Source: Melampsora larici-populina 98AG31
Taxonomy: Eukaryota; Basidiomycota; Pucciniomycetes; Pucciniales; Melampsoraceae
NCBI RefSeq assembly: GCF_000204055.1
Contig: NW_006768777.1
Span: forward strand, 1,056,008 to 1,120,007
Reading direction: 5' to 3'
Length of the DNA: 64,000 nucleotides
Shown here piece after piece: positions 1 through 64,000 of the stretch (the stretch's first letter is position 1; the number at the start of each line of letters is the position of its first letter). A program made the translations under genes and the position numbers. Below the pieces are notes generated by a model. The model was not told the DNA's origin and ran no database searches. It was given only the letters and a program-made list of their open reading frames with translations.

Positions 1-1
1 T

Positions 2-253
2 GAAGAAAATGATCAAGCATCTGAAAAGTTAGGTCCAATTATTGAACAAATTCAGTAAGCCAAAAACCATTCGTTAATTTATCTTTTCTTTCCAAGTTGA
101 TCAAGTTGATAAATTTTTGACATGATCCTTTTTCTTTTCTTTTTTTTTCTTTCTTCTAGGCAACATTTTAATGATATCGCTAATGATCCTTCACAAGTTA
201 AACCAAACCTTGCAGAAATTATTCGATTGAGATCTGAAGCTCTTCCTCGTTAG
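2..253 (+). CDS. 3' end of an unidentified gene (two exons, 5' truncated by window edge)
   Basis: Exon 2-54 is followed by a GT-AG intron (55-159, donor GTAAGC, pyrimidine-rich acceptor ending TTCTAG) and a last exon 160-253 ending in TAG. The spliced tail is a charged helical sequence of about 48 residues, running from EENDQASEKLG to RLRSEALPR. The phase is kept across the intron (split CAG codon), which supports a real gene. The rest of the gene lies left of the window, so I cannot name the product. Confidence 0.6.
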
Positions 254-1558
254 TTCTCTTTCCTAAACCTTTTCTCCATACATTCGTATACCATAAACTG
301 ATCCAATTTCGATTTTCTTTAGTTGCTATGATCATCATTTCAAACGTACTTTCTAATGGAACTCGAACATAGAGAAACAATTTCCTTTGTTTCTTTTGAA
401 TTTACATTTTATACTCAATTGGGTTATAATAATATGACTAAGATATTCCTAGATGATTTAGCTTAGAATCAAGATTTGATACTGTAGAACAATATGCAAT
501 CTAATTTATTTATACCTAATGATTTCTTGACGATGACCATTCTCACTGGAGATTTTAATGATCTTGATCCCTACCTTTGAACCATTCACATGGCAGTCAG
601 CTTTTGGATGTGAGAGAATTTGCAAGGTTGAAAAGTTATGATTCAGTTTTTAAACACCGTTAGATCCTGTGTACATGGTGATTAGGATGTAGATATCCAC
701 AGCCTTTTCAGGCATGGTGGACCATAAAACTCTACCAACCAATCATGAGGTCTTCACGTAGAGAACAATTGGTCAACCGTTCTAACGTCCTCAACTCCTA
801 ACAGTCCAATGAAATGTGATATCACATCACCAATGATATTAAACCAGATCAGCTGGCTTTGGTGGAGCAACGCCTATCAGAATGTTGATGAGCTTTCAAG
901 GATTGGCAAGATTACCTGAGAGATTAAATACATTCACTGCACAAATCCCAAGACCAAGAAGCTGATCTTGTCAAGGGAGTCAATCATGTACGCCGCACAA
1001 CACTCAATCCCTGCGAATGAACCATAAAACCTCGAGAACAAGCAGCCTTAATATTTTGTTCTAAGGTCTTGAAAAACCAATTATAATCATGAACCAAATT
1101 ATTGATCACTTGTGGATCCAGGATTATACCTCTCAGGTGTGCTTTCCACCTTGTTTCATCTGCATGAAAATCACCTGTCATGTAGATTACCGTTCCAGGG
1201 GTCAGCGAAGGATTTTTTGAAGCCTTCGTTATCATTCTCCTCCTCGTTTTGCTTGTTTCCTTTCAAGACTTGAGAGTGGTCATAACTTGTATGTGGAAGC
1301 ATGGTCCTGGGATACATGACAAACTAGAAAACCCGGGTGTTTTTCGATCAGAAGCCCGTAACGGGGTTGCTCAAGGTCCCGAATGTGTCTCGGGGACTTG
1401 ACCACCTCGATGTGCCTGTCGCGATTTTTCCACTCGACTTGATCATCACCTTGGCTGTTTTACTTATTTACCATTTCAGCACCACACAAGCCTTTCCAAC
1501 CTTTCCAAGGAAACTCGAACGACATCCAACCATTCTACCTTCACCGCCCGTTCTGAAG
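254..1558. other. intergenic region, one weak ORF
   Basis: I see no convincing complete gene. An 83-codon ORF on the minus strand (1235-984) starts with ATG and has protein-like composition (a stretch reading TGDFHADETRW), but I could not connect it to further exons or a family. It may be a gene relic. The right part of the region is the MED17 promoter. Confidence 0.4.
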
Positions 1559-4026
1559 ATGCGGGAGCCAAAGCTTTCAGTTAATCTTGAACCTCCTTCT
1601 GCTCGCCGTTTGGCCAATGATATCCCACTGGATAAAGAATATTTTGAATCTCAAAAAGACGTGCTTTGGGATCTTACGGACGATGGCACTCGTATTTGGA
1701 AACAACCGTATGCTCCATGGCTCAGACTCTACCGCTCTTAGAGACAAACAATAATGATATAAATGCTCTTTCAAATCATGATTCCACTTTCTTTGTCTCT
1801 CTCGATCAGTGATGATGAAACAACTCGGATGACCGACAATCTATGTCGCGTGTGGCAAGAACGTGGCGACTTCTCCCAGCTAACCCTTGATTCCATTCAC
1901 ACCGCCCCTACTACCCCTGCAGAGCTGGAAGAGACGCCTGATGCCTCTGATGAGTCGACCACGAAAGAAGAACCCCAAGGAACGGACTCTATCAGTAGCG
2001 AGGATTTATGGGAGATGAAGCTCAAAATGGTTCAGCATCTCGGGCAAGTCATCAATCCATTTAGAAAGAAATCTACAGATCTCTCATGCTCTCTCATTGT
2101 GCGTTTCCAGTGCGATTGGGGTTGAATTGGCAGCAGGACTCGATCTTTTGAATATCGTCCTTGGCCCTCTGGCTCCTGATACAGTGGACACCAACAGTCT
2201 ACCCATGCCAAACGGCGGTCTCGCACCCGCTATCCATTCTCCAGATCATATTCCACCTCAAGCAGAATCCACGACCCTTGTTGACGCTGCAGTATCCTTG
2301 ATGCGAAAGCAAAAAACTACCAAAAATGTATCGAATGTCCTGAGGAACGCCTCAGAAGAACTGGGGAAACAAGTTGAAAGATCTCAAGATCAATGGAACG
2401 CTTTGTTAGAGCTTCGAGAAGAAGGCTGGGATATGCGACCAAAAGGCGTCAAAGCCGGTGTTGACGTAAGCCTGATAGGAAAAGGAGCGGAGCGAGCAGC
2501 GAAAGAAGTTGGCATTGTCTTTGCAAACCCCGAAGGTCCGTTCTACATACGCTCTCTTCACTTTTGACCTCAACTTTCACACTCAGTCCAACTATTCTCC
2601 TTGCCTGGCATACTGTGACTACCTGAAGTACAGCTGCGGAGGTTCTACGCGCTTCTTCGATTGCTTCATTGGAGCCAGCATCTCTGGGTTCAGTTGGCTC
2701 GCGACCGGAGATGAAGTTTCCCACTCGACCCAGGCGACGTTTGGTCATCAGCCTGATCACACCCGAAGGTCAACCGGAATACTTTTCTCCTTGGTCAAAC
2801 TACTCCTTTCAATCTGCCACATCACCCCTCTTTTCTGAAGACTTAGAAATGGCTCGTGCAGAGATGCTCGAAGAAGAAATCTTCAGCGAGGTGACTTGCC
2901 CAGTTACAATTTGGGTGGCCAAGTTCTGATAGCCATGTCTTTTGTTAGGTTTCCAAGGAGGCGCAACTTGTCGATAGCTATTCAATCATCACATCAGATT
3001 CTTCTGTACATGTCGAGGACCTAGGACTAAGAGTACAGATACGGTTTGAGATGGTTAATATTATGCTCAACGGATCAGTCCTTGTGCATATACTAACGAT
3101 CCTGTCCACTTTCCATCTCATAGGTTGAAAAAGTTGCATCAACTAAATTTTCAAATGAGGACTCACCTCTGGCGCTTCTAATATCATCGATCATGCGGCT
3201 TATGATGACTTCAATGTACCGATCACGGCGTCTACACGCTACTGGCTCTGCAATATCTAAGCCAAAAGTCTCTCGACCCAAGATGCTGAAACCGGTATTG
3301 GATTTAATTGTTTTCTACACCTGTGCCCTGAGCGTGCGACGTCTTTTTATCCAAGCTGCCGACGCATTGACGCCGACTCGTCTCGAGGTCGATCTTGAAT
3401 GTGAGCCGGTGTTGGAATCGGTCGCAAAAATCATACGTTTACTGAGCGATACTGGATTTGGCGAGGATACGCAAAATAAGACATTTGCGCTGGGGGGCAT
3501 GTGGACATTGAGGATTTGTGAACAGTAAGTTGTTCCTCTCTTCATATACTTCATGCAGCTTGGTGACGTAACTTGTTACATAGTCATTCAGTTTTTTTCA
3601 CAGTCGCTTGCCCAGCAGTGGTTTCTTTATGGTTACCTCATCAGTCAATCAAAATTGCTCTTCCGCAGCTTTCAAGTGTACTTCAACGTGAGGTAGAAGA
3701 ATGCATCTTATCAGCTTTATTGGACTCAGTTGAACAGAAAGGCTTTTCAGCCACACGATGTGCGCCAGGCTTCAGTTGTGTACGGGGCGAACTGGAGATG
3801 TAAGATATTTTCTTTGGCCTCCTATCCCTGGAATTGATTATTTCACTTATGTTTGGATATCTTTCTTAGATTTTTGACCGTCAGCTTTTCACTCAGAAAT
3901 GGTGTTAAGGCCAGGGTAGAAAAACTTCAACCGACATCTACAACACCAATCCCCATACTTATTAGTAAGTATGAAGGAAAAGGTAGCATTATGGAATGGT
4001 TGGAAGGAACAATCCCCCCTACATGA
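1559..4026 (+). CDS. MED17: Mediator of RNA polymerase II transcription subunit 17
   Basis: MED17 (Srb4 family) is a core scaffold of the Mediator head module and is needed for RNA polymerase II initiation in the nucleus. I placed exons at 1559-1707, 1810-2029 (or 2047), 2079-2535, 2634-2890, 2949-3053, 3124-3524, 3584-3799 and 3870-4026. All splice phases agree and the product is about 653 residues, usual for the family. Recognised blocks in order: N-terminal KLSVNLEPPS; helical QLxxAxxLLN-type segment; WNALLELREEGWDMRPKG; LEMARAEMLEEEIFSEV; LKPVLDLIVFY; and a C-terminal sheet region ending MEWLEGTIPPT. The upstream in-frame ORF from 1337 is ignored because the family start fits the ATG at 1559. 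Weak point: the intron near 2030-2078 is 49 nt with donor GTTCAG, or only 31 nt from 2048, so that junction needs RNA data. No premature stops. Confidence 0.85.
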
Positions 4027-4789
4027 TCATGAGGAGTGATTTGTGGTGCGGGAATTGATCATGGTGTCTTGGACATGATTGTAAATGAGGATCTAACTGT
4101 CTTGATTATCCAGCCAGTGTGTTTCCTTGAGGTGATCAAACTGGAGGTTATATTGTATACCTTTTCATAAATCTGTATTGCTTACAAAAGTACCTGTCAT
4201 AGGTTGAATGATTCTTATGTAATTTATTCTTTGCTTGAAAATCATTGAAATTATATACTACAACTTCAGATGAGCGAGTGATCCAATCAAAAAAGTCAAG
4301 ATCCACATGGCAGGTGGTCCACCATGTGGAAATACTTTGAGAGTATCAATTCATTAGTAGGTCTGGGAAAGTCTTACGCAAGTCTGATTCTGACCCACTT
4401 CCCAAATCTAATCTTCAAAGATCCATAGGCAGAACTCACCTTTGAAAGCTTATGGTCCTCCACAATCACTGCTGATACGGACCATTCAGAAAAACACAGG
4501 TATGGGGTTTCAAGCTCGAAAAAATAGACTAATGTGGTAAAACAAAAGGTCTGGTGACAACCATGATGAGATTGGCATACATTGTGTAGATCACCCAAAA
4601 GCTGTTCTTAGTTGACCCCCCTCTGTTGGGAACCTGAAGAGCGCATACAGACCCCCGAGCAAGACACATTCTGGGGGTATGGGCTCATAGGCACAACACT
4701 CGACTACCTGTGGGGCTACACAGCACTTCATTGGAAGAAGTGCAAATTGGTGATACGATCCTACAATTATTTGGCCGCTTTCGCTGCAA
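4027..4789. other. intergenic, nothing recognised
   Basis: AT-rich sequence between MED17 and tRNA-Gly. ORFs here are short and lack family motifs. An ORF from 4612 runs straight through the tRNA gene and is treated as spurious. Confidence 0.5.
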
Positions 4790-4825
<36 letters not shown>

Positions 4826-4834
4826 TTGTGCGAG

Positions 4835-4869
<35 letters not shown>
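4790..4869 (+). tRNA. tRNA-Gly(GCC) with a 9-nt intron, copy 1
   Basis: The 7-bp acceptor stem GCGTTGT/ACAACGC closes perfectly. The T arm is AGGGG-TTCGACT-CCCCT. The anticodon stem GGGCC/GGCCT encloses TTGCCA, then 9 extra nt (TTGTGCGAG), then T. This gives loop TTGCCAT with anticodon GCC and an intron at the canonical position after nucleotide 37. The D stem has one mismatch. A is the discriminator base and a T5 run follows at about 4874, a Pol III terminator. A near-identical gene lies at 35430-35509. Confidence 0.85.
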
Positions 4870-4870
<1 letters not shown>

Positions 4871-5085
4871 ATATTTTTGTAGATCGGCACTGTCCACTTG
4901 ACAAGGTCTGTGTTGAAGGCTTGATGGAACAAACGATATATGCCAGCACCGCAGCTGCTGGTGGTAGAAGTTCTGGTGAAATCTTGAAAGTTGGCTGCAT
5001 TTTGCTCTGGAACACAATGATGCTTGTACTGATTGAGGTACAGCTCTTGTTTCACCTGGAGGCCCTTGATGTGCATCTTGCGTAC

Positions 5086-5210
5086 ATCTTGGGAAATGAA
5101 CACACAAGCATGTCAAAGGATTGAGAACAATGCAAATCTCAGTCCAAGTGAAGTAATATTACATAAGCTTAAATCCCTATACTTCTCCACTCATCTACTT
5201 TTACAAAAGC
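5086..5210 (-). repeat. inverted copy of the hAT 3' flank (partner at 15254-15379)
   Basis: The reverse complement of this segment matches 15254-15379 along its length: shared blocks include CTTCACTTGGACTGAGAT, TGTTCTCAATCCTTTG and TTCATTTCCCAAGAT. Homology stops sharply at CCCAAGAT on both sides. No target duplication is visible. It is either a solo terminus of the same transposon family or the far end of a larger composite element spanning 5.1-15.4 kb. Confidence 0.65.
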
Positions 5211-7012
5211 AATTTGATACCAATTTGACCTACAGTTCTGATACCAAGATTTAAGTTTTGAGAATTTCAAAGAGCAATCAATATAGCTTTTGAAAAGCAT
5301 TTCCTTTGGCTTTCAATGCACACCTCTTAATGTCCTTAGTAAAAGCACCATTACCTTGAGACCTCTACATATCTATTTCTAAAAACTGTATGTACTTTAC
5401 TGGTTTCAAAAGAACTCAAATAGCAATTCAACACCAATTTGAGTTATGGTACTAATACCAAGCTTTGAAAAGCATTGTATAAAGTTTTAATAAGCATTTA
5501 ATTTAATTTTCAATGATAATATTGGAAACTTCTATCATAAAATCTGCATTTCTAAAGTTCACTAGCATAAAATGACACACCTTGTAAAACATTCCTTCTG
5601 GTTCCATCAAAAGCTCTAATATCAATTTTCCAAAAGCTTAAAAACCTGCAATGCTTTTATTATGTAAGCTCGGCCATTGTTGTTGTTTACCAAAAAAACT
5701 GAAATCATGGACTATAAAGCATATTGTAAAAAGAAATTAAGCTGCCTAGCACACGTATACTTTGAAAAGCAGCCAAACAAAGTGTTGAATAGAGATCAAT
5801 TCAATGTTCAGTGGAACACCCTGAACCATTTATTTTGAACTCATGAAAAGCACATACTTCATTTTTTGGAAAGCATTCTGTTCAAGAGTGAATCATGAGC
5901 ATTTGCCATTGTCATTCAAAAGATCTCTTGCAAACCATGTGTTCATCATGCAATAAACCGTGTGTTCATGAACTTCACAAACACACGATTTATCAAAGAT
6001 CACAAACTCTCTGCAAAAAGAAATTTAACCTCTTCATGTGTTATAATCTGACCTGCTGCATTTGAAAAGATATGTATTTGTCTCACTTTTGCTACCCATC
6101 CCCTGCAGAACGCTAAATTATTCAAGGAAATATTATACTAGATATCATTACACATGCATTTTACTGTTACTCCACTTTTAGAATTCCATCTTTGGCCTTT
6201 CAACTAAAACCATGATTTTCTGTGCATCCATATATTTCAACACTCCAACTTTTCCTCCTTGCACTGCAAATATAATGTGTTTCTCCAAGCTGAAACATGA
6301 TCAAATTTAATGTACAAGATGATTAAGAATGCAGAATGAATGCACACTTGATGCACTTGTAATCATTTTGTAGATTAAATGTAGTTATTTTTCACCTTGG
6401 AGAGACAAATTATATTCACAGATCAATGGCTTCCCTCAATCTTAACCTTCCAGTGAAACTTATTTTTTCATGCACACCAACAAGCAAGCTTTTTATTGAC
6501 AATGTGCAGTTGTATCGGATCACTTATTCAATGTTGCCTTGTCAACTTCCAGATAAAATTGTTGCTAAATTCATCACACTGTACCAAAAAACATTGTCTT
6601 AGAATTGTTCTATTATCTGAGTCTATTTTGGGTGTACAGGCTATGCCCAGCGTAATTATGTTGCAAAGGCACCATAATTCCTACCCCGGGAATTTCCAAA
6701 AAGAGTGGCAGTTGGCAGTAGGTATTGAAATATGGGAATTGGGGCCAGCTTAGTGATGGCTTCACCTCAAGTTGGTGCGCCACCCCATCAGGTTCTTGAG
6801 TTGGATAGAATTTTGCCACTATGTTCTTAAAATTTTGAAACTCAGACCTCAAGCTGTCATGTATTCCAAACCCTCACTCTAAAGGTCTATCAAAAGGATC
6901 ACTGTTGAAGTCTTCAATTCACACAAGAAGAGGTAACAAATTGAGGAAACACAAAGAACTGAAGGAGAATTAAATGCAATAAACTGTTGAGGAAAATTAT
7001 GTGAAGATACAA

Positions 7013-7113
7013 ATTACCCCAATCAAATTTATCAAGTTTGTCACATTAACCCATATGTCAGAATCACTGAACTTGAAAGTACTTCTCTTTCCTCATCTTT
7101 GGAAAGAGAAGTA
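7013..7113 (+). repeat. dispersed stem-loop repeat, copy 1
   Basis: A perfect 13-bp stem (TACTTCTCTTTCC, 7080-7092, and its complement 7101-7113) encloses the loop TCATCTTT. About 65 bp upstream is ATTACCCCAATCAA. The same arrangement recurs at 12575-12675 and, inverted, at 62281-62375. Confidence 0.6.
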
Positions 7114-7199
7114 CGTACTCTTCCAACTTTTCCTTTCTTGTATATTTTTTACTAATATTGATATTTATGCTCAATAGCTGTTATGTTTCATCTGCCATA

Positions 7200-7586
7200 A
7201 GACTCTTACTCTTGACAACATAGATCAGTTATTGAATGATAGATAACTTCAACTAATTAAATCTGTACCAATCATCCAGGTACTAACTTCATAAGTCCTA
7301 TCTTGATCATGAATCTTTCTGATTGATTTGTTGTTTCAGGTCAGAATAATCTTGTTAGATTGCATGTAAGGAGCTGTTTCTCACAGTGCTATTGTACACA
7401 ATCTTAGGTGAATAAAATGGAATATCTGGAAAGAGAAACTCTTACTCTTTATAACAGAGATCAGTTATTGACTGATAGATAACTTAAACTAATCAAATCT
7501 GTACCAATCATCCAGGTCAGAATAATCTTGTTAGATTTTGTGTAGGGACTTGGTTCTCACAGCGCTATTGTGCACAATCTTAGTTA
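7200..7586 (+). repeat. imperfect direct duplication
   Basis: The phrase GATAGATAACTTCAACTAAT through AATCATCCAGGT occurs near 7240-7280 and again near 7478-7516. The block GTCAGAATAATCTTGTTAGAT to GCACAATCTTAG follows near 7340-7406 and again near 7517-7584. This looks like a local duplication with about 90 percent identity by eye. Confidence 0.5.
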
Positions 7587-8615
7587 CCCAAACCCACAGA
7601 TATCTTTCTTGATTCAAAGACACTCATAATTTCTCAATCACATGTGCCAAATAAATTCCCATGCACAGTTCAAGCAATGGTGCCTGCGGAACCCAAGATG
7701 CTAATTCAGTATCAATGCACTCTTTCATGATCTGGTAGGTTTCTTCAAGACCCACATCAAGAGTGAATCCATTCACAATCCATAGTCAACTACTTGTGTA
7801 ACACTCTATTGTTCTTGGTATCAATGGTCCTTGGTCTGTACTACAGGCATCTGCAGCCAATGAAAATGTTTACTCAACAGTGGCTGAGCTCCCACTGGCA
7901 GCCACATATTGGCAAGCTAGTTTTGACAGGACTGGAAATTCTCCCTTGTGGCTTTGTTGATGATTGTTTTGTCAGGTTTCACACCTAGAACAAAAGTAGA
8001 TTAAGAATAATCACCTGCCTCCACTTCAATGCTAAGCAAGGGTTCGTTGCAAAATTGCCTGAAGGTTCATTGCTTCCAAGCTGATATTCAGTGAGTTAAT
8101 CAATTGTTGAATTCCCCTTTTGTGGGGCATGAAGATGCAACATGGGTTCAAGCTATTACCCCTCTTCATTGAGTTCACCACTTTTCACTATTTTCACTGT
8201 TGTGTAGTTTGTCTTTGCTCATTTATTTTTATATATGTGCCTGTCATGTTTCAGACTATCCGTATATGATAAGTTTGAAACATATAGTCAATTTAGATAT
8301 ATCATTATACCTGAAAGAGCATTATATTAGTTTCTTTCTTCACCATCTAGCTTATCAAATTGCATTTTTGTATTGAAGGTGATTACTCAATCAATGGGGG
8401 GCTTAATAGTTTCATAGTGATACATCTGAGCTATATCTAGGCCCCTCTCTGAAATAATTGCAACAAAGAAATCAATCATTTGGAGTGGGTGGGTAGGGAA
8501 ACATACCACAATAATTGACATATCTGCTACAACAAAAACAAATAAGTTTTCTGCACATGTCAAAAATTTAGATAGAATATGACTTCAATTCATCTGCTTA
8601 TAATCCAGGTAAGAT

Positions 8616-11387
8616 TCAAGCCTCCATTTCTTGTTTTGACAAATTAAAACCATTTTCCTTCAACCATAATGGAAACTGTTCTGGTATACAAGTCTCCAAT
8701 ACCTCGTCCAAGTGTCTCACATGGTCCTTGATTGATGATGGCTTTGGCCACCTCTTTAATAGGTCCCATATTGTAGGTTCCACCTTTATGATCTTCAATA
8801 CACTTGAATTTTTTTTGAATATCTCCATCATATATTGAGACTCTTGACAGATATTTGAGGATGCATGACTCATTTTTGCAGAGCCCACAAATAATGTGTC
8901 AAAGTCCACTTTGGTCAAGATTGAAAACTGTATTTGGAGAAAATCCCACACATCTCGCAGAATGATGTGAAGGAACTCACTACTTCCAGTTTCCTTTTCT
9001 AAGACTATCTTCACTACACCAAAAAGAGAAGGAACCAATCTCAACTTTAAGTTACTGATGGCATTTTCAACCCTGCTTATGTAGTATTTTATTTCACTGG
9101 GTCCCAATGATGGTTTCTTATCAGATACCTTGGTAAGAAGGCTTGACCTTAACTGCTTGAAATAAACCCTCAACTCTTGCTCAATATTCAAAATGAATCT
9201 GACACATGATCTTCCTTGATTCAATAGAGTTTGTCTACTAGTTGCTATTTCGGAAAGCTTTGGAGTGACAGAAGTTGTTGGTAAATATGCTTCATTCCTG
9301 TCCACATAGCTTTGGTCTCTTCCACAACCTTTGTGCATCCATATTCTAAGTTTTGTATTCAATAATCCATAAGGAATTATTGATAATGACAACACTTTTT
9401 CATCTCTCCATTCTTTCCATACTTGGTAATATACATAAAGCTTGAAATCACGTGGACTCTTCAAAAACAGGAGTTCATGTAGTACTCTGAATGGTGAAAT
9501 TCTATTGTATCTTTTTATATCTGTCTCAGAACCAATTATATCTTGAATTTTCTGGGTATCAAATATTGAAAACCCATCAATATATCCTTGTATCCAATGT
9601 AAGCTTTTTTTGAAGAGGTTGTAGCAATCACTTTCTGGGTTTTCTGGTGCATCAACAAAAGCAATAAATCCAAGAAATACCATCACAACTGCAGAATTGA
9701 CTTTTCTTCCCGCATGTTCCAAATTCTTCCTCATATCTGTTAAAACACCTCCTGTGAAATCCAGATTTTCAACTGAGACTTTAAATCTTTTTTTCCAATC
9801 AAGAAACCATTTGTCATTGATGCTTACTAAATCACCATACATTCTGAGCTGTGTACTACCCAATTCTCTAAGACTACCAGGAATCCTTCTCAGGATATTC
9901 CTGATCAAGTGATGGGGCATCTTATCATTTGGAAAAGATAAGTCTAAATCTGGAGAAAATTCAAATAAGTTTTGATTACTATTATGAGTGTTTTCAAGCC
10001 TTGAATCAGCCAATCTGGTTTTGCAATTCCTTGAATTCTGGATTGTTTTGGGATTTGCTGTTCTTTTTTTAGATTCCCTGCTCTTCTTGAGGGATGATTT
10101 GAGTTGGGAAGGGATAGATATTGGGTTTTCCTTGACTATTGTCATGGTTTCTTCCATTGGATGATTACTGGTTTTCATATTCCATAACTCTGTAGACATT
10201 GTAGGCTTTTCCCTTTCATTTGAATTTAAGGAGGTGTAATCAGACATTGATCCATCCACACCTGTATGTGCAGATCTTTCACCTCCACCTATCTCGGGTA
10301 TATCTGCCACTGAATCTGAATGTATTGAAATACCTCTGGGCATTTTATTTTCTTCCAGAGCATTTTCCATTCTGGGAAAACATTGTCTTTGAAGGTTCAC
10401 AAGAAGAGAGCTGGAAAATGAGTTTCCTGCAATACCTCTGTGATTGTGTCCTGAACTAGAGTCAATAATGTTATAGTTGTGTGATGTGATGGTGTCTGAA
10501 GAAAATTTGAAAGCACCTTCAGGTGTTTCTTCTTCCATGAAATTAAATTCAGGGTCTGAGGAATGGGAGAACTTCATCATATGATCCAACAACTGTTGAT
10601 TTGGGAAAGTTTCAGGATTTTCATGTGGATACATTGGAATTGTATTTAGAGATGTTTGCTTCTGATGTTCTTCAAGTCCCTGGAATATGTCATTACCATT
10701 TGTACAGGTTGGAATGCTTGAGAGATCATCAACTAAGTCTACATTCAGAGGGAAAGGCAAGGAGGGGTATATGTGTGATGGATTCAGTGAATTTGCACTT
10801 GGATTATGGCCAGTATCAGTATCTTCTGGTGTGTGTGAAAAGTGAAATGGTGCTGTGTATGGGTTATTAATTGAAGGATGATGTTGATACCAAGTATGTG
10901 GCTCTTTGTTTATGGTCATTTCAGCTAGTGGTGCCCCTTGGATTCTAACTTGACTCATTCTATTGGTCACTGGATCACTCTCCTCTATTCTATGATGATT
11001 ATTGATATGATGAACTGGATCTTGGTTTGTATTCCATAGCGTGGTGTGCATTGAAGATTTGTCCTGCAGATAATTATACTGGAATTGAAGCTTTGAACCA
11101 ATCTCTTCCCCATAGATATGTTCATGCTTCCCCTGATGTGTGTGAATATCTGATTCAGGATGTAGGTGTCCAAGATCCTGGATTCCATGACCCTCAACAT
11201 CAATAGTAGGACATGTCTTGTCATTTCCCCAGTTGAATATTTGAGTGTATAGACTATCAAAGGAGGTATTTTCAAAGGGATCCTCAACCTGATGCTCTAA
11301 ACCTCTCACAATGTAAAAGGAAAGATATGAGATTGAGGCAGCTGTAATTAATTTAATTCTTCTTGTAGCCATGTTGAGAGTGCTCAT
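8616..11387 (-). CDS. large hypothetical protein, 923 aa, unknown family
   Basis: Single uninterrupted ORF, far too long to be chance. A hydrophobic stretch near the N-terminus (LITAASISYLSFYIVRG, preceded by RRIK) could be a signal peptide or anchor, so the product may enter the secretory pathway. The first 400 residues are His/Ser/Asn-rich and look disordered. A basic stretch near residue 430 (KSSLKKSRESKKR) could be a nuclear signal, which conflicts with secretion. The C-terminal half is helical and better ordered, with a few Cys. I recognise no catalytic motif. It sits between two inverted copies of a hAT-type flank, so it may be transposon cargo or a lineage-specific rust family. Other start: the second Met (MATRR) five codons in. 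Confidence 0.65.
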   Translation of the reverse strand: MSTLNMATRRIKLITAASISYLSFYIVRGLEHQVEDPFENTSFDSLYTQIFNWGNDKTCPTIDVEGHGIQDLGHLHPESDIHTHQGKHEHIYGEEIGSKLQFQYNYLQDKSSMHTTLWNTNQDPVHHINNHHRIEESDPVTNRMSQVRIQGAPLAEMTINKEPHTWYQHHPSINNPYTAPFHFSHTPEDTDTGHNPSANSLNPSHIYPSLPFPLNVDLVDDLSSIPTCTNGNDIFQGLEEHQKQTSLNTIPMYPHENPETFPNQQLLDHMMKFSHSSDPEFNFMEEETPEGAFKFSSDTITSHNYNIIDSSSGHNHRGIAGNSFSSSLLVNLQRQCFPRMENALEENKMPRGISIHSDSVADIPEIGGGERSAHTGVDGSMSDYTSLNSNEREKPTMSTELWNMKTSNHPMEETMTIVKENPISIPSQLKSSLKKSRESKKRTANPKTIQNSRNCKTRLADSRLENTHNSNQNLFEFSPDLDLSFPNDKMPHHLIRNILRRIPGSLRELGSTQLRMYGDLVSINDKWFLDWKKRFKVSVENLDFTGGVLTDMRKNLEHAGRKVNSAVVMVFLGFIAFVDAPENPESDCYNLFKKSLHWIQGYIDGFSIFDTQKIQDIIGSETDIKRYNRISPFRVLHELLFLKSPRDFKLYVYYQVWKEWRDEKVLSLSIIPYGLLNTKLRIWMHKGCGRDQSYVDRNEAYLPTTSVTPKLSEIATSRQTLLNQGRSCVRFILNIEQELRVYFKQLRSSLLTKVSDKKPSLGPSEIKYYISRVENAISNLKLRLVPSLFGVVKIVLEKETGSSEFLHIILRDVWDFLQIQFSILTKVDFDTLFVGSAKMSHASSNICQESQYMMEIFKKNSSVLKIIKVEPTIWDLLKRWPKPSSIKDHVRHLDEVLETCIPEQFPLWLKENGFNLSKQEMEA

Positions 11388-12042
11388 AGTTGATTCTGTT
11401 GATGTGTATCAATAAGTGTTAGAGTCCATTTTGAGTTGGGTTTGATATAGTTTTTGTTGGGGAAAACTCTGCCGCTAGCAATCTCAAAAAATATCTTCAA
11501 AGATCCTCCCAACGGGTGAAGTGGGGAATTCATGGACTTGGATGAAACTTGTATGTAAAAACTCCATGTGTGTCCACTCCAATATGTATGATATAATTTA
11601 TGATGCAGCACACAAATACCTTGAAACATTTGTCAATTGTCTCAGAATTGATTACCTTGAATGAAATTTGTTTCTGGAAAATTCAGGCATACTGCCAGAG
11701 AAACCACCACAGCCATGATGAAACACCTTTAAACCTGGGTTATCAAAATGAATCCCATGACTTTAAGTTCTTCATCTTTTTCATGGGGAATTTACATGCA
11801 GTGTAATGGATGACAAAAAACAACTATCACAAAATGTATGTTTATCATCTACCAATCTGAAATGTGCAAAATGTGATATTGTGCAGCCAAGATTTCTGTG
11901 AATTTTGTGAATTTTGTGAATTTTGCCATATCATGCATTTTCTTCCTTTAAAGAATGTTTCTGTTCATGTTTATCAATGGTTTTGATCATCTTACCAGTG
12001 ATTGAGTTGAGGGTATCACAATTCCAGGCCACTAAGAACTAC

Positions 12043-12240
12043 TGTCAGCCTGAGACTTAAGATGGTTGGCTTCAAGAGACTCAAAGCTGGATGATCTTCC
12101 TTGAAGCATCTTAATTATTGGCTTTGTTACACTACAGTAAGTTTACTGAGGTATATTCAAGCCTTTATATAACAGAAGCTGGTGACTCCATGTTGTCTTA
12201 GGTGCGGAATGTGTACTGCTGCCTGATATTCACTGAAAGG
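12043..12240 (+). repeat. LTR-like fragment related to the solo LTR at 31178
   Basis: Starts TGTCAGCCTGAG like the solo LTR at 31178-32144. It also shares AGCTGGTGACT and GTGCGGAATG at similar spacing, but diverges in between. No matching end or target duplication found, so this is probably a truncated, older copy of the same LTR family. Confidence 0.45.
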
Positions 12241-12574
12241 TCTGTTCCAATCAGGGTCTTCTGAGGTAGGTATGAAAGGACTCCTGTATGCAATTGTAAC
12301 TAGCCTAGTGTCAACATAAAAGAGGCATCTTTATCAATACCAATCTTTGAAACATTTTGGACAATGAAGGGAGTTTGATCTAAATATATGTTTTGATCTT
12401 TAGTTCATAACAACATTCTTTAACAAAAAGATACACAATAATAGTTATCCAAAATTGTTGGTGGTCAATTGACTATGGTAAGTGAAATCTATGTACAAGT
12501 GAAAGGTTATGAAAATTTTTACAAACTGAGCAGAATGAAATGAAAGATATTCAAGCAGGATGATGTAATAGGAA

Positions 12575-12675
12575 AATTGATCACCCCAACTGATTTTGTT
12601 GAAAATGAAGAGTTATATATATATATGCTTGTGTTGAGAAAATTGTATCTCCCCATCTTTGGGAAGAGAACGTAT
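12575..12675 (+). repeat. dispersed stem-loop repeat, copy 2 (degenerate)
   Basis: Shares ACCCCAACTGATTTTGTTGAA and CCCCATCTTTGGGAAGAGAACGT with copies 1 and 3. The left stem arm is eroded, so the hairpin is only half preserved. An (AT)n run lies inside. Confidence 0.4.
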
Positions 12676-13525
12676 GTCAATGTTTCATTTTTTTATACTT
12701 CTTAATTCTAAATGTGATTGATCTGATATGTTATATGTCTTGGTTTTCATCTCATAGATCAACTGAGCTCACTGTCTGCTCTATCAACTTGATCAGAAGA
12801 TGAGGACAACCTATTGAAACCTCAATTTCCATTGACCACAAAACAAACCAATTGTCAGACCAAACAAAAGGCTGTGAAGAAATGAAAAAAAGTAAGTTTC
12901 CTGATGTTTTACTTTCCTTTCTTTTGAATGATTGCTTTTGATTACTGAACATGATTTTATAATTTCCCCTTTCTAGGAAAAGGCAGTACCTGATCAAGAC
13001 TCTGGAGACAAGATCATTCCAAGCAGACCTAGGACAGGTATTAAGGCACCACAACTGGCTTGAGTCAAAGAATTACTCAAGTAATATCACCCTCCAATCT
13101 ATCCTACTGGCCAGGTTTGTTTAGTGGTTTGTTTAGTTTTGGTTAGTCATTTGTTCAAGATTCAATACTGATATATGTTCTTCAGACCTCTGGTGATCCA
13201 CAGTTTTACAAGTGCTGGTGGTGTTGTGGTTGTTTCCTCAAGGGTATGACTAACTACTACAGCCTTTGCAGACACCAGGATGGAAGCAAAGGACAACTGC
13301 TTGCCCAGGTGATCACAAGCCAAATCTTCTGGCATGGATCTTCCACTGTCATGGGAGGAGCTGCAGATATTTGCACAGAGTTCAAATTCAGGAATTCTTG
13401 ATTGTTTCATTTCCAAGGATAAGTTCAGTGGTGACCTCCTGAATCTTATGTGTGTAATCTGGTTGGTTTGACAAGCTCTTCCATGGGCTTGTTTTCAAGA
13501 CTTAATGTTGTGAGCAGCTTTCCAA

Positions 13526-15214
13526 TTGGCAAATGTTTCAGCTGCCCTTCTATTTGCAGTATGGGCAGCAAACACTGCAAAGTGCGCTTACTCTGGATTG
13601 CAGCAGGCAGTTCTGGAAACAACCAAGGTAAGTCCTCTGCTCATATTTTTCTCATTCTGTTTCCGTTTACATCTCTTCATCATTTTAGGCTTCTATCTCT
13701 TCTTCTTTTTCATGCACTTTTTTATTCCTCACTCTTTGTCTTCATCTAGAACATCTCATGCAAATTCTGCCTGATTCATGATGGCTGGACCACTTCTCAG
13801 AGCTGTTATGCATTCATTGACAATAAGTGGAAGTTTAAGACCGTTCATCTTGGTCTGAAGCTTGCCGCTTGGAACCATGCAGGTGTCTTACTTGCCCAAA
13901 CTGTGGCTTGATTTCTCACCAAGCATGGTCTATATGAGAAGATGAGTTTTATTTATTTATTTTTATTAACCATTTCAATATTGATTTTGACATGTTTTGT
14001 GTTATCTGCATGCTATCCCAAACAACCAATCATGGCTCCAACAATCCCACCCTTGCTTACAAATTACAGAGGCTGTTTCTGGAAGCTACTCCTAGTGTTG
14101 AATGGTCAGCTGGTTGCATGCAAATTTTATGTTACACCCACAAGCTAGCCTTGCTGGTGAAGCATGGCCCAGCTTCAATTGGGCTCAATCTAGGCCACAC
14201 CAAACCAACCACCCAGCCTCTCTTTGCTATCACAACTCCCTTGATTATATTGAATGATGGTGATGATGTTCAACTTGAAGTTCAAATTAATTCCAAAAAC
14301 TCCAACCATGCTAGCAAAACAGAAATTTTCAACTGTGAGTCAGAAAGTGGCAGTGAGAGTACTCAACAAACCCCTGAAATTACAAGTTTACTGCCTGGGT
14401 CAAGTACAAGCCATTTCAATCTGGTTGTTCAAGCAATAAAAAAGGTAAGATTATCATGATAGTATCATCTTCTTGATATTTGAGGTAGTCTCTATCTATA
14501 TGTCAATCACCATCCACAAAAATCACCTACTGATGTCTCATGAATTCACCAGGTTTTTTGTTTAAGCCACATCAAGAGTGGAGTGCAATCACTCAACAGC
14601 AGCAATCTTTCTACTCGACTACCACTGTGTGAGGATGTCACTTGAAAAGCTGAGTTCGCATACACCATACCCTAGCCAACAGAAAATGATCTCTGACATG
14701 ATCAAGCTCCTACAATTTCACAAACGCAAGGCACTTCAATGTGACACAATTATTGTTACCACTGTCCTCAACCCCTGACTCAAAAAGAAGTTCTTTGAAC
14801 ATCATCATTCATCACAGGCCACTCATGTTCAGAGAGTTACAGAGCAATATATGGATACTTACTCAAATTAATACCAAGCTAGTTGCCCAGTCAAGAACCT
14901 TGCAGCTGATCAACAAGATCTGACTGTGACCAATGACAAGTAAAATGTATTTGCTATGATTGTGTCTGGACCTCACAACAATACTGACCAAGAACTTGAG
15001 GGTTGCACACTTTTGTCATGGTGGAAAGTATGTCTTGTCTTATTCTTCATCTGATCATTGATAGCAAAGTTCCCCACTGCCTCTTGTGTTTTAGGACACT
15101 AGGACATTTCCTATCCTGGCCCTCATGGCTTGTGACTTTTTGGCATGCTCTGGAACCACTTGTTCATGTGAGCAGGTTTTTTCAGGTGCAGCTGATTTGT
15201 GTGTGTCCAATTGA
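13526..15214 (+). pseudogene. decayed hAT-family transposase
   Basis: hAT transposases are RNase H-fold cut-and-paste enzymes. The C-terminal dimerisation block is clear at about 15090-15214 (FPILALMACDFLA, then CSCEQVFSGAADL). Upstream pieces fit the same family: IHDGWTTSQSCYAF with WKFKTVHLGLKLAAWNHAG at 13750-13912, a CYTHKLALLVKHG block near 14125-14165, and a YPSQQKMI to CDTIIVTTVLNP segment at 14665-14775, followed by LKKKFF. The frame is broken many times, including a TGA at 14776-14778 within the NP-LKKK motif. No single ORF exceeds 155 codons, so it is inactive. N-terminal BED finger not identified. Confidence 0.7.
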
Positions 15215-15253
15215 TGTGCTATGGCAAGCCATACTATTTAGTGATGTTATTAA

Positions 15254-15379
15254 GCTTTTGTAGAAGTAGATAGATGGAGAATTATAGGAATTTCAGTTTA
15301 TGTAATCTTACTTCACTTGGACTGAGATGTGGATTGTTCTCAATCCTTTGCACATGCTTGTGTGTTCATTTCCCAAGAT
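15254..15379 (+). repeat. hAT 3' flank, inverted partner of 5086-5210
   Basis: Begins 40 bp after the hAT stop codon and matches the reverse complement of 5086-5210. It is probably the 3' UTR or terminal region of this hAT family. Confidence 0.6.
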
Positions 15380-15424
15380 ATTAGAGCAAAACACAGGAAA
15401 CTTTCAAGAGTACTTCTACCAACC

Positions 15425-15433
15425 CAGTAACCT
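15425..15433. repeat. 9-bp target site duplication, left
   Basis: CAGTAACCT immediately left of the terminal inverted repeat at 15434. An identical copy is at 35359-35367. Confidence 0.8.
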
Positions 15434-15452
15434 CAAACTTAACTAAGTCCCA
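15434..15452 (+). repeat. left terminal inverted repeat of the DUF6589-helicase element
   Basis: CAAACTTAACTAAGTCCCA, one mismatch against the right end. Confidence 0.75.
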
Positions 15453-15454
15453 GC

Positions 15455-15722
15455 GTGCCGGGGTTTATACATAGCAACCAATGACCAAGGCACGAGGGAC
15501 TTACTCCTTATCCTGAACTTTTGGCGTGGTTCCTTGAGATTTTTAGTAGGGGAAATTTAGGATTCCCTTTTGCCCCAACTCCCCATAATCTCCTGTTCAG
15601 AAAAAAATGGGTATGAAGAAGTGCCTGCTTCTTCTTCATCTTTCTGTCTGTTCGATTTTTTGTTTACGTTTGTGGTTATGTTTTGTTCTCAACACTGAAA
15701 AGTTGGTGTCCTGAAATCTGGA
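15455..15722 (+). repeat. long inverted repeat, left arm (partner 19234-19500)
   Basis: About 267 bp from GTGCCGGGGTTTATACATAG to about GGTGTCCTGAAAT. It pairs with the reverse complement of 19234-19500 at roughly 90 percent identity by eye. It is either a separate foldback element of about 1 kb (before Tc1 insertion) or an intrinsic sub-terminal structure of the larger element. No own target duplication was found. Confidence 0.7.
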
Positions 15723-16437
15723 AATTTGAACATGCTGCGAGAATGTTACACAAGATACACAAGACATACACAGAAACCAAATTTCAAATTGATGAAGTGT
15801 AGAGAGGGTGAGAACTGGAGAGATTGAGATTCAAGGAGACATGAATAGAGGGAATCAAGTGTGAGAGGAGGAACTGGAAACAAACCACAAGCCAGTGTTC
15901 TAGACTGCGATCTGTTTGGCCTTCAAGTAATTCCATCAAAAAATGACCGTCAAAATGTCCAATTTGAAAAAAATACGCTTGAAAGTCTTCCCTTCATTTC
16001 CAGAACGACTCGAGGACATTTCTAGGATTGGATCCAAGATCAGTTCTTTCAATCAATGTTGGGTATACATTGGGAAATGTGTGGTTGAGCAAAGCTGACA
16101 ATATATTGCTGAGCAGGTCGACAAACATTGAAAGATTGAAATTTCAAATTCAAAATTTTGAAAACTGGGTGTATACCACATGTACATATATACAGTGGGT
16201 GATCAAAAAGCTACGGTCTTTTCAAAAAAATAAAAATAAAAATACATTTTTTTATAACATTTAATGATTAATAGTAATTTCCCAAATGATGTTTCTGATG
16301 TAAATAGATGAAAATGATCGTAAGCATCTTGTCTATCTGTAGACATGACAAAATAAACATACCTTGTCATTCAACAAATATATGAGCATGTTTCACCAGC
16401 GTGTCGATTTACCCTTGGCTTCAAGAACAGCTTTGAT

Positions 16438-19132
16438 TCAATCAGGCATTGATGATACTAAGTGCTCAAGTTTTTCAGAGGGGATAGCCTTCCATGCATT
16501 TGATATTATGATAGGTATAGTTTTAAGTGTAGGGATTGGATTGGTAGCTGAGACCGTATTTTTGAGGTCGGACCAGATATTTTCAATTGGATTGAGATCT
16601 GGTGATTGAGGTGGCCAAATTAACTTGACAATGTCTCTTTCATCACGCCAATTAGATGTAATTTTAGAGGTATGTATCGGTGCATTATCTTCCATCAAAA
16701 TTAGACCATGTGCTTCTGGTGAATTCTCAAAGAATTGTCCAATGACAGGTTCACATACTTGATTGATGTATGATTCTGAATTCATTCTGCCTGAGTCCAA
16801 TACCACTCACTACAAAGAATATAATGTTTTCCGGGCAGAAAACGCAAATATTGATACACAAAAATATTGAGCGGTGAGGAGGAGGGCAAAAAATACAAAA
16901 AAATATGGCTGTTGTTCCTGGTGTTGAGAGCTTCAATCTGAGTATTTTTTTGTATTTTTAGAGTGCATATTGTTGAATGTACTAACAAAAAACCCCATAT
17001 TCATCAGATATACACCTGTAACAGATGCTGAAGTTCAGTTCCTCAGATTGGAGAGGACAATTTGAATCTAATATATAAAAACGTAGAACAGGCCCGCATG
17101 AGTTCGGTTCCATGTTCCGTTCCAATCCCAACCCGTTTGTTATTGGCCTTCTATTTGTTGCTTTTCTTTTCTCTGCTTTTCCATTTTCTTTTAGTCCCAA
17201 TCTTAGTCGGGTTCCATCGCCGCTTTTTTTAGTCTTGTCAGCTTTTGCCCCGATCTTTTACTCTGTGTGTTGTCTCCTTTTTGTTTTTTTCTGCTATCAG
17301 AAATTCCATTGTTCTTTTAATGTGCATCCTCTCTGCTTTTGCATTTTCTGTGCGTTTTGTTTCTTTTTCTTTTGTTATCCGCTCTACCTTCAATGCCGTA
17401 TCCTCCACCCTTTTCCTTTTCCTACTGTTATCGCGCTTCTTCCCCCGCTTTTGTTTCTGTCTCTTACCACCTCCTATATTGTTCTCTTTGATTTCCTCTT
17501 GCCTTGCTGTCGCATATTCGGATCCCTTTGGTTATCTCTGACTTTTTTTTTCTTACGCTCCTCTTTTGTGCTTTTCAATCTTATCTCATCAATGCTTCTC
17601 TACATATAGCTTGCTTTTGCTTTTGTTAATAGCCTCCGCACTCCTTTAGTTCAAACTCTGTCCTTAGCTCTATAAATACCGCCCTTTTTTGCTCCGTCTT
17701 CATGATTACTCATCATCCACTGTATAGTCTTAATCGCTCAGCTTTACTGCAATTAACAATTGATTTTGCGTTTGGTGTTAATCTTGATTCAAGAGGAATT
17801 CAAGAGGAATTAGCTCTCCAGGCCCCAAATGTAGTCCATTAAAAAATAATAGAGAATGTGGTAACAGTGTTGAATTCAATTGAGGAATTAGATTGTTATT
17901 TTGGAGTCCCGGACACCTGTTGCGGGCATGCCCGCATATTCTCTAGTTCTACAAATGCTCATAAAATTTGCAATTCTTGCTCAAAAGACTCGCTTTTAGG
18001 CTCATTAGAAAGCCCCAGTCTCTCTCTAAATGTCTTAATAATGATTCAAGGCTTCATTTTCTCTCACAAGGCAGCTATAGTCACTTTGAAATATCTTCTT
18101 CAAAGCCACATAGATTCTTTGCAAAGCTAGACACAGCCCCATCACCTCAATGAAAGATCTAGAGACAGAGTTCAGCTTTCTAATGAACCAATAATCGAGT
18201 GTTTTCCTTGCCAATTGCAAAATTTATGAGCATTTGTAGATTTCCAATTGTCCTCTCCAATCTGAGGAACCAAATTTCAGCATCTGTTACAGGTGTATAT
18301 CTGATGAATATGGAGTTTTTTGTTAGTACGTTCAACAATATGCACTCTAAAAATACAGAAAAATACTCAGATTGAAGCTCTCAACACCAGGAACAACAGC
18401 CATATTTTTTTGTATTTTTTGCCCTCCTCCTCACCGCTCAATATTTTTGTATATCAATATTTGTGTTTTCTGCCCGGAAAACATTATATTTTTTGTAGTG
18501 ACTAGATCAAGCTTAGTTCCAGCATAGAATCCACCCCATACCATCACACTTGAATGACCTGATTTGTGAGAAGCAACTAAACAGGCGGATTGATACTTTT
18601 TTTTAGATTTTTGTTGGACATGCACACTGCCGTATGATTTTCCCACCTCAAACGTTGATTCATCTGTCCAAATTACTGATCTCCAATCTTCAACTGTCCA
18701 ATCTTTATGGCGCTTTGCAAACTCAAGACGGTCACAAATATGTTGAGCATTTAAGTATGGCTTGACCGCAGCCACTTGAGAGTTATATCCGAGGTTTCTC
18801 AACGAACGTCAAATGGTGCACTTGCCCACTTTAGTAGTTGATTTTTTGGTAAGCTGATCAGTAGTTGATCTTTGTGACCGTTTGATATCTCGGATCAGAT
18901 GTTGATGATCACGACTAGTCAAAATTCTAGGGCGTCCTGATGGTTTCTTCCGTTCAACAGAGCCAGATAGCTTGAGCTTTGAAACTACAGTTTGAACTGT
19001 GCTGGCTGATAGACCACATTCTTGAGCAATATCCACGTTTCTTGCTTTAAGACGATTCATTCCAATGATTTGGTTTTTGACTTCAGATGTAAGCGGCTTC
19101 ATGGTGAGAATATGAGAGGTGATGGTCAACAA
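16438..19132 (-). pseudogene. Tc1/mariner transposase, split by a 1.7-kb insertion
   Basis: The DDE transposase cuts and pastes at TA sites. The N-terminal helix-turn-helix part is 19132-18809 (EVKNQIIGMNRLKARN; GRPRILTSRD). The middle is 18802-18504 (VIWTDESTFEVG, first catalytic D; VMVWGGFYAG). The C-terminal part is 16804-16438 (LILMEDNAPIHTS, second D; SPDLNPIENIW, catalytic E; spacing DD34E, typical of Tc1). Two lesions: a TGA at 18809-18811 in an otherwise open frame, and the CACTA insertion at 16808-18500. Deleting the insertion plus one ACT rejoins the frame exactly at the LDLV/VLDSG junction. Confidence 0.85.
16808..18500. mobile_element. non-autonomous CACTA-type (EnSpm-like) element
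   Basis: Ends CACTACAAA and TTTGTAGTG, flanked by the 3-bp target duplication ACT (16805-16807 and 18501-18503), the hallmark of CACTA elements. Unusually long inverted repeats of about 255 bp (to about 17072, and from about 18245). The interior of about 1.2 kb is pyrimidine-rich on the plus strand around 17112-17640 and has no recognisable transposase, so it depends on enzymes made elsewhere. Confidence 0.75.
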
Positions 19133-19233
19133 GGAGAGGTGTGAATTTGGAAATTTGATTGATTGATTTTTTTTTTAAAAAAAACTGTAGCTTTTTGATC
19201 ACCCACTGTACATACACCATCCGCAGTTCCTCC

Positions 19234-19500
19234 TCCAAATTCAGGAACACCAACTTTTCAGTGTTGAGAAAAAAAATAACAAAAAATGTAAACAAAAAAT
19301 TGAACAGACAGAAAGATGAAGAAGAAGCAGGCGCTTCTTCATACCCATTTTTTTATGAACAGTAGATTATGGGAAGTTGGGGCAAAAGGCAATCCTAAAT
19401 TTCCCCTACTAAAAATCTCAAGGAACCACGCCAAAAGTTCAGGATAAGGAGTAAGTCCCTCGTGCCTCGGTCATTGCTTGCTATGTATAAACCCCGGCAC
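19234..19500 (-). repeat. long inverted repeat, right arm
   Basis: Reverse complement of 15455-15722; ends CCCCGGCAC at 19500. Confidence 0.7.
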
Positions 19501-19522
19501 AATTCTAGCTTGACACAAGCCC

Positions 19523-19575
19523 CCCCAGACCTCCGGAGCCTGCGGAGGGGGGGCTTGCGCCTTATACACAAATTG
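19523..19575. repeat. GC-rich sub-terminal hairpin, left
   Basis: AAGCCCCCCC and GGGGGGGCTT enclose CCTCCG/CGGAGG, giving a strong hairpin, followed by TTGCGCCTTATACACAAATT. The reverse complement is homologous to 35256-35325 near the other end (TTTGTATAAG, then GCAAGTCCCTCCTCC), so these are inverted sub-terminal repeats of the same element. Confidence 0.7.
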
Positions 19576-19607
19576 TCGTGTGATACCCTTTTTAGTTTGG
19601 CAGGGAC

Positions 19608-19612
19608 TAACT
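19608..19612. repeat. 5-bp target duplication TAACT (left of the Gypsy element)
   Basis: TAACT here and at 28041-28045. Confidence 0.85.
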
Positions 19613-19941
19613 TGTAAGGATATACCTTACAGGTAGAGCTTAGTACTGTAGTTATGGGATATGGGTTTAGACATCAAGAGTGTAGTCATCTTAGTTGCCC
19701 TGGCTCTCGAGTGAATCTTCTCCTTAAGGAGACTCTCCTACTTGGAGCCAGGTAAGCACATCATTCAGTTCTCTTTTATATCTTATCTTGTGTGTTTGGT
19801 GTTAGTGTAGTAGCTGATTAGAAGGAGACTCTCCTACTCGGAGCCAGCTGTTTGGAAATATAGAGACGTCATTTTGGTGATTTGCGCTTTCGAGCTGTCC
19901 CACATACCCCAGTGAAGGTTCTCTCTTATTGAGACCTTACA
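19613..19941 (+). repeat. 5' LTR
   Basis: 329 bp, TGTAAGGATATACC to GAGACCTTACA. Compared with the 3' LTR I see ACTTGG for ACTCGG near 19740 and GTGATTTGCG for GTGAATTGCG near 19877. Confidence 0.92.
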
Positions 19942-20101
19942 CTTTTTTCACCAAAACCTAAACTATCTTTCAATTCTATTCGTCTCAACCTTGAAAATTT
20001 CCGAACTCTTGCTGTATAACCACTTCGATTGAGTCCAGAAAAACCGTGCTGCTATTTCTGTCGTTGCTGTCCCTCGATTATTTGAATCTGTTCTGTCTCG
20101 G

Positions 20102-23100
20102 ATGTTAGATCGTCGAAATCTGCCGGAAAATTTTTCTGATAACCCTGAAGCTATTCTTCGGCGCCGTCGAGCAACTGTACAATCTGATCTGCATGAAACC
20201 AGTCCGCCGACGCCAACCCCTCCACGTTATAACTGGAGAGAGGAAGTTCCAGAAACCCCGGGTTCCGAATACCGGGAACTCGCTGCTAGTCTACCTATTC
20301 AGTCAACTACTGACCGGAAACCATCAATTCCAGCTGCTCACTCGCCGACTCATTACGCTGATCTGTCAAAGTTAAGTGATAAGGAGATTGTCCAAAGTTT
20401 TTTCCATCGACTGTTACGAGGAACACCTCGAAAACCTTACGACATTCAAGCTACGCCGAGGCCACCGGGGGCTTTCATTCACACACCCCAGGCACGTGAA
20501 GTGTACGTGATGGCGGATCCCTCGTCGTCAGCGGGCAAAGGCAAGATGCCAATATCAAACGTTCCCGAAGAAGATCAAATCGAGTCACTAAAAAATCAAC
20601 TTCGTGAAGCATCTGAGCAAAACAAAATCCTAGAATGTCGCTGTCAACGGATAGAAGTCTTGGAAAGTTTGGTAAACGATCTGGCTCGGGAACATCGGTC
20701 TAAAGCAATAGGCGTGGAAGGGAACAGCTTGCAGTCATCTAGATCAAACAACCCTTTTGCTCAGTATATGGAGAATGCTCCGGTTTCGCCTTCGCCAGTC
20801 GTGAATCCTCAAAGTACTGGAAGCAGCGAAATTGAATCACCTCCAGCAATCAATTTCGCGTCTCGTCCCACTTTTGCTACGTTGCCACCGCTGCCGGCTT
20901 ACAACTCAGAATCGGGCGGTCAAACTCTGCCAATTCCTCAAACCGCGGTGCACTGGACCTATCCATGGACCCAGTCAACACCAGCAGTTCGTTGGGTCGC
21001 CCCGGAAGCTCCTCCTGTTTCATTACCAATCTTGTCGCCAAGATCCCCGGCGCTACCACCTCCACCTTCGGCCACGGTTCCTCCACGGGAAGAATCGGTC
21101 GACGCATCAGACAGTCGTAGTGATGACTCCAGTTCGACAGTGACCGCAAGTAAAATACGACTAGCGGAAGTTCCTAAATACAAAGGACCTTATGGGAAAC
21201 CAGCCGAGTTGTTTCATTGGCAATGGTTGACAGAGCAGTATTTCGCCGTGAAAGACTTGAATAGCGACAAAGAAAAGTTGAAACTTCTAGGGTCATTATT
21301 GATCGATCCTCAAGCTTCGGCCTGGTATCAATCGGCTAAGTCGGAGTTGGAAGGAAAGCCTTGGGAGGAAGTGATGGACTTATTGGCGCTGGGCACGTTG
21401 CCAGAGGATTGGGTGGCAGATATCGAGCAGCAGCTCAGGAAACTACAAATGAAACCAATGGAATCATTTGACTCTTTCATCGAACGAGCTCAAGGACTAC
21501 ATCGAACAATTCATCGATTCTCTCGCATCACTCAGAAGGAGTTAGCTCAGTACATTTGTTGGGGATTACCGTCGATTTTCGACAGCACAGTTCGAAAAGA
21601 TCGACTACTCTTGGATGAAAAATTTAACATGATAACTTTTGTGTCTCGAGCTAAAGCAACATGGCGAGTACTTGTGGATGGGGGACAAGTTAAGGAAGGA
21701 CGGTCTCGTGGTTCATCTTCGAATCCGTTCACAAACAATCAACCTTCGGTCCCTCCACCAACTGGTCCTAGTAATACATTCAGATCATCTATCAAAAGTC
21801 CCGAAGAACGAGCTGAAAATGCATGGAGATACAAGCAATGGATGAAACATCTAGGCTTGTGTATGACTTGCAAGAAGAAATGCAATAACCCAACCTGTAA
21901 CGACTTCTCCAATGCATTTGTCAGTGTCCCACCGCCGGATCAGTTCAACGCTGGACCTCGACCACCTCGTAACGAACCTCGTACTGCACCGGGATCAGCG
22001 CTACAAAGACCGGCAGGCCGCCCAGCGAGTGTTAACTCAGCTCCAACATGTATCGCCGCCTTGACCGAATTGCCTGAAATCACAAATGCTGAATTGGAAC
22101 GCTATGCAGAGGCAGATAGGGTCTTAGTGGCTTGTGTGGAGGAGGAAAGACAGGAGAGGTGCACACCTATGCATAGGGAACCATCGATCATTGTTAACCT
22201 TGTTTGTAACGGTCTTCCCATTCGTGTCTTGTTTGATTCAGCTTGCGAAACGAATCTGATGGACGAACATCTTGTGAAAAGAGCCCGATTACCGCAACAA
22301 CCTCTGGTTAAACCCGTAACTGTGGGTCTCGCTCTTCACTCTGAAGGGCCGGTAAAGCAACTTACTCATTTTACCTTTGCTAATTTGGATTCCAAGACAC
22401 CATCCATACGATTTGGCGCGAATTTTTTCAAAATTGCAAAGCTTAACGGCGATTATGATATGATTTGTGGTACACCGTTTTTAAAATTACATAAAGTTGA
22501 CATTTCTGTTCATCGCCGTTGTATCGTGCATAATAAGAGTGGGTTGCTGCTGTATGATCGTAATTTCAAAGTATCGGATTGCAAAGAATCAAAAGATGTC
22601 TTGAAGGACCTGGTTAGTGAGCCTCCAAAGGAAGCATTGGTAGCATGTGTAGTAGAAAATCTGAGCAAGATAGAGTGTGCGCGGGGTTTATCTGAAAAAG
22701 AAGAAGCTATGTTTGAAGAATTTAAGAATTTATTTCCTGCTGAATTGCCCGCTGTGGCGGAAGGGGAGGATGATTTTTTCCCTCCCACTGAACAAGACAA
22801 ATCCTTGAAAGTCTGTCACAGAATAGTGTTAACGGATCCAAATGCTGTCATCAATGGAAAGCAATATGGATATCCTTTGAAACATAGGGATGCATGGCGC
22901 AGGCTAATTGATCAGCACTTGAAAGCGGGACGTATTCGCAGATCAAGTAGTCAATATGGCTCACCATCCTTGATCATTCCTAAGAAAGATCCAGAAGCAG
23001 ATCCACGTTGGGTTTGTGACTATCGGGAGTTGAACAAAGTGACGGTTAAGGATAGGTCACCATTACCTAACCCTGATGAAGCAGTACGCTTGGTAGCAAC

Positions 23101-26100
23101 AGGAAAGGTGTTTTCTGTAGTGGACCAAATCAACAGTTTTTTTCAAACACGTATGAGAAAAGAAGACATACCTTTGACAGCGGTGAAAACTCCGTGGGGA
23201 ATGTTTGAGTGGGTTGTAATGCCTATGGGATTATGCAATGGTCCAGCAACACATCAAGCACGTTGTGAGGAGGCATTGGGAGATTTAATTGGCAAGATTT
23301 GTGTTGTTTATATTGATGATATAGTAATTTTCTCAAATTCAGTGGAAGAGCATGAATTGCATTTGAGAGAGGTCTTGAAAAAATTACAGGAAGCTAATCT
23401 ATATTGTTCAGCAAAGAAAAGCAAACTGTTTAGACGGAAAATATCATTTTTAGGTCATGAAATTAGTGAAGAGGGTATTCGAGCGGATCCAAAACAAGTA
23501 GACAAATTAACTTCATGGAAAACCCCAAGATCAGCAAAAACCCTTAACTCGTTTTTAGGAACCGTGTAATGGTTGAAGAAGTTTGTGGACGGATTAGGTC
23601 AATATGTGGCAACTCTGGCGCCTCTGACAAGTTCGAAGAAGAAACCTACGGACTTTCGGTGGGGAGTAGCAGAAGACACAGCTTTTGAGAACATTAAACG
23701 TTTAATTACAACCCTGCCGGTATTGAAAAAAATTGACTATGATTCCAATGATCCGGTTTGGTTGTTCTCGGATGCTAGTGGTTATGGCCTCGGCGCTGCG
23801 CTGTTCCAAGGGAAGGAGTGGGAAACGTCCTCACCAATCGCTTATGAGAGCCGCACGATGTCACCAGCGGAACGAAACTATCCTGTTCATGAGCAGGAAT
23901 TGTTAGCGGTTATCAATGCCTTACAAAAATGGAAGTTACTGTTACTTGGTCTCAAAGTAAATGTAATGTCTGACCACCATAGTTTGGTCCATTTACTGAA
24001 GCAGCGTAATCTTAGTCGTCGGCAGGCAAGGTGGCTCGAGACTCTTGCTGATTTTGATCTCGACTTCCGATACCTAAAGGGTGAAAGCAATTCGGTTGCG
24101 GACGCTCTTTCACGACGGGAAGGTGCGGCAGCTGTGGAAATTAAAGCTGAATTGGATGAAGCAACTGAGAAAGCCATAGTCACGGGATATAAGATTGACC
24201 CATTCTGTTCGAAACTTTCCCGAACGTTACCTCTGCGTGATGATAGCATGAAAGTGGGAGACTTGATGTATCTCGACGGCCGTCTCGTAGTTCCGGAAGT
24301 TAAAAGCCTGCGCACGGAAATCATTTCACGTGTTCACGACAGTTTAGGACATATGGGGTTGTTGAAAACGGCTGAACAGCTACGTCGGGAGTTTTTTTGG
24401 CCGGGAATGTTCAAAGACGTGAAGGATTTTGTCTCAACATGCGATAGTTGCCAGCGTAATAAAGCCAGAACCACGCTCATATCAGGAAGGTTGCAAGCGA
24501 CCGAGGTACCACACGCACCCTTAGAACACATCAGTTTAGATTTTGTTGGTCCGTTCCCTAAAGTGAATGGATACGATATGATTCTACACCACGAACCCCC
24601 TGTAACCAGGCCCCATCGGGTGGTGACCCCCGGTTGGGGACCGGTTTACTTGTTAGTGGTGACCACCGTTGATAACACGTGGCCGTCTTACCGTGTTGTA
24701 AACGGGTTTTTTAAAACTGGTCACTACACCATTTATCACTAGTTCCAAACTGGTTGAAGCCTCCAACCATGCTTGCTAAGAAAGAGACAATAGGCTTTTT
24801 ATCAACTCAATTCAATGTCTCAATTCATACTCACTTGCTCATAAAAGCACAAAACAAACAGAGGATTCAATCCAAGTTAATTATTACATTCAGAACAACC
24901 CATTTACTGGACTGTCAAAGATTAAGAATACAAAAATGAAACCTTGATAAGATAGAAAATAAGAGATGAAAATGATTGAAACAAACAGCTCAAAACTAAG
25001 GATAACAAAGACAAGGAAAAAAATATATTACAGACATGAAACATACATTGATAAGAGAGAAAATGAGAGGAAATGAAAGATGGAAACAAAGCCAAAACTG
25101 ATCCATATGCCATACTATAAATCAATACATAAGAACTAGTCTTCATGCACATGCATTGCACTGTTCTGTTCCATGGGTCTCATTCAAGTAGTTGATCACC
25201 TGCAAAATCATCCTGAACCCGACCCAAATCAGGCCTATATTTAGATAAAAGGTGTTGGACCTGACTGAGCTCTACAAGGGAGTTCAGAAGTTGATTGATT
25301 GAGGCCTGATTGAAAATGAAAAACGCACAAGTTTCTAAATGATTGATAGATTGGTTGAGGACAAGTGGATCTGTTCGGATACTAGCTTTTGGTGGTAGGT
25401 ATCATCAACTTCTTGACTGATTGCATTGGCAAAACTAGCTTTGGTCTTCAAAGTTTTGATCGATCTCGAGTGACTAAATCGGAATCGGGTAAGACAAGAT
25501 CTTCTTTCCAATCATTATCAGCTTGAATTGGGCTAGTTTTTATTACTCAGATCTGATTTGTTTACCGTACCATTCGCGCCTGAAGGAAGCACCAGGAGAA
25601 CAACCAAGCCGATACGATTTTAAAAACAAATTGAAGGACAAGAGCTGTTAAACGATGACGATCTAAGAGAGGTAGGTGGGACAAGAAGGGAAGTGTTGAT
25701 AGTTGATTGACATTCGGATGAGCTATTCGGATGAGCTATTTGATGAGAAAGAATCTTCAGCATTCCTACTTTTCTCTTTACCTGATGAAGATAGTAAATG
25801 AGGTTCAGGTGAATCGCGATGTTGTTCAAGTTTAAGTAAGAGTCATCCAAATTTGATAAAAAGCAAAATCCACCTAAGCATCTCTTTTGGGAGATAACAG
25901 AGAAGTCAGGTCAGTATCATGTGATTGGGATGTAAGTGTGAGGATGAGGTAAGGGGAATGATGAGATCATGAAGTAAATCTGGATTGAATTGTTGATGAT
26001 GATGACTAGAAGGTTGATTTGTAGGATTCAATGGACTTGGTGGTTATATTTTGATGAGATAGATTGGATGGTGATGGTGATGATGATGATGATGATGATG

Positions 26101-27307
26101 AGAATGAATTAAATGTTCGTGGTCACTAAAGGTTAAGATAGTTTTAAAATAAGTTGATAGAATTTTTGAATTAAGTGTTCGATTTAATTTTCATTTTGGT
26201 TCAAAGTCTTTAAAGTCTCTTGATTCTTCAACCGGTGAAGAAGAGTTAGGCATCCGATAATTGATCAACCACAGGAAGCTTGGAGGTGGTGCTCATGGTA
26301 TTTTATGTGGTGTTTTGAATAGCGGTTTTGCAACTGCTTGGACACTGGTCAAACAACCGGTAGCCAATCTACCGCGCAGAAAACGGATCACAGTCCAACA
26401 ATTTGCGAGAGGACCATCGGGTTGTCAGCGGGTCAAATTCAAAACCCCCTGGCACCGGTTTTTCAACGAAAAGAGGGTTCGTGGTGTATCGTGTACTTGT
26501 CGCTTGTCGGGTTTTGTTCGACTAATCCCCGTTTCTCAGAAGGACAATGCTGAGAAGACCGCGCGACGAGTATTTACTTCGTGGCTTGCAATCTTTGGCG
26601 CACCATCGTCGATGATCGGTGACCGTGACAAGATTTGGGTGTCACGCTTCTGGCAGCATTTAAATGAACGGTTACAAATCAAGGTGAAACTATCAACATC
26701 ATATCATCCTCAAACGGACGGTCGAAGCGAGAGGTCGAATAAAACCTTGGGTCAGATCTTAAGGCACTTAGCGTCATCGCGTCACACAAAGTGGCTAGAG
26801 TCCTTATCTTCGGTTGAGTATGCCATTAATTCATCGGTGAACGCAGCAACAGGGATCAGCCCATTTCAGTTTGTCTTTGGGCGACAACCTCGCCTCTTTC
26901 CGAATCAATTAGCTTCCCAAATTCGGGAGAGCGACGCTCATAGATGGATTGAAAAACGGCGTGCAGATTGGGCTAGTTGGCGAGATAGATTGTGGGCAAG
27001 CAGGGTGGAGCAGGCGTTGCAGTATAATAAACGCAGGAAGGGCAGTGACAGATTGCAAGTGGGAGATTGGGTGTTAGTAGACAGTGAAGATCGTCAACAC
27101 ATAGTAGGGGGGAAAGGTCGTACGGTAGCTAAGCTGAGAGCTCGTTTTGATGGTCCTTATGAAATCAAAGCGGTCAAAAATGATGGGCGGAACTACGAGT
27201 TGCACCTGAACGAAGATGACAAGACTTACCCAACTTTTCACATTTCGAAATTGAAGCCATACAGGAGGGAAGAGGGTTTAACGTTGGGGACTGAGGTCCA
27301 AAAGTAA
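20102..27307 (+). pseudogene. Gypsy gag-pol polyprotein, one stop and one insertion
   Basis: One long frame from ATG 20102. Gag (retrotransposon gag-like, about residues 345-490), a Cys-rich finger-like motif CMTCKKKCNNPTC near residue 590, and aspartic protease near residue 715 with LFDSACETN (DSA instead of the usual D[ST]G). Reverse transcriptase with VVYIDDIVIFS near residue 1070. A TAA at 23567-23569 interrupts the FLGTV-WLKKF segment between RT and RNase H. RNase H has LFSDASGYGLGAAL and YPVHEQELLAV. The integrase has the H-H-C-C finger (HDSLGHMG, CDSCQ) and DFVGPFP (first D). It is then broken at 24586 by an insertion and resumes at 26489 with RLSGFVRLIP, GDRDKIWVS (second D) and SERSNKTLGQ (E). 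Apart from these two lesions the frame is open. Confidence 0.9.
24587..26486. mobile_element. 1.9-kb TA-target DNA transposon inside the Gypsy integrase
   Basis: Exactly 1900 bp. Both ends carry the 12-bp inverted repeat CACCACGAACCC, flanked by TA (24585-24586 and 26487-26488). Removing it with one TA restores the integrase frame (GYDMIL to RLSGF). No transposase recognised inside. The interior is AT-rich with a (GAT)n tract near 26067-26110, and its composition resembles host intergenic or gene-flank DNA. TA target suggests Tc1/mariner mobilisation, but the repeat does not resemble the two Tc1 elements here. Confidence 0.8.
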
Positions 27308-27711
27308 GTTCCTCTCCTAGTATGCACCGCCGCTACCCTTCTACACGTTGTAAAAGCAATTCCACGGCCACGTTGTGAGCACATCTCTGGTCCGCTTCTT
27401 AACAACAGGGACAGGCACGATTCACGACCTCAACATACGACACATTCAGGGTTCTCATTCAGTTCCTTAGTTTTCTTTTTTTTACTTAGTTTTCCTTTTT
27501 GCTTTTTTTCAATTAGTCTTTTTACTTTTTAATTTCTTTCAGGGGCGAGTCATGCCAACTTTTTAAGGGCGAGTCATGCCAATTTTTTTTCTTTTTCTCA
27601 TATATCAAGTCAAGAAATCACTTAGGAGTACAATTGAGGTGGAATATTTTCTTTTTTTTCTTTCTTTTCTGAATTATCTAGTATTCTTTATTTCTTTTTA
27701 GAGGGGGAGGG

Positions 27712-28040
27712 TGTAAGGATATACCTTACAGGTAGAGCTTAGTACTGTAGTTATGGGATATGGGTTTAGACATCAAGAGTGTAGTCATCTTAGTTGCCCT
27801 GGCTCTCGAGTGAATCTTCTCCTTAAGGAGACTCTCCTACTCGGAGCCAGGTAAGCACATCATTCAGTTCTCTTTTATATCTTATCTTGTGTGTTTGGTG
27901 TTAGTGTAGTAGCTGATTAGAAGGAGACTCTCCTACTCGGAGCCAGCTGTTTGGAAATATAGAGACGTCATTTTGGTGAATTGCGCTTTCGAGCTGTCCC
28001 ACATACCCCAGTGAAGGTTCTCTCTTATTGAGACCTTACA
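27712..28040 (+). repeat. 3' LTR
   Basis: 329 bp; same ends as the 5' LTR; followed by the duplicated TAACT. Confidence 0.92.
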
Positions 28041-28378
28041 TAACTCCAACCCCCAATTCCACCGTTTTACACAATCCAAACATTTGAATCAACCTGAGAT
28101 ATCTGTAGATCTTTGTCTTTCCAATCTTTTTGTCTATTCAGATTCTTCTTAACGGTTTCAGAGCTGAAAAGTGTAAAGGAGCTCTTATTTTGGAACTCCA
28201 AATTTTGATTGCTGAACTTGCTGCGACTACAGATGATTATACATACACTGGTTCTTTTGAGTTAAATCTTCCTCTGTACTATCCCATCCGGTGGTGATCT
28301 ATCCACCTTGAACTCTCTATCAATCAATACTGTGATACTTCCTTGTCATCAGTCTTAGAAATCTTATTGGAAGATTTA

Positions 28379-31300
28379 ATGGACGGAGGTGATCCCAACA
28401 ACCTTGCCTTGGAGCCATCTGTAGGAGCTCATAAGCCATCAACATCCAAACAACCTGTCGGAAGAATTGAAAAGATATGTCAATATATAAATGATCAGAA
28501 GACAGACACGAAGACGTTCATTCTAGATTACCTTTGTTCAAAAAACGAATCCATTGTAAATCGTAAAAAGCAGTGGGGCTTGGCAAAGAAGGGTTGGAAG
28601 ACAACCAAATGTGTATTAGATGAGATTGACACGTTAGTGAATCAAAAACCCGATTGTCAAGAGCTATGGAGGGAATGGGTGCTGAAAAAGGTGTGTTACC
28701 GCATTCTTGCTCTCCAACGTGATACTGACACCATATTTGTTTGAATATCGGCAGGCAAAAGTGATCGTTGCATCACAGTCTCCACCCTCACAGAGTCTTT
28801 ACATCAACGCAAACAAAATCAACATGGAATTCTTCACTCATGATTCAGAGTTAAAACGAGAAACTGAAGTAGTTGAAGGAATGGGATTCTTACATGAATT
28901 AATTACTTTCAAACTAGAATCCGCATATAAATCCTTGAGAGCTCATCAAAATTTACAGGCTGAAAGAAACACTAGCGGGGCTGGTTCAGAAAGCTCAGAA
29001 TCTGACTCAGAATCTGATGATGAGCCCGCAGGATCAGATCAAAATTATGTTTACCATAAGTCAAAGGACAGGTTTAAGAATGCAAAGGAGAGATGGAAAA
29101 GAGTATGCCTCTTGATCATAAACTTCTTGATATGTTTTACCTGGAACTGACCAAAGAGACTGTTTTGGGTGTGGGCCCTTTGTAGATTGCTCTGACAACC
29201 ATTCAGATGATTTCCTATGGCTGTCAACGTTGAAACAACGGACTACAGGTCGAAAATACAATTGCATTCCTTGCCAGCGGGGTTTCAGAACGCGTCAACC
29301 AATATCTCTACTACATTGGCCTAAGTGCATGTCGAAAAACCGCTCTGCGTGGTCTTGTGGCCCTAGCAAAAAGTAAAACTGAATCAATAAAAACAAAGAT
29401 CGAGGCTGCGGGAACTTTTGGGTTTTTGTTGTGTATTGATAATCTTGATATGATGGAAAGGGTACATAGTTGAAAAATCGATGCGACTAGCAAGACCTTC
29501 CATGGGACTTGGGGTTATGTACACTTTTTAAAACCGGAAGTATTGAAAGGTCTGGATCCTGAGAAATGTACAATCCCTTATTTCCAGAGTCTCCTCAAAA
29601 AAGACTGTGAAGAATTGATTGACTCGGGCAACTTGATTCCGGATAACGACCAGCAGAAGAGATGGGTCTTAACTTTGAAAAATCAGATTGCTCAGAACCT
29701 GTTACGCTATATGAAAACACCTGATAAGTACAAGAATATTCCAGTCTCAAACCTACCAGCAATTGACCAGATAAAGGCTGAAAAGCCCGATATTGATATG
29801 CTCAGACTCATGGATTCATCGGACAACGGAAGTGATGGTATTTCTTCGCTTTACGACGAGTTAATCATACAAACTGGACTATCACCAGACAAGTCCTCTG
29901 ATAGACTACAGATTATTGAAGGTGATCTTGGAACCTGTTTGAACTTCTCAGGATTGGAACGACAACACACACCTGCAAAATTTAAAGATGAGAGTCTTGC
30001 TCATCTTATTATGATTCCTGGTGCTGGGCACACGCTATGGAACATTGCGCAAGCTATTTTATTGCATCACTGGGGAAATAAAGATGATAAGAACAATCAA
30101 GGTGTTTGGCAGACATTAGTTGAGCTTGGCGGGGATAAAGAAAAACCAAATTCCAAGAAACATTTTACCTCGATGATCTGCACAATTGAACGAGTTCATG
30201 AAGCTACCATCACCTTTTGCATCTTGTAAGTCTTGGCAGAACATTTTCAGTTTAACTCCACTCTATAACTGATCTTGAATTTGTGATGAAGCGATATTCT
30301 TGCTCTCCCTGTAGCTACAGTTGAGAACCCAATTGAACTCACTGTTGAAGAATTTGAGACAACAGTCAACAAGGTATTTGTAACTTACTTCTCCGGCAGC
30401 GCCCTTCGCAAGGGACGTCAAAATGAGGACCAAAAACGAATTCAATTACTCCTTCAAATTCGCGACTTTGCAACTGTTGTTGAAGCCAACAGAGCCATGT
30501 CCGATGGTGACATTGGAAGACTGATGATCATTTGGCAGCAGTGGAGTATAATGACTCAGGGATTAAAGGGACTGACACACTATTCGAGATACCTACCCCG
30601 ATTGATTCGGCTTTTTAATGTTGTACTTCCCAAACCGGTGTCACACCTGATACTCCATTCACTTTTGATATCTCCAACAGGTCGAGAAGGTCACTTTGTA
30701 GCAAAATATTTCTACCTTGAGGTAAAGAACTTTTGGTTGAAGTACTTCTACAATCATGCAGTGAGTGGATCATTTGTAATTTTAATGGTGTTTTTGAACT
30801 CTTAGACTGATCAATATGCTAATTTCACTAGGGACCTGGAACAGACATCCAGCGATTGAAGGAATCCTTCTCTCTCACAGTTGGGCTGGTAGGTCTTGTT
30901 TCTTTTTTACAACAATTGAATCAAAACAAATTGTTAACTATGACCACAACCACTAACTAAATATACATACATGCTCAGCTTGCATACTTAGTTGAAAACA
31001 TGAAAAGAAAAGCTGGCCGCAACCTTGTGCGACAATCCCACAAGAATCAATCAACACCAGCTTCAGTCATACGCTTCTTGAATATGGCAAGAAGTGAATC
31101 AATCAATCAACATCGCCCTAAATCAGTCATTTCCAGTGGTGCAATCACGGATGTTCAACTTTTAGGAATTAAGAAACTGTCAGCCTGAGGTTTACGAGTG
31201 TGGTAAACTAGCTTGACTAAGACTTACTAAATGTAGGTTTCAAAGATTTCTTTCAAATGGTTATCTTAAAACTGGTTTTTTGATTTCTTAGTAAGTTGAG

Positions 31301-32313
31301 ATAAACTGTAGCTGGTGACTACAGATGCCTTTGGTGCGGAATGATTGCCGCTGCCAGGTACTGGACGAGATGCTGAATATCTCGAGCGTCTTCCAAAGTA
31401 ATAGCTACGATAGCTATCTACACTTCAGGTGGCACTTCAGTGCTTGTTGATTGTCGGAAAATCAAAAAGGTTTTTACTCCGAGTGAAAGTCTTTAGTCGG
31501 ATGGGCTGAGCCAAACGATCTCTAATGCTTTCTAAATCGGAAGTTATGAAAAGTGAAAAGATGGAAGAGGAAGTTTCGTTTCGATAAAAGATAAAAGTAG
31601 ATAGGAAGTCTGTAGTTAAAGATTTCTAGCTATGAGTATCAAAAATCGAAAGGGAAAAAGGTTTGTTTAAAAGTTCTTTGTTTATAAAACTAAAAAAGGG
31701 TTTTGTAAAATTGTAAAAGTGATAAAGGATGATTCTTCTTTCTTTGGTGAGAAAACTTAGTTCTTTATATACTAAACTTGATAAACGTAATATGATGTCA
31801 CGAATAAAACCCTCCTCTTTCGACATTGGTCTGGTCAGGGTTTTTCTGTAGTTTTAGCAACGACATGGCTTTATCTTGTTGTCTTTTAGCCTGGTCAGGG
31901 TCTTTCGTTCTTCAGACCCTGTCCCAGGTTAGTGTTGCATGTTTATCTCGTTATTTTTATTCTTCTCTTACCAAGGGTCAATTAAATTATACCCTTGGTT
32001 TTAGAGATGGTAAATCGGGGTATTATTTTTTTACACTCTTGAAACTCGAGTGATAGAGTTGTAATATATTTTTCAATTAAATATGTATTTTATTTACTTT
32101 GTCAATCTTGGAGGTTTTGCTCTGCAAAACCTCTCTGGTTGACAGAAACTGCGGGATGATCTTGATCACCATCAACTGGAGCGCTTCCACTGGCCACTTT
32201 CTTCAAACTACCGCCAAAAAAACAGTGAAGAACAACAGGATGAGGATTCCCAAGAGCAAGATGAGTTTGGTGATCTTGATGAAGAGTTTGTGAGATGGAT
32301 AGGCGAGGAGTAG
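28379..32313 (+). pseudogene. DUF6589-domain protein, putative transposase of the element
   Basis: Exons 28379-28690, 28755-29102, 29186-30225, 30292-30760, 30832-30888, and a last exon 30979-31177 continuing at 32150-32313 after a solo LTR. All phases agree; product about 862 residues. Blocks typical of the basidiomycete DUF6589 family: LLCIDNLD, QIIEGDLGT, IPGAGHTLWNIAQAILLHHWG, MSDGDIGRL, and SPTGREGHFVAKYFYLEVKNFWLKYFYNHA. The D-N, G-D and later E positions resemble an RNase H-fold DDE triad (inference, not shown). An acidic Ser-rich linker (SESSESDSESDDE) lies near residue 185. Lesions: TGA at 29231-29233 and 29471-29473, both where Arg CGA fits, and the solo LTR. The stop is 3 bp from the convergent helicase stop. 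Confidence 0.75.
31178..32144 (+). mobile_element. solo LTR, 967 bp, inside the DUF6589 gene
   Basis: Ends TGTCA and TGACA (perfect 5-bp inverted termini) and the 5-bp target duplication GAAAC (31173-31177 and 32145-32149). Joining the flanks after removing one GAAAC continues the DUF6589 frame from LLGIKK into LRDDLDHHQLERF and on to a stop at 32313. The internal retrotransposon region has been lost by LTR-LTR recombination. Related fragment at 12043. Confidence 0.85.
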
Positions 32314-32316
32314 CAC

Positions 32317-34807
32317 TTACTTTTGATAAGCTAACTCTTTGGCATCTATTTCATTGATGGGTACTTTTTCCACCAAAAGCCAGTGAATGCATCTCTTGTC
32401 ATATTCAGCTTGGAGTTTTGCATGTTTGTCATCAGCCTTTACGTGTGCTTTTGTCCGTCTTTTTCTTTTTTGTTTAGGTACTTGAGGCTTTCTTGCGCAA
32501 TTCTGATCGGGCTGTGTTAAAACCTTTTCAGCACGCTTCTCTTCACTTTTTTTCTGTTGTTCTATCACCTTTGCTCTTTTGTGCGCATAATTAAGACCTG
32601 TATCACGACCTTTCCACTCTTCCATGTAATCAAAAACAACTTTCACACCTCCTTTCAGCATGTCACCTCCCATCACAACCTTAATTTCCTTTTCCGATGT
32701 CATGTCTTCCAGATGACTAACAATATCTTTTGCGCGATCAAGATCAAAATAATCGGTGCTTTCACAGTAGCCGTCATCCCCAAATATTTCTCTATAATGC
32801 AGTTCAAATACATAAACTAATTCATCCGCAAGTTCCTCCAAAGCTGGGTCCAAAGGGCTATTTCGTTTCTTAGAGGACTTCTTCTTACTATTCTCTTTGG
32901 CAATATTCATCTTCTGAAATTCCTCCTTGAGTTCAAGTGGATTCAAAAATTCTTCTACACTGAATACATCGTCCATGGCCTGTCTGTAATTTGATTTTGT
33001 CATTCTAGGTAGATTGCCAAATAGCATACAAGAGCCTTCTGGGTCGCAGTTTGAGCATTTGCACTCAGGAAAGCCAGCCTTTATCTCTCAATCCTGTTCT
33101 GCTAGGACACATTGATCATCCTTTCTGCAAGGTATCACACCAATCCTGAGCAAGTTTCCAATCAAACTAGTTAGCTTGTATGATGATATTCTTTGTCATT
33201 TAGAAAGAGCTCACGTATTCCCGAGTGAAAGAGCCACACGCAGACAGATCGGCGTGAACGAAAAGGTGTCCATTAGATTGTCATCTGACATCGAACTGTA
33301 ATCATTGACCTCCTCTACCCTATTTATCCCTTTCGGTCGATTTTCTTCAACAAAGTGAATTGCCAGTCCAGGACTAGATCCTCTTCCACATCGACCAAAC
33401 AATTGGGCAAGTTCTGGAAGTCCCATACAGCCCATCACTATTGCCTCCATCACTGTTGGCCAATCTTGACCAAGACCGAGAGCATTAGTACACGACATTA
33501 TGGGGAATTCATCCTTTGAGTAGGGTTTGACTTCCCGTAGCTTTTGTTTTCTTCCAGTACAAGAATGGTACCTGCGGATCAGTGTACTATCTGGATCCTC
33601 CTCTCCTTTTGATGTCCCTTGTGCTTTATTTACCACTTTCATAGCTTCCATTGTTGCTTTTCGTGAACCCGAGTAGATAAGTGACTTGACAAGTTCGCTA
33701 TCAGGGACAATTACTTTGCTACCATAGATCTTAGCGAGATCAGGCGGTGTTATCTTGATCGATCGCTTTGTCGGAATACGGATGATTCAAATATTGGGGC
33801 GACTCAGTTCTCCTCTGAGGATCTCAATATCACATTCTCTGATACTCAAGTTGTTGAGGATAGCAGAGAAGGGGCCGGGAGCACAAGTTGCCGACATCAA
33901 AAGGAGAGGTATCTTGTTTGTTGCTAAAAATCAAAGACAAAGATCCCTATAAGATGCCCGAAACTGACCAACATCCTGTTGGCGCATGAAAGCAATACAG
34001 TGCTTTGCTTGTCTAGTTTGAACCATCCCCCACCAGTAAATCATGTGTGCCTCATCGATAACCTTGAGCACCAAGCAATCTTGAAACCATCGACTGAAGT
34101 AGATACTCTCAAATAGTTTGTTGTTCAAAAAGATATCTGGGCTCTTTTTCCAGAATGCGAGTATTCAATATCAGCTCCTTCTTTTTTTCTTCGTACCTCA
34201 TCATCCAAAAGGCTTTACTGACCAAATAGACTACTTTATATACTCCAGCTATGATATCTGACTTGACCTTTTCCGTAAATGTATCCTTTGTCAAATTTAC
34301 TGCGTTGATCTTCCATCTCTTTTTTTCAACAACTTACCGAGCACGCAAAACAACCAATTAGCTCCAGATTTCATGGAGTAATGTAGGCAAGTGACCTGCC
34401 TGATTGTCCCCCAGCGCGTCTAGTGGATTGATTACAATTATAGTAGCGTTCAATTCTTTTGGAAAAAGAGAAAGAAACAGCTCGGCAATCCGTGTCTTTC
34501 CATAGCCGGTTCCAGCCAATAAGAACGTGTCACGACCCCTGACCAAGGCGATGACGGCTTCAACTTGTAATTTTTTTGCTTCACATCCGTATTCTTTTCG
34601 ATGATTTTCCTCGATCAACTTGCACAACTCATCATCTGCAAGATCCAATATCTCAGCAGGAAGGACCACTTTGGATCGTGTTTGCTTAGGCACCGAAGTG
34701 GCAGGCGCACGCGCAAGGATCTCGGTCGGTCTTTGATTGCTGCTGGACGTCTTTTGGTGCTTATCTGAGCTTCGGAGGGTACTTTTTCTCGTCTCCGTGG
34801 TCGACAT
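32317..34807 (-). pseudogene. RecQ-like DEAH helicase of the element
   Basis: An SF2 DNA helicase would unwind DNA in an ATP-dependent way. Motifs in order from the ATG at 34807: Walker A LAGTGYGKTR, LSPDIFLNN (after an intron), DEAH box VIDEAHMIYWW, motif III LLLMSATC, LIYSGSRKA, motif V SCTNALGLGQDW, and motif VI LFGRCGRGSSPGLAI. A CKCSNCD Cys cluster and a lysine-rich C-terminal domain follow (36-kDa size range; PKQKRKRRTK). This arrangement matches a helicase family very abundant in rusts. In-frame TGA codons at 33931-33933, 33787-33789 and 33088-33090 kill it; each fits Arg CGA. Several introns. One donor near 34405 may be GC rather than GT. Convergent with DUF6589. Confidence 0.8.
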
Positions 34808-34859
34808 AGCGGACGATCGATCGATTTTTTGCGCTGGATATATTGAACGTCGAAGAGTT

Positions 34860-34990
34860 TTACTTCAATCTTTTTGTATCTTTTTTTGTCTCTCCCTCTC
34901 TATTTTTCTTTTTGTCTCTCCCTCTCTCTGCTCTCTCTCTCTGATCCCTCTCTCTCTATGTCCTCTGTGTCTTCCTCTCTCTGTTGTCTA
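34860..34990. repeat. CT-rich low-complexity tract
   Basis: Imperfect (TCTC)n runs just upstream of the helicase start. This purine-rich or pyrimidine-rich tract may be part of its promoter. Confidence 0.6.
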
Positions 34991-35255
34991 AAAGGTTTTG
35001 GACAAGAGAATAGTTTCAACCGTCAGCGCAGTTGTTTGATCAAGCAAGATCAATGTTACAGTCTTCAGTTCTCCACTGAAGACTACAAATACAAATAAAC
35101 ACATCTGGATTTTGGAAAGAAAGAAGTACAAGATGTAGCGGAACAACTTGGCTGATTTAGAATTGTTTGCCGTCTAGTGGTGAGTCGAGTAGCTTAGATG
35201 GAGTCGAAAACGGTCAAAAAACACGAATTTCAACAAGGGTACCAGGCAAGGAGAT

Positions 35256-35325
35256 TTGTATAAGTCGCAAGTCCCTCCTCCGCGAGCTCCCCCGGGACGC
35301 GCGCCTTTGAGGAGGGACTTAGTTA
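35256..35325. repeat. GC-rich sub-terminal hairpin, right
   Basis: AAGTCCCTCCTC and GAGGAGGGACTT form 12-bp arms around a GC-rich loop (CCCCCGGGACGCGCGCC). Inverted homologue of 19523-19575. A second, inner copy of the terminal motif (GACTTAGTTAAGTTG) follows before the true end. Confidence 0.7.
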
Positions 35326-35339
35326 AGTTGGGGCACAAT

Positions 35340-35358
35340 TGGGACTTGGTTAAGTTTG
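35340..35358 (-). repeat. right terminal inverted repeat of the DUF6589-helicase element
   Basis: TGGGACTTGGTTAAGTTTG; reverse complement matches the left end at 18 of 19 positions. Confidence 0.75.
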
Positions 35359-35367
35359 CAGTAACCT
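35359..35367. repeat. 9-bp target site duplication, right
   Basis: CAGTAACCT, identical to 15425-15433. Confidence 0.8.
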
Positions 35368-35429
35368 CGGCTCTGTTGGTTCACGCAGACCTAGTCAGGC
35401 AGACAGTCCTCGAGACTCACAAAAATGTT

Positions 35430-35464
<35 letters not shown>

Positions 35465-35473
35465 CTCGCACTA

Positions 35474-35509
<36 letters not shown>
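35430..35509 (-). tRNA. tRNA-Gly(GCC) with a 9-nt intron, copy 2
   Basis: Identical to the gene at 4790-4869 except for one base within the intron (TAGTGCGAG for TTGTGCGAG). That change supports the intron assignment, since the mature sequence is unchanged. A T5 terminator follows the 3' end. Its 3' end is 71 bp from the end of the large transposon. Confidence 0.85.
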
Positions 35510-35934
35510 TTGCGGGGCGGTTCATCAATTCATTATGTGACCTTATCAGTATATGAAAATTGAAAATACAGGGGTGAAGCTAATCTTGGCAGAACGTGAA
35601 GCAAGCTCAAAAGGATTCTCAGACCTCATAATTCTGCTTGAATCAGATACTGGTCGGTAAATTTCAGCGCATAACAAGTTTAGTAAAATTAAGCTTCGAG
35701 ATTTAATAAAGGTGCATGGTAAATGGATTAAGCTTAAATTCCCCAATACGTAATGGTGGATACTTGCCACCTCTGATAACATTGTTTGAAAGGGTATAAC
35801 ACAATTCAGGAACCACTTGAGCGTTGTATTTGCTGAATCAAGAGTGTAGACAATGTCATGCTTATCTTGTATTGGGAACATAGTGAAATGACAAAGGCTG
35901 ATTGCCGAAATATATATTTTTTGAACAGCAGATG
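35510..35934. other. possible gene fragment, unresolved
   Basis: Both strands have protein-like but short open stretches (plus strand GVKLILAEREASSKGFSD near 35572; HNKFSKIKLRDLIKVHGKW near 35668). With the segment 37287-37441 beyond the Tc1 insertion, this may be one host gene or transposon relic. No family recognised. Confidence 0.3.
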
Positions 35935-35936
35935 TA

Positions 35937-37268
35937 CAGTGCCCTCCAAAAATTTTACGTACAGTGCACATCTGCTCTGTATGTAGGGTCATCAAAAATG
36001 TTTCAAAGGGACCAATAACTACACTCTTGATGACAAACTTTTTTGCAATGCATTTCTAAGCATTCTTCTCACTATGGGCAGTGCTCAGGCTATGTATTTA
36101 GAACAACATATTGCAGTAGAATCAAAGCAGAATCACCACCGAGTTGCACCCCCTTTAGCTTTTATCACCGCTCGAATCCGTTCAGGCATTGAAGCAACAA
36201 GTGACTTGAGCTTGCTTTCTGGGATAGCCATCCACTTAGACACCAGAAGATGATACATCTCTTGTTGAGACTTTGGTCGCTTTTCCTTGGGAATCGAGCT
36301 CTTGAGGATCTTCCAAAGGTTCTCGATCGGGTTGAGATCCGGACTGTTTGCAGGCCAGTCCAACTTGAGGATTGAATGACTGGCATGCCATTCCTTTGAA
36401 GCCTGACTCCGATGAACTGGAGCACCATCCTCCATCAAGATGAGGTTAGAAGGACAGCAAGGATGGGTCACAAAAGGTTTCAAAGCCCGCTCGTAGACAA
36501 TCGAGATGAAGTCGGAAGAAGAACGTCGTCCAGGTGGAATTAAGACAAGAGGAAGCTTGCAAAATGAAGTAAAAGCACCCCAGACCATGACTGAAGATCG
36601 ACCACTTCGGAAACTCGGGGTGAGACAATCCAATTCAAACTTTTCATTACTCTTTTGCCACACTCGCACTGGGCCTGACATCTTTCCAATCTCAAATGAT
36701 GACTCATCAGTCCAAATCACTCGTTCCCAGTCCTCCACCGTCCAATCTTTGTATGCTAGAGCAAAACCTAATTGTTTCCGACGATGTTGAGCACTCAGGT
36801 AAGGCTTTTTGACTGCAATGCGAGAATTGAAACCAAGGTCTTTGATCTCGGCTCTAAGAGTGTTATGACAGACTCGAGTTGGGATCTGAGCTGAGATTTC
36901 CGAAAGTGTACTCCGCCTATCTTTCCTCAAGGTTCGTTTTAGAGTTCTTCGATCGCGATCGGTGAGCTTCTTGGGTCTACCAGCGTGACTCTGAGGGTTG
37001 GTGGTGGCGTTCTTTTGGTAGTTTGAAAGCACTGTTGAAACTGTTGATCAAGGATGGTTCAGTTTCTTTGCAATTTGACCCATTGTGAGCCCAGACTTCC
37101 TTGCCCCAACTATTTCAGCCCTCTCCTCGGATGTCAGGGATCGTGTCTTCACGATTTGGTGTTGATGGGAGACGGTGTGATATTGTATTGAACTCTTATT
37201 TGTAGCACTAGTACTTCAACACACAGCTGTATTTACAAAACTGTACGTAAAATTTTTGGAGGGCACTG
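35937..37268 (-). mobile_element. Tc1/mariner element, nearly intact
   Basis: 1332 bp. Inverted repeats of about 28 bp beginning CAGTGCCCTCCAAAAATTTT, flanked by TA (35935-35936 and 37269-37270). Contains a single transposase gene. A different subfamily from the element at 16193-19208. Confidence 0.92.
36133..37159 (-). pseudogene. Tc1/mariner transposase, one premature stop
   Basis: 299 codons are open from 37032 to the stop at 36133. They include GRPKKLTDRDRRTLKR (second helix-turn-helix region), VIWTDESSFEIG (first D), VMVWGAF, NLILMEDGAPVH (second D) and SPDLNPIENLW (E), with 34 residues between D and E. The N-terminal helix-turn-helix (SLTSEERAEIVGARKSGLT) continues upstream in the same frame but is cut off by TGA at 37048-37050, in HP-STVSTV where Arg fits. 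The expected initiator at about 37157-37159 reads GTG, not ATG. So the copy is close to intact but probably inactive. Confidence 0.88.
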
Positions 37269-37286
37269 TACAGTGAGACAATAATA

Positions 37287-37441
37287 TGTATGATGCTACC
37301 TTAGGAATCATTCTACCTGATCACAAGAATATGTATGTGAAAAAGGAAGGTGAAAATGTTTTTTACAAGTTAGACCACATGTTTTTTGAAGATTCAACAT
37401 ATGATCCGTTCACGACAAGGCTTATTGAAGATTTTGCATAA
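37287..37441 (+). CDS. short 3' coding fragment, unidentified
   Basis: An open stretch ending in TAA at 37441 reads like protein (ATLGIILPDHKNMYVKKEGE, then TRLIEDFA). It lies directly right of the Tc1 element and overlaps the 3' end of the secreted-protein gene by 20 bp on the other strand. May be the tail of a gene interrupted by Tc1, or chance. Confidence 0.3.
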
Positions 37442-38409
37442 AATCAGAAAATCCAAAAGGGGTTTTCTCAGCTAGGCTAAAGAAGTCATTTGTTTTTTGA
37501 GCTGTTGCAAGTATTTGTGTGTTGAAACCTTGCATTGGAACACATTGCTCCACAAAATTGTTCAATGAAGTAGACATATGTTGCATTTGATCTAAGAGAC
37601 AAAAAACAATCAATCGTCTTGCAGAAGACTTCTAAATAAATGTGAATGACTTACCTTGACATTGGGTTTGCACCACGGGGTATGTGATCGAAATTTGATG
37701 AATTCGAGTGTACATTTGTTGAATATCACTCATAAAGTGGATCATGAGATCGCAAAATTCAACCTGTGTGAACAGAGCTTCAGTGATTGGATAATCAGGA
37801 GTGATACTCTGGAGAAAACAGACCATCGTATGCTCATGGGCTGGGAGAACGTGGGCGGCGGTCTCGCGGGTGGTGAATGAAGAATTCATCTTATCTAGGG
37901 TTTCCATCATGATGTCATTCATCTCTTGTAAGTTTGATTCCAAACGGGTAGCAACTTGCTGCGAGTTCGTCTTGTTGACTTGTTCAAATTGCTGATTGTT
38001 GGTCTGTACTTTGGACTGAAAGTTGTTTTCACACTGTTCAAGATGTGCATAAAACATATCCAAAGTGGACATCCGCTCGCCATGAGCTTTGTTCGACCTC
38101 CTAACCAAAAAATTGGATGTGGTGCCGGGCAGAGCGAGAGTGGTCTCTAAATCTTGAAGAGGTGATAGCACACTGACAAATTCAAATGTCAGTCTTCGGC
38201 GAATCTTGGCCCAAACGTTTTGGGGGCGCCTTACTTCAATACATCAGCGGCTCCTTCGAGTGGATTTCGTTGTGGAAAGGCAGTTGCTAAATTGGCTGAA
38301 AAAAGAACAAAACCCAGTTAGCCCATGAGGTGGTGAGACGATTGCATGCAGATATTGACAAACCTAAGATTACGCAAGCCAAAGATGTGAGAGTAAGACT
38401 TGAAAACAT
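37422..38409 (-). CDS. secreted hypothetical protein (candidate effector), 264 aa
   Basis: Four exons, 38409-38364, 38295-38235, 38172-37655 and 37591-37422, with consistent phases and GT-AG introns. The first two exons give a signal peptide-like N-terminus (MFSSLTLTSLACVILGANLATAF) followed by a mature chain. The centre is Gln/Asn-rich and helical (NNQQFEQVNKTNSQQVATRLE), a possible coiled coil. Six Cys are spread along the chain. No enzyme motif. Size and signal peptide fit rust secreted proteins that may act at the host interface, but this is inference. No premature stops, unlike the neighbouring transposons. Confidence 0.7.
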
Positions 38410-39661
38410 TTTGAAATCCGTGTGTGTTGTATTAAATGATTGACGAAATTTTGCGAAAGAAAGTTTTGAGGTTATAGTGCAATGGGCCTGACGATCCAAG
38501 AGATTAAAGGGGAGGGTATCACATTATTGATAGTTTACCCCCAAGCCCGCGACGGTAAACTGTAGTCCAATACCGAGGGTAGAGAAGTAACCAAGTACTG
38601 GGAGAAATCCCGGGCAGAGTACCGAGCCCGGAAGGCGAGAGGAGAGTGGCTTGTGGCTGACGAGCAGAAGAGGAAAAAGTTTTCCTCTCTCTCCTCCACA
38701 GTCGCCAACTCATTTCTCTCCCCAGCTTGGTTATTTCTCTCTTTCTATTTTCTCTTAGAATTCAACGCTCGAAAATAAATTTAGCACCCGCCCACCGACC
38801 CAGGGGAAGAGAAACCCTCCTCGGGTTCTTTGTTATCACCCCGAAAGGATAGGCATGACCTGGTGATAGACGTCTATCTCCAGGAGCCTGCCCCTTCGGG
38901 GCACACCCCCACACCACCGCATAGTAGATTACACTACGTGTTGGTTACAAAGAACTCATAGGAGAGCATCTCCTACTTTGGAACATATGTTGAGTTTGAC
39001 TATAGTAACAAACTTAACAACCTGAAATTAAAAGATTTCATACACTCAATACATTCATACCCGAGTAGTAGTGGATATATGGGCTTTTGCAGTTTACTTG
39101 TCACTGACTCACTTGCATGATTGACAAGATCGAAGGAAGAACCAGAACCGAGAGTTAATATCGAGCCTTGCTGGTCAGAGGAATTTATACCCAGTCAAGG
39201 ATCACGGATCTCTTCGAAAGACTGGGATTTAAATCACTTTCTCCTTACTGGTTCAAACAAAATCCGGATCACTTCAAACCGAGTGACATCATTAAGAAAA
39301 CCTCGTATAGTTTACAATCCAAGAATGATGGGTTGAATGAAAACAAATGAAAGTTAAATTCAAGATTAAGGACCACAACGAATCAGGTAGGGTCATAGTT
39401 CAGTTCACCTCCATGAGATCGGTTCAACCTATGAAGAGAACACGAATCACGGGGGGGTGCATATCGATGGCCGCGGCCTCAGCTTCAACTGGCTTATGAC
39501 ACTCGATCTGCATAATTGATGTCATTTCTAAAAGACCTTGGAGTTGTGCTCTTAACGGTTTGGGAGGTGGTCAGCAAACTGATGTTGATACCTGCAATTA
39601 TCTTATCTCACTTCAAACTATTCAGTTCAGAAAAACACCCATCAACATTTTCGATACCAAG
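38410..39661. other. intergenic region with GC-rich palindrome cluster
   Basis: No gene recognised. 38510-38950 is GC-rich against AT-rich surroundings and full of inverted repeats (see separate entry). From 38950 to 39661 the sequence is ordinary and forms the glycosylase promoter. Confidence 0.5.
38520..38950. repeat. cluster of hairpins in GC-rich DNA, possible LTR/TRIM or structured RNA
   Basis: Inverted repeats in order: AGTTTACC/GGTAAACT (about 38533-38563), AACCCTCCTCGGGTT (about 38812-38826), a 24-bp near-perfect palindrome around GATAGACGTCTATC (38860-38883), CCCCTTCGGGG (about 38891-38901), and GTAG-ATTACA-CTAC (about 38924-38937). An AAAGGGGAGGG tract precedes it. Looks like a terminal or solo repeat of a retroelement, but I found no second copy in the window. 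Confidence 0.4.
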
Positions 39662-40919
39662 ATGCCGTCCACATTAGCTTCATTCCAATCCGCTCCTATG
39701 AGCCGTTCGAGCACTTCTTCAAGTTTGACAAGTTTAGAATCAGATCCACCTAGTACCACACTAAAGAAGCCATCTATTTCCGCCTCTTCGTCAACCGATC
39801 AAAAACCAAAGATCACGCCGCCAACATCACGATCCTCCAAAACTAAAACTCGTCCTCCTCTTCCTTATCCTACACCTGATATCAAACCCTCTATCAGCAA
39901 CACTCCTCTACTTTCAACACAACATGCCAAGCCTTCCAAAAAGACTTCCAAGCAGATAGTGCTCACTTCATCACCATTTCCCAACTTTCCACATCCAACA
40001 TTATTCGAATCACAAGAAGTTTGTAAGATCTTGAGTAACCTTCATGGTGGCACACCAAAGCGCCCTGAGAAATCGTCAAATCAAATCAGTCCTAATCCCA
40101 AGATCAATAATTTAGGAACAGCCGAATCATGCGGTGAAGTTTCAAATATACTTGAAGCTTTAATCCGTACGATTTTAAGTCAAAACACTTCAACATCTAA
40201 TTCGAATCGTGCTTATTCAAAAATAATAGAAAGATATGGAAATGCCAATTTTGAAGATATTAGAAAATCAGGAATAAAAGAATTAACTGAAACCATTCGA
40301 GTTGGTGGTTTAGCAGAAAGAAAATCTAAAGTGATCATTACAATCTTAAATCAAATCATAAGTAAGGGTGATGGTATCTTATCACTTGATAAATTAAGAT
40401 TAATGAGTGATGAACAAGTAATGCAAGAATTAGGTCAGTAGGCCATTTGATGCTTGATCTACACGTTTTAGAAATCATATCATTGACTTCCTCTGGTCTA
40501 CTTCAGTTGAATTTGATGGGGTAGGTATCAAGACTGGCGCTTGCGTTAGTATGTTTTGTTTGGGACGTGATACCTTTCCAGTAGACACGTACGTCCTCTC
40601 ACTTTTCAATCTTATCAAGTGTCATGAAATTGATCTTAGCTCTTCGATCACTCACAGTCACGTTCATCGATTATCCAAATCACTAGGTTGGGTACCACCA
40701 AAAGCCACTCGAGACCAAACGTTTTTCCACCTTAACCTTCAACTTCCAAACGATCTTAAATATGCATTACACATCCTACTCATTCGCCACGGTCAAAGCT
40801 GCCGACAATGCTCCCCTACATCCAAAGCACCAATTAATCCAACTAACAAATCCAAGAAAAAAATTGCGGGAACAGAGCTTGAATGTCCATTGACAAGCTT
40901 CATGACGAGTAAATCATGA
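39662..40919 (+). CDS. HhH-GPD superfamily DNA glycosylase (endonuclease III-like)
   Basis: Base-excision repair enzyme acting on damaged bases in nuclear DNA. Exons 39662-40433 and 40507-40919; 394 residues; start at the first ATG of the frame. The N-terminal 160 residues are Ser/Pro/Thr-rich and disordered. The core begins ILEALIRTILSQNTS. The helix-hairpin-helix is FDGVGIKTGACVSMF, with the Lys at the catalytic position of endonuclease III. It is followed by DTFPVDTYV, with the conserved catalytic Asp. LGWVPPKATRDQTFFHL matches the fungal/plant subgroup. The C-terminus has CRQCSP, only half of the Cys set for a 4Fe-4S loop, so a complete cluster is doubtful. Both K and D present suggests a bifunctional glycosylase/lyase. 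Substrate cannot be told from sequence. Confidence 0.85.
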
Positions 40920-41433
40920 TCACTCCCTTTCAAAGTCGGGTGATTCCTTTGGAGATGGTTTGTTCGACCTGTCATTGCATTTTATCACCCAATTGTGACA
41001 ACGAGCCCATATTGTTGCGAAGTTTGCAAAGGTTTAGGGTACCCATTCTCAATTGGCACGCTGTTGTCATTGTGTTCCCTAGTGTGATACACAGGCTCGA
41101 CAGCAATGTATACGTGAAATATGTGTTCTAGTTCATTTCTTTAATAACAGCCTAGATTTGATGCATGATATACTTCACACTAACTACCTACAAAACAATC
41201 ACGAGAAAAAAACTCTCAACATGGGTCCATCTGAACTCTATTCCTTGTTCCACTTCTATCTTTATGAATCGACATGTCACTGTGACAATAATACATGATT
41301 CCAATCTAAAAGAATCATCCGAAAGTGCAAAAACAGAGCCGAAACGGTTTTATATTACTTATATGGCAGTAGAAATGAAATGCAAGGACGAATTTTGTAA
41401 AGTAAATGTATGTCTCAGATAAGTCCATCACCA
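40920..41433. other. short intergenic gap, nothing seen
   Basis: Space between the convergent glycosylase and peptidase genes. It would hold both 3' ends. No repeats noticed. Confidence 0.5.
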
Positions 41434-44400
41434 TCATAAATAAGCTACATTAGCCACCGCGCTCAATAACATTGGATCTGTCCAACTTGGTAATTGAGTA
41501 TCGAGACGTCTAAAGAACTTCATCCCTGGTCCCCCCACCCCTGTCCCAATCCAAGCATCAGGTTTTTCTTGTCCTTCACGAACACGTTTTGGTTTGGCTC
41601 GAGCCGGGTAAAGTCCCATTTGATCTAAGCCACTGAAGTCTATTCGTAACATCCCTTTTCGCTGATTCAACAAGGCCTTCTCATCTGAAGCAGGGATTGA
41701 AGGGCGTTGGCCTCGAACCATCTGTTCGTTTTCAATAGCGATATCAAACTCGCTTTGATTGAGAGCGATCGTCAAGTTCAATGTCCATCGATCAACGCCA
41801 AACGCGCTCGCTTCTTTGATGTGGTGGCGCTCTATGCCCCGTGCAGGATTCTTGGGTAGATCCCAAGAAACGACATCGGCCGTGAAGGCAATGACAGTCC
41901 AAATGATGCCTGGATGATCGACCGCGAATACTAATGTTCGATGGTGGTTGATATGATCCAGCTTGTTATGAAGAAGACTGATTTTGAATGTATCTGTCCA
42001 CGGAGAGACGTATTGACTCAGCTGTCCGCCATCAGTAGTGATCATTTGATGATCATCTGATATCAGCGGTATTTGATAAGACTTGAGAAATTGAGAGACA
42101 GGATAAATGATGTCCCAGTCAGGTATGTCATCATTGATAGCGTTTAACATAGGAGTTTGCTGCGAAACCGCCATTACGTCCATGGTGTCTTTCACTAGCT
42201 CGTAGAAACCAGGTGCCCGATCCATAGTTGCGAGATGAAGACTAAATGTAGGGGGAGTAGTGGTGATATTCTCCATATGAAGAATAGGAAGACGTTTTGG
42301 GTGATCTGAGTCAAACATCGCCCAGCTATCTCTAGTAAACACCAAGACCAAGATTGCGCTGACAATGGTCGCCAATAGGATGAAACTTCGCAGGGCGCGT
42401 GTACTGAAGCGATGCGAGAACGGCAAGGCACTTGCCAAGATGTTGAAGCCAACGCCACTGACGAGTGAAGCTATGATATGATCGACGTGCGGCTCATGAC
42501 CTATCCGTCCACTTAGTGGTACAAACAGATCGAGGAATACCAATATACCTTCGACTCCGAGCAAACAGGGCAACACCTATTAGACTCGTCAAATATCAGC
42601 CAAACGTAGACCTGGTTGTCTATTCCTGAGACACGGAGAAAATAATGAGAAACTTACAAGTACGACGAGGTAACTGGGCAGATGAATATGACCATATTTC
42701 CCACTCAACGGTGCAAACACCAGTTCATTCGTTATCAACCCCAGCAAGAGTGATCCTAGTCCTAGAGCTGGTAGATATGCAGTGCCGATGTGAAAGAATG
42801 CGCCTATGACTGCGAGTATGCCATAAAAGGCCATCAAACCACAGAAAGTGGCATGTGCCAAGACATACTCGCGTCCAGGAGTAACTAATGATTGTTTCTT
42901 GACCAATTTCGAAAACAGGTATTGAACCGAAAGAGCACCAACAAGCGAAGGTGGTGCAAATAAGGCGAGTGGTAAAGCTTCATGACGATACCAAGATAAC
43001 GGTTTCTGTAAGACGGTGGCAGTGACGAAAGCTACTAGATTGGGAACGATGATCGAAGCGAGAAAGGAGCCAATGCTTGCAAAAAACGAGAGCAGATATA
43101 CTGTCCGATTACTCGAGTTCACATTTCTTGATACCAGAGTTATCGCAACCACAAACATGGTAAGGTATAGCTGAAGAGCCGTTGTCTTGGAATACATGAA
43201 GAAGGCGTATCCACCAAAGGCCGAGAAATAAACAGTCGAAGAGCTTCGTTCTATGTTCGTCAGATCAGTTGATTCAGCCGATAGGTGCTTCAATAATGCC
43301 ATGGTATTTTCACCCATGTGTTGAATGACACCTTTTTCGATCTTTGAAGGTATGTCTTGTCTTGTATGATAAAGATACGAATTCTGCATGATAGCCATGT
43401 CAAGACCAGTGAGGTTGCCATATTGTTCAAATTGCCGGAAGTCGGTGCTATATCCCCATACATCAAAGTTCAAGAGAAATGATAAGTCAAAACCGGCAAG
43501 CGGAATGAACGCATGATATGAGACTGTAAGACTCTTCGTACTCTGACGCAATCAGTCCTGTATGAAACACCTCAGTAGCGATGATCGTACCGAAAGGACG
43601 AGGTACTTGAGAGTACGCGCGTATCATCTACAGTGTCGAACAAAACCGCGATAGACATCAGCCTGTTGGTCTTCGCATTGGTTCCTCTTCAATTGAATAT
43701 ACCTCATGTGAAGTTGCCTGAAACAAAATTTCTTGCTGGTGACATGAAATGGAATGCACAGTCAGCTGAACATATGATTGGACCATGTTATTATCTTATC
43801 AAAGCGACTCACGCCGTTGGTTCCACACGCTTCACTGAAGTAATCGAAAGTTCAGAGCGGTGATATGCATATATAGATAGATACCCAAAGGATCTCGAAC
43901 ACACGTACAGGTTAATGACGGCTCGCACACTGTGACCAGCCCAGAGTGATTGTCACCATGTCAATTTGGTCAATATGGTATAAATGCAATGATCAAAATA
44001 CATCATTGGAAGTAAACTAACACGTCTTTGAGAGGATGCTTGGTGATGAACAGATGACTGGCATCTTGCAAAGATTCCTCTGCGCCGTTGAACACTGCAA
44101 AAAGAAGACTGAAGATTAGCGCTGAGCTATACCTGCCAATGGAAATAAAAATATATGCTTCCAACGTACAGAACACAATACTGTTGTGAATCTTCCATTC
44201 AGGCGATTGTGTGATAATGCGTATGGCTTCGAGCAAAACCGCAACGCCAGCAACGTCATCTGCCGCACCTGGATGGATACGTTTTCAGCGGAGAAGAGAA
44301 GTCCGCCAGTTTACGATTCAGCATGAGGTAACATCCGAGGATTTGAACGGCTATGATTCGTACCAGGAGATGGTAAAGTACTATCTAAGTGAGCATTTAC

Positions 44401-45194
44401 CAAGATGGCATTTTCTTTCGATCTCGGGATGGATGGATCAGAGATCCGAACGATTATATTCGACAATTGGAAATATTTTTTCCAAACATGCTTCAAGAGT
44501 CAAATTGTGAAAAATAACAGTCAGATCTATGGATTGAGTGGGCGTTTGGGTCTTGCATTGGATGCATGGTTGAAAATTACCCTAGCCCCAAAGATGGCGA
44601 ATGGTCAAGCAGATTGAGAGGACCAAGGTTGACTCACTTTACCCATGAATTCAAATAAATGCGCGCCATCATCCTGCTGATGCCATATCTCGATCTCCTT
44701 GGTGTCACCGACCTTTTTGGCGTCCGCCTTCAAACCCTCTAACAAATCCAAAACATATTCCACTGTTTCAGACATTTCTTCAGTACCAACAATCCGGTAT
44801 CCGATCGTGTCTGCAAGATGATGTATGTATGTATTGGCCAAAGCCTCAGAGAAATATAATGGTGAAGTTGGTTTTACAGCGGAGATAGGATCTGGTAATG
44901 GCAGCGGATCGGGTAAAGCATATCGAAGGTAGGTCGAGATGCATGCTAGACTGCACAGGAAAGATGATCGTAAGAAGAGAAGTCAAGGCGATGGACGTGA
45001 CACAATCGAATCTGAACCAAGTCAAAATGCGCGAAGACAACTTACATGGCAAAGGTAGAGACGTATAAGCCAAAGCTTAACCAGGAGGAACTTGTCTGAT
45101 ACTTGACTTGTGAGCTCCTTGTAGGCTTGGTGATCTGACCCGGTTTTCGATCGATAGACGCTCCACCATCACTTCTTTCATTTACGTTTGACAT
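41434..45194 (-). CDS. M28-family membrane metallopeptidase (ERMP1/Pff1-like)
   Basis: Zinc aminopeptidase-like enzyme of endomembranes (ER in ERMP1, vacuole in yeast Pff1). Eleven exons with fully consistent phases: 45194-45046, 44950-44638, 44490-44364, 44268-44170, 44094-44022, 43929-43909, 43834-43813, 43735-43703, 43627-43548, 43447-42658 and 42576-41434; 949 residues. One N-terminal membrane segment (SWLSFGLYVSTFA). Zinc ligands and catalytic residues are visible: NAHLDSTLPSPG (H, D), AADDVAG (bridging D), FNGAEES (catalytic E and ligand E), LEACGTNG, ATDFRQFEQYGN (D), and NSYLYHTRQD (H). Several transmembrane helices follow (about residues 470-760), then a lumenal C-terminal domain. 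Exons as short as 21 and 22 nt. No lesions. Confidence 0.88.
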
Positions 45195-46868
45195 CCTTCA
45201 ATCATGTGCGAATCGAGGATGGATTGTCTTGATGCTTGCTGAAAAAGGATAGGTAACCTAAATTCGATTCTGTTCAGGACGTTCAAAAATCACAACCGGT
45301 TAACAAGCCGGCCAAGTATCCTTGTCTCAAAGTCCGCTGAATTTCTATACAGTTCAAGTCAAGTGGATGAAAACTCAGAGATTGTAAGGTGAAAGACCAA
45401 GTGACTGTGAAACGAAAGAGTGGAAGTTATTGGATTGGTTGGTTCTAAGTATGAATGAGTCGATCGTTCGAGACTCTCACTGACAAAGTGAATTGTTCAA
45501 ATATCAGTCTAGTTATAGTACTGTAAATATTTCAACCAAATTGCATCCAAGTTATGTGAATTTATCTCAATCAATTCAAAACGATTTTCGAATCTACGAT
45601 GTTAAGAATCAAGATGACCTCAGTCTAAACAAAACATAAATCTCAGATCTACCCGTAACCCTGAGGACGTATGTACGCGATCCTCATTCACTCAGTCAAA
45701 GATACAGAACTATTGAGCTATCAAAGTGGGATTCAACTTACGATGCGTGATTCGATGTTTGAATGCTACGGTTAGCAATGTGATTTGAAATGGAATCAAG
45801 ATGAGAAGTTTTCAAAATTTTGATACTTTGGCCTTCCGAAACTGACAGCTGAGATGTTGTTCAAATCTATCCTATCCTTCTCTAAGATCGTCGCGAGACA
45901 ATTTGAATCAAAAGATCTCCTTGTAGATAAAGATTGAGTTGAAATGAATCGATTACAGGTCAGGAGTTGAGAAATCAAGTTGATGTGCTCTGATTGATAA
46001 ATGTAGATTTGAGACTGTAAGTAAAGATTGAGTTGAAATGAATCGATTACATACAGGTCAGGAGTTGAGAATTCAAGTTGATGTGCTCTGATTGATAAAT
46101 GTAGATTTGAGATTGAGGTGTTGGCAAAGTTGGCAAGCTGAGTTTTGTCAGAAAAAACTAACGGCAAGTTAGTTATTTATTGAAAGGTTCATTATTAGTC
46201 AGGACCCTCTCTGGGAAAACCATTTGACTGTTTTTCCAAAAAAGGAATTCAACAATTGATGAGTAGTCAGAGGTCACTGCAGTCTTCACAACTTTTAGAG
46301 GCACGCCAACCTGTGAATCTGCGATCGGAAAGACTAGGAAAGATAAGGATGGATAAGGATGCAACCCATGTTCCATTTGAATTCAGAATCACATATCCAC
46401 TTTCTAATTTGATAGTCTCAAAGCGCTCTTTTAATCTGCCCATCAACATAAGCTTAAATACACTTACGACCAAAGCAACCGCTTTAATTCTCAAAAGGAA
46501 GAAAAAATAGAATGATGGATTGCATTAAGATCTTTAATTTATAGAAAAAATGTTCTACCCAACACAACTGAAAGTTTTATAATATAGCAGTAAAAAAAAA
46601 GTCTGTCAAGAATAATCTGAGAGATAGTGACTAAGATAAATCGTAGTAAAAAAGAGCAAAGTATTGAAAAATGAAAGTAAACAAGAGTGACATGGAATAA
46701 GATAGCAGTAAGTTTAAACAAATTCTAAAAAAAAGGGCAAAAGGATTAAAAAAAAGACGATAAGAGATACAAAAGAGGATAACGACAATGAGGTTAGGAT
46801 CACCATGTCATATTATTTTCGGTGTAAATTATATATATGTATATATATGTATGAAAAACGACAGTGAA
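45195..46868. other. intergenic region with a 94-bp tandem duplication
   Basis: Promoter region of the peptidase on the right side of its start, then AT-rich sequence. I see no gene. Contains the duplication annotated at 45929-46118. Confidence 0.45.
45929..46118. repeat. tandem duplication, two 94-bp units
   Basis: AAAGATTGAGTTGAAATGAA begins at 45929 and 46023. The units share GTCAGGAGTTGAGAA, CAAGTTGATGTGCTCTG and ATAAATGTAGATTTGAGA, with few differences. Confidence 0.75.
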
Positions 46869-49800
46869 TCATGGAGCAGGTGTGGCAGTTATAACAGGCG
46901 CATCAGCAGTATTTGTACCTTGACAAAACGGACCGGTAGGGGCTGGAAGACCACCGGCGTTCCAAGGATCAGGGTATTGGCAACCGTCGATTCCAACCCA
47001 CCAGCCTGACTGATCATTTTTATTGTACCACCCATCTCCGGCTGCAGTGGCGGTGGCGGCGGCTGGAAAAAGATTGAAGCTGGGTTGCTCTGGTGTTAAC
47101 TTCTTGATGGTACCAGTGGCAGTATATAAAGGTAAATTTTGTGCTTGATTATACATTTGGTTTCCACCTTGAAGAGCGGTAATCGAAGCGGGAGGCCAAA
47201 CGGTGTATGGGGCCAGTTGAGCTGCATCGATGAGACTCGTAGTGCCATTACCACCAATCTGATTTTCGGCGAAGGGCGGTGTCCATGGCTGTAATGGTGG
47301 AGTAGTACCTTGTTGGGTTGCTGCCCTGGCACAGCCTCCTAAACTAGCACGCGCATCACGTCTGATCCAACCTTCTTGAAGGCCTAAAGAATAACTCCAA
47401 AGTGGATTAGGTATCAATTTGGATTTAGTAGATTGTGAAATCCTCCATGTCCAAAAGAAAGAATTTTGCATTGCGTCTTGTGAAGAATCGGCTAGTGCGA
47501 TTAACGATTGCTTGAGAGCAGGTGACCAGGTTGTATAATCGTTCCAGGACGCACAAGAGCCCACAACTGGGAAATGGACGAGATCAGGTGTGTTGACATT
47601 GGGATACGTTCCATCGAAGCGAGATCCAGATCCGATATTATTGAGCCATTGTCCACAATCGTTGATTGCCAATGAGTACTCCCCAGCAAAATTGAAACCA
47701 AAGTCCGCATTAGTTTGGTTAAAGCTCTTGGCCCAATAAGTACAGGGCTTGTATGCGTTGTAATCCATCGAATCATTAGATTGTTTGTCAAATGAAAAGT
47801 AGGGATGAGTATCGAGTCCTATCCGGTCGGCGCCTTGCATAAAACCTCCCCATCCAAGATGACCGGCTCCTGTTCCAGTGAAACCATCGTGAATAACCAT
47901 CATTGGTCCTTTACCAAGACCGAACCCTGTGATTGAGCGCATCATGTCGTAGACTTGTACATAGCTATTGAGAGAGAGTCGTGTAAGCGATTATTTGACA
48001 AGAAGAGAGAATGTTGAACTAACAAGGAGCGAATCTGGGTTGCGCCAATCTTTTGAACAAGTGCCTCGTTCAAAACCGAAAACATCGGTACCACATTTGT
48101 ATACTGAGGTTGTGAGACAAATTGGGTGAGGGTGCGGATATAATTCAATGTTCTCTGTTTGATTCAAGATCAAAAACGAGGTTAGTTAGAGGTCATACAA
48201 GTATAATGACAAAAGAAAAGAAAGACGGACTTGAGCGTTCGCGACACCCATCAAACCTATCAAGAAATTGATGGTACCGAGCTTTCCACTATGATTGTAA
48301 CCATTTTGACTCCCAGGCACTGAATGTAAATCAAGATTCACCCTTAGACCGTATTTACGAGCCCAATTCAAAGCCTTGACAAAATATTTGAATGCGACGC
48401 CTTCTAAGAATGGTTCACCACTCCAAGTTTCAATCATCCACCAACCAACAGGAAGTCGAACCCAGTTCAAACCAGCAGAAGCGATATCAGCGAAATCTTT
48501 CTCAGTGATGAAAGTTTTATAATGCTCTTCCATTGTGGTTGCAAGTTCAGATCCGAGTGCTTGAGAAAGGGTCCACTCGTCTACAACCGTCGGGTTGACT
48601 ACGTTCGGGTCGTTGAATTTTTCAAAAAGATAAGGTGTGATGAACGGCTCGAGAACGAACCAACCACCAAGGTTGACACCATAAATCCTCGAATTCGAGT
48701 AATCCCACGGTTGGTTCAATGGCGGCGAAGTGTCCTGACAGCGTGCGGTATCATTGTAAGGGATTGAAACCCAAGTACCTCCGAGGGTATTGTTGTAGAT
48801 AAAACTTGAGCCATCCTCGGTCTGTTTGGTTGGACATCAAAAGTCAAAGAAACCGTAAGTGATCTACAAATCTAGAGATAACGAAAAATCACAAGTGATA
48901 AAAACCAAAAACTGACGGTGATTTTATCTCCACCCACTCCCCAAAGCTGAGCAACTTTACCATTGGCAGTACTAGTAACAGCTTTGCCGTTTGAAGCGTC
49001 ACTGGCCGAATTCGATTTTCGTAAGGCGACATAGATACCAATGGCAATAGCGAGAAAGATAAGAAGAGCAGCGACGATCAGACTGATGATCAATTTCTTT
49101 CGATGAGCTGCTCGCTGTTGTTGTAAATTTGAAGGAGGGTCTCGTGATGATGGTTTTTCTACGCTAAGATTTGGACTTGGATAGGTATGTCCCTCCCCCT
49201 CAACTTCATCATCGTATTGGTAAAGCCTAAAGAGAAGTGAAGTGAGGTGTAAGTATAAGGAGATTGACTAAAGGAGAAGGAGAACGGAAGAGTTGATTCC
49301 TACATGCCAGTTGAACTTGTTTTGTTGATCCAAGGGGACTCAGTACCGATTCGAGTTAGATCACTATCAGAACCAGATTGCCATGTGGCTCCACTATGTC
49401 TTATAAGTGGTCTCTGAGGGTAAACTGAAGGTGAATGAATTGAAGATAAGGCAAAGCTTTCCCTACTACCAGGGTTTAGTGATGGATTAGAAGGTGGATA
49501 GAGAGGAGTATTGAAATTAGATTGGTCGGGTGAAGATGACCTATAGAGTTCATGTGAGTAATCCAAATCAAAAGATGATTGATTTGGTGAAGATGAAGTA
49601 AGATGATCATTAAGCCTATTTCCATTTTGATAGTGCTGGTTACTAGGGTCAATCGAACTGGAGAATTTTGGGGGTACAGGTAAGTTTGATGATGAAGAGG
49701 ATGGTACTGCTAATGATGTGGATTCGGCTATTGGTCAGAGATAATCAAATTCAAATTTTAAAGTCAGATTCTAATGATTAACAGAGTGAGTGAATTGAAC

Positions 49801-50264
49801 CATGACCAAATCAAATCACAAAGTTCAACTTCAAATCCAATCAATGCCCTCATCATTCTGATTGACAATTGCATATTAAAGTTGGGAGATTAAGCAAATC
49901 ATTCAATCTGCTCAATCCGCAGATTACATACACTCTAAGCCAAATTCCAAGATAGCCAACAAGAGGATATATGTGACTCTGGCTTGTGAAATCTGATTGA
50001 TTATGTAAGAATCATCTTCGAAAGAGAGCATTTGAAAAGTGTGAAATCCTCAAGATGAAAAACTGGAAATCATCAATCCGAATTTGAAGATTCAAAGCAC
50101 ACTCAACTGAATCGACTCTGATGATGTTGCTGTTCCTCTATCACTGGACTACCATTGGTTTCAATCAATGGAATGAATGATGGTGATGAACTTGGATTAG
50201 TACCCCTACGATTGCCACGTTGACGTCCATCTCGACTAGAAGTAAAATCATAACTGCTCGACAT
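46869..50264 (-). CDS. membrane-anchored exo-beta-1,3-glucanase (GH5 subfamily, Exg-like)
   Basis: Hydrolyses beta-1,3-glucan from chain ends and acts in cell-wall remodelling at the cell surface. The start is the ATG at 50264 (MSSSYDFTSSRDG). A long Ser/Pro-rich cytosolic tail includes the exon 49566-49303 (DYSHELYRSSSP). A single transmembrane helix (LIISLIVAALLIFLAIAIGIYVAL, 49088-49020 region) follows a basic KK, so it is a type II membrane protein. The catalytic domain begins near 48719: YGVNLGGWFVLEPFITP, LNWVRLPVGWW, NLDLHSVPGSQNGYNHSG, FSVLNEAL (acid/base Glu), LDTHPYFSF, FNFAGEYSLA (nucleophile Glu). A Cys-containing C-terminal extension ends at 46869. About six introns; the first donor (near 50110) is the least certain. 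No stops. Confidence 0.85.
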
Positions 50265-53200
50265 CTTTCAGTAGTGAGATCCTTGGAAAAGGATCGATCG
50301 ATGCTTCGGTCTGAGGGTCTACACAGCAATCAGATGAACAGATCCACTTGAGCCAAACTTGCAGTTAGCTTCAAGCGTGTGAAATGTTGAAATTCTAGTC
50401 TAAAGTGGTTGGTCTCTGTTGATTTCAAGATGACCGGTAAGTCGGGTCGAGTGATAGAATCGGTAGAATGGCAGATGAAAATTGAAGATCAATTTAGAGT
50501 GAATGTCGCTCGTGATTTGGGGTATCTCTACTTTGAATTGGGAATACAAAACAGTTCTGTGTCAACTTCACTCGCTGTGATCATAACCATGGGGTAAAAT
50601 GGAGTCCTTTCTTTCACTTTGAACTTGAACTACATTACAAAGGAGTGGAAATGAACAAAAGGGTAATAAGAATGAACAACGAACCAAGACGCAAAGGAAA
50701 ACTTTGAGTTTTCCTAATCACCTGACCGAAAGAGGGGTATCTTAGTGAGTTTGAATCGAAGTCCTTTGGTGATAATCGCTAAAGTAAAAAGATTGTTTGT
50801 TTGTGATCGAAGGGATAAGAGCGAGCTAAGAGAATGGTATGTGTATGCCAAGCAGGAGTACCGAGCCGACCGACAGAGAGTGAATGCGATCAGTCCTAAA
50901 ACCACCTGTACCGGAACGATCTGAGCCTATAGGTATGTAGCGAGAATTAAAGTTCGCCTATTACAAGAACATTCGTAAAACGCATCCATGGATACAACAA
51001 GCATTAGTATCACCACTACCTCGCTTCCAATCACTGACCAGTGACTGCGACGTACCAAGGATGTTGAGCTCTTCCTGCAGTCTCGGTTTCACTCGTCACA
51101 CCTGTTATGGAAAAGATGGTGGTGGTAAGTGAGGTCTGCTAGGATGGACTTGCAGGGTTATGATGAGATGACAGTTTCAAAGAAGAGAAAATGATTTCGT
51201 TGCGAAAAAGTCAAGGACACAAAACGAAGGTCAGAAATCAAAGTGGGTGGTGTGGAATCCGCCCCCCCACTCTTTTTATTTGCGTTTCTTCTCTCAAGTT
51301 CTGTTCGCTACGGTTTAACTCTCTGTATATGTCCTTGTCTAAATTGACAACACACAAATTTCAAAATCATCCAACTTTACAAACTACAGCCAGCGCTGTA
51401 ATTTGATATCACACATCAAATCTTTCCGTACAACACAAATCCTTGAGCATCGACAGAAACACACCCATCAAATTCAAGAGTTACTCATCAGAGTCCCACG
51501 CTATCGCTCTGAGCCGGTGAGAGCCGGTTGTATGTAGGCCCCAAAGAGTCAAGACATTTGAAAAACTATCAACGGAGGAGCGGAGCTGAGCGGAGTCTCA
51601 CGCTGCTTGGTAGCTGCGGATGTACAAAGCTGAAGTCCCTCATGACTCGTGAGTCGTGATGACCTAATACTCTGCAGTCGTTATGAATTGAAATCATTCT
51701 TTCAGAAATCGAAACAAATGCCAAGGATGTCCCTGCGGTGGTCCATGTCGTAGATGATAACAGTTCTTGGCCGAAATCCCGAAAAAACATTGACACAGAT
51801 CACCAGGAATTGGTCTCTTGAATGTGTGAGCCACATGGTGAACTTTAGAGTTGCAGCCTGCCTGTGCAAGTCTAGGATCTTCCATCTTGCAAAGCCTCGA
51901 CAAACAGACCACTTGATTGCACCTCTTGTGCTCAGAGGATAATCACCATTTAGAGCATACCTAAACTCAACAAAGTCCCTCGATGACAACAAACCATGGT
52001 TTGGCCTGTGAGGGTAATGTGATTGGGGTGGAGAAAATTACTGTCCTTACAAATCTTTTCCACCTATTTGTGGATTTTTGTGGACGCAAGAAAATTTTTG
52101 TTTGCCTCTTGAAGACGCACAGATCTATCAAAAAAAAGAAGAAACCGAGAAATTCTTGTTCAGGTTTCTTCTGAAATTCAGAATTAAGTATCATATAGCT
52201 TTCGATGTATTGGAAATTGTGTACGGAACTCCTGCAAGAGATATTTTGTCGATTGTCCATGAATGGTCAAGCTGGACTAGGGGAGCTCCCGGTATTCTAC
52301 TTGCACTAGTCAGTCACTGATTCGTGTGCTTTGACTCGTATAGGCCTTTTCTTTCGAACAACGCCAAGCTCTTTCCGTTTGACCATACATCAAAGATCAC
52401 AACCTTTGGCAATTTCATGCCATCCCTTAGCGGAAAACTCACAAGGAATATATTGACAAGAAACACACTAGATCATCAAAACTCATCACAGGTACCACCA
52501 GAAACCTTATCGTGGGGATTCCAACTTACATCCATCAGAGTATAATGTGAAATCTCTTCCTCATGCCTCGCGAACCGAATTTCTCATAGAAAATCTCATG
52601 TCTGTCTCTCTCTCTATCGCAGCAATCGATTCTAAATGGGTTCCAACATTTTTCTCACCGAATGATTTCCATAGCCTCTTTATTCAGATCGCGCTCAGAT
52701 GAACGTGAAGTTGAACACGAAGGGCCGATTGTCATTGCTTTTTCAAACCTGAGATATGATGAGAGTCTAAGAACGGTCGATCTCATAGCACTTAAATCAT
52801 ATCGTTTCGATGAAAAAAATTATCCTGACTCCCGAGATACAACTGACTTGGATGTCATCAAAGCCTTACGAGCTCAGGATGGCCAAGGTGTGGTAAATGA
52901 CATTGACTCTAAGAATGGAATGCAAGGTCCGTTTTGAAGTTCTGAAGAAGGGTTATCATCAACGTGTGTGTAAGAAGTCAAATCAGACCGATCATATTGC
53001 TTTGAATTACCAGATGGTATTTAATCGGATTATTGATTCAGTCTATCTGCTTAACATTTACGTCAGCTGATTGGAACCCTTTAAATTACTTTTGTTGCCT
53101 TTTGTACAAGTAAACTCAATGTAGTATAAGGTCTATAAATCTATCTGATACGTTAACCAGTGAGGAAAAATGACCCAGAAAGAGATGCAGAACAATAACT

Positions 53201-53742
53201 ATCGCAGATGACGAGGTAGACTTTCACGGGAAAGCAAAGGATCAATTCGTCTTTCATCACACCTCCCAATAGACTCAAGATCATTTTGGTAATCACAAAG
53301 ATTGGAGATCTTAAGAAAATATGCACAAGAGGTCAAATGGAGACGCCACATCTTTGGATGGATGTCAAAGTTTTTTAGTCCACAAGCGCATGTTTACCTA
53401 TGAATTATCAATCACAAGGAGCTAGGGCCAGGCGAAACAAAAATACACGGAGAACAACTTATAGGCGTGTCGGGCAAGAAAGTTTTTATGTGAGATACAC
53501 TTCGAGGGAGAGCAGCGCAGTACAGAGAAGGAAAAAACAGAAAACAGAAAACAGGATCGTTCATCGTATCACATCAAAATCATTCAAGTTCATAAGATAG
53601 ATTCTATAATGTGACATGAGCAAAAGGTCAAAAAACAAAGTCAGCATGTATAAAAACAAAATACGAAATAATAGATGATCTATAACAAACCATGATAAAA
53701 TAAGAAAAGTCATCAAACGATTTCGAATCTCAATCCTACCGC
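50265..53742. other. intergenic, no convincing gene
   Basis: Several ORFs of 60-100 codons on both strands (for example 52078-52320 with FLFRFLLKFRIKYHIAFDVL, and 52662-52937 with EGPIVIAFSNLRYDESLRTV) read like protein. They overlap one another in different frames and I could not join them into a gene or place them in a family. Possibly decayed. A C8 run lies near 51263. Confidence 0.35.
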
Positions 53743-54307
53743 TCAAACAGCATTCGTGTCCTGAAATGCAAAAGTAGACAACAAGAAGAACAGCATTCGT
53801 GTCCTGAAATGCAAAAGTAGACAACAAGAAGAATACAAGTCAGGATCCAAGAAACATACATTGAATTGAAAGACTAAGACTTACTGATTTCAAGTCTTTG
53901 TCATTCAAGGTATATAAAGAAGATCCATAAAGACCGTTGAATCCACTCAGGTAGGAGTTGTAAAACGTATTGACAGAATTTGGACATCCGAAGTAAGAAC
54001 TGCAAGTACCCCATTGATAACCACTCCCGAAGTAAGAGTTACAAAGGCCAGGAAAGCCATTGTTGTACATAAGGCTATTATAATAATTGTACGTGAATGG
54101 CATACCACCTGAGAAATAATTGTTGATACCACCATAACACTTTTCTTGAATGGATTTCTCCTTGATGTTACCACTCGCAACAACCTCCTCAATTCCCGCT
54201 CGAGGACTCAAAATAGCAGAAGCATCAAGACCAGAAGATCGGGTAGGTAAAGCTACAACAGTCTGCAAGACACACAACAAAGTTGAGAGTGGGAGTGCAA
54301 AATGCAT
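53743..54307 (-). CDS. small secreted protein, Tyr/Asn/Gly-rich (candidate effector), 146 aa
   Basis: Exon 54307-53885, then an intron whose acceptor region is duplicated, then a short last exon 53760-53743 ending DTNAV. Signal peptide MHFALPLSTLLCVLQTVVA. A possible dibasic-free propeptide (LPTRSSGLDASAILSPR) precedes a mature chain rich in Y, N, G, F and S (NNYFSGGMPFTYNYYNSLMY), with four Cys. No known domain; the composition resembles structural or adhesive small secreted proteins of rusts. The upstream 80 codons of the same frame (from 54556) have no reason to be coding. Tandem copies of the acceptor (53761-53832) allow an alternative, longer C-terminus. Confidence 0.7.
53747..53832. repeat. 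43-bp tandem duplication covering a splice acceptor
   Basis: CAGCATTCGTGTCCTGAAAT to ACAACAAGAAGAA occurs twice back to back. On the minus strand each copy carries a pyrimidine tract, TTTCAG and the first codons of the last exon. Confidence 0.85.
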
Positions 54308-56041
54308 GATGAGATTGGTTGAGATTGGTTCGTAAGAAAACTTTATAACTAATTGAAGATTTTGATGATAAGAGTTGATAGTAAAAGGTCGTAAACCTAG
54401 CACAGTTTTAATAATAAGACTTTTGTAGGGAAGAGTGGATTGGATGAGGAGTGAGGAGGACAGAAAAACGAGCCTTGAGGTGCTGCTTTTATAGCTAGCC
54501 GGGACCTTTCGTCGCGTTGAGTGATGAGGCATACCTTTCACTCTCGTGATTCCCATTCTTCTCGGTGCGCTCTAAGCCGTGACTTGAAGAGCAGGCCTTC
54601 CCACCGGTGCTGCAAAAATACCCCTTCGGCCTACGACATCTATGTATGTGATATAAACGAAGGAGAAGATCTACGCGGTGAATTTTCTACCAGTGTTCCC
54701 GAACGCGAGGATCAGGTATGTAGACAGAGCACGCTCCTCATCCAACCGATCGGTGCGAAGTATCCACCTTTGCCACCGCTGGTGCCAAGCAAGTGAAAGT
54801 TGAAGGGAAACGTATGAGGCTGTGTTGGTCAAAATGTGATCTGGGCTCACGTCTTTGCAATCAAAGTAATCAAAACACACAATGAACAGCGGTAGAGCAA
54901 GTAACTTAGAGCTTCTCATGACATCTAGGGTGCCTTCTGACGATGACGATAAGCAACATGACCGCTGATTCCGGTGATACTGACCGTTATTGAGGATGGA
55001 CTTTTACACACGCGTGGATGAGAGAAAGCTCTGGTTGGACGAACGATTTCAAAGAAGTGGTGCTCACGATTTCCATCCAGTGATGCCCTCAGATATGACC
55101 TTCAGAAACCCTAAATGGCAGCTGCAGTCGAGCATAGATCAACCAACAGATGCTCATCACATAATGCTGTGCGTGGCCATCATTCCTTGATCAAGAATTC
55201 ATACACCACGGGGTAACTTTTCCTCGGAATACGAGCGAAAAGTTGATCGTGTCGAAATCTGGCCAAACACCGGCCAAAATTCCAGTGTTTGACCAGATTT
55301 TGGCTGTAGGCCGGGTGGTCAGCCTGGCGAGAGGTCGACCAGTCTTTTGGCGAGCAGAAGACGGTAAGAGGAAATGTCTTCAAGGAATGTAAAACCGGAG
55401 GCTGTGAAGTTAAGGTTCAGTTTTCACATTTGCCTCCATAGATGTGGTTCTAGCCATCCCTTTTTTATTCTGACAACGGGAGAGCTCCTAGAATGCATTC
55501 ATTGGTCTGGGAGCTCCTCCCCATCTTCCTCGACATTGATGCCTTGACCCACAAGGGGTGGATGGTGTGGCTATGGGAGGGAACACAGAGGTTCCCTTGA
55601 TCAGCTCCCCAATGATTGGCAGCATATGAACCTGTCTCAGAGATGGTCTGTAGACTGTCAGATGGCCCATCTGGTGGCGGTAAGGCAATCTTGCCTTTTG
55701 ACCGCCATGTCACTGACCATCTCCCACCATCAACTGTACCTCAGCCAATGTGTGAATAAATTTGGAGTCTTGAACCACGGTCTGATAAAAGTGCAATGTG
55801 CATGAGTGAGCTACGGTCCTACAAAGTGTCTATACTAAAAGCTCTGACCTGAAAGGAAGGTACAGATTTCAAGATAGACATGATTAGTTTTATCTATCAA
55901 ATGCAATAGGATCTCTGGGTGGCTAAAAGAGCAAAAGTTCTCTTTCCCAAGATATGTATTCACCTGATAAAAGTGCAATGTGCACGAGTGGACTACCGTC
56001 CTACAAAGTGTCTATACTAAAAGCTCTGACCTAAGACAAAA
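54308..56041. other. intergenic with a repeat pair
   Basis: No gene recognised. Contains the direct repeat at 55780-56034. The left part would be the promoter of the small secreted protein gene. Confidence 0.45.
55780..56034. repeat. direct repeat pair flanking a dispersed repeat
   Basis: GATAAAAGTGCAATGTGCA through AAGCTCTGACCT occurs at about 55783-55851 and 55974-56033 with few differences. Between them lies GAAAGGAAGGTACAGATTTC to GGGTGGCTAAAAG (about 55852-55930), which recurs at 62129-62213. Confidence 0.7.
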
Positions 56042-56553
56042 GGGTGGTTCAAGTAGGCAATTTACGGCCAAAATTAGGAATTTGAGTTTTGTTTGGTTCC
56101 TTAAAGTTATACGTATAATCTTAAGGACGTGAGCCAGCTCTAGAGGTGGCTTGCGGTTTTAATTTCAAGATTTGTCCTTATGAATTTTACAACCTTTCCC
56201 TGCTTGCAGCAAAAAAAAGCGCTTAAAAAAAAGGAGCCGTTTTTTTTGGTTTGTGCCTTGTGGGTAACGTTTGTTTTTTTCAAGTTATATTTTTTTTCGC
56301 TTGTTGTTCCTGACTTACCGGCTACTCCGGTGCCGGTAAATCCTATGCCCCCGGCACTTTTGGTTGACCTACGTAGCATGATCTTTGTTTACATGCTTTC
56401 CTCCTTCCCTCACCTTGGACTCCTCACGCTTCAACACGTCAATTAGCAAATTGTCTCAGGAATCACACGACACGGCAAACAGGCAATCAACGTACCTTCA
56501 GGTCTCTCAGCAGATCTTTCAACCTCATTTGGGCACTGTTTCTGATTTAAATC

Positions 56554-56826
56554 GTATCATCTAGAACGTTTGACATCAACATCAGATAGGTTGGCACTTT
56601 TGATATCACCTGAAGTTATGCACAGGGGCCGCATCAATTAGGTTGTATCATCTAGAACGTTTGACATCAACATCAGATAGGTTGGCACTTTTGATATCAC
56701 CTGAAGTTATGCACAGGGGCCGCATCAATTAGGTTGTATCATCTAGAACGTTTGACATCAACATCAGATAGGTTGGCACTTTTGATATCACCTGAAGTTA
56801 TGCACAGGGGCCGCATCAATTAGGTT
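56554..56826. repeat. 91-bp minisatellite, three copies
   Basis: Units begin GTATCATCTAGAACGTTTGA at 56554, 56645 and 56736 and are almost identical. A degenerate partial fourth unit (CACCTAAAGTTACGCACAGA) follows to about 56870. Confidence 0.92.
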
Positions 56827-57079
56827 GGGGCTTTCAATATCACCTAAAGTTACGCACAGAGGCCGCTTCCGAACTCGGATGCTTGATTTTTGACATATCC
56901 ACCATCGTGTTTGGTTCTAGATTATTTCTCAATTTCGGTTTCACTTGCGCAGTTCACGCCCGGTTTGAAGCTGATATTAACCACCCGCTTTGTCTTCATC
57001 ATATAAGCGCTTCTTGACAAGATCCTTTTCTGATCGTGCAACCCTCCTTGCTTCCTCTTTCTTGTCATCAACAATCTGG

Positions 57080-57330
57080 CCTTGGTCTCGTGATTTCATC
57101 CTTTTTAGATCTTCACCTCCGGTTCCCGTCCTCAAATAACTGCCTTTATTTGCTTGTGACTCTCCCCTTGGTCTTGTGATTTCATCCATTGTAGATCTTT
57201 GCCTCCAGTTCCTGTGCTCAAAGAACCACCTTTATTCCCTTTTGACTCTTGCCTTGGCCTTGTGATTTCATCCATTTTGTTTCTTTGCCTCCGGTTCCTG
57301 TCCTCAAAGAAGTGCCTTTATTCGCCTTTG
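57080..57330. repeat. 86-bp degenerate tandem repeat, three copies
   Basis: Units share TTGGYCTYGTGATTTCATCC, TTTGCCTCCRGTTCCTG and CCTTTATT at about 86-bp spacing. Far more diverged than the 91-bp array beside it. Confidence 0.75.
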
Positions 57331-57478
57331 ACTTCAATTTACGTCGGTCTGCCAGCTGTACTTTCAACAAATAGGTAGGTGATCTACATCTTGATTTTAT
57401 CATTCATAGGTATCTGTACAAAAGGTCTGACTTGTGTGGTTATATTTCTTCTACTCTCAGTCATCTGCCATGCACATG

Positions 57479-59328
57479 TTGCCAAGATCATCACCACGTC
57501 GCTCTCAAAAGGATGCGTGTCACCCACACCAAATGAAAGCTCAGATCGCGGCGGACCTGGCCCTCTCTGGCCATGTCGTAGTGTCCAAGGCCAGTGCTGC
57601 CGCGATGAAACAATCCCGCCTGGCGGCCAACAAATGAGCTGAGCGAGCAGCTAGCGCAAGTAACTCAAAACGCTCGAACATGGACAATCCTGCTTTTGAA
57701 ATAGTGGATTACAAAACTATTGTTGCTTACCTCGCCAAACCAAATGTTCTCAACTCGCTATTTGGGGGGGGCATCCAAACAAAAGTGACGGGCTTGCCTA
57801 AAAACCCTTCTGAACACTCTAGCTATCAAACTCAACAACAACTACAATGAACGTCACAATTCAACGGATATGCACTTGACCGGTCGTACACTCCTCCTCC
57901 GTCTTCAAAGATACAAGAGTAAGTATCAATCTGTGAAAACTCTCAGCTCAAAGACCGGGGCTGGTCTTGAGGCAAAACAACACGCACGAGGGATTCATAC
58001 TATGGAGGCCTTGTTGGAGTTGATGTGTCCTTGTTATGCCAAAATGGATGGTCTATTTTGGGATAAAGGGAATGTGAACCCGTTGGGAATCCTCGACAGT
58101 GGCCTTGGCGCCCAGGATTTCAATGACATTGACATTGGCGGCAGTGATACCACCGATGGACATGATAACGGCGGCGTTACACCTGGTGAGATGTGTTTTT
58201 TTAACATGTTGCGAAGTAAATATGAGAAAGATTTGCTTTCTGACATGCTGACTCTTCCTCTTACGTCGCTGATTGCTTAGGCGATCCACCAATTGGTAAA
58301 GTGATTTGACGATTGGCCAGCCCAGACCCCACCAAGGTTGCTCAGTTTCGACCCATTTTGCCTGCACCCGGTTCTCCTGTACAAACCCCACGGAGTCCTG
58401 ATCCTCTCAACGTTCATTATCGGAATTTTTTGGAAAAAAATTTCAGCTTGCCACCTCCTACGCCTAAAGGACAAGACGATGCACACCTGACACTCCCAGC
58501 AAAAGGTAATTTTCCCAAGGAAAAAATGATTACATTTAATGCATTTTTAATCAGAAATGCTCATTTAATGCTGGATAATGCTGATTTGATGCTGATTTGA
58601 TGCTGATCAAATGCATTTTCAATCATTTTTTGCTCTAAATGGATTCATTTTTTACTTGGGAAAATTACTTTATGCTGGTAGTGTGATTTTATCACCGGCT
58701 CCACTTGCAAATGCCTCAAGTCATGGGCAATCTGCCTCTGTTGCCATTAAATCATCTTCCCTTTTGACCAAAGGCAAGCACACCAAAAAGGCAAAGGCCA
58801 GAAAATTCGCTCTAACTGCAGAAGAGCGCGCCTTGGACTCCAGTTTGGATGATGAAGCAGGACCTACAAAAGCCGCCTCTGCGACTCAAGCAGCTGCGGC
58901 CTTGAGCTGTGCCCGGAACTCTCTCTTGCCGTGCCATGGACCCACTCCCTTCAATAGATCCATCCAATGTGCATGTTAAATACCAATAGCATGCGCTTGC
59001 TACAGCCATCCAACAAGCGAACAACACTAAACTCGAGGTCATTGCCAAAGCTCAAGATTGGCGCCAACATCTTGACAAAGCAAGAATAAAAGCGGACGAG
59101 GCCAGAATCCAAGCCAAAATGGAAGATCACAAGTCTACCCTCAGCTGGACTAAAGAGCAATACTTTCTTGATCACGAAGAGCAACGCAAAACCAAATTGA
59201 GAAGGTTGGCTCAAGAAACCCAAAAAGAGCGTAAGGCCTTTGCTGAGAGATTGGTTTTGGAAGGAAAGACCCCACAAGAGCTGGAGGCTTTCCTTCGTCT
59301 TATATATCCTGAACAGGAAACCATGTGA
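57479..59328 (+). pseudogene. Myb/SANT-like DNA-binding protein of the Harbinger element
   Basis: Harbinger elements encode a Myb-like partner that brings the transposase to DNA and into the nucleus. Segments in order: a basic N-terminus (MLPRSSPRRSQ) to QSRLAANK; TGA at 57635-57637; then FEIVDYKTIVAYLAKPNVLNSLF; a frame change at or after a G8 run (about 57764); then TLAIKLNNNYNERHNSTDMHL, KYKSKYQSVK, TGAGL, GIHTMEALLELMCPCYAKMD and GNVNPLG, a block widespread in rust proteins. Then a Lys/Ala-rich linker (about 58770-58810) and a C-terminal helix with IYPEQETM (to 59328). Introns between. Stop and frameshift make it inactive. Confidence 0.65.
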
Positions 59329-60369
59329 TTTTCAAGAGAAACTTGTAATTCACTCGCTAATGCAGTCTGTTTATCTTGGACCCGATGGCTGACTCTGAAT
59401 TCCTGAACGCCTGCCCCCGGATTGAGGTAGATTCACCGCCTTGGTGACAGTTTCTTCCTATTTGTACTTGTGATTCTCACGTGGTTGATGATGAAGGCAT
59501 ATTTGTCTGTACTTCAAGTGCTCGCGCGCCTCGTATGCCTCGTCTTTTTATGTTCTTCAATTGATTGCTCAACTCTTCACAAACGACACGTGGCTGTCAG
59601 CAGTGATTCATAGCAGTGTTGGTTGGTTTGCGTCCGCCTATTTGTACTTCTCAATTTAAGCAGTGTCTGTTTGTCCTACTGTCCGCCTATTTGTACTCCA
59701 CAATTTAAGCAGTGTCTGTTTGTCCTACTTGTACTTTTCAGATTGAGTGTTTGTGCAATGATGGAGTTTTCTCCTGGTCATCGTATTTGTACTTTTCAGT
59801 GTTTGTGCAATGATGGATTCCTGGATAGTTAAACCTTTTGTTTAATGATATGCTACCCCAATTTTGTTACACCATTTGTTTTGCTTTTCATTGAGAAAAG
59901 TGCATCAAAAGACTGTCCATCAAAATACTTGATTCTCTTGTGTTCCATTGCGAAAGGTCCAGCACCAAAGTCCCGTTTTGTTGTGAGACTATGATCAAGT
60001 GAAAACAAAGCAGAAGTTCCATCATCTTGTAATTACAGTGTTTGATCAGACTCAACAAGCCTCACTACACAGCTGAAAAGGCCAAACGGACATTTCAATA
60101 CGGGAACATTTATATTCATTCATTGGACTCTATCAACCAAACCAAACAACTGAGACAACAGAATAATTTGCAAAAGATCAAACTAAATGAGATAAAGCAC
60201 AGCATCTTACAAAAAAAGGATCATCAATAAACATAAGAGAATGAAACACTTCAGCAAAAGACAATCAATGAAACAATTAGAGGTCAACACAATCAGAGAT
60301 ACAGATCATAAAAGTTCAAGAAACTATTGGCAAGCCACCGCTCTGCCAATTATAAGCCACTGCATGTTC
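59329..60369. other. interior of the Harbinger element, no gene
   Basis: Gap between the convergent Myb-like and transposase genes. Holds short direct repeats at 59634-59733 (CCGCCTATTTGTACT to GTTTGTCCTACT, two units) and repeated TTGTGCAATGATGG near 59751 and 59801. Confidence 0.6.
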
Positions 60370-61740
60370 TCAAACACATTCATGTTTGGCCCTTCCTCTT
60401 TCCATTTTATCTAAGTCTGGCTGCGCAGCTCCATAAATACCTGCATATTCAGGTTCTCTCAAAACAACCTCGTCTTCTTCATCAATCCATGTGTTTCCTA
60501 AATCTTCCAGCATATTGTGTAAGATGAAGCAGGTTCGCATCCACCACAGGATGTGAACCATGTCACTCTGACTATTTAAACCAAGTCTTAATCCTTGAAG
60601 GGATGCCCAGCAAGACTTGAGGATGCCAATACAGTGCTCATTTCGCACTCGAGCCTTAGCTACACACCAATTGAAGCACTTGTTCCTTTTGACCTCCGCA
60701 GCCTGTCCTTTGTAGGAAGGCACTACAGTTTCTGAAGGAATGTAGGCTGAATCTGCAAGAATATATTCATCTAAAAAACTACATCAGAAATCGAGGACTG
60801 TAGACATCAATGAGAATTATTAGAAGTGCGTACCTTTGTCAAAATATTTTTCCGGCTCATTACACATGTCAGTCTTTGAGTATACAGTACTGTCGCAGCA
60901 GGAACCAGGCCAACCAGGGTATGCATAAGTGATTCGTCTGCTGGCGTCACAGACAATCTGTACATTGAGAGAGTACCGGTGTTTGCGGTCAAAGAAAACC
61001 TTGCCATCATGGCCAGGTCGCTGGAATAGGGGAATTGTAGTTCCATCAACAAAGCCCACACAACGCGGGAAACCATCTCTCTCAAGCACTTTGGAGATGG
61101 CTTTCCGTCTGTTGGAATTAGGCCATGAGAGATAATGCGCGCCTACATCTAAAAGTGCGGTGATGACCCAACAACTACAATTGATTACTGAACCACGACC
61201 CATCTTGTAATTGCGCGCAAACCGGCCTATGGAGGCCCCATTGCCATTGCTGCCGAGACGTTCAAGAGTGAGGGCAAGTTGTTTGATCACTGGTGGCTGT
61301 TGATTGTTGCTACATGATACAAATACGGGATGGGATTGAATCATATGAAGTAAAGCGTGAAAGCCCTTGGGGGTTGTTCGCATGGCCTGGCGGAAGCCGG
61401 TTCTTCTGCTTCGCAACATGTCCCGTAGGTCAAAACAAGTGGCAAGCGGAGTGTGTATTCGATTGTTGAGGTGCCATCTGGATGTTACAAGAGTGAGCAG
61501 TTAGGCCCACTGTTGTTCTTGATCAAAGAGTTCATTGTACAAGTTCGACAAGACTGGTTCGTTCTGGAAAATCATTTCCCCCTCTGTAGGGTTGTCTAGA
61601 TGGGAGGATAATTCAGGAATGCGGATATCTGAAGTTACTTGAGCAAATACGTAGAGATGGGTGATTCCACGAATCACAGAGACCCTGTCAGAAACACAAG
61701 GCATGTGAGTGTTTGGAATAATGGTGAGGATTGAGAACAA
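60370..61740 (-). pseudogene. PIF/Harbinger transposase (DDE_Tnp_4 type)
   Basis: HARBI1-like nuclease. From the N-terminal side: FDLRDMLRSRRTGFRQAM (near 61430), IKQLALTLERLGSNGNGASIGRFARNY, then GFVDGTTIPLFQRPGHDG (first D), FFDRKHRYSLNVQIVCD, and GWPGSCCDSTVY. After an intron comes EYILADSAYIPSETVVPSYKG (second D), then ARVRNEHCIGILKSCWASLQGL (E) and CFILHNMLEDLG. The intron (about 60836-60774) rejoins in phase. A TAA near 61501 separates an N-terminal piece (61740-61501) from the rest, by stop or by a missed intron. All three catalytic residues are kept. Confidence 0.78.
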
Positions 61741-62128
61741 AAGAGGTGATGCTATGTGTGGGGATATGTGTAGGGTAGGTAGAATTACAATGCTGATGCT
61801 GAAACTTTATCTCAATGGGGGAAGGGGACACATGCCCGTTATCAACTCAACAAGAATGAAAGCTCAACGAAAAAAAGACTTCAAAAAGCGCGCTCAGATT
61901 GGAAAAAAAAGGGGAAGAGGCATTGTGCCTCACTTTACAAGGTCATAAAACCAAAAAATAAGACCGTTCAGGTCACCACGATCCAGAATTTTGATGATTT
62001 GACAACATTAAAAAAGCAGATCGGGCCTCTGCTTCAGGTCGTTCACAATTCTGGACTTGAACTGCCCTAATAAATAATAAACAATCAGTCAAAAAGAAAT
62101 AAGAGTGAAACTAGTAATATCTAATCTA

Positions 62129-62213
62129 CCTGAAAGGAAGGTACAGATTTCAAGATAGACGTGATTAGTTTTATCTATCAAATGCAATAGGATCTCTGGG
62201 TGGCTAAAAGATC
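62129..62213. repeat. dispersed repeat, second copy
   Basis: GAAAGGAAGGTACAGATTTC to GGGTGGCTAAAAG, almost identical to about 55852-55930 and in the same orientation. The two copies lie on either side of the Harbinger element. Confidence 0.75.
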
Positions 62214-62280
62214 AAAAGCTAACAGGAATACAGCAGTTCAATAACTTGATAACAAAACAAAACAAAAAGATAAAATTGAC

Positions 62281-62375
62281 TTACTTCTCTTTCCAAAGAT
62301 GGGAAAGAGAAGTAAGATTGGGGAGACAGAAAACATATAAGTACTTCTTGATTCATCTTCAAAAACTTGATTGGG
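62281..62375 (-). repeat. dispersed stem-loop repeat, copy 3
   Basis: Perfect 14-bp stem (62281-62294 and 62302-62315) around AAAGATG. The reverse complement matches copy 1 at 7013-7113, including the ATTACCCCAATCAA block. Confidence 0.65.
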
Positions 62376-62780
62376 GTAATTGAACTGCACATCTTTTACC
62401 AGTACTAAAACGAGCACTCTTCTCTAAGACACAATCTCATTCTCTCATAACCTTAATGAAACGCACTTCCATATTGTATACTAACTCTGTGAGGGTTGGG
62501 TATTCAAAAGAATACTCAGGGCTCACTAAAAATGGCAAGTTGGGTTGGTAATTTTAGATAATTAAAGTTATATTTCAAATATAATGTATTACAATAAAAT
62601 TATAAGATAAGAGAGAGAAAAGGGAAGAAGGGAACTGGTCTGTTTGGATAAATCCAGACAGACTTCAGTTAAATGACTCCTTAAAAGGAGGTTCAGGGGT
62701 TTAATTATAATATAATTGTTGAAAGCTGGATCCAAGGCTCCCCTTCAATCTTCAAGGTAACTGATTGAAGAGTGATATGG

Positions 62781-62945
62781 AGGTCACTAACCTGGTTGTA
62801 ATAAAGTCACCAACTTGTAGTTATTCAAGAGGTCACTAACCTGGAGTTGATGTAGGTCACTAACCTGTAGTTGTTCTGTAGGTACACTAACCTATGAGTT
62901 GATATAGGTCACTAACCTGTAGTTGTTCTGAAGGTGACTAACCTA
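62781..62945. repeat. tandem array of AGGTCACTAACCT units
   Basis: Six or seven occurrences of AGGTNACTAACCT or close variants at spacing of about 25-30 bp, separated by alternating GGAGTTGATGT and GTAGTTGTTCTG spacers. Each unit is itself an AGGT/ACCT inverted repeat. Confidence 0.8.
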
Positions 62946-63107
62946 ATGGTTTATTTATACTACACAAAGTTGTCCTGGAACTTTTCCACGAAGGTTCCAG
63001 AACACATTTTCCACAAAGCCAGAAAGCCAGAATACGTTCTGGCTTCCTGGACTTTGATCAAATTCCCACATTGCCAATCTAACTCACACCAATACCAGAA
63101 CTGCTCC

Positions 63108-63440
63108 GCAACATATAGCGGTATTGGAGCGGTATTGGAGCGGTTTTTACACCGCTATATTGACCACTATACGTAGCGGTGGCTCCGCTCCGCCATCCCA
63201 AGGCGAGAAAACCATTAGCGGTCTGACCGCTCCGATATGGGAAGGGTCTGAGGGCACTTCAATATGCCTTTTAGCCCTTATAGCAGCGATATATAGCGGT
63301 ATCGGAGCGGTAAAATACCTTCCGCTCCGATACCTTGTGATATTTTTTTAAAAAAAAATATCGGTCAAGTATCGGTGATCTCATAGCGGTTACTCCGCTC
63401 CGATACCAAAATGGGTTGAAATCCATAGCGTATCGGAGCG
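63108..63440. repeat. cluster of interleaved inverted GC-box motifs
   Basis: ATCGGAGCGGT-type and ACCGCTCCGAT-type motifs occur more than ten times in both orientations, with TATAGCGGTAT spacers. GC-rich words stand in AT-rich DNA. Resembles nested short terminal repeats of a MITE. Confidence 0.7.
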
Positions 63441-63719
63441 GTTCTGGTGTTGCTCACACATTCACCATCACAAAACGACCGACAAGATTCCCTGTTCCAG
63501 TACTCCACCAACACCCCCACACAAAATACCACCGCCAATCTTGACCCCTCTTACTTTCCAACTCTTGATCCTAGAGGCTGTCAGTTACAACATCAACCAT
63601 CGATATTGTTCAAGTTTCAATCTTTTGGTCAGAAATCAACTCAGGCAGATATCGATCTCGTTCAAGATCCAACAGTCTATTTTAACCTTTTTTTGTATCA
63701 TCAAATAAAACTTCATCTC

Positions 63720-63995
63720 ATTATGATGTACTCGATTTGATTCTAATCGATTCTTCCAATCAATTAGTAAGACTTACTTTTAAGTCCTGATCAAACATTA
63801 ATGAGATCAAGTTTATTGAAAACCAATCATAATTGGATTCTAATTGATCGGGAGAATCGATTAGAATCAAATCATCATATTCCAATCAATTCTCCTGATC
63901 GATCAGAATCAAATTATCATCACTTATAAGATTCTCACAAGATAGATCAAATATCCTAAGATAACTTATAAGTGAGAGTGATAAGGTGATCATAT
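63720..63995. repeat. inverted repeats around TTGATTCTAATCGATTC
   Basis: GATTTGATTCTAATCGATTC near 63727 has its complement near 63852. CACTTATAAG near 63920 and ACTTATAAGTG near 63965 form a second pair. Could fold into a large AT-rich cruciform; cut by the window edge. Confidence 0.6.
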
Positions 63996-64000
63996 ACTCA

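What the first reader, a model, noticed from the sequence alone, without database searches (positions are those of the whole stretch)
15434..35358. Candidate undescribed DNA transposon: DUF6589 protein plus RecQ-like helicase, 19-bp TIRs, 9-bp target duplication
Seen: matching 19-bp inverted ends (one mismatch), identical 9-bp flanks CAGTAACCT, inverted GC-rich hairpins just inside, and two convergent genes. Known: DUF6589 and this helicase are each expanded in basidiomycetes, and a domain of unknown function is all the first has. Inferred: DUF6589 is the transposase, since LLCIDNLD, EGDLGT and a later Glu could form an RNase H-type triad, and the helicase assists transposition. After removing nested elements the core is about 6.5 kb. 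A 9-bp duplication also fits Mutator-like elements, but no MULE motif was seen.
Basis: partly seen in the sequence, partly recalled or inferred. Interest (0 to 1): 0.93.

Follow-up and report, generated by a model that had tools for sequence, protein, structure and literature searches.

The report
Nested AcademH-like transposons with helicase
What looked like one new 20-kb jumping gene is two members of one family, one inserted inside the other; the family, which carries a helicase and makes 9-base target copies, closely resembles the already described AcademH transposons, but its ends carry DNA hairpins that deserve a look.

Summary
The observed ends, 9-bp flanks and two convergent genes exist, but the unit is drawn wrongly. 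The claimed ends (15434/35358, TSD CAGTAACCT) belong to outer element A (about 4.1 kb, no DUF6589 or helicase found). Its right terminal repeat is split by inner element B (19505-35331), which has its own 9-bp duplication GGCACAATT, its own ends, the DUF6589 + helicase pair and a nested LTR element. The gene pair groups with copies inside B-type ends (69-70% identity), not A-type (30-51%). Genome-wide, 86 of 94 listed DUF6589 loci have the helicase nearby (85 convergent; shifted controls 3-4), and 27 of 31 paired insertions have exact 9-bp duplications. A helicase-encoding transposon with 9-10 bp duplications is already in print: AcademH (Kojima 2020, not held; TSD statement read in a passage of PMC10045372). 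So this is most likely an AcademH-type family with DUF6589 as transposase (conserved acidic residues; fold not shown; homology to Academ untestable here). Less expected: the terminal repeats hold stem-loops whose stem sequence differs between subfamilies while complementarity is largely kept, which suggests, without proving, that a hairpin matters.

The parts
15425..15433 (.). Target duplication of outer element A, left copy (CAGTAACCT)
15434..15715 (+). Left terminal inverted repeat of outer element A; stem-loop at 15444-15503
   Evidence: 15455-15715 is 94.7% identical to the inverted copy at 19240-19500; fold z -5.16
16438..19174 (-). Tc1/IS630-type transposase pieces inside A (DDE_3; HTH_Tnp_Tc3_2 just under its cut-off), interrupted by a further element with about 264-bp inverted repeats (16807-17070 / 18237-18501)
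19240..19504 (-). Right terminal inverted repeat of A, inner part, cut by insertion of B
19496..19504 (.). Target duplication of inner element B, left copy (GGCACAATT)
19505..19568 (+). Left end of inner element B (diverged tip plus stem-loop)
   Evidence: aligns with B's right end, score 62 against maximum 32 in 500 shuffles; fold z -3.27
19613..28040 (+). LTR retrotransposon inside B (gypsy-type by eye from its reading frames): 329-bp LTRs with 2 differences, 5-bp duplication TAACT (19608-19612 / 28041-28045); described only
28298..30805 (+). DUF6589 gene pieces of B (candidate transposase), with an in-frame stop between the first and second acidic motifs (unless an intron lies there), so probably decayed
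   Evidence: PF20231 1.1e-23 and 1.3e-29 on two pieces
32317..34864 (-). Superfamily 2 (RecQ-like) helicase gene pieces of B, motifs GTGYGK, DEAH, SAT, GRCGR
   Evidence: DEAD 3.1e-06 and Helicase_C 1.2e-04; motif positions; RecQ assignment rests mainly on copy L013
35260..35331 (-). Right end of inner element B with stem-loop
   Evidence: fold z -2.85, 2 of 200 shuffles fold as well
35332..35340 (.). Target duplication of B, right copy (GGCACAATT); also part of A's right terminal repeat
35341..35358 (-). Outermost 18 bp of A's right end
35359..35367 (.). Target duplication of A, right copy (CAGTAACCT)

Best explanation
The stretch is a stack of insertions. An element A without detected DUF6589 or helicase (15434-19504 plus 35341-35358) landed beside a tRNA-Gly gene. 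A second member of the same broad family, B (19505-35331), then landed in A's right terminal repeat; B carries DUF6589 and a RecQ-like helicase, and an LTR element later landed in B. The family works like, and most likely is, AcademH: DUF6589 is the DDE-type transposase that recognises the CWAACTTAAC-type tip and the adjacent stem-loop, cuts and joins with a 9-bp stagger, and the helicase opens or remodels end or target DNA. Shown: nesting, 9-bp duplications, gene pairing and co-inheritance, conserved acidic residues, terminal complementarity beyond chance. Inferred: catalysis by DUF6589, the helicase's role, recognition of the hairpin.
For: Nesting. The gene pair goes with B-type ends: the DUF6589 pieces are 69-70% identical to the C11 and C9 copies, whose flanking ends are of B's type (C11 ends match B's right arm at 80-81%), and only 30% and 51% to the copy at C2:2364623, whose ends match A's arm. 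27 of 31 distinct paired insertions have exact 9-bp duplications, all 27 different. The end motif occurs 386 + 387 times, against 8 + 12 for the reversed pattern. 86 of 94 DUF6589 loci have the helicase within 12 kb, 85 convergent; shifted controls 3, 4, 3. DUF6589 and helicase divergence correlate, r 0.90, 0 of 10000 permutations (18 of 21 loci). Helicase RecQ-like: TIGR00614 2.4e-13 on copy L013. AcademH makes 9 or 10 bp TSDs and encodes helicase (PMC10045372 passage).
Against: No Academ transposase sequence was held, so homology of DUF6589 to it is untested. The PDB profile search found no transposase, Pfam links DUF6589 to no DDE family, the structure model failed, and 12 acidic positions, not three, are at least 90% conserved. 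The window's own helicase pieces match RecQ only weakly (0.0027) and one fits RecG better (8.1e-05); by PDB sequence search that piece is nearest DEAD-box RNA helicase MSS116 (6.6e-05; RecQ4 0.053). 13 of 20 fetched DUF6589 loci showed no complete end pair inside the fetched stretch by the motif scan. 2 of 31 pairs have no duplication. 8 of 94 DUF6589 loci had no listed helicase. No empty site of A was found in the assembly.
Confidence: 0.8

Rival explanations
1. A new superfamily: DUF6589 is an unrelated transposase that acquired a RecQ-like helicase independently of AcademH, and the 9-bp duplication is a coincidence.
For: No paper in the held library contains DUF6589; DUF6589 has no detected link to another family.
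Against: Helicase, 9-bp duplication and presence in Basidiomycota together match AcademH as cited; superfamilies are defined by the transposase, which could not be compared here.
Confidence: 0.12
2. One composite 20-kb element bounded by the reader's ends moved as a unit, carrying the genes.
For: Perfect 9-bp duplication CAGTAACCT around 15434-35358.
Against: The inverted copy of A's left repeat at 19240-19504 ends exactly where GGCACAATT and B's left end begin, and the same 9 bp recur after B's right end; the simplest history is B into A.
Confidence: 0.02
3. A Mutator-like or Kolobok-type (KolobokH) transposon.
For: MuDR elements duplicate 4 to 10 bp with their IS256 kin (PMC10045372 passage); KolobokH also encodes a RecQ helicase and is known only from fungi (PMC9587614 passage).
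Against: No transposase family among the Pfam matches of the 15 DUF6589 proteins besides DUF6589 itself (Pfam may lack a Kolobok model); Kolobok duplicates TTAA (recalled), whereas 27 different 9-mers were seen.
Confidence: 0.05
4. For the hairpins only: the complementarity inside each end is made by replication slippage or template switching between arms (quasi-palindrome correction), not kept by selection.
For: 80-93 bp elements made largely of two arm copies exist, showing that arms are readily joined or copied; such correction (recalled) makes hairpins more perfect without any function.
Against: Conserved tips and loops beside changing stems, and unpaired junction bases kept in several subfamily members, fit selection for a structure better; not decisive.
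Confidence: 0.4

Closest known systems
AcademH lineage of the Academ superfamily (Kojima 2020, Mob DNA 11:15; the paper itself is not held, known here from citing passages)
   Same: TIR DNA transposon of fungi that encodes a helicase next to a transposase and makes 9 or 10 bp target duplications; here 9 bp
   Different: Not tested whether DUF6589 is homologous to the AcademH transposase; stem-loops inside the TIRs are not mentioned in the passages read; copies are numerous here, while the passage calls AcademH low-copy
KolobokH (PMC9587614, passages read)
   Same: DNA transposon of fungi with a RecQ helicase
   Different: Helicase lies downstream of the transposase domain there, here it is a separate convergent gene; TTAA duplication (recalled) against 9 bp here
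Mutator-like elements
   Same: Duplications of 4 to 10 bp for the group, here 9; long TIRs (recalled)
   Different: No MULE transposase domain found; a helicase is present

Membership tests
AcademH | 9 or 10 bp target duplications | tested here: met
   27 of 31 distinct paired insertions exact 9 bp, 1 of 9 bp with one mismatch, 1 of 8 bp, 2 none; rule
AcademH | encodes a helicase beside the transposase | tested here: met
   86 of 94 DUF6589 loci, 85 convergent; helicase families
AcademH | Academ-type DDD/E transposase by homology | not testable with these tools
   No Academ sequence held; protein database switched off; Kojima 2020 not held
AcademH | terminal inverted repeats | tested here: met
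DDE transposase in general | RNase H-like core with D, D, E/D | tested here: inconclusive
   D85 20 of 20, D88 20 of 21, D252 23 of 24, E434 24 of 24, but 8 other acidic positions are also at least 90% conserved; model of a window piece failed, pLDDT 37
KolobokH | TTAA target duplication (recalled) | tested here: not met
   27 different 9-bp duplications
Mutator-like elements | MULE transposase domain | tested here: not met
   No MULE family among the 7 Pfam families matched by 15 DUF6589 proteins at E up to 10

The most novel reading that the evidence does not exclude
The transposase-helicase pair recognises its ends partly by shape: each terminal repeat must be able to form a stem-loop (cruciform or, after helicase unwinding, a single-strand hairpin) whose stem sequence is free to change as long as the arms stay complementary. 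That would be an unusual mode of end recognition for a DDE transposon and would explain why these transposons keep a RecQ-type helicase. DUF6589, until now without a function, would be the AcademH transposase.
Probability: 0.3. Interest if true: 0.78.

Novelty: new member of a known kind. Interest (0 to 1): 0.45.

Why it matters
It would give a domain of unknown function, with 104 scored matches in this one genome, a role as a transposase, and correct a nested insertion that could be misread as one element. If the terminal stem-loops are required, they would help explain why some DNA transposons carry RecQ-like helicases.

Tried and rejected
Considered and rejected: one 20-kb unit; Kolobok and Mutator membership; the idea that A's ends belong to B's genes. 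Led nowhere: empty-site search for A (only the two flanks themselves); AlphaFold2 on the window's 251-aa DUF6589 piece without an alignment (pLDDT 37, no fold search made); PDB profile search (two chance-level hits); DUF6589 in plasmids and viral contigs (no relative); Rfam on 15000-36000 (none); a paper search for terminal hairpins with helicase and Academ (18 papers, listing only).

The 31 paired insertions were chosen for inward-facing recognisable ends, from the places listed (773 in all) and from the 20 DUF6589 loci, plus B. Solo ends were not examined. One pair present in two contigs with the same flank (L054, L055) and one fetched twice (L002, L065/L066) are counted once. In one search, 63 distinct sequences stand for 90 of the 100 listed ends (213 in all); 10 rows, the short whole-element palindromes that would pair trivially, were left out (recount). 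In one search single groups do not all stand out: for 9 of 14 at least one foreign right arm scored as high as their own, for one of them all 13. In one search three of the 12 rows pair in a register one column off (my reading), and the slide by +3 scores 0.091 against 0.093 for the structure itself. Left out of the correlation: L016 (partial piece), L026 and L027 (near-copies of L025).
Full report
OBSERVATION. The chance expectation for the motif in the window at up to 3 mismatches is 0.02 matches; 3 were found. Between them lie a DUF6589 gene on + (PF20231, 1.1e-23 and 1.3e-29 on two pieces) and a superfamily 2 helicase on -, with helicase motifs GTGYGK, DEAH, SAT and GRCGR at 34513, 34056, 33894 and 33396.

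THE UNIT IS TWO NESTED ELEMENTS. The left arm of the claimed element has an inverted copy, 94.7% identical over 262 bp, at 19240-19500, not at the right boundary. That copy is the right terminal repeat of the outer element (A), and it breaks off at GGCACAATT (19496-19504). The same 9 bases stand at 35332-35340, followed by A's last 18 bp. What lies between, 19505-35331, is element B: its two ends align with each other (score 62; best of 500 shuffles 32) and it holds the gene pair. A's own left repeat, which runs on without interruption at the matching point, acts as a paralogous empty site for B. A is about 4.1 kb by arithmetic, not counting B; no DUF6589 or helicase match was found in its part of the window. 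It holds Tc1-type transposase pieces, themselves split by another element with about 264-bp inverted repeats. B is 15,827 bp including an LTR element (19613-28040; LTRs 329 bp with 2 differences; 5-bp duplication TAACT), so about 7.4 kb by arithmetic.

THE GENES GO WITH B'S ENDS. The window's DUF6589 pieces are 69-70% identical to copies at C11:365551 and C9:652170 and only 30% and 51% to the copy at C2:2364623. One search lists an end pair around each of the first two; their stems begin TCCTC and end GGAGGA like that of B's right end, and the C11 ends match B's right arm at 80-81%, while the ends around the C2 copy match A's left arm.

A LARGE FAMILY. In the window's genome (98.3 Mb, 243 contigs) the end motif with up to 2 mismatches occurs 386 + 387 times, against 8 + 12 for the reversed pattern. 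DUF6589 gives 104 matches (lower bound: 102 of 248 candidates scored), merged to 94 loci. Of these, 86 have a match to the window's helicase piece within 12 kb and 85 are convergent; with helicase positions shifted by 100, 250 and -150 kb the counts are 3, 4 and 3 (from the lists). Eight DUF6589 loci had none. All 20 loci fetched carry both genes in the same convergent arrangement, with DUF6589 pieces mostly 25-67% identical to the window's, and the divergence of the two genes is correlated (r 0.90; 0 of 10000 permutations; 18 of 21 loci). Of the nine end pairs of 7 kb or more fetched, six enclose both a DUF6589 and a helicase match and three a helicase match only (coordinates).

HELICASE TYPE. 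Copy L013 matches the RecQ family model TIGR00614 at 2.4e-13, far below that model's own cut-off (49.7 against 219.8 bits). The window's pieces match RecQ at 0.0027 and, for the C-terminal piece, RecG at 8.1e-05; by sequence the nearest solved structures of that piece are MSS116 (6.6e-05), with RecQ4 at 0.053. 'RecQ-like' is therefore a family-level reading from the better copy.

NINE-BASE DUPLICATIONS. Among 31 distinct insertions with paired ends, 27 have an exact 9-bp duplication, one has 9 bp with one mismatch, one 8 bp and two none. The 27 sequences are all different. The fetched elements range from 80 bp to 18.2 kb. Of the 20 DUF6589 loci, 7 showed both ends by the motif scan inside the fetched stretch; one (L017) has its ends outside the stretch, found; one (L010) has a long inverted repeat with decayed tips; four showed one end and seven none. 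This counts against a uniform end motif: subfamilies vary.

STEM-LOOPS IN THE ENDS. The ends mostly have the form tip (CWAACTTAAC), then TAAGTCCC, a variable stretch, a loop, its complement, and GGGACTTA. Single-strand DNA folding gives z from -2.85 to -5.16 for the seven ends folded, among them A's left end and both ends of B. In 14 groups of ends the left variable arms pair with their own right arms better, in sum, than with permuted ones (79.5; best of 20000 permutations 72.0, mean 53.0). This test does not depend on the fixed outer arms, which the search pattern required. It is a result over groups: in 9 of 14 at least one foreign arm does as well. In one subfamily set of 12, two stem pairs and one outer pair show changes on both sides; the covariation score (0.093) is reached by 0 of 500 shuffles, the number of pairs with a change on both sides by 10 of 500, the further pair types by 27 of 500; slid versions score 0.008-0.091, the highest being +3. 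One outer-arm pair changed from T-A to C-G (L019). Six fetched loci hold elements of 80-93 bp, little more than two tips around hairpin material, with 9-bp duplications (L053, L054 and L055, L062, L063, L064). I read this as selection for a hairpin, or else as repeated copying between arms; the data do not decide.

DUF6589 AS TRANSPOSASE. Across 24 loci (some near-copies of each other) the two D of DNID (20 of 20 and 20 of 21), D of EGDLGT (23 of 24) and E of DFATVVE (24 of 24) are nearly invariant, but so are eight other acidic positions, so the triad is a choice, not a result. By eye the first two follow hydrophobic stretches, as in DDE cores. The fold is not shown: the window piece alone gave pLDDT 37, the PDB profile search gave only chance hits, and Pfam links it to nothing else. 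The window's copy has a stop between the first two motifs and is probably dead; an open 544-aa frame exists in L013.

WHAT IS KNOWN. The passage read in PMC10045372 says that AcademH makes 9 or 10 bp TSDs and AcademX 3 or 4 bp, and ties this to the helicase and nuclease they encode. PMC10799480 cites AcademH in Basidiomycota, Ascomycota and Mucoromycota (passage). PMC9587614 describes KolobokH with a RecQ helicase in fungi (passage). Kojima 2020 itself is not held, so I cannot say whether it lists this host's families, names DUF6589 or notes the stem-loops. No held paper contains 'DUF6589'. Of the 7 held papers with 'AcademH' I searched passages in five (PMC10799480, PMC10045372, PMC12210899, PMC8290104, PMC9970103); the passages shown do not mention terminal hairpins, but I did not search those papers for that word.

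VERDICT. A real, numerous transposon family, wrongly delimited in the finding, and most likely AcademH: a new member of a known kind. The parts worth following are DUF6589 as its transposase and the stem-loops that change in sequence while largely keeping their complementarity.

Noticed in passing
L053-L055, L062-L064: Very small elements (80-93 bp), little more than two tips around hairpin material, each with an exact 9-bp duplication; one (L054, L055) occurs in two contigs with the same flank, so the assembly may hold both haplotypes in places.
   Followed up: partly
window 35430-35509 (-) and 4790-4869 (+): Two tRNA-Gly(gcc) genes; element A's duplication ends about 60 bp from the first.
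   Followed up: no
L067 (C16:647840-648225): Two same-orientation copies of an A-type end 311 bp apart, perhaps a solo or tandem end structure.
   Followed up: no
window 16807-18501: Element with about 264-bp inverted repeats (95.8% identical) inside a Tc1-type transposase gene; its exact ends and duplication were not settled.
   Followed up: partly
window 51962-51979 (+): A further weak end-like site, 2 mismatches to an 18-base form of the motif.
   Followed up: no
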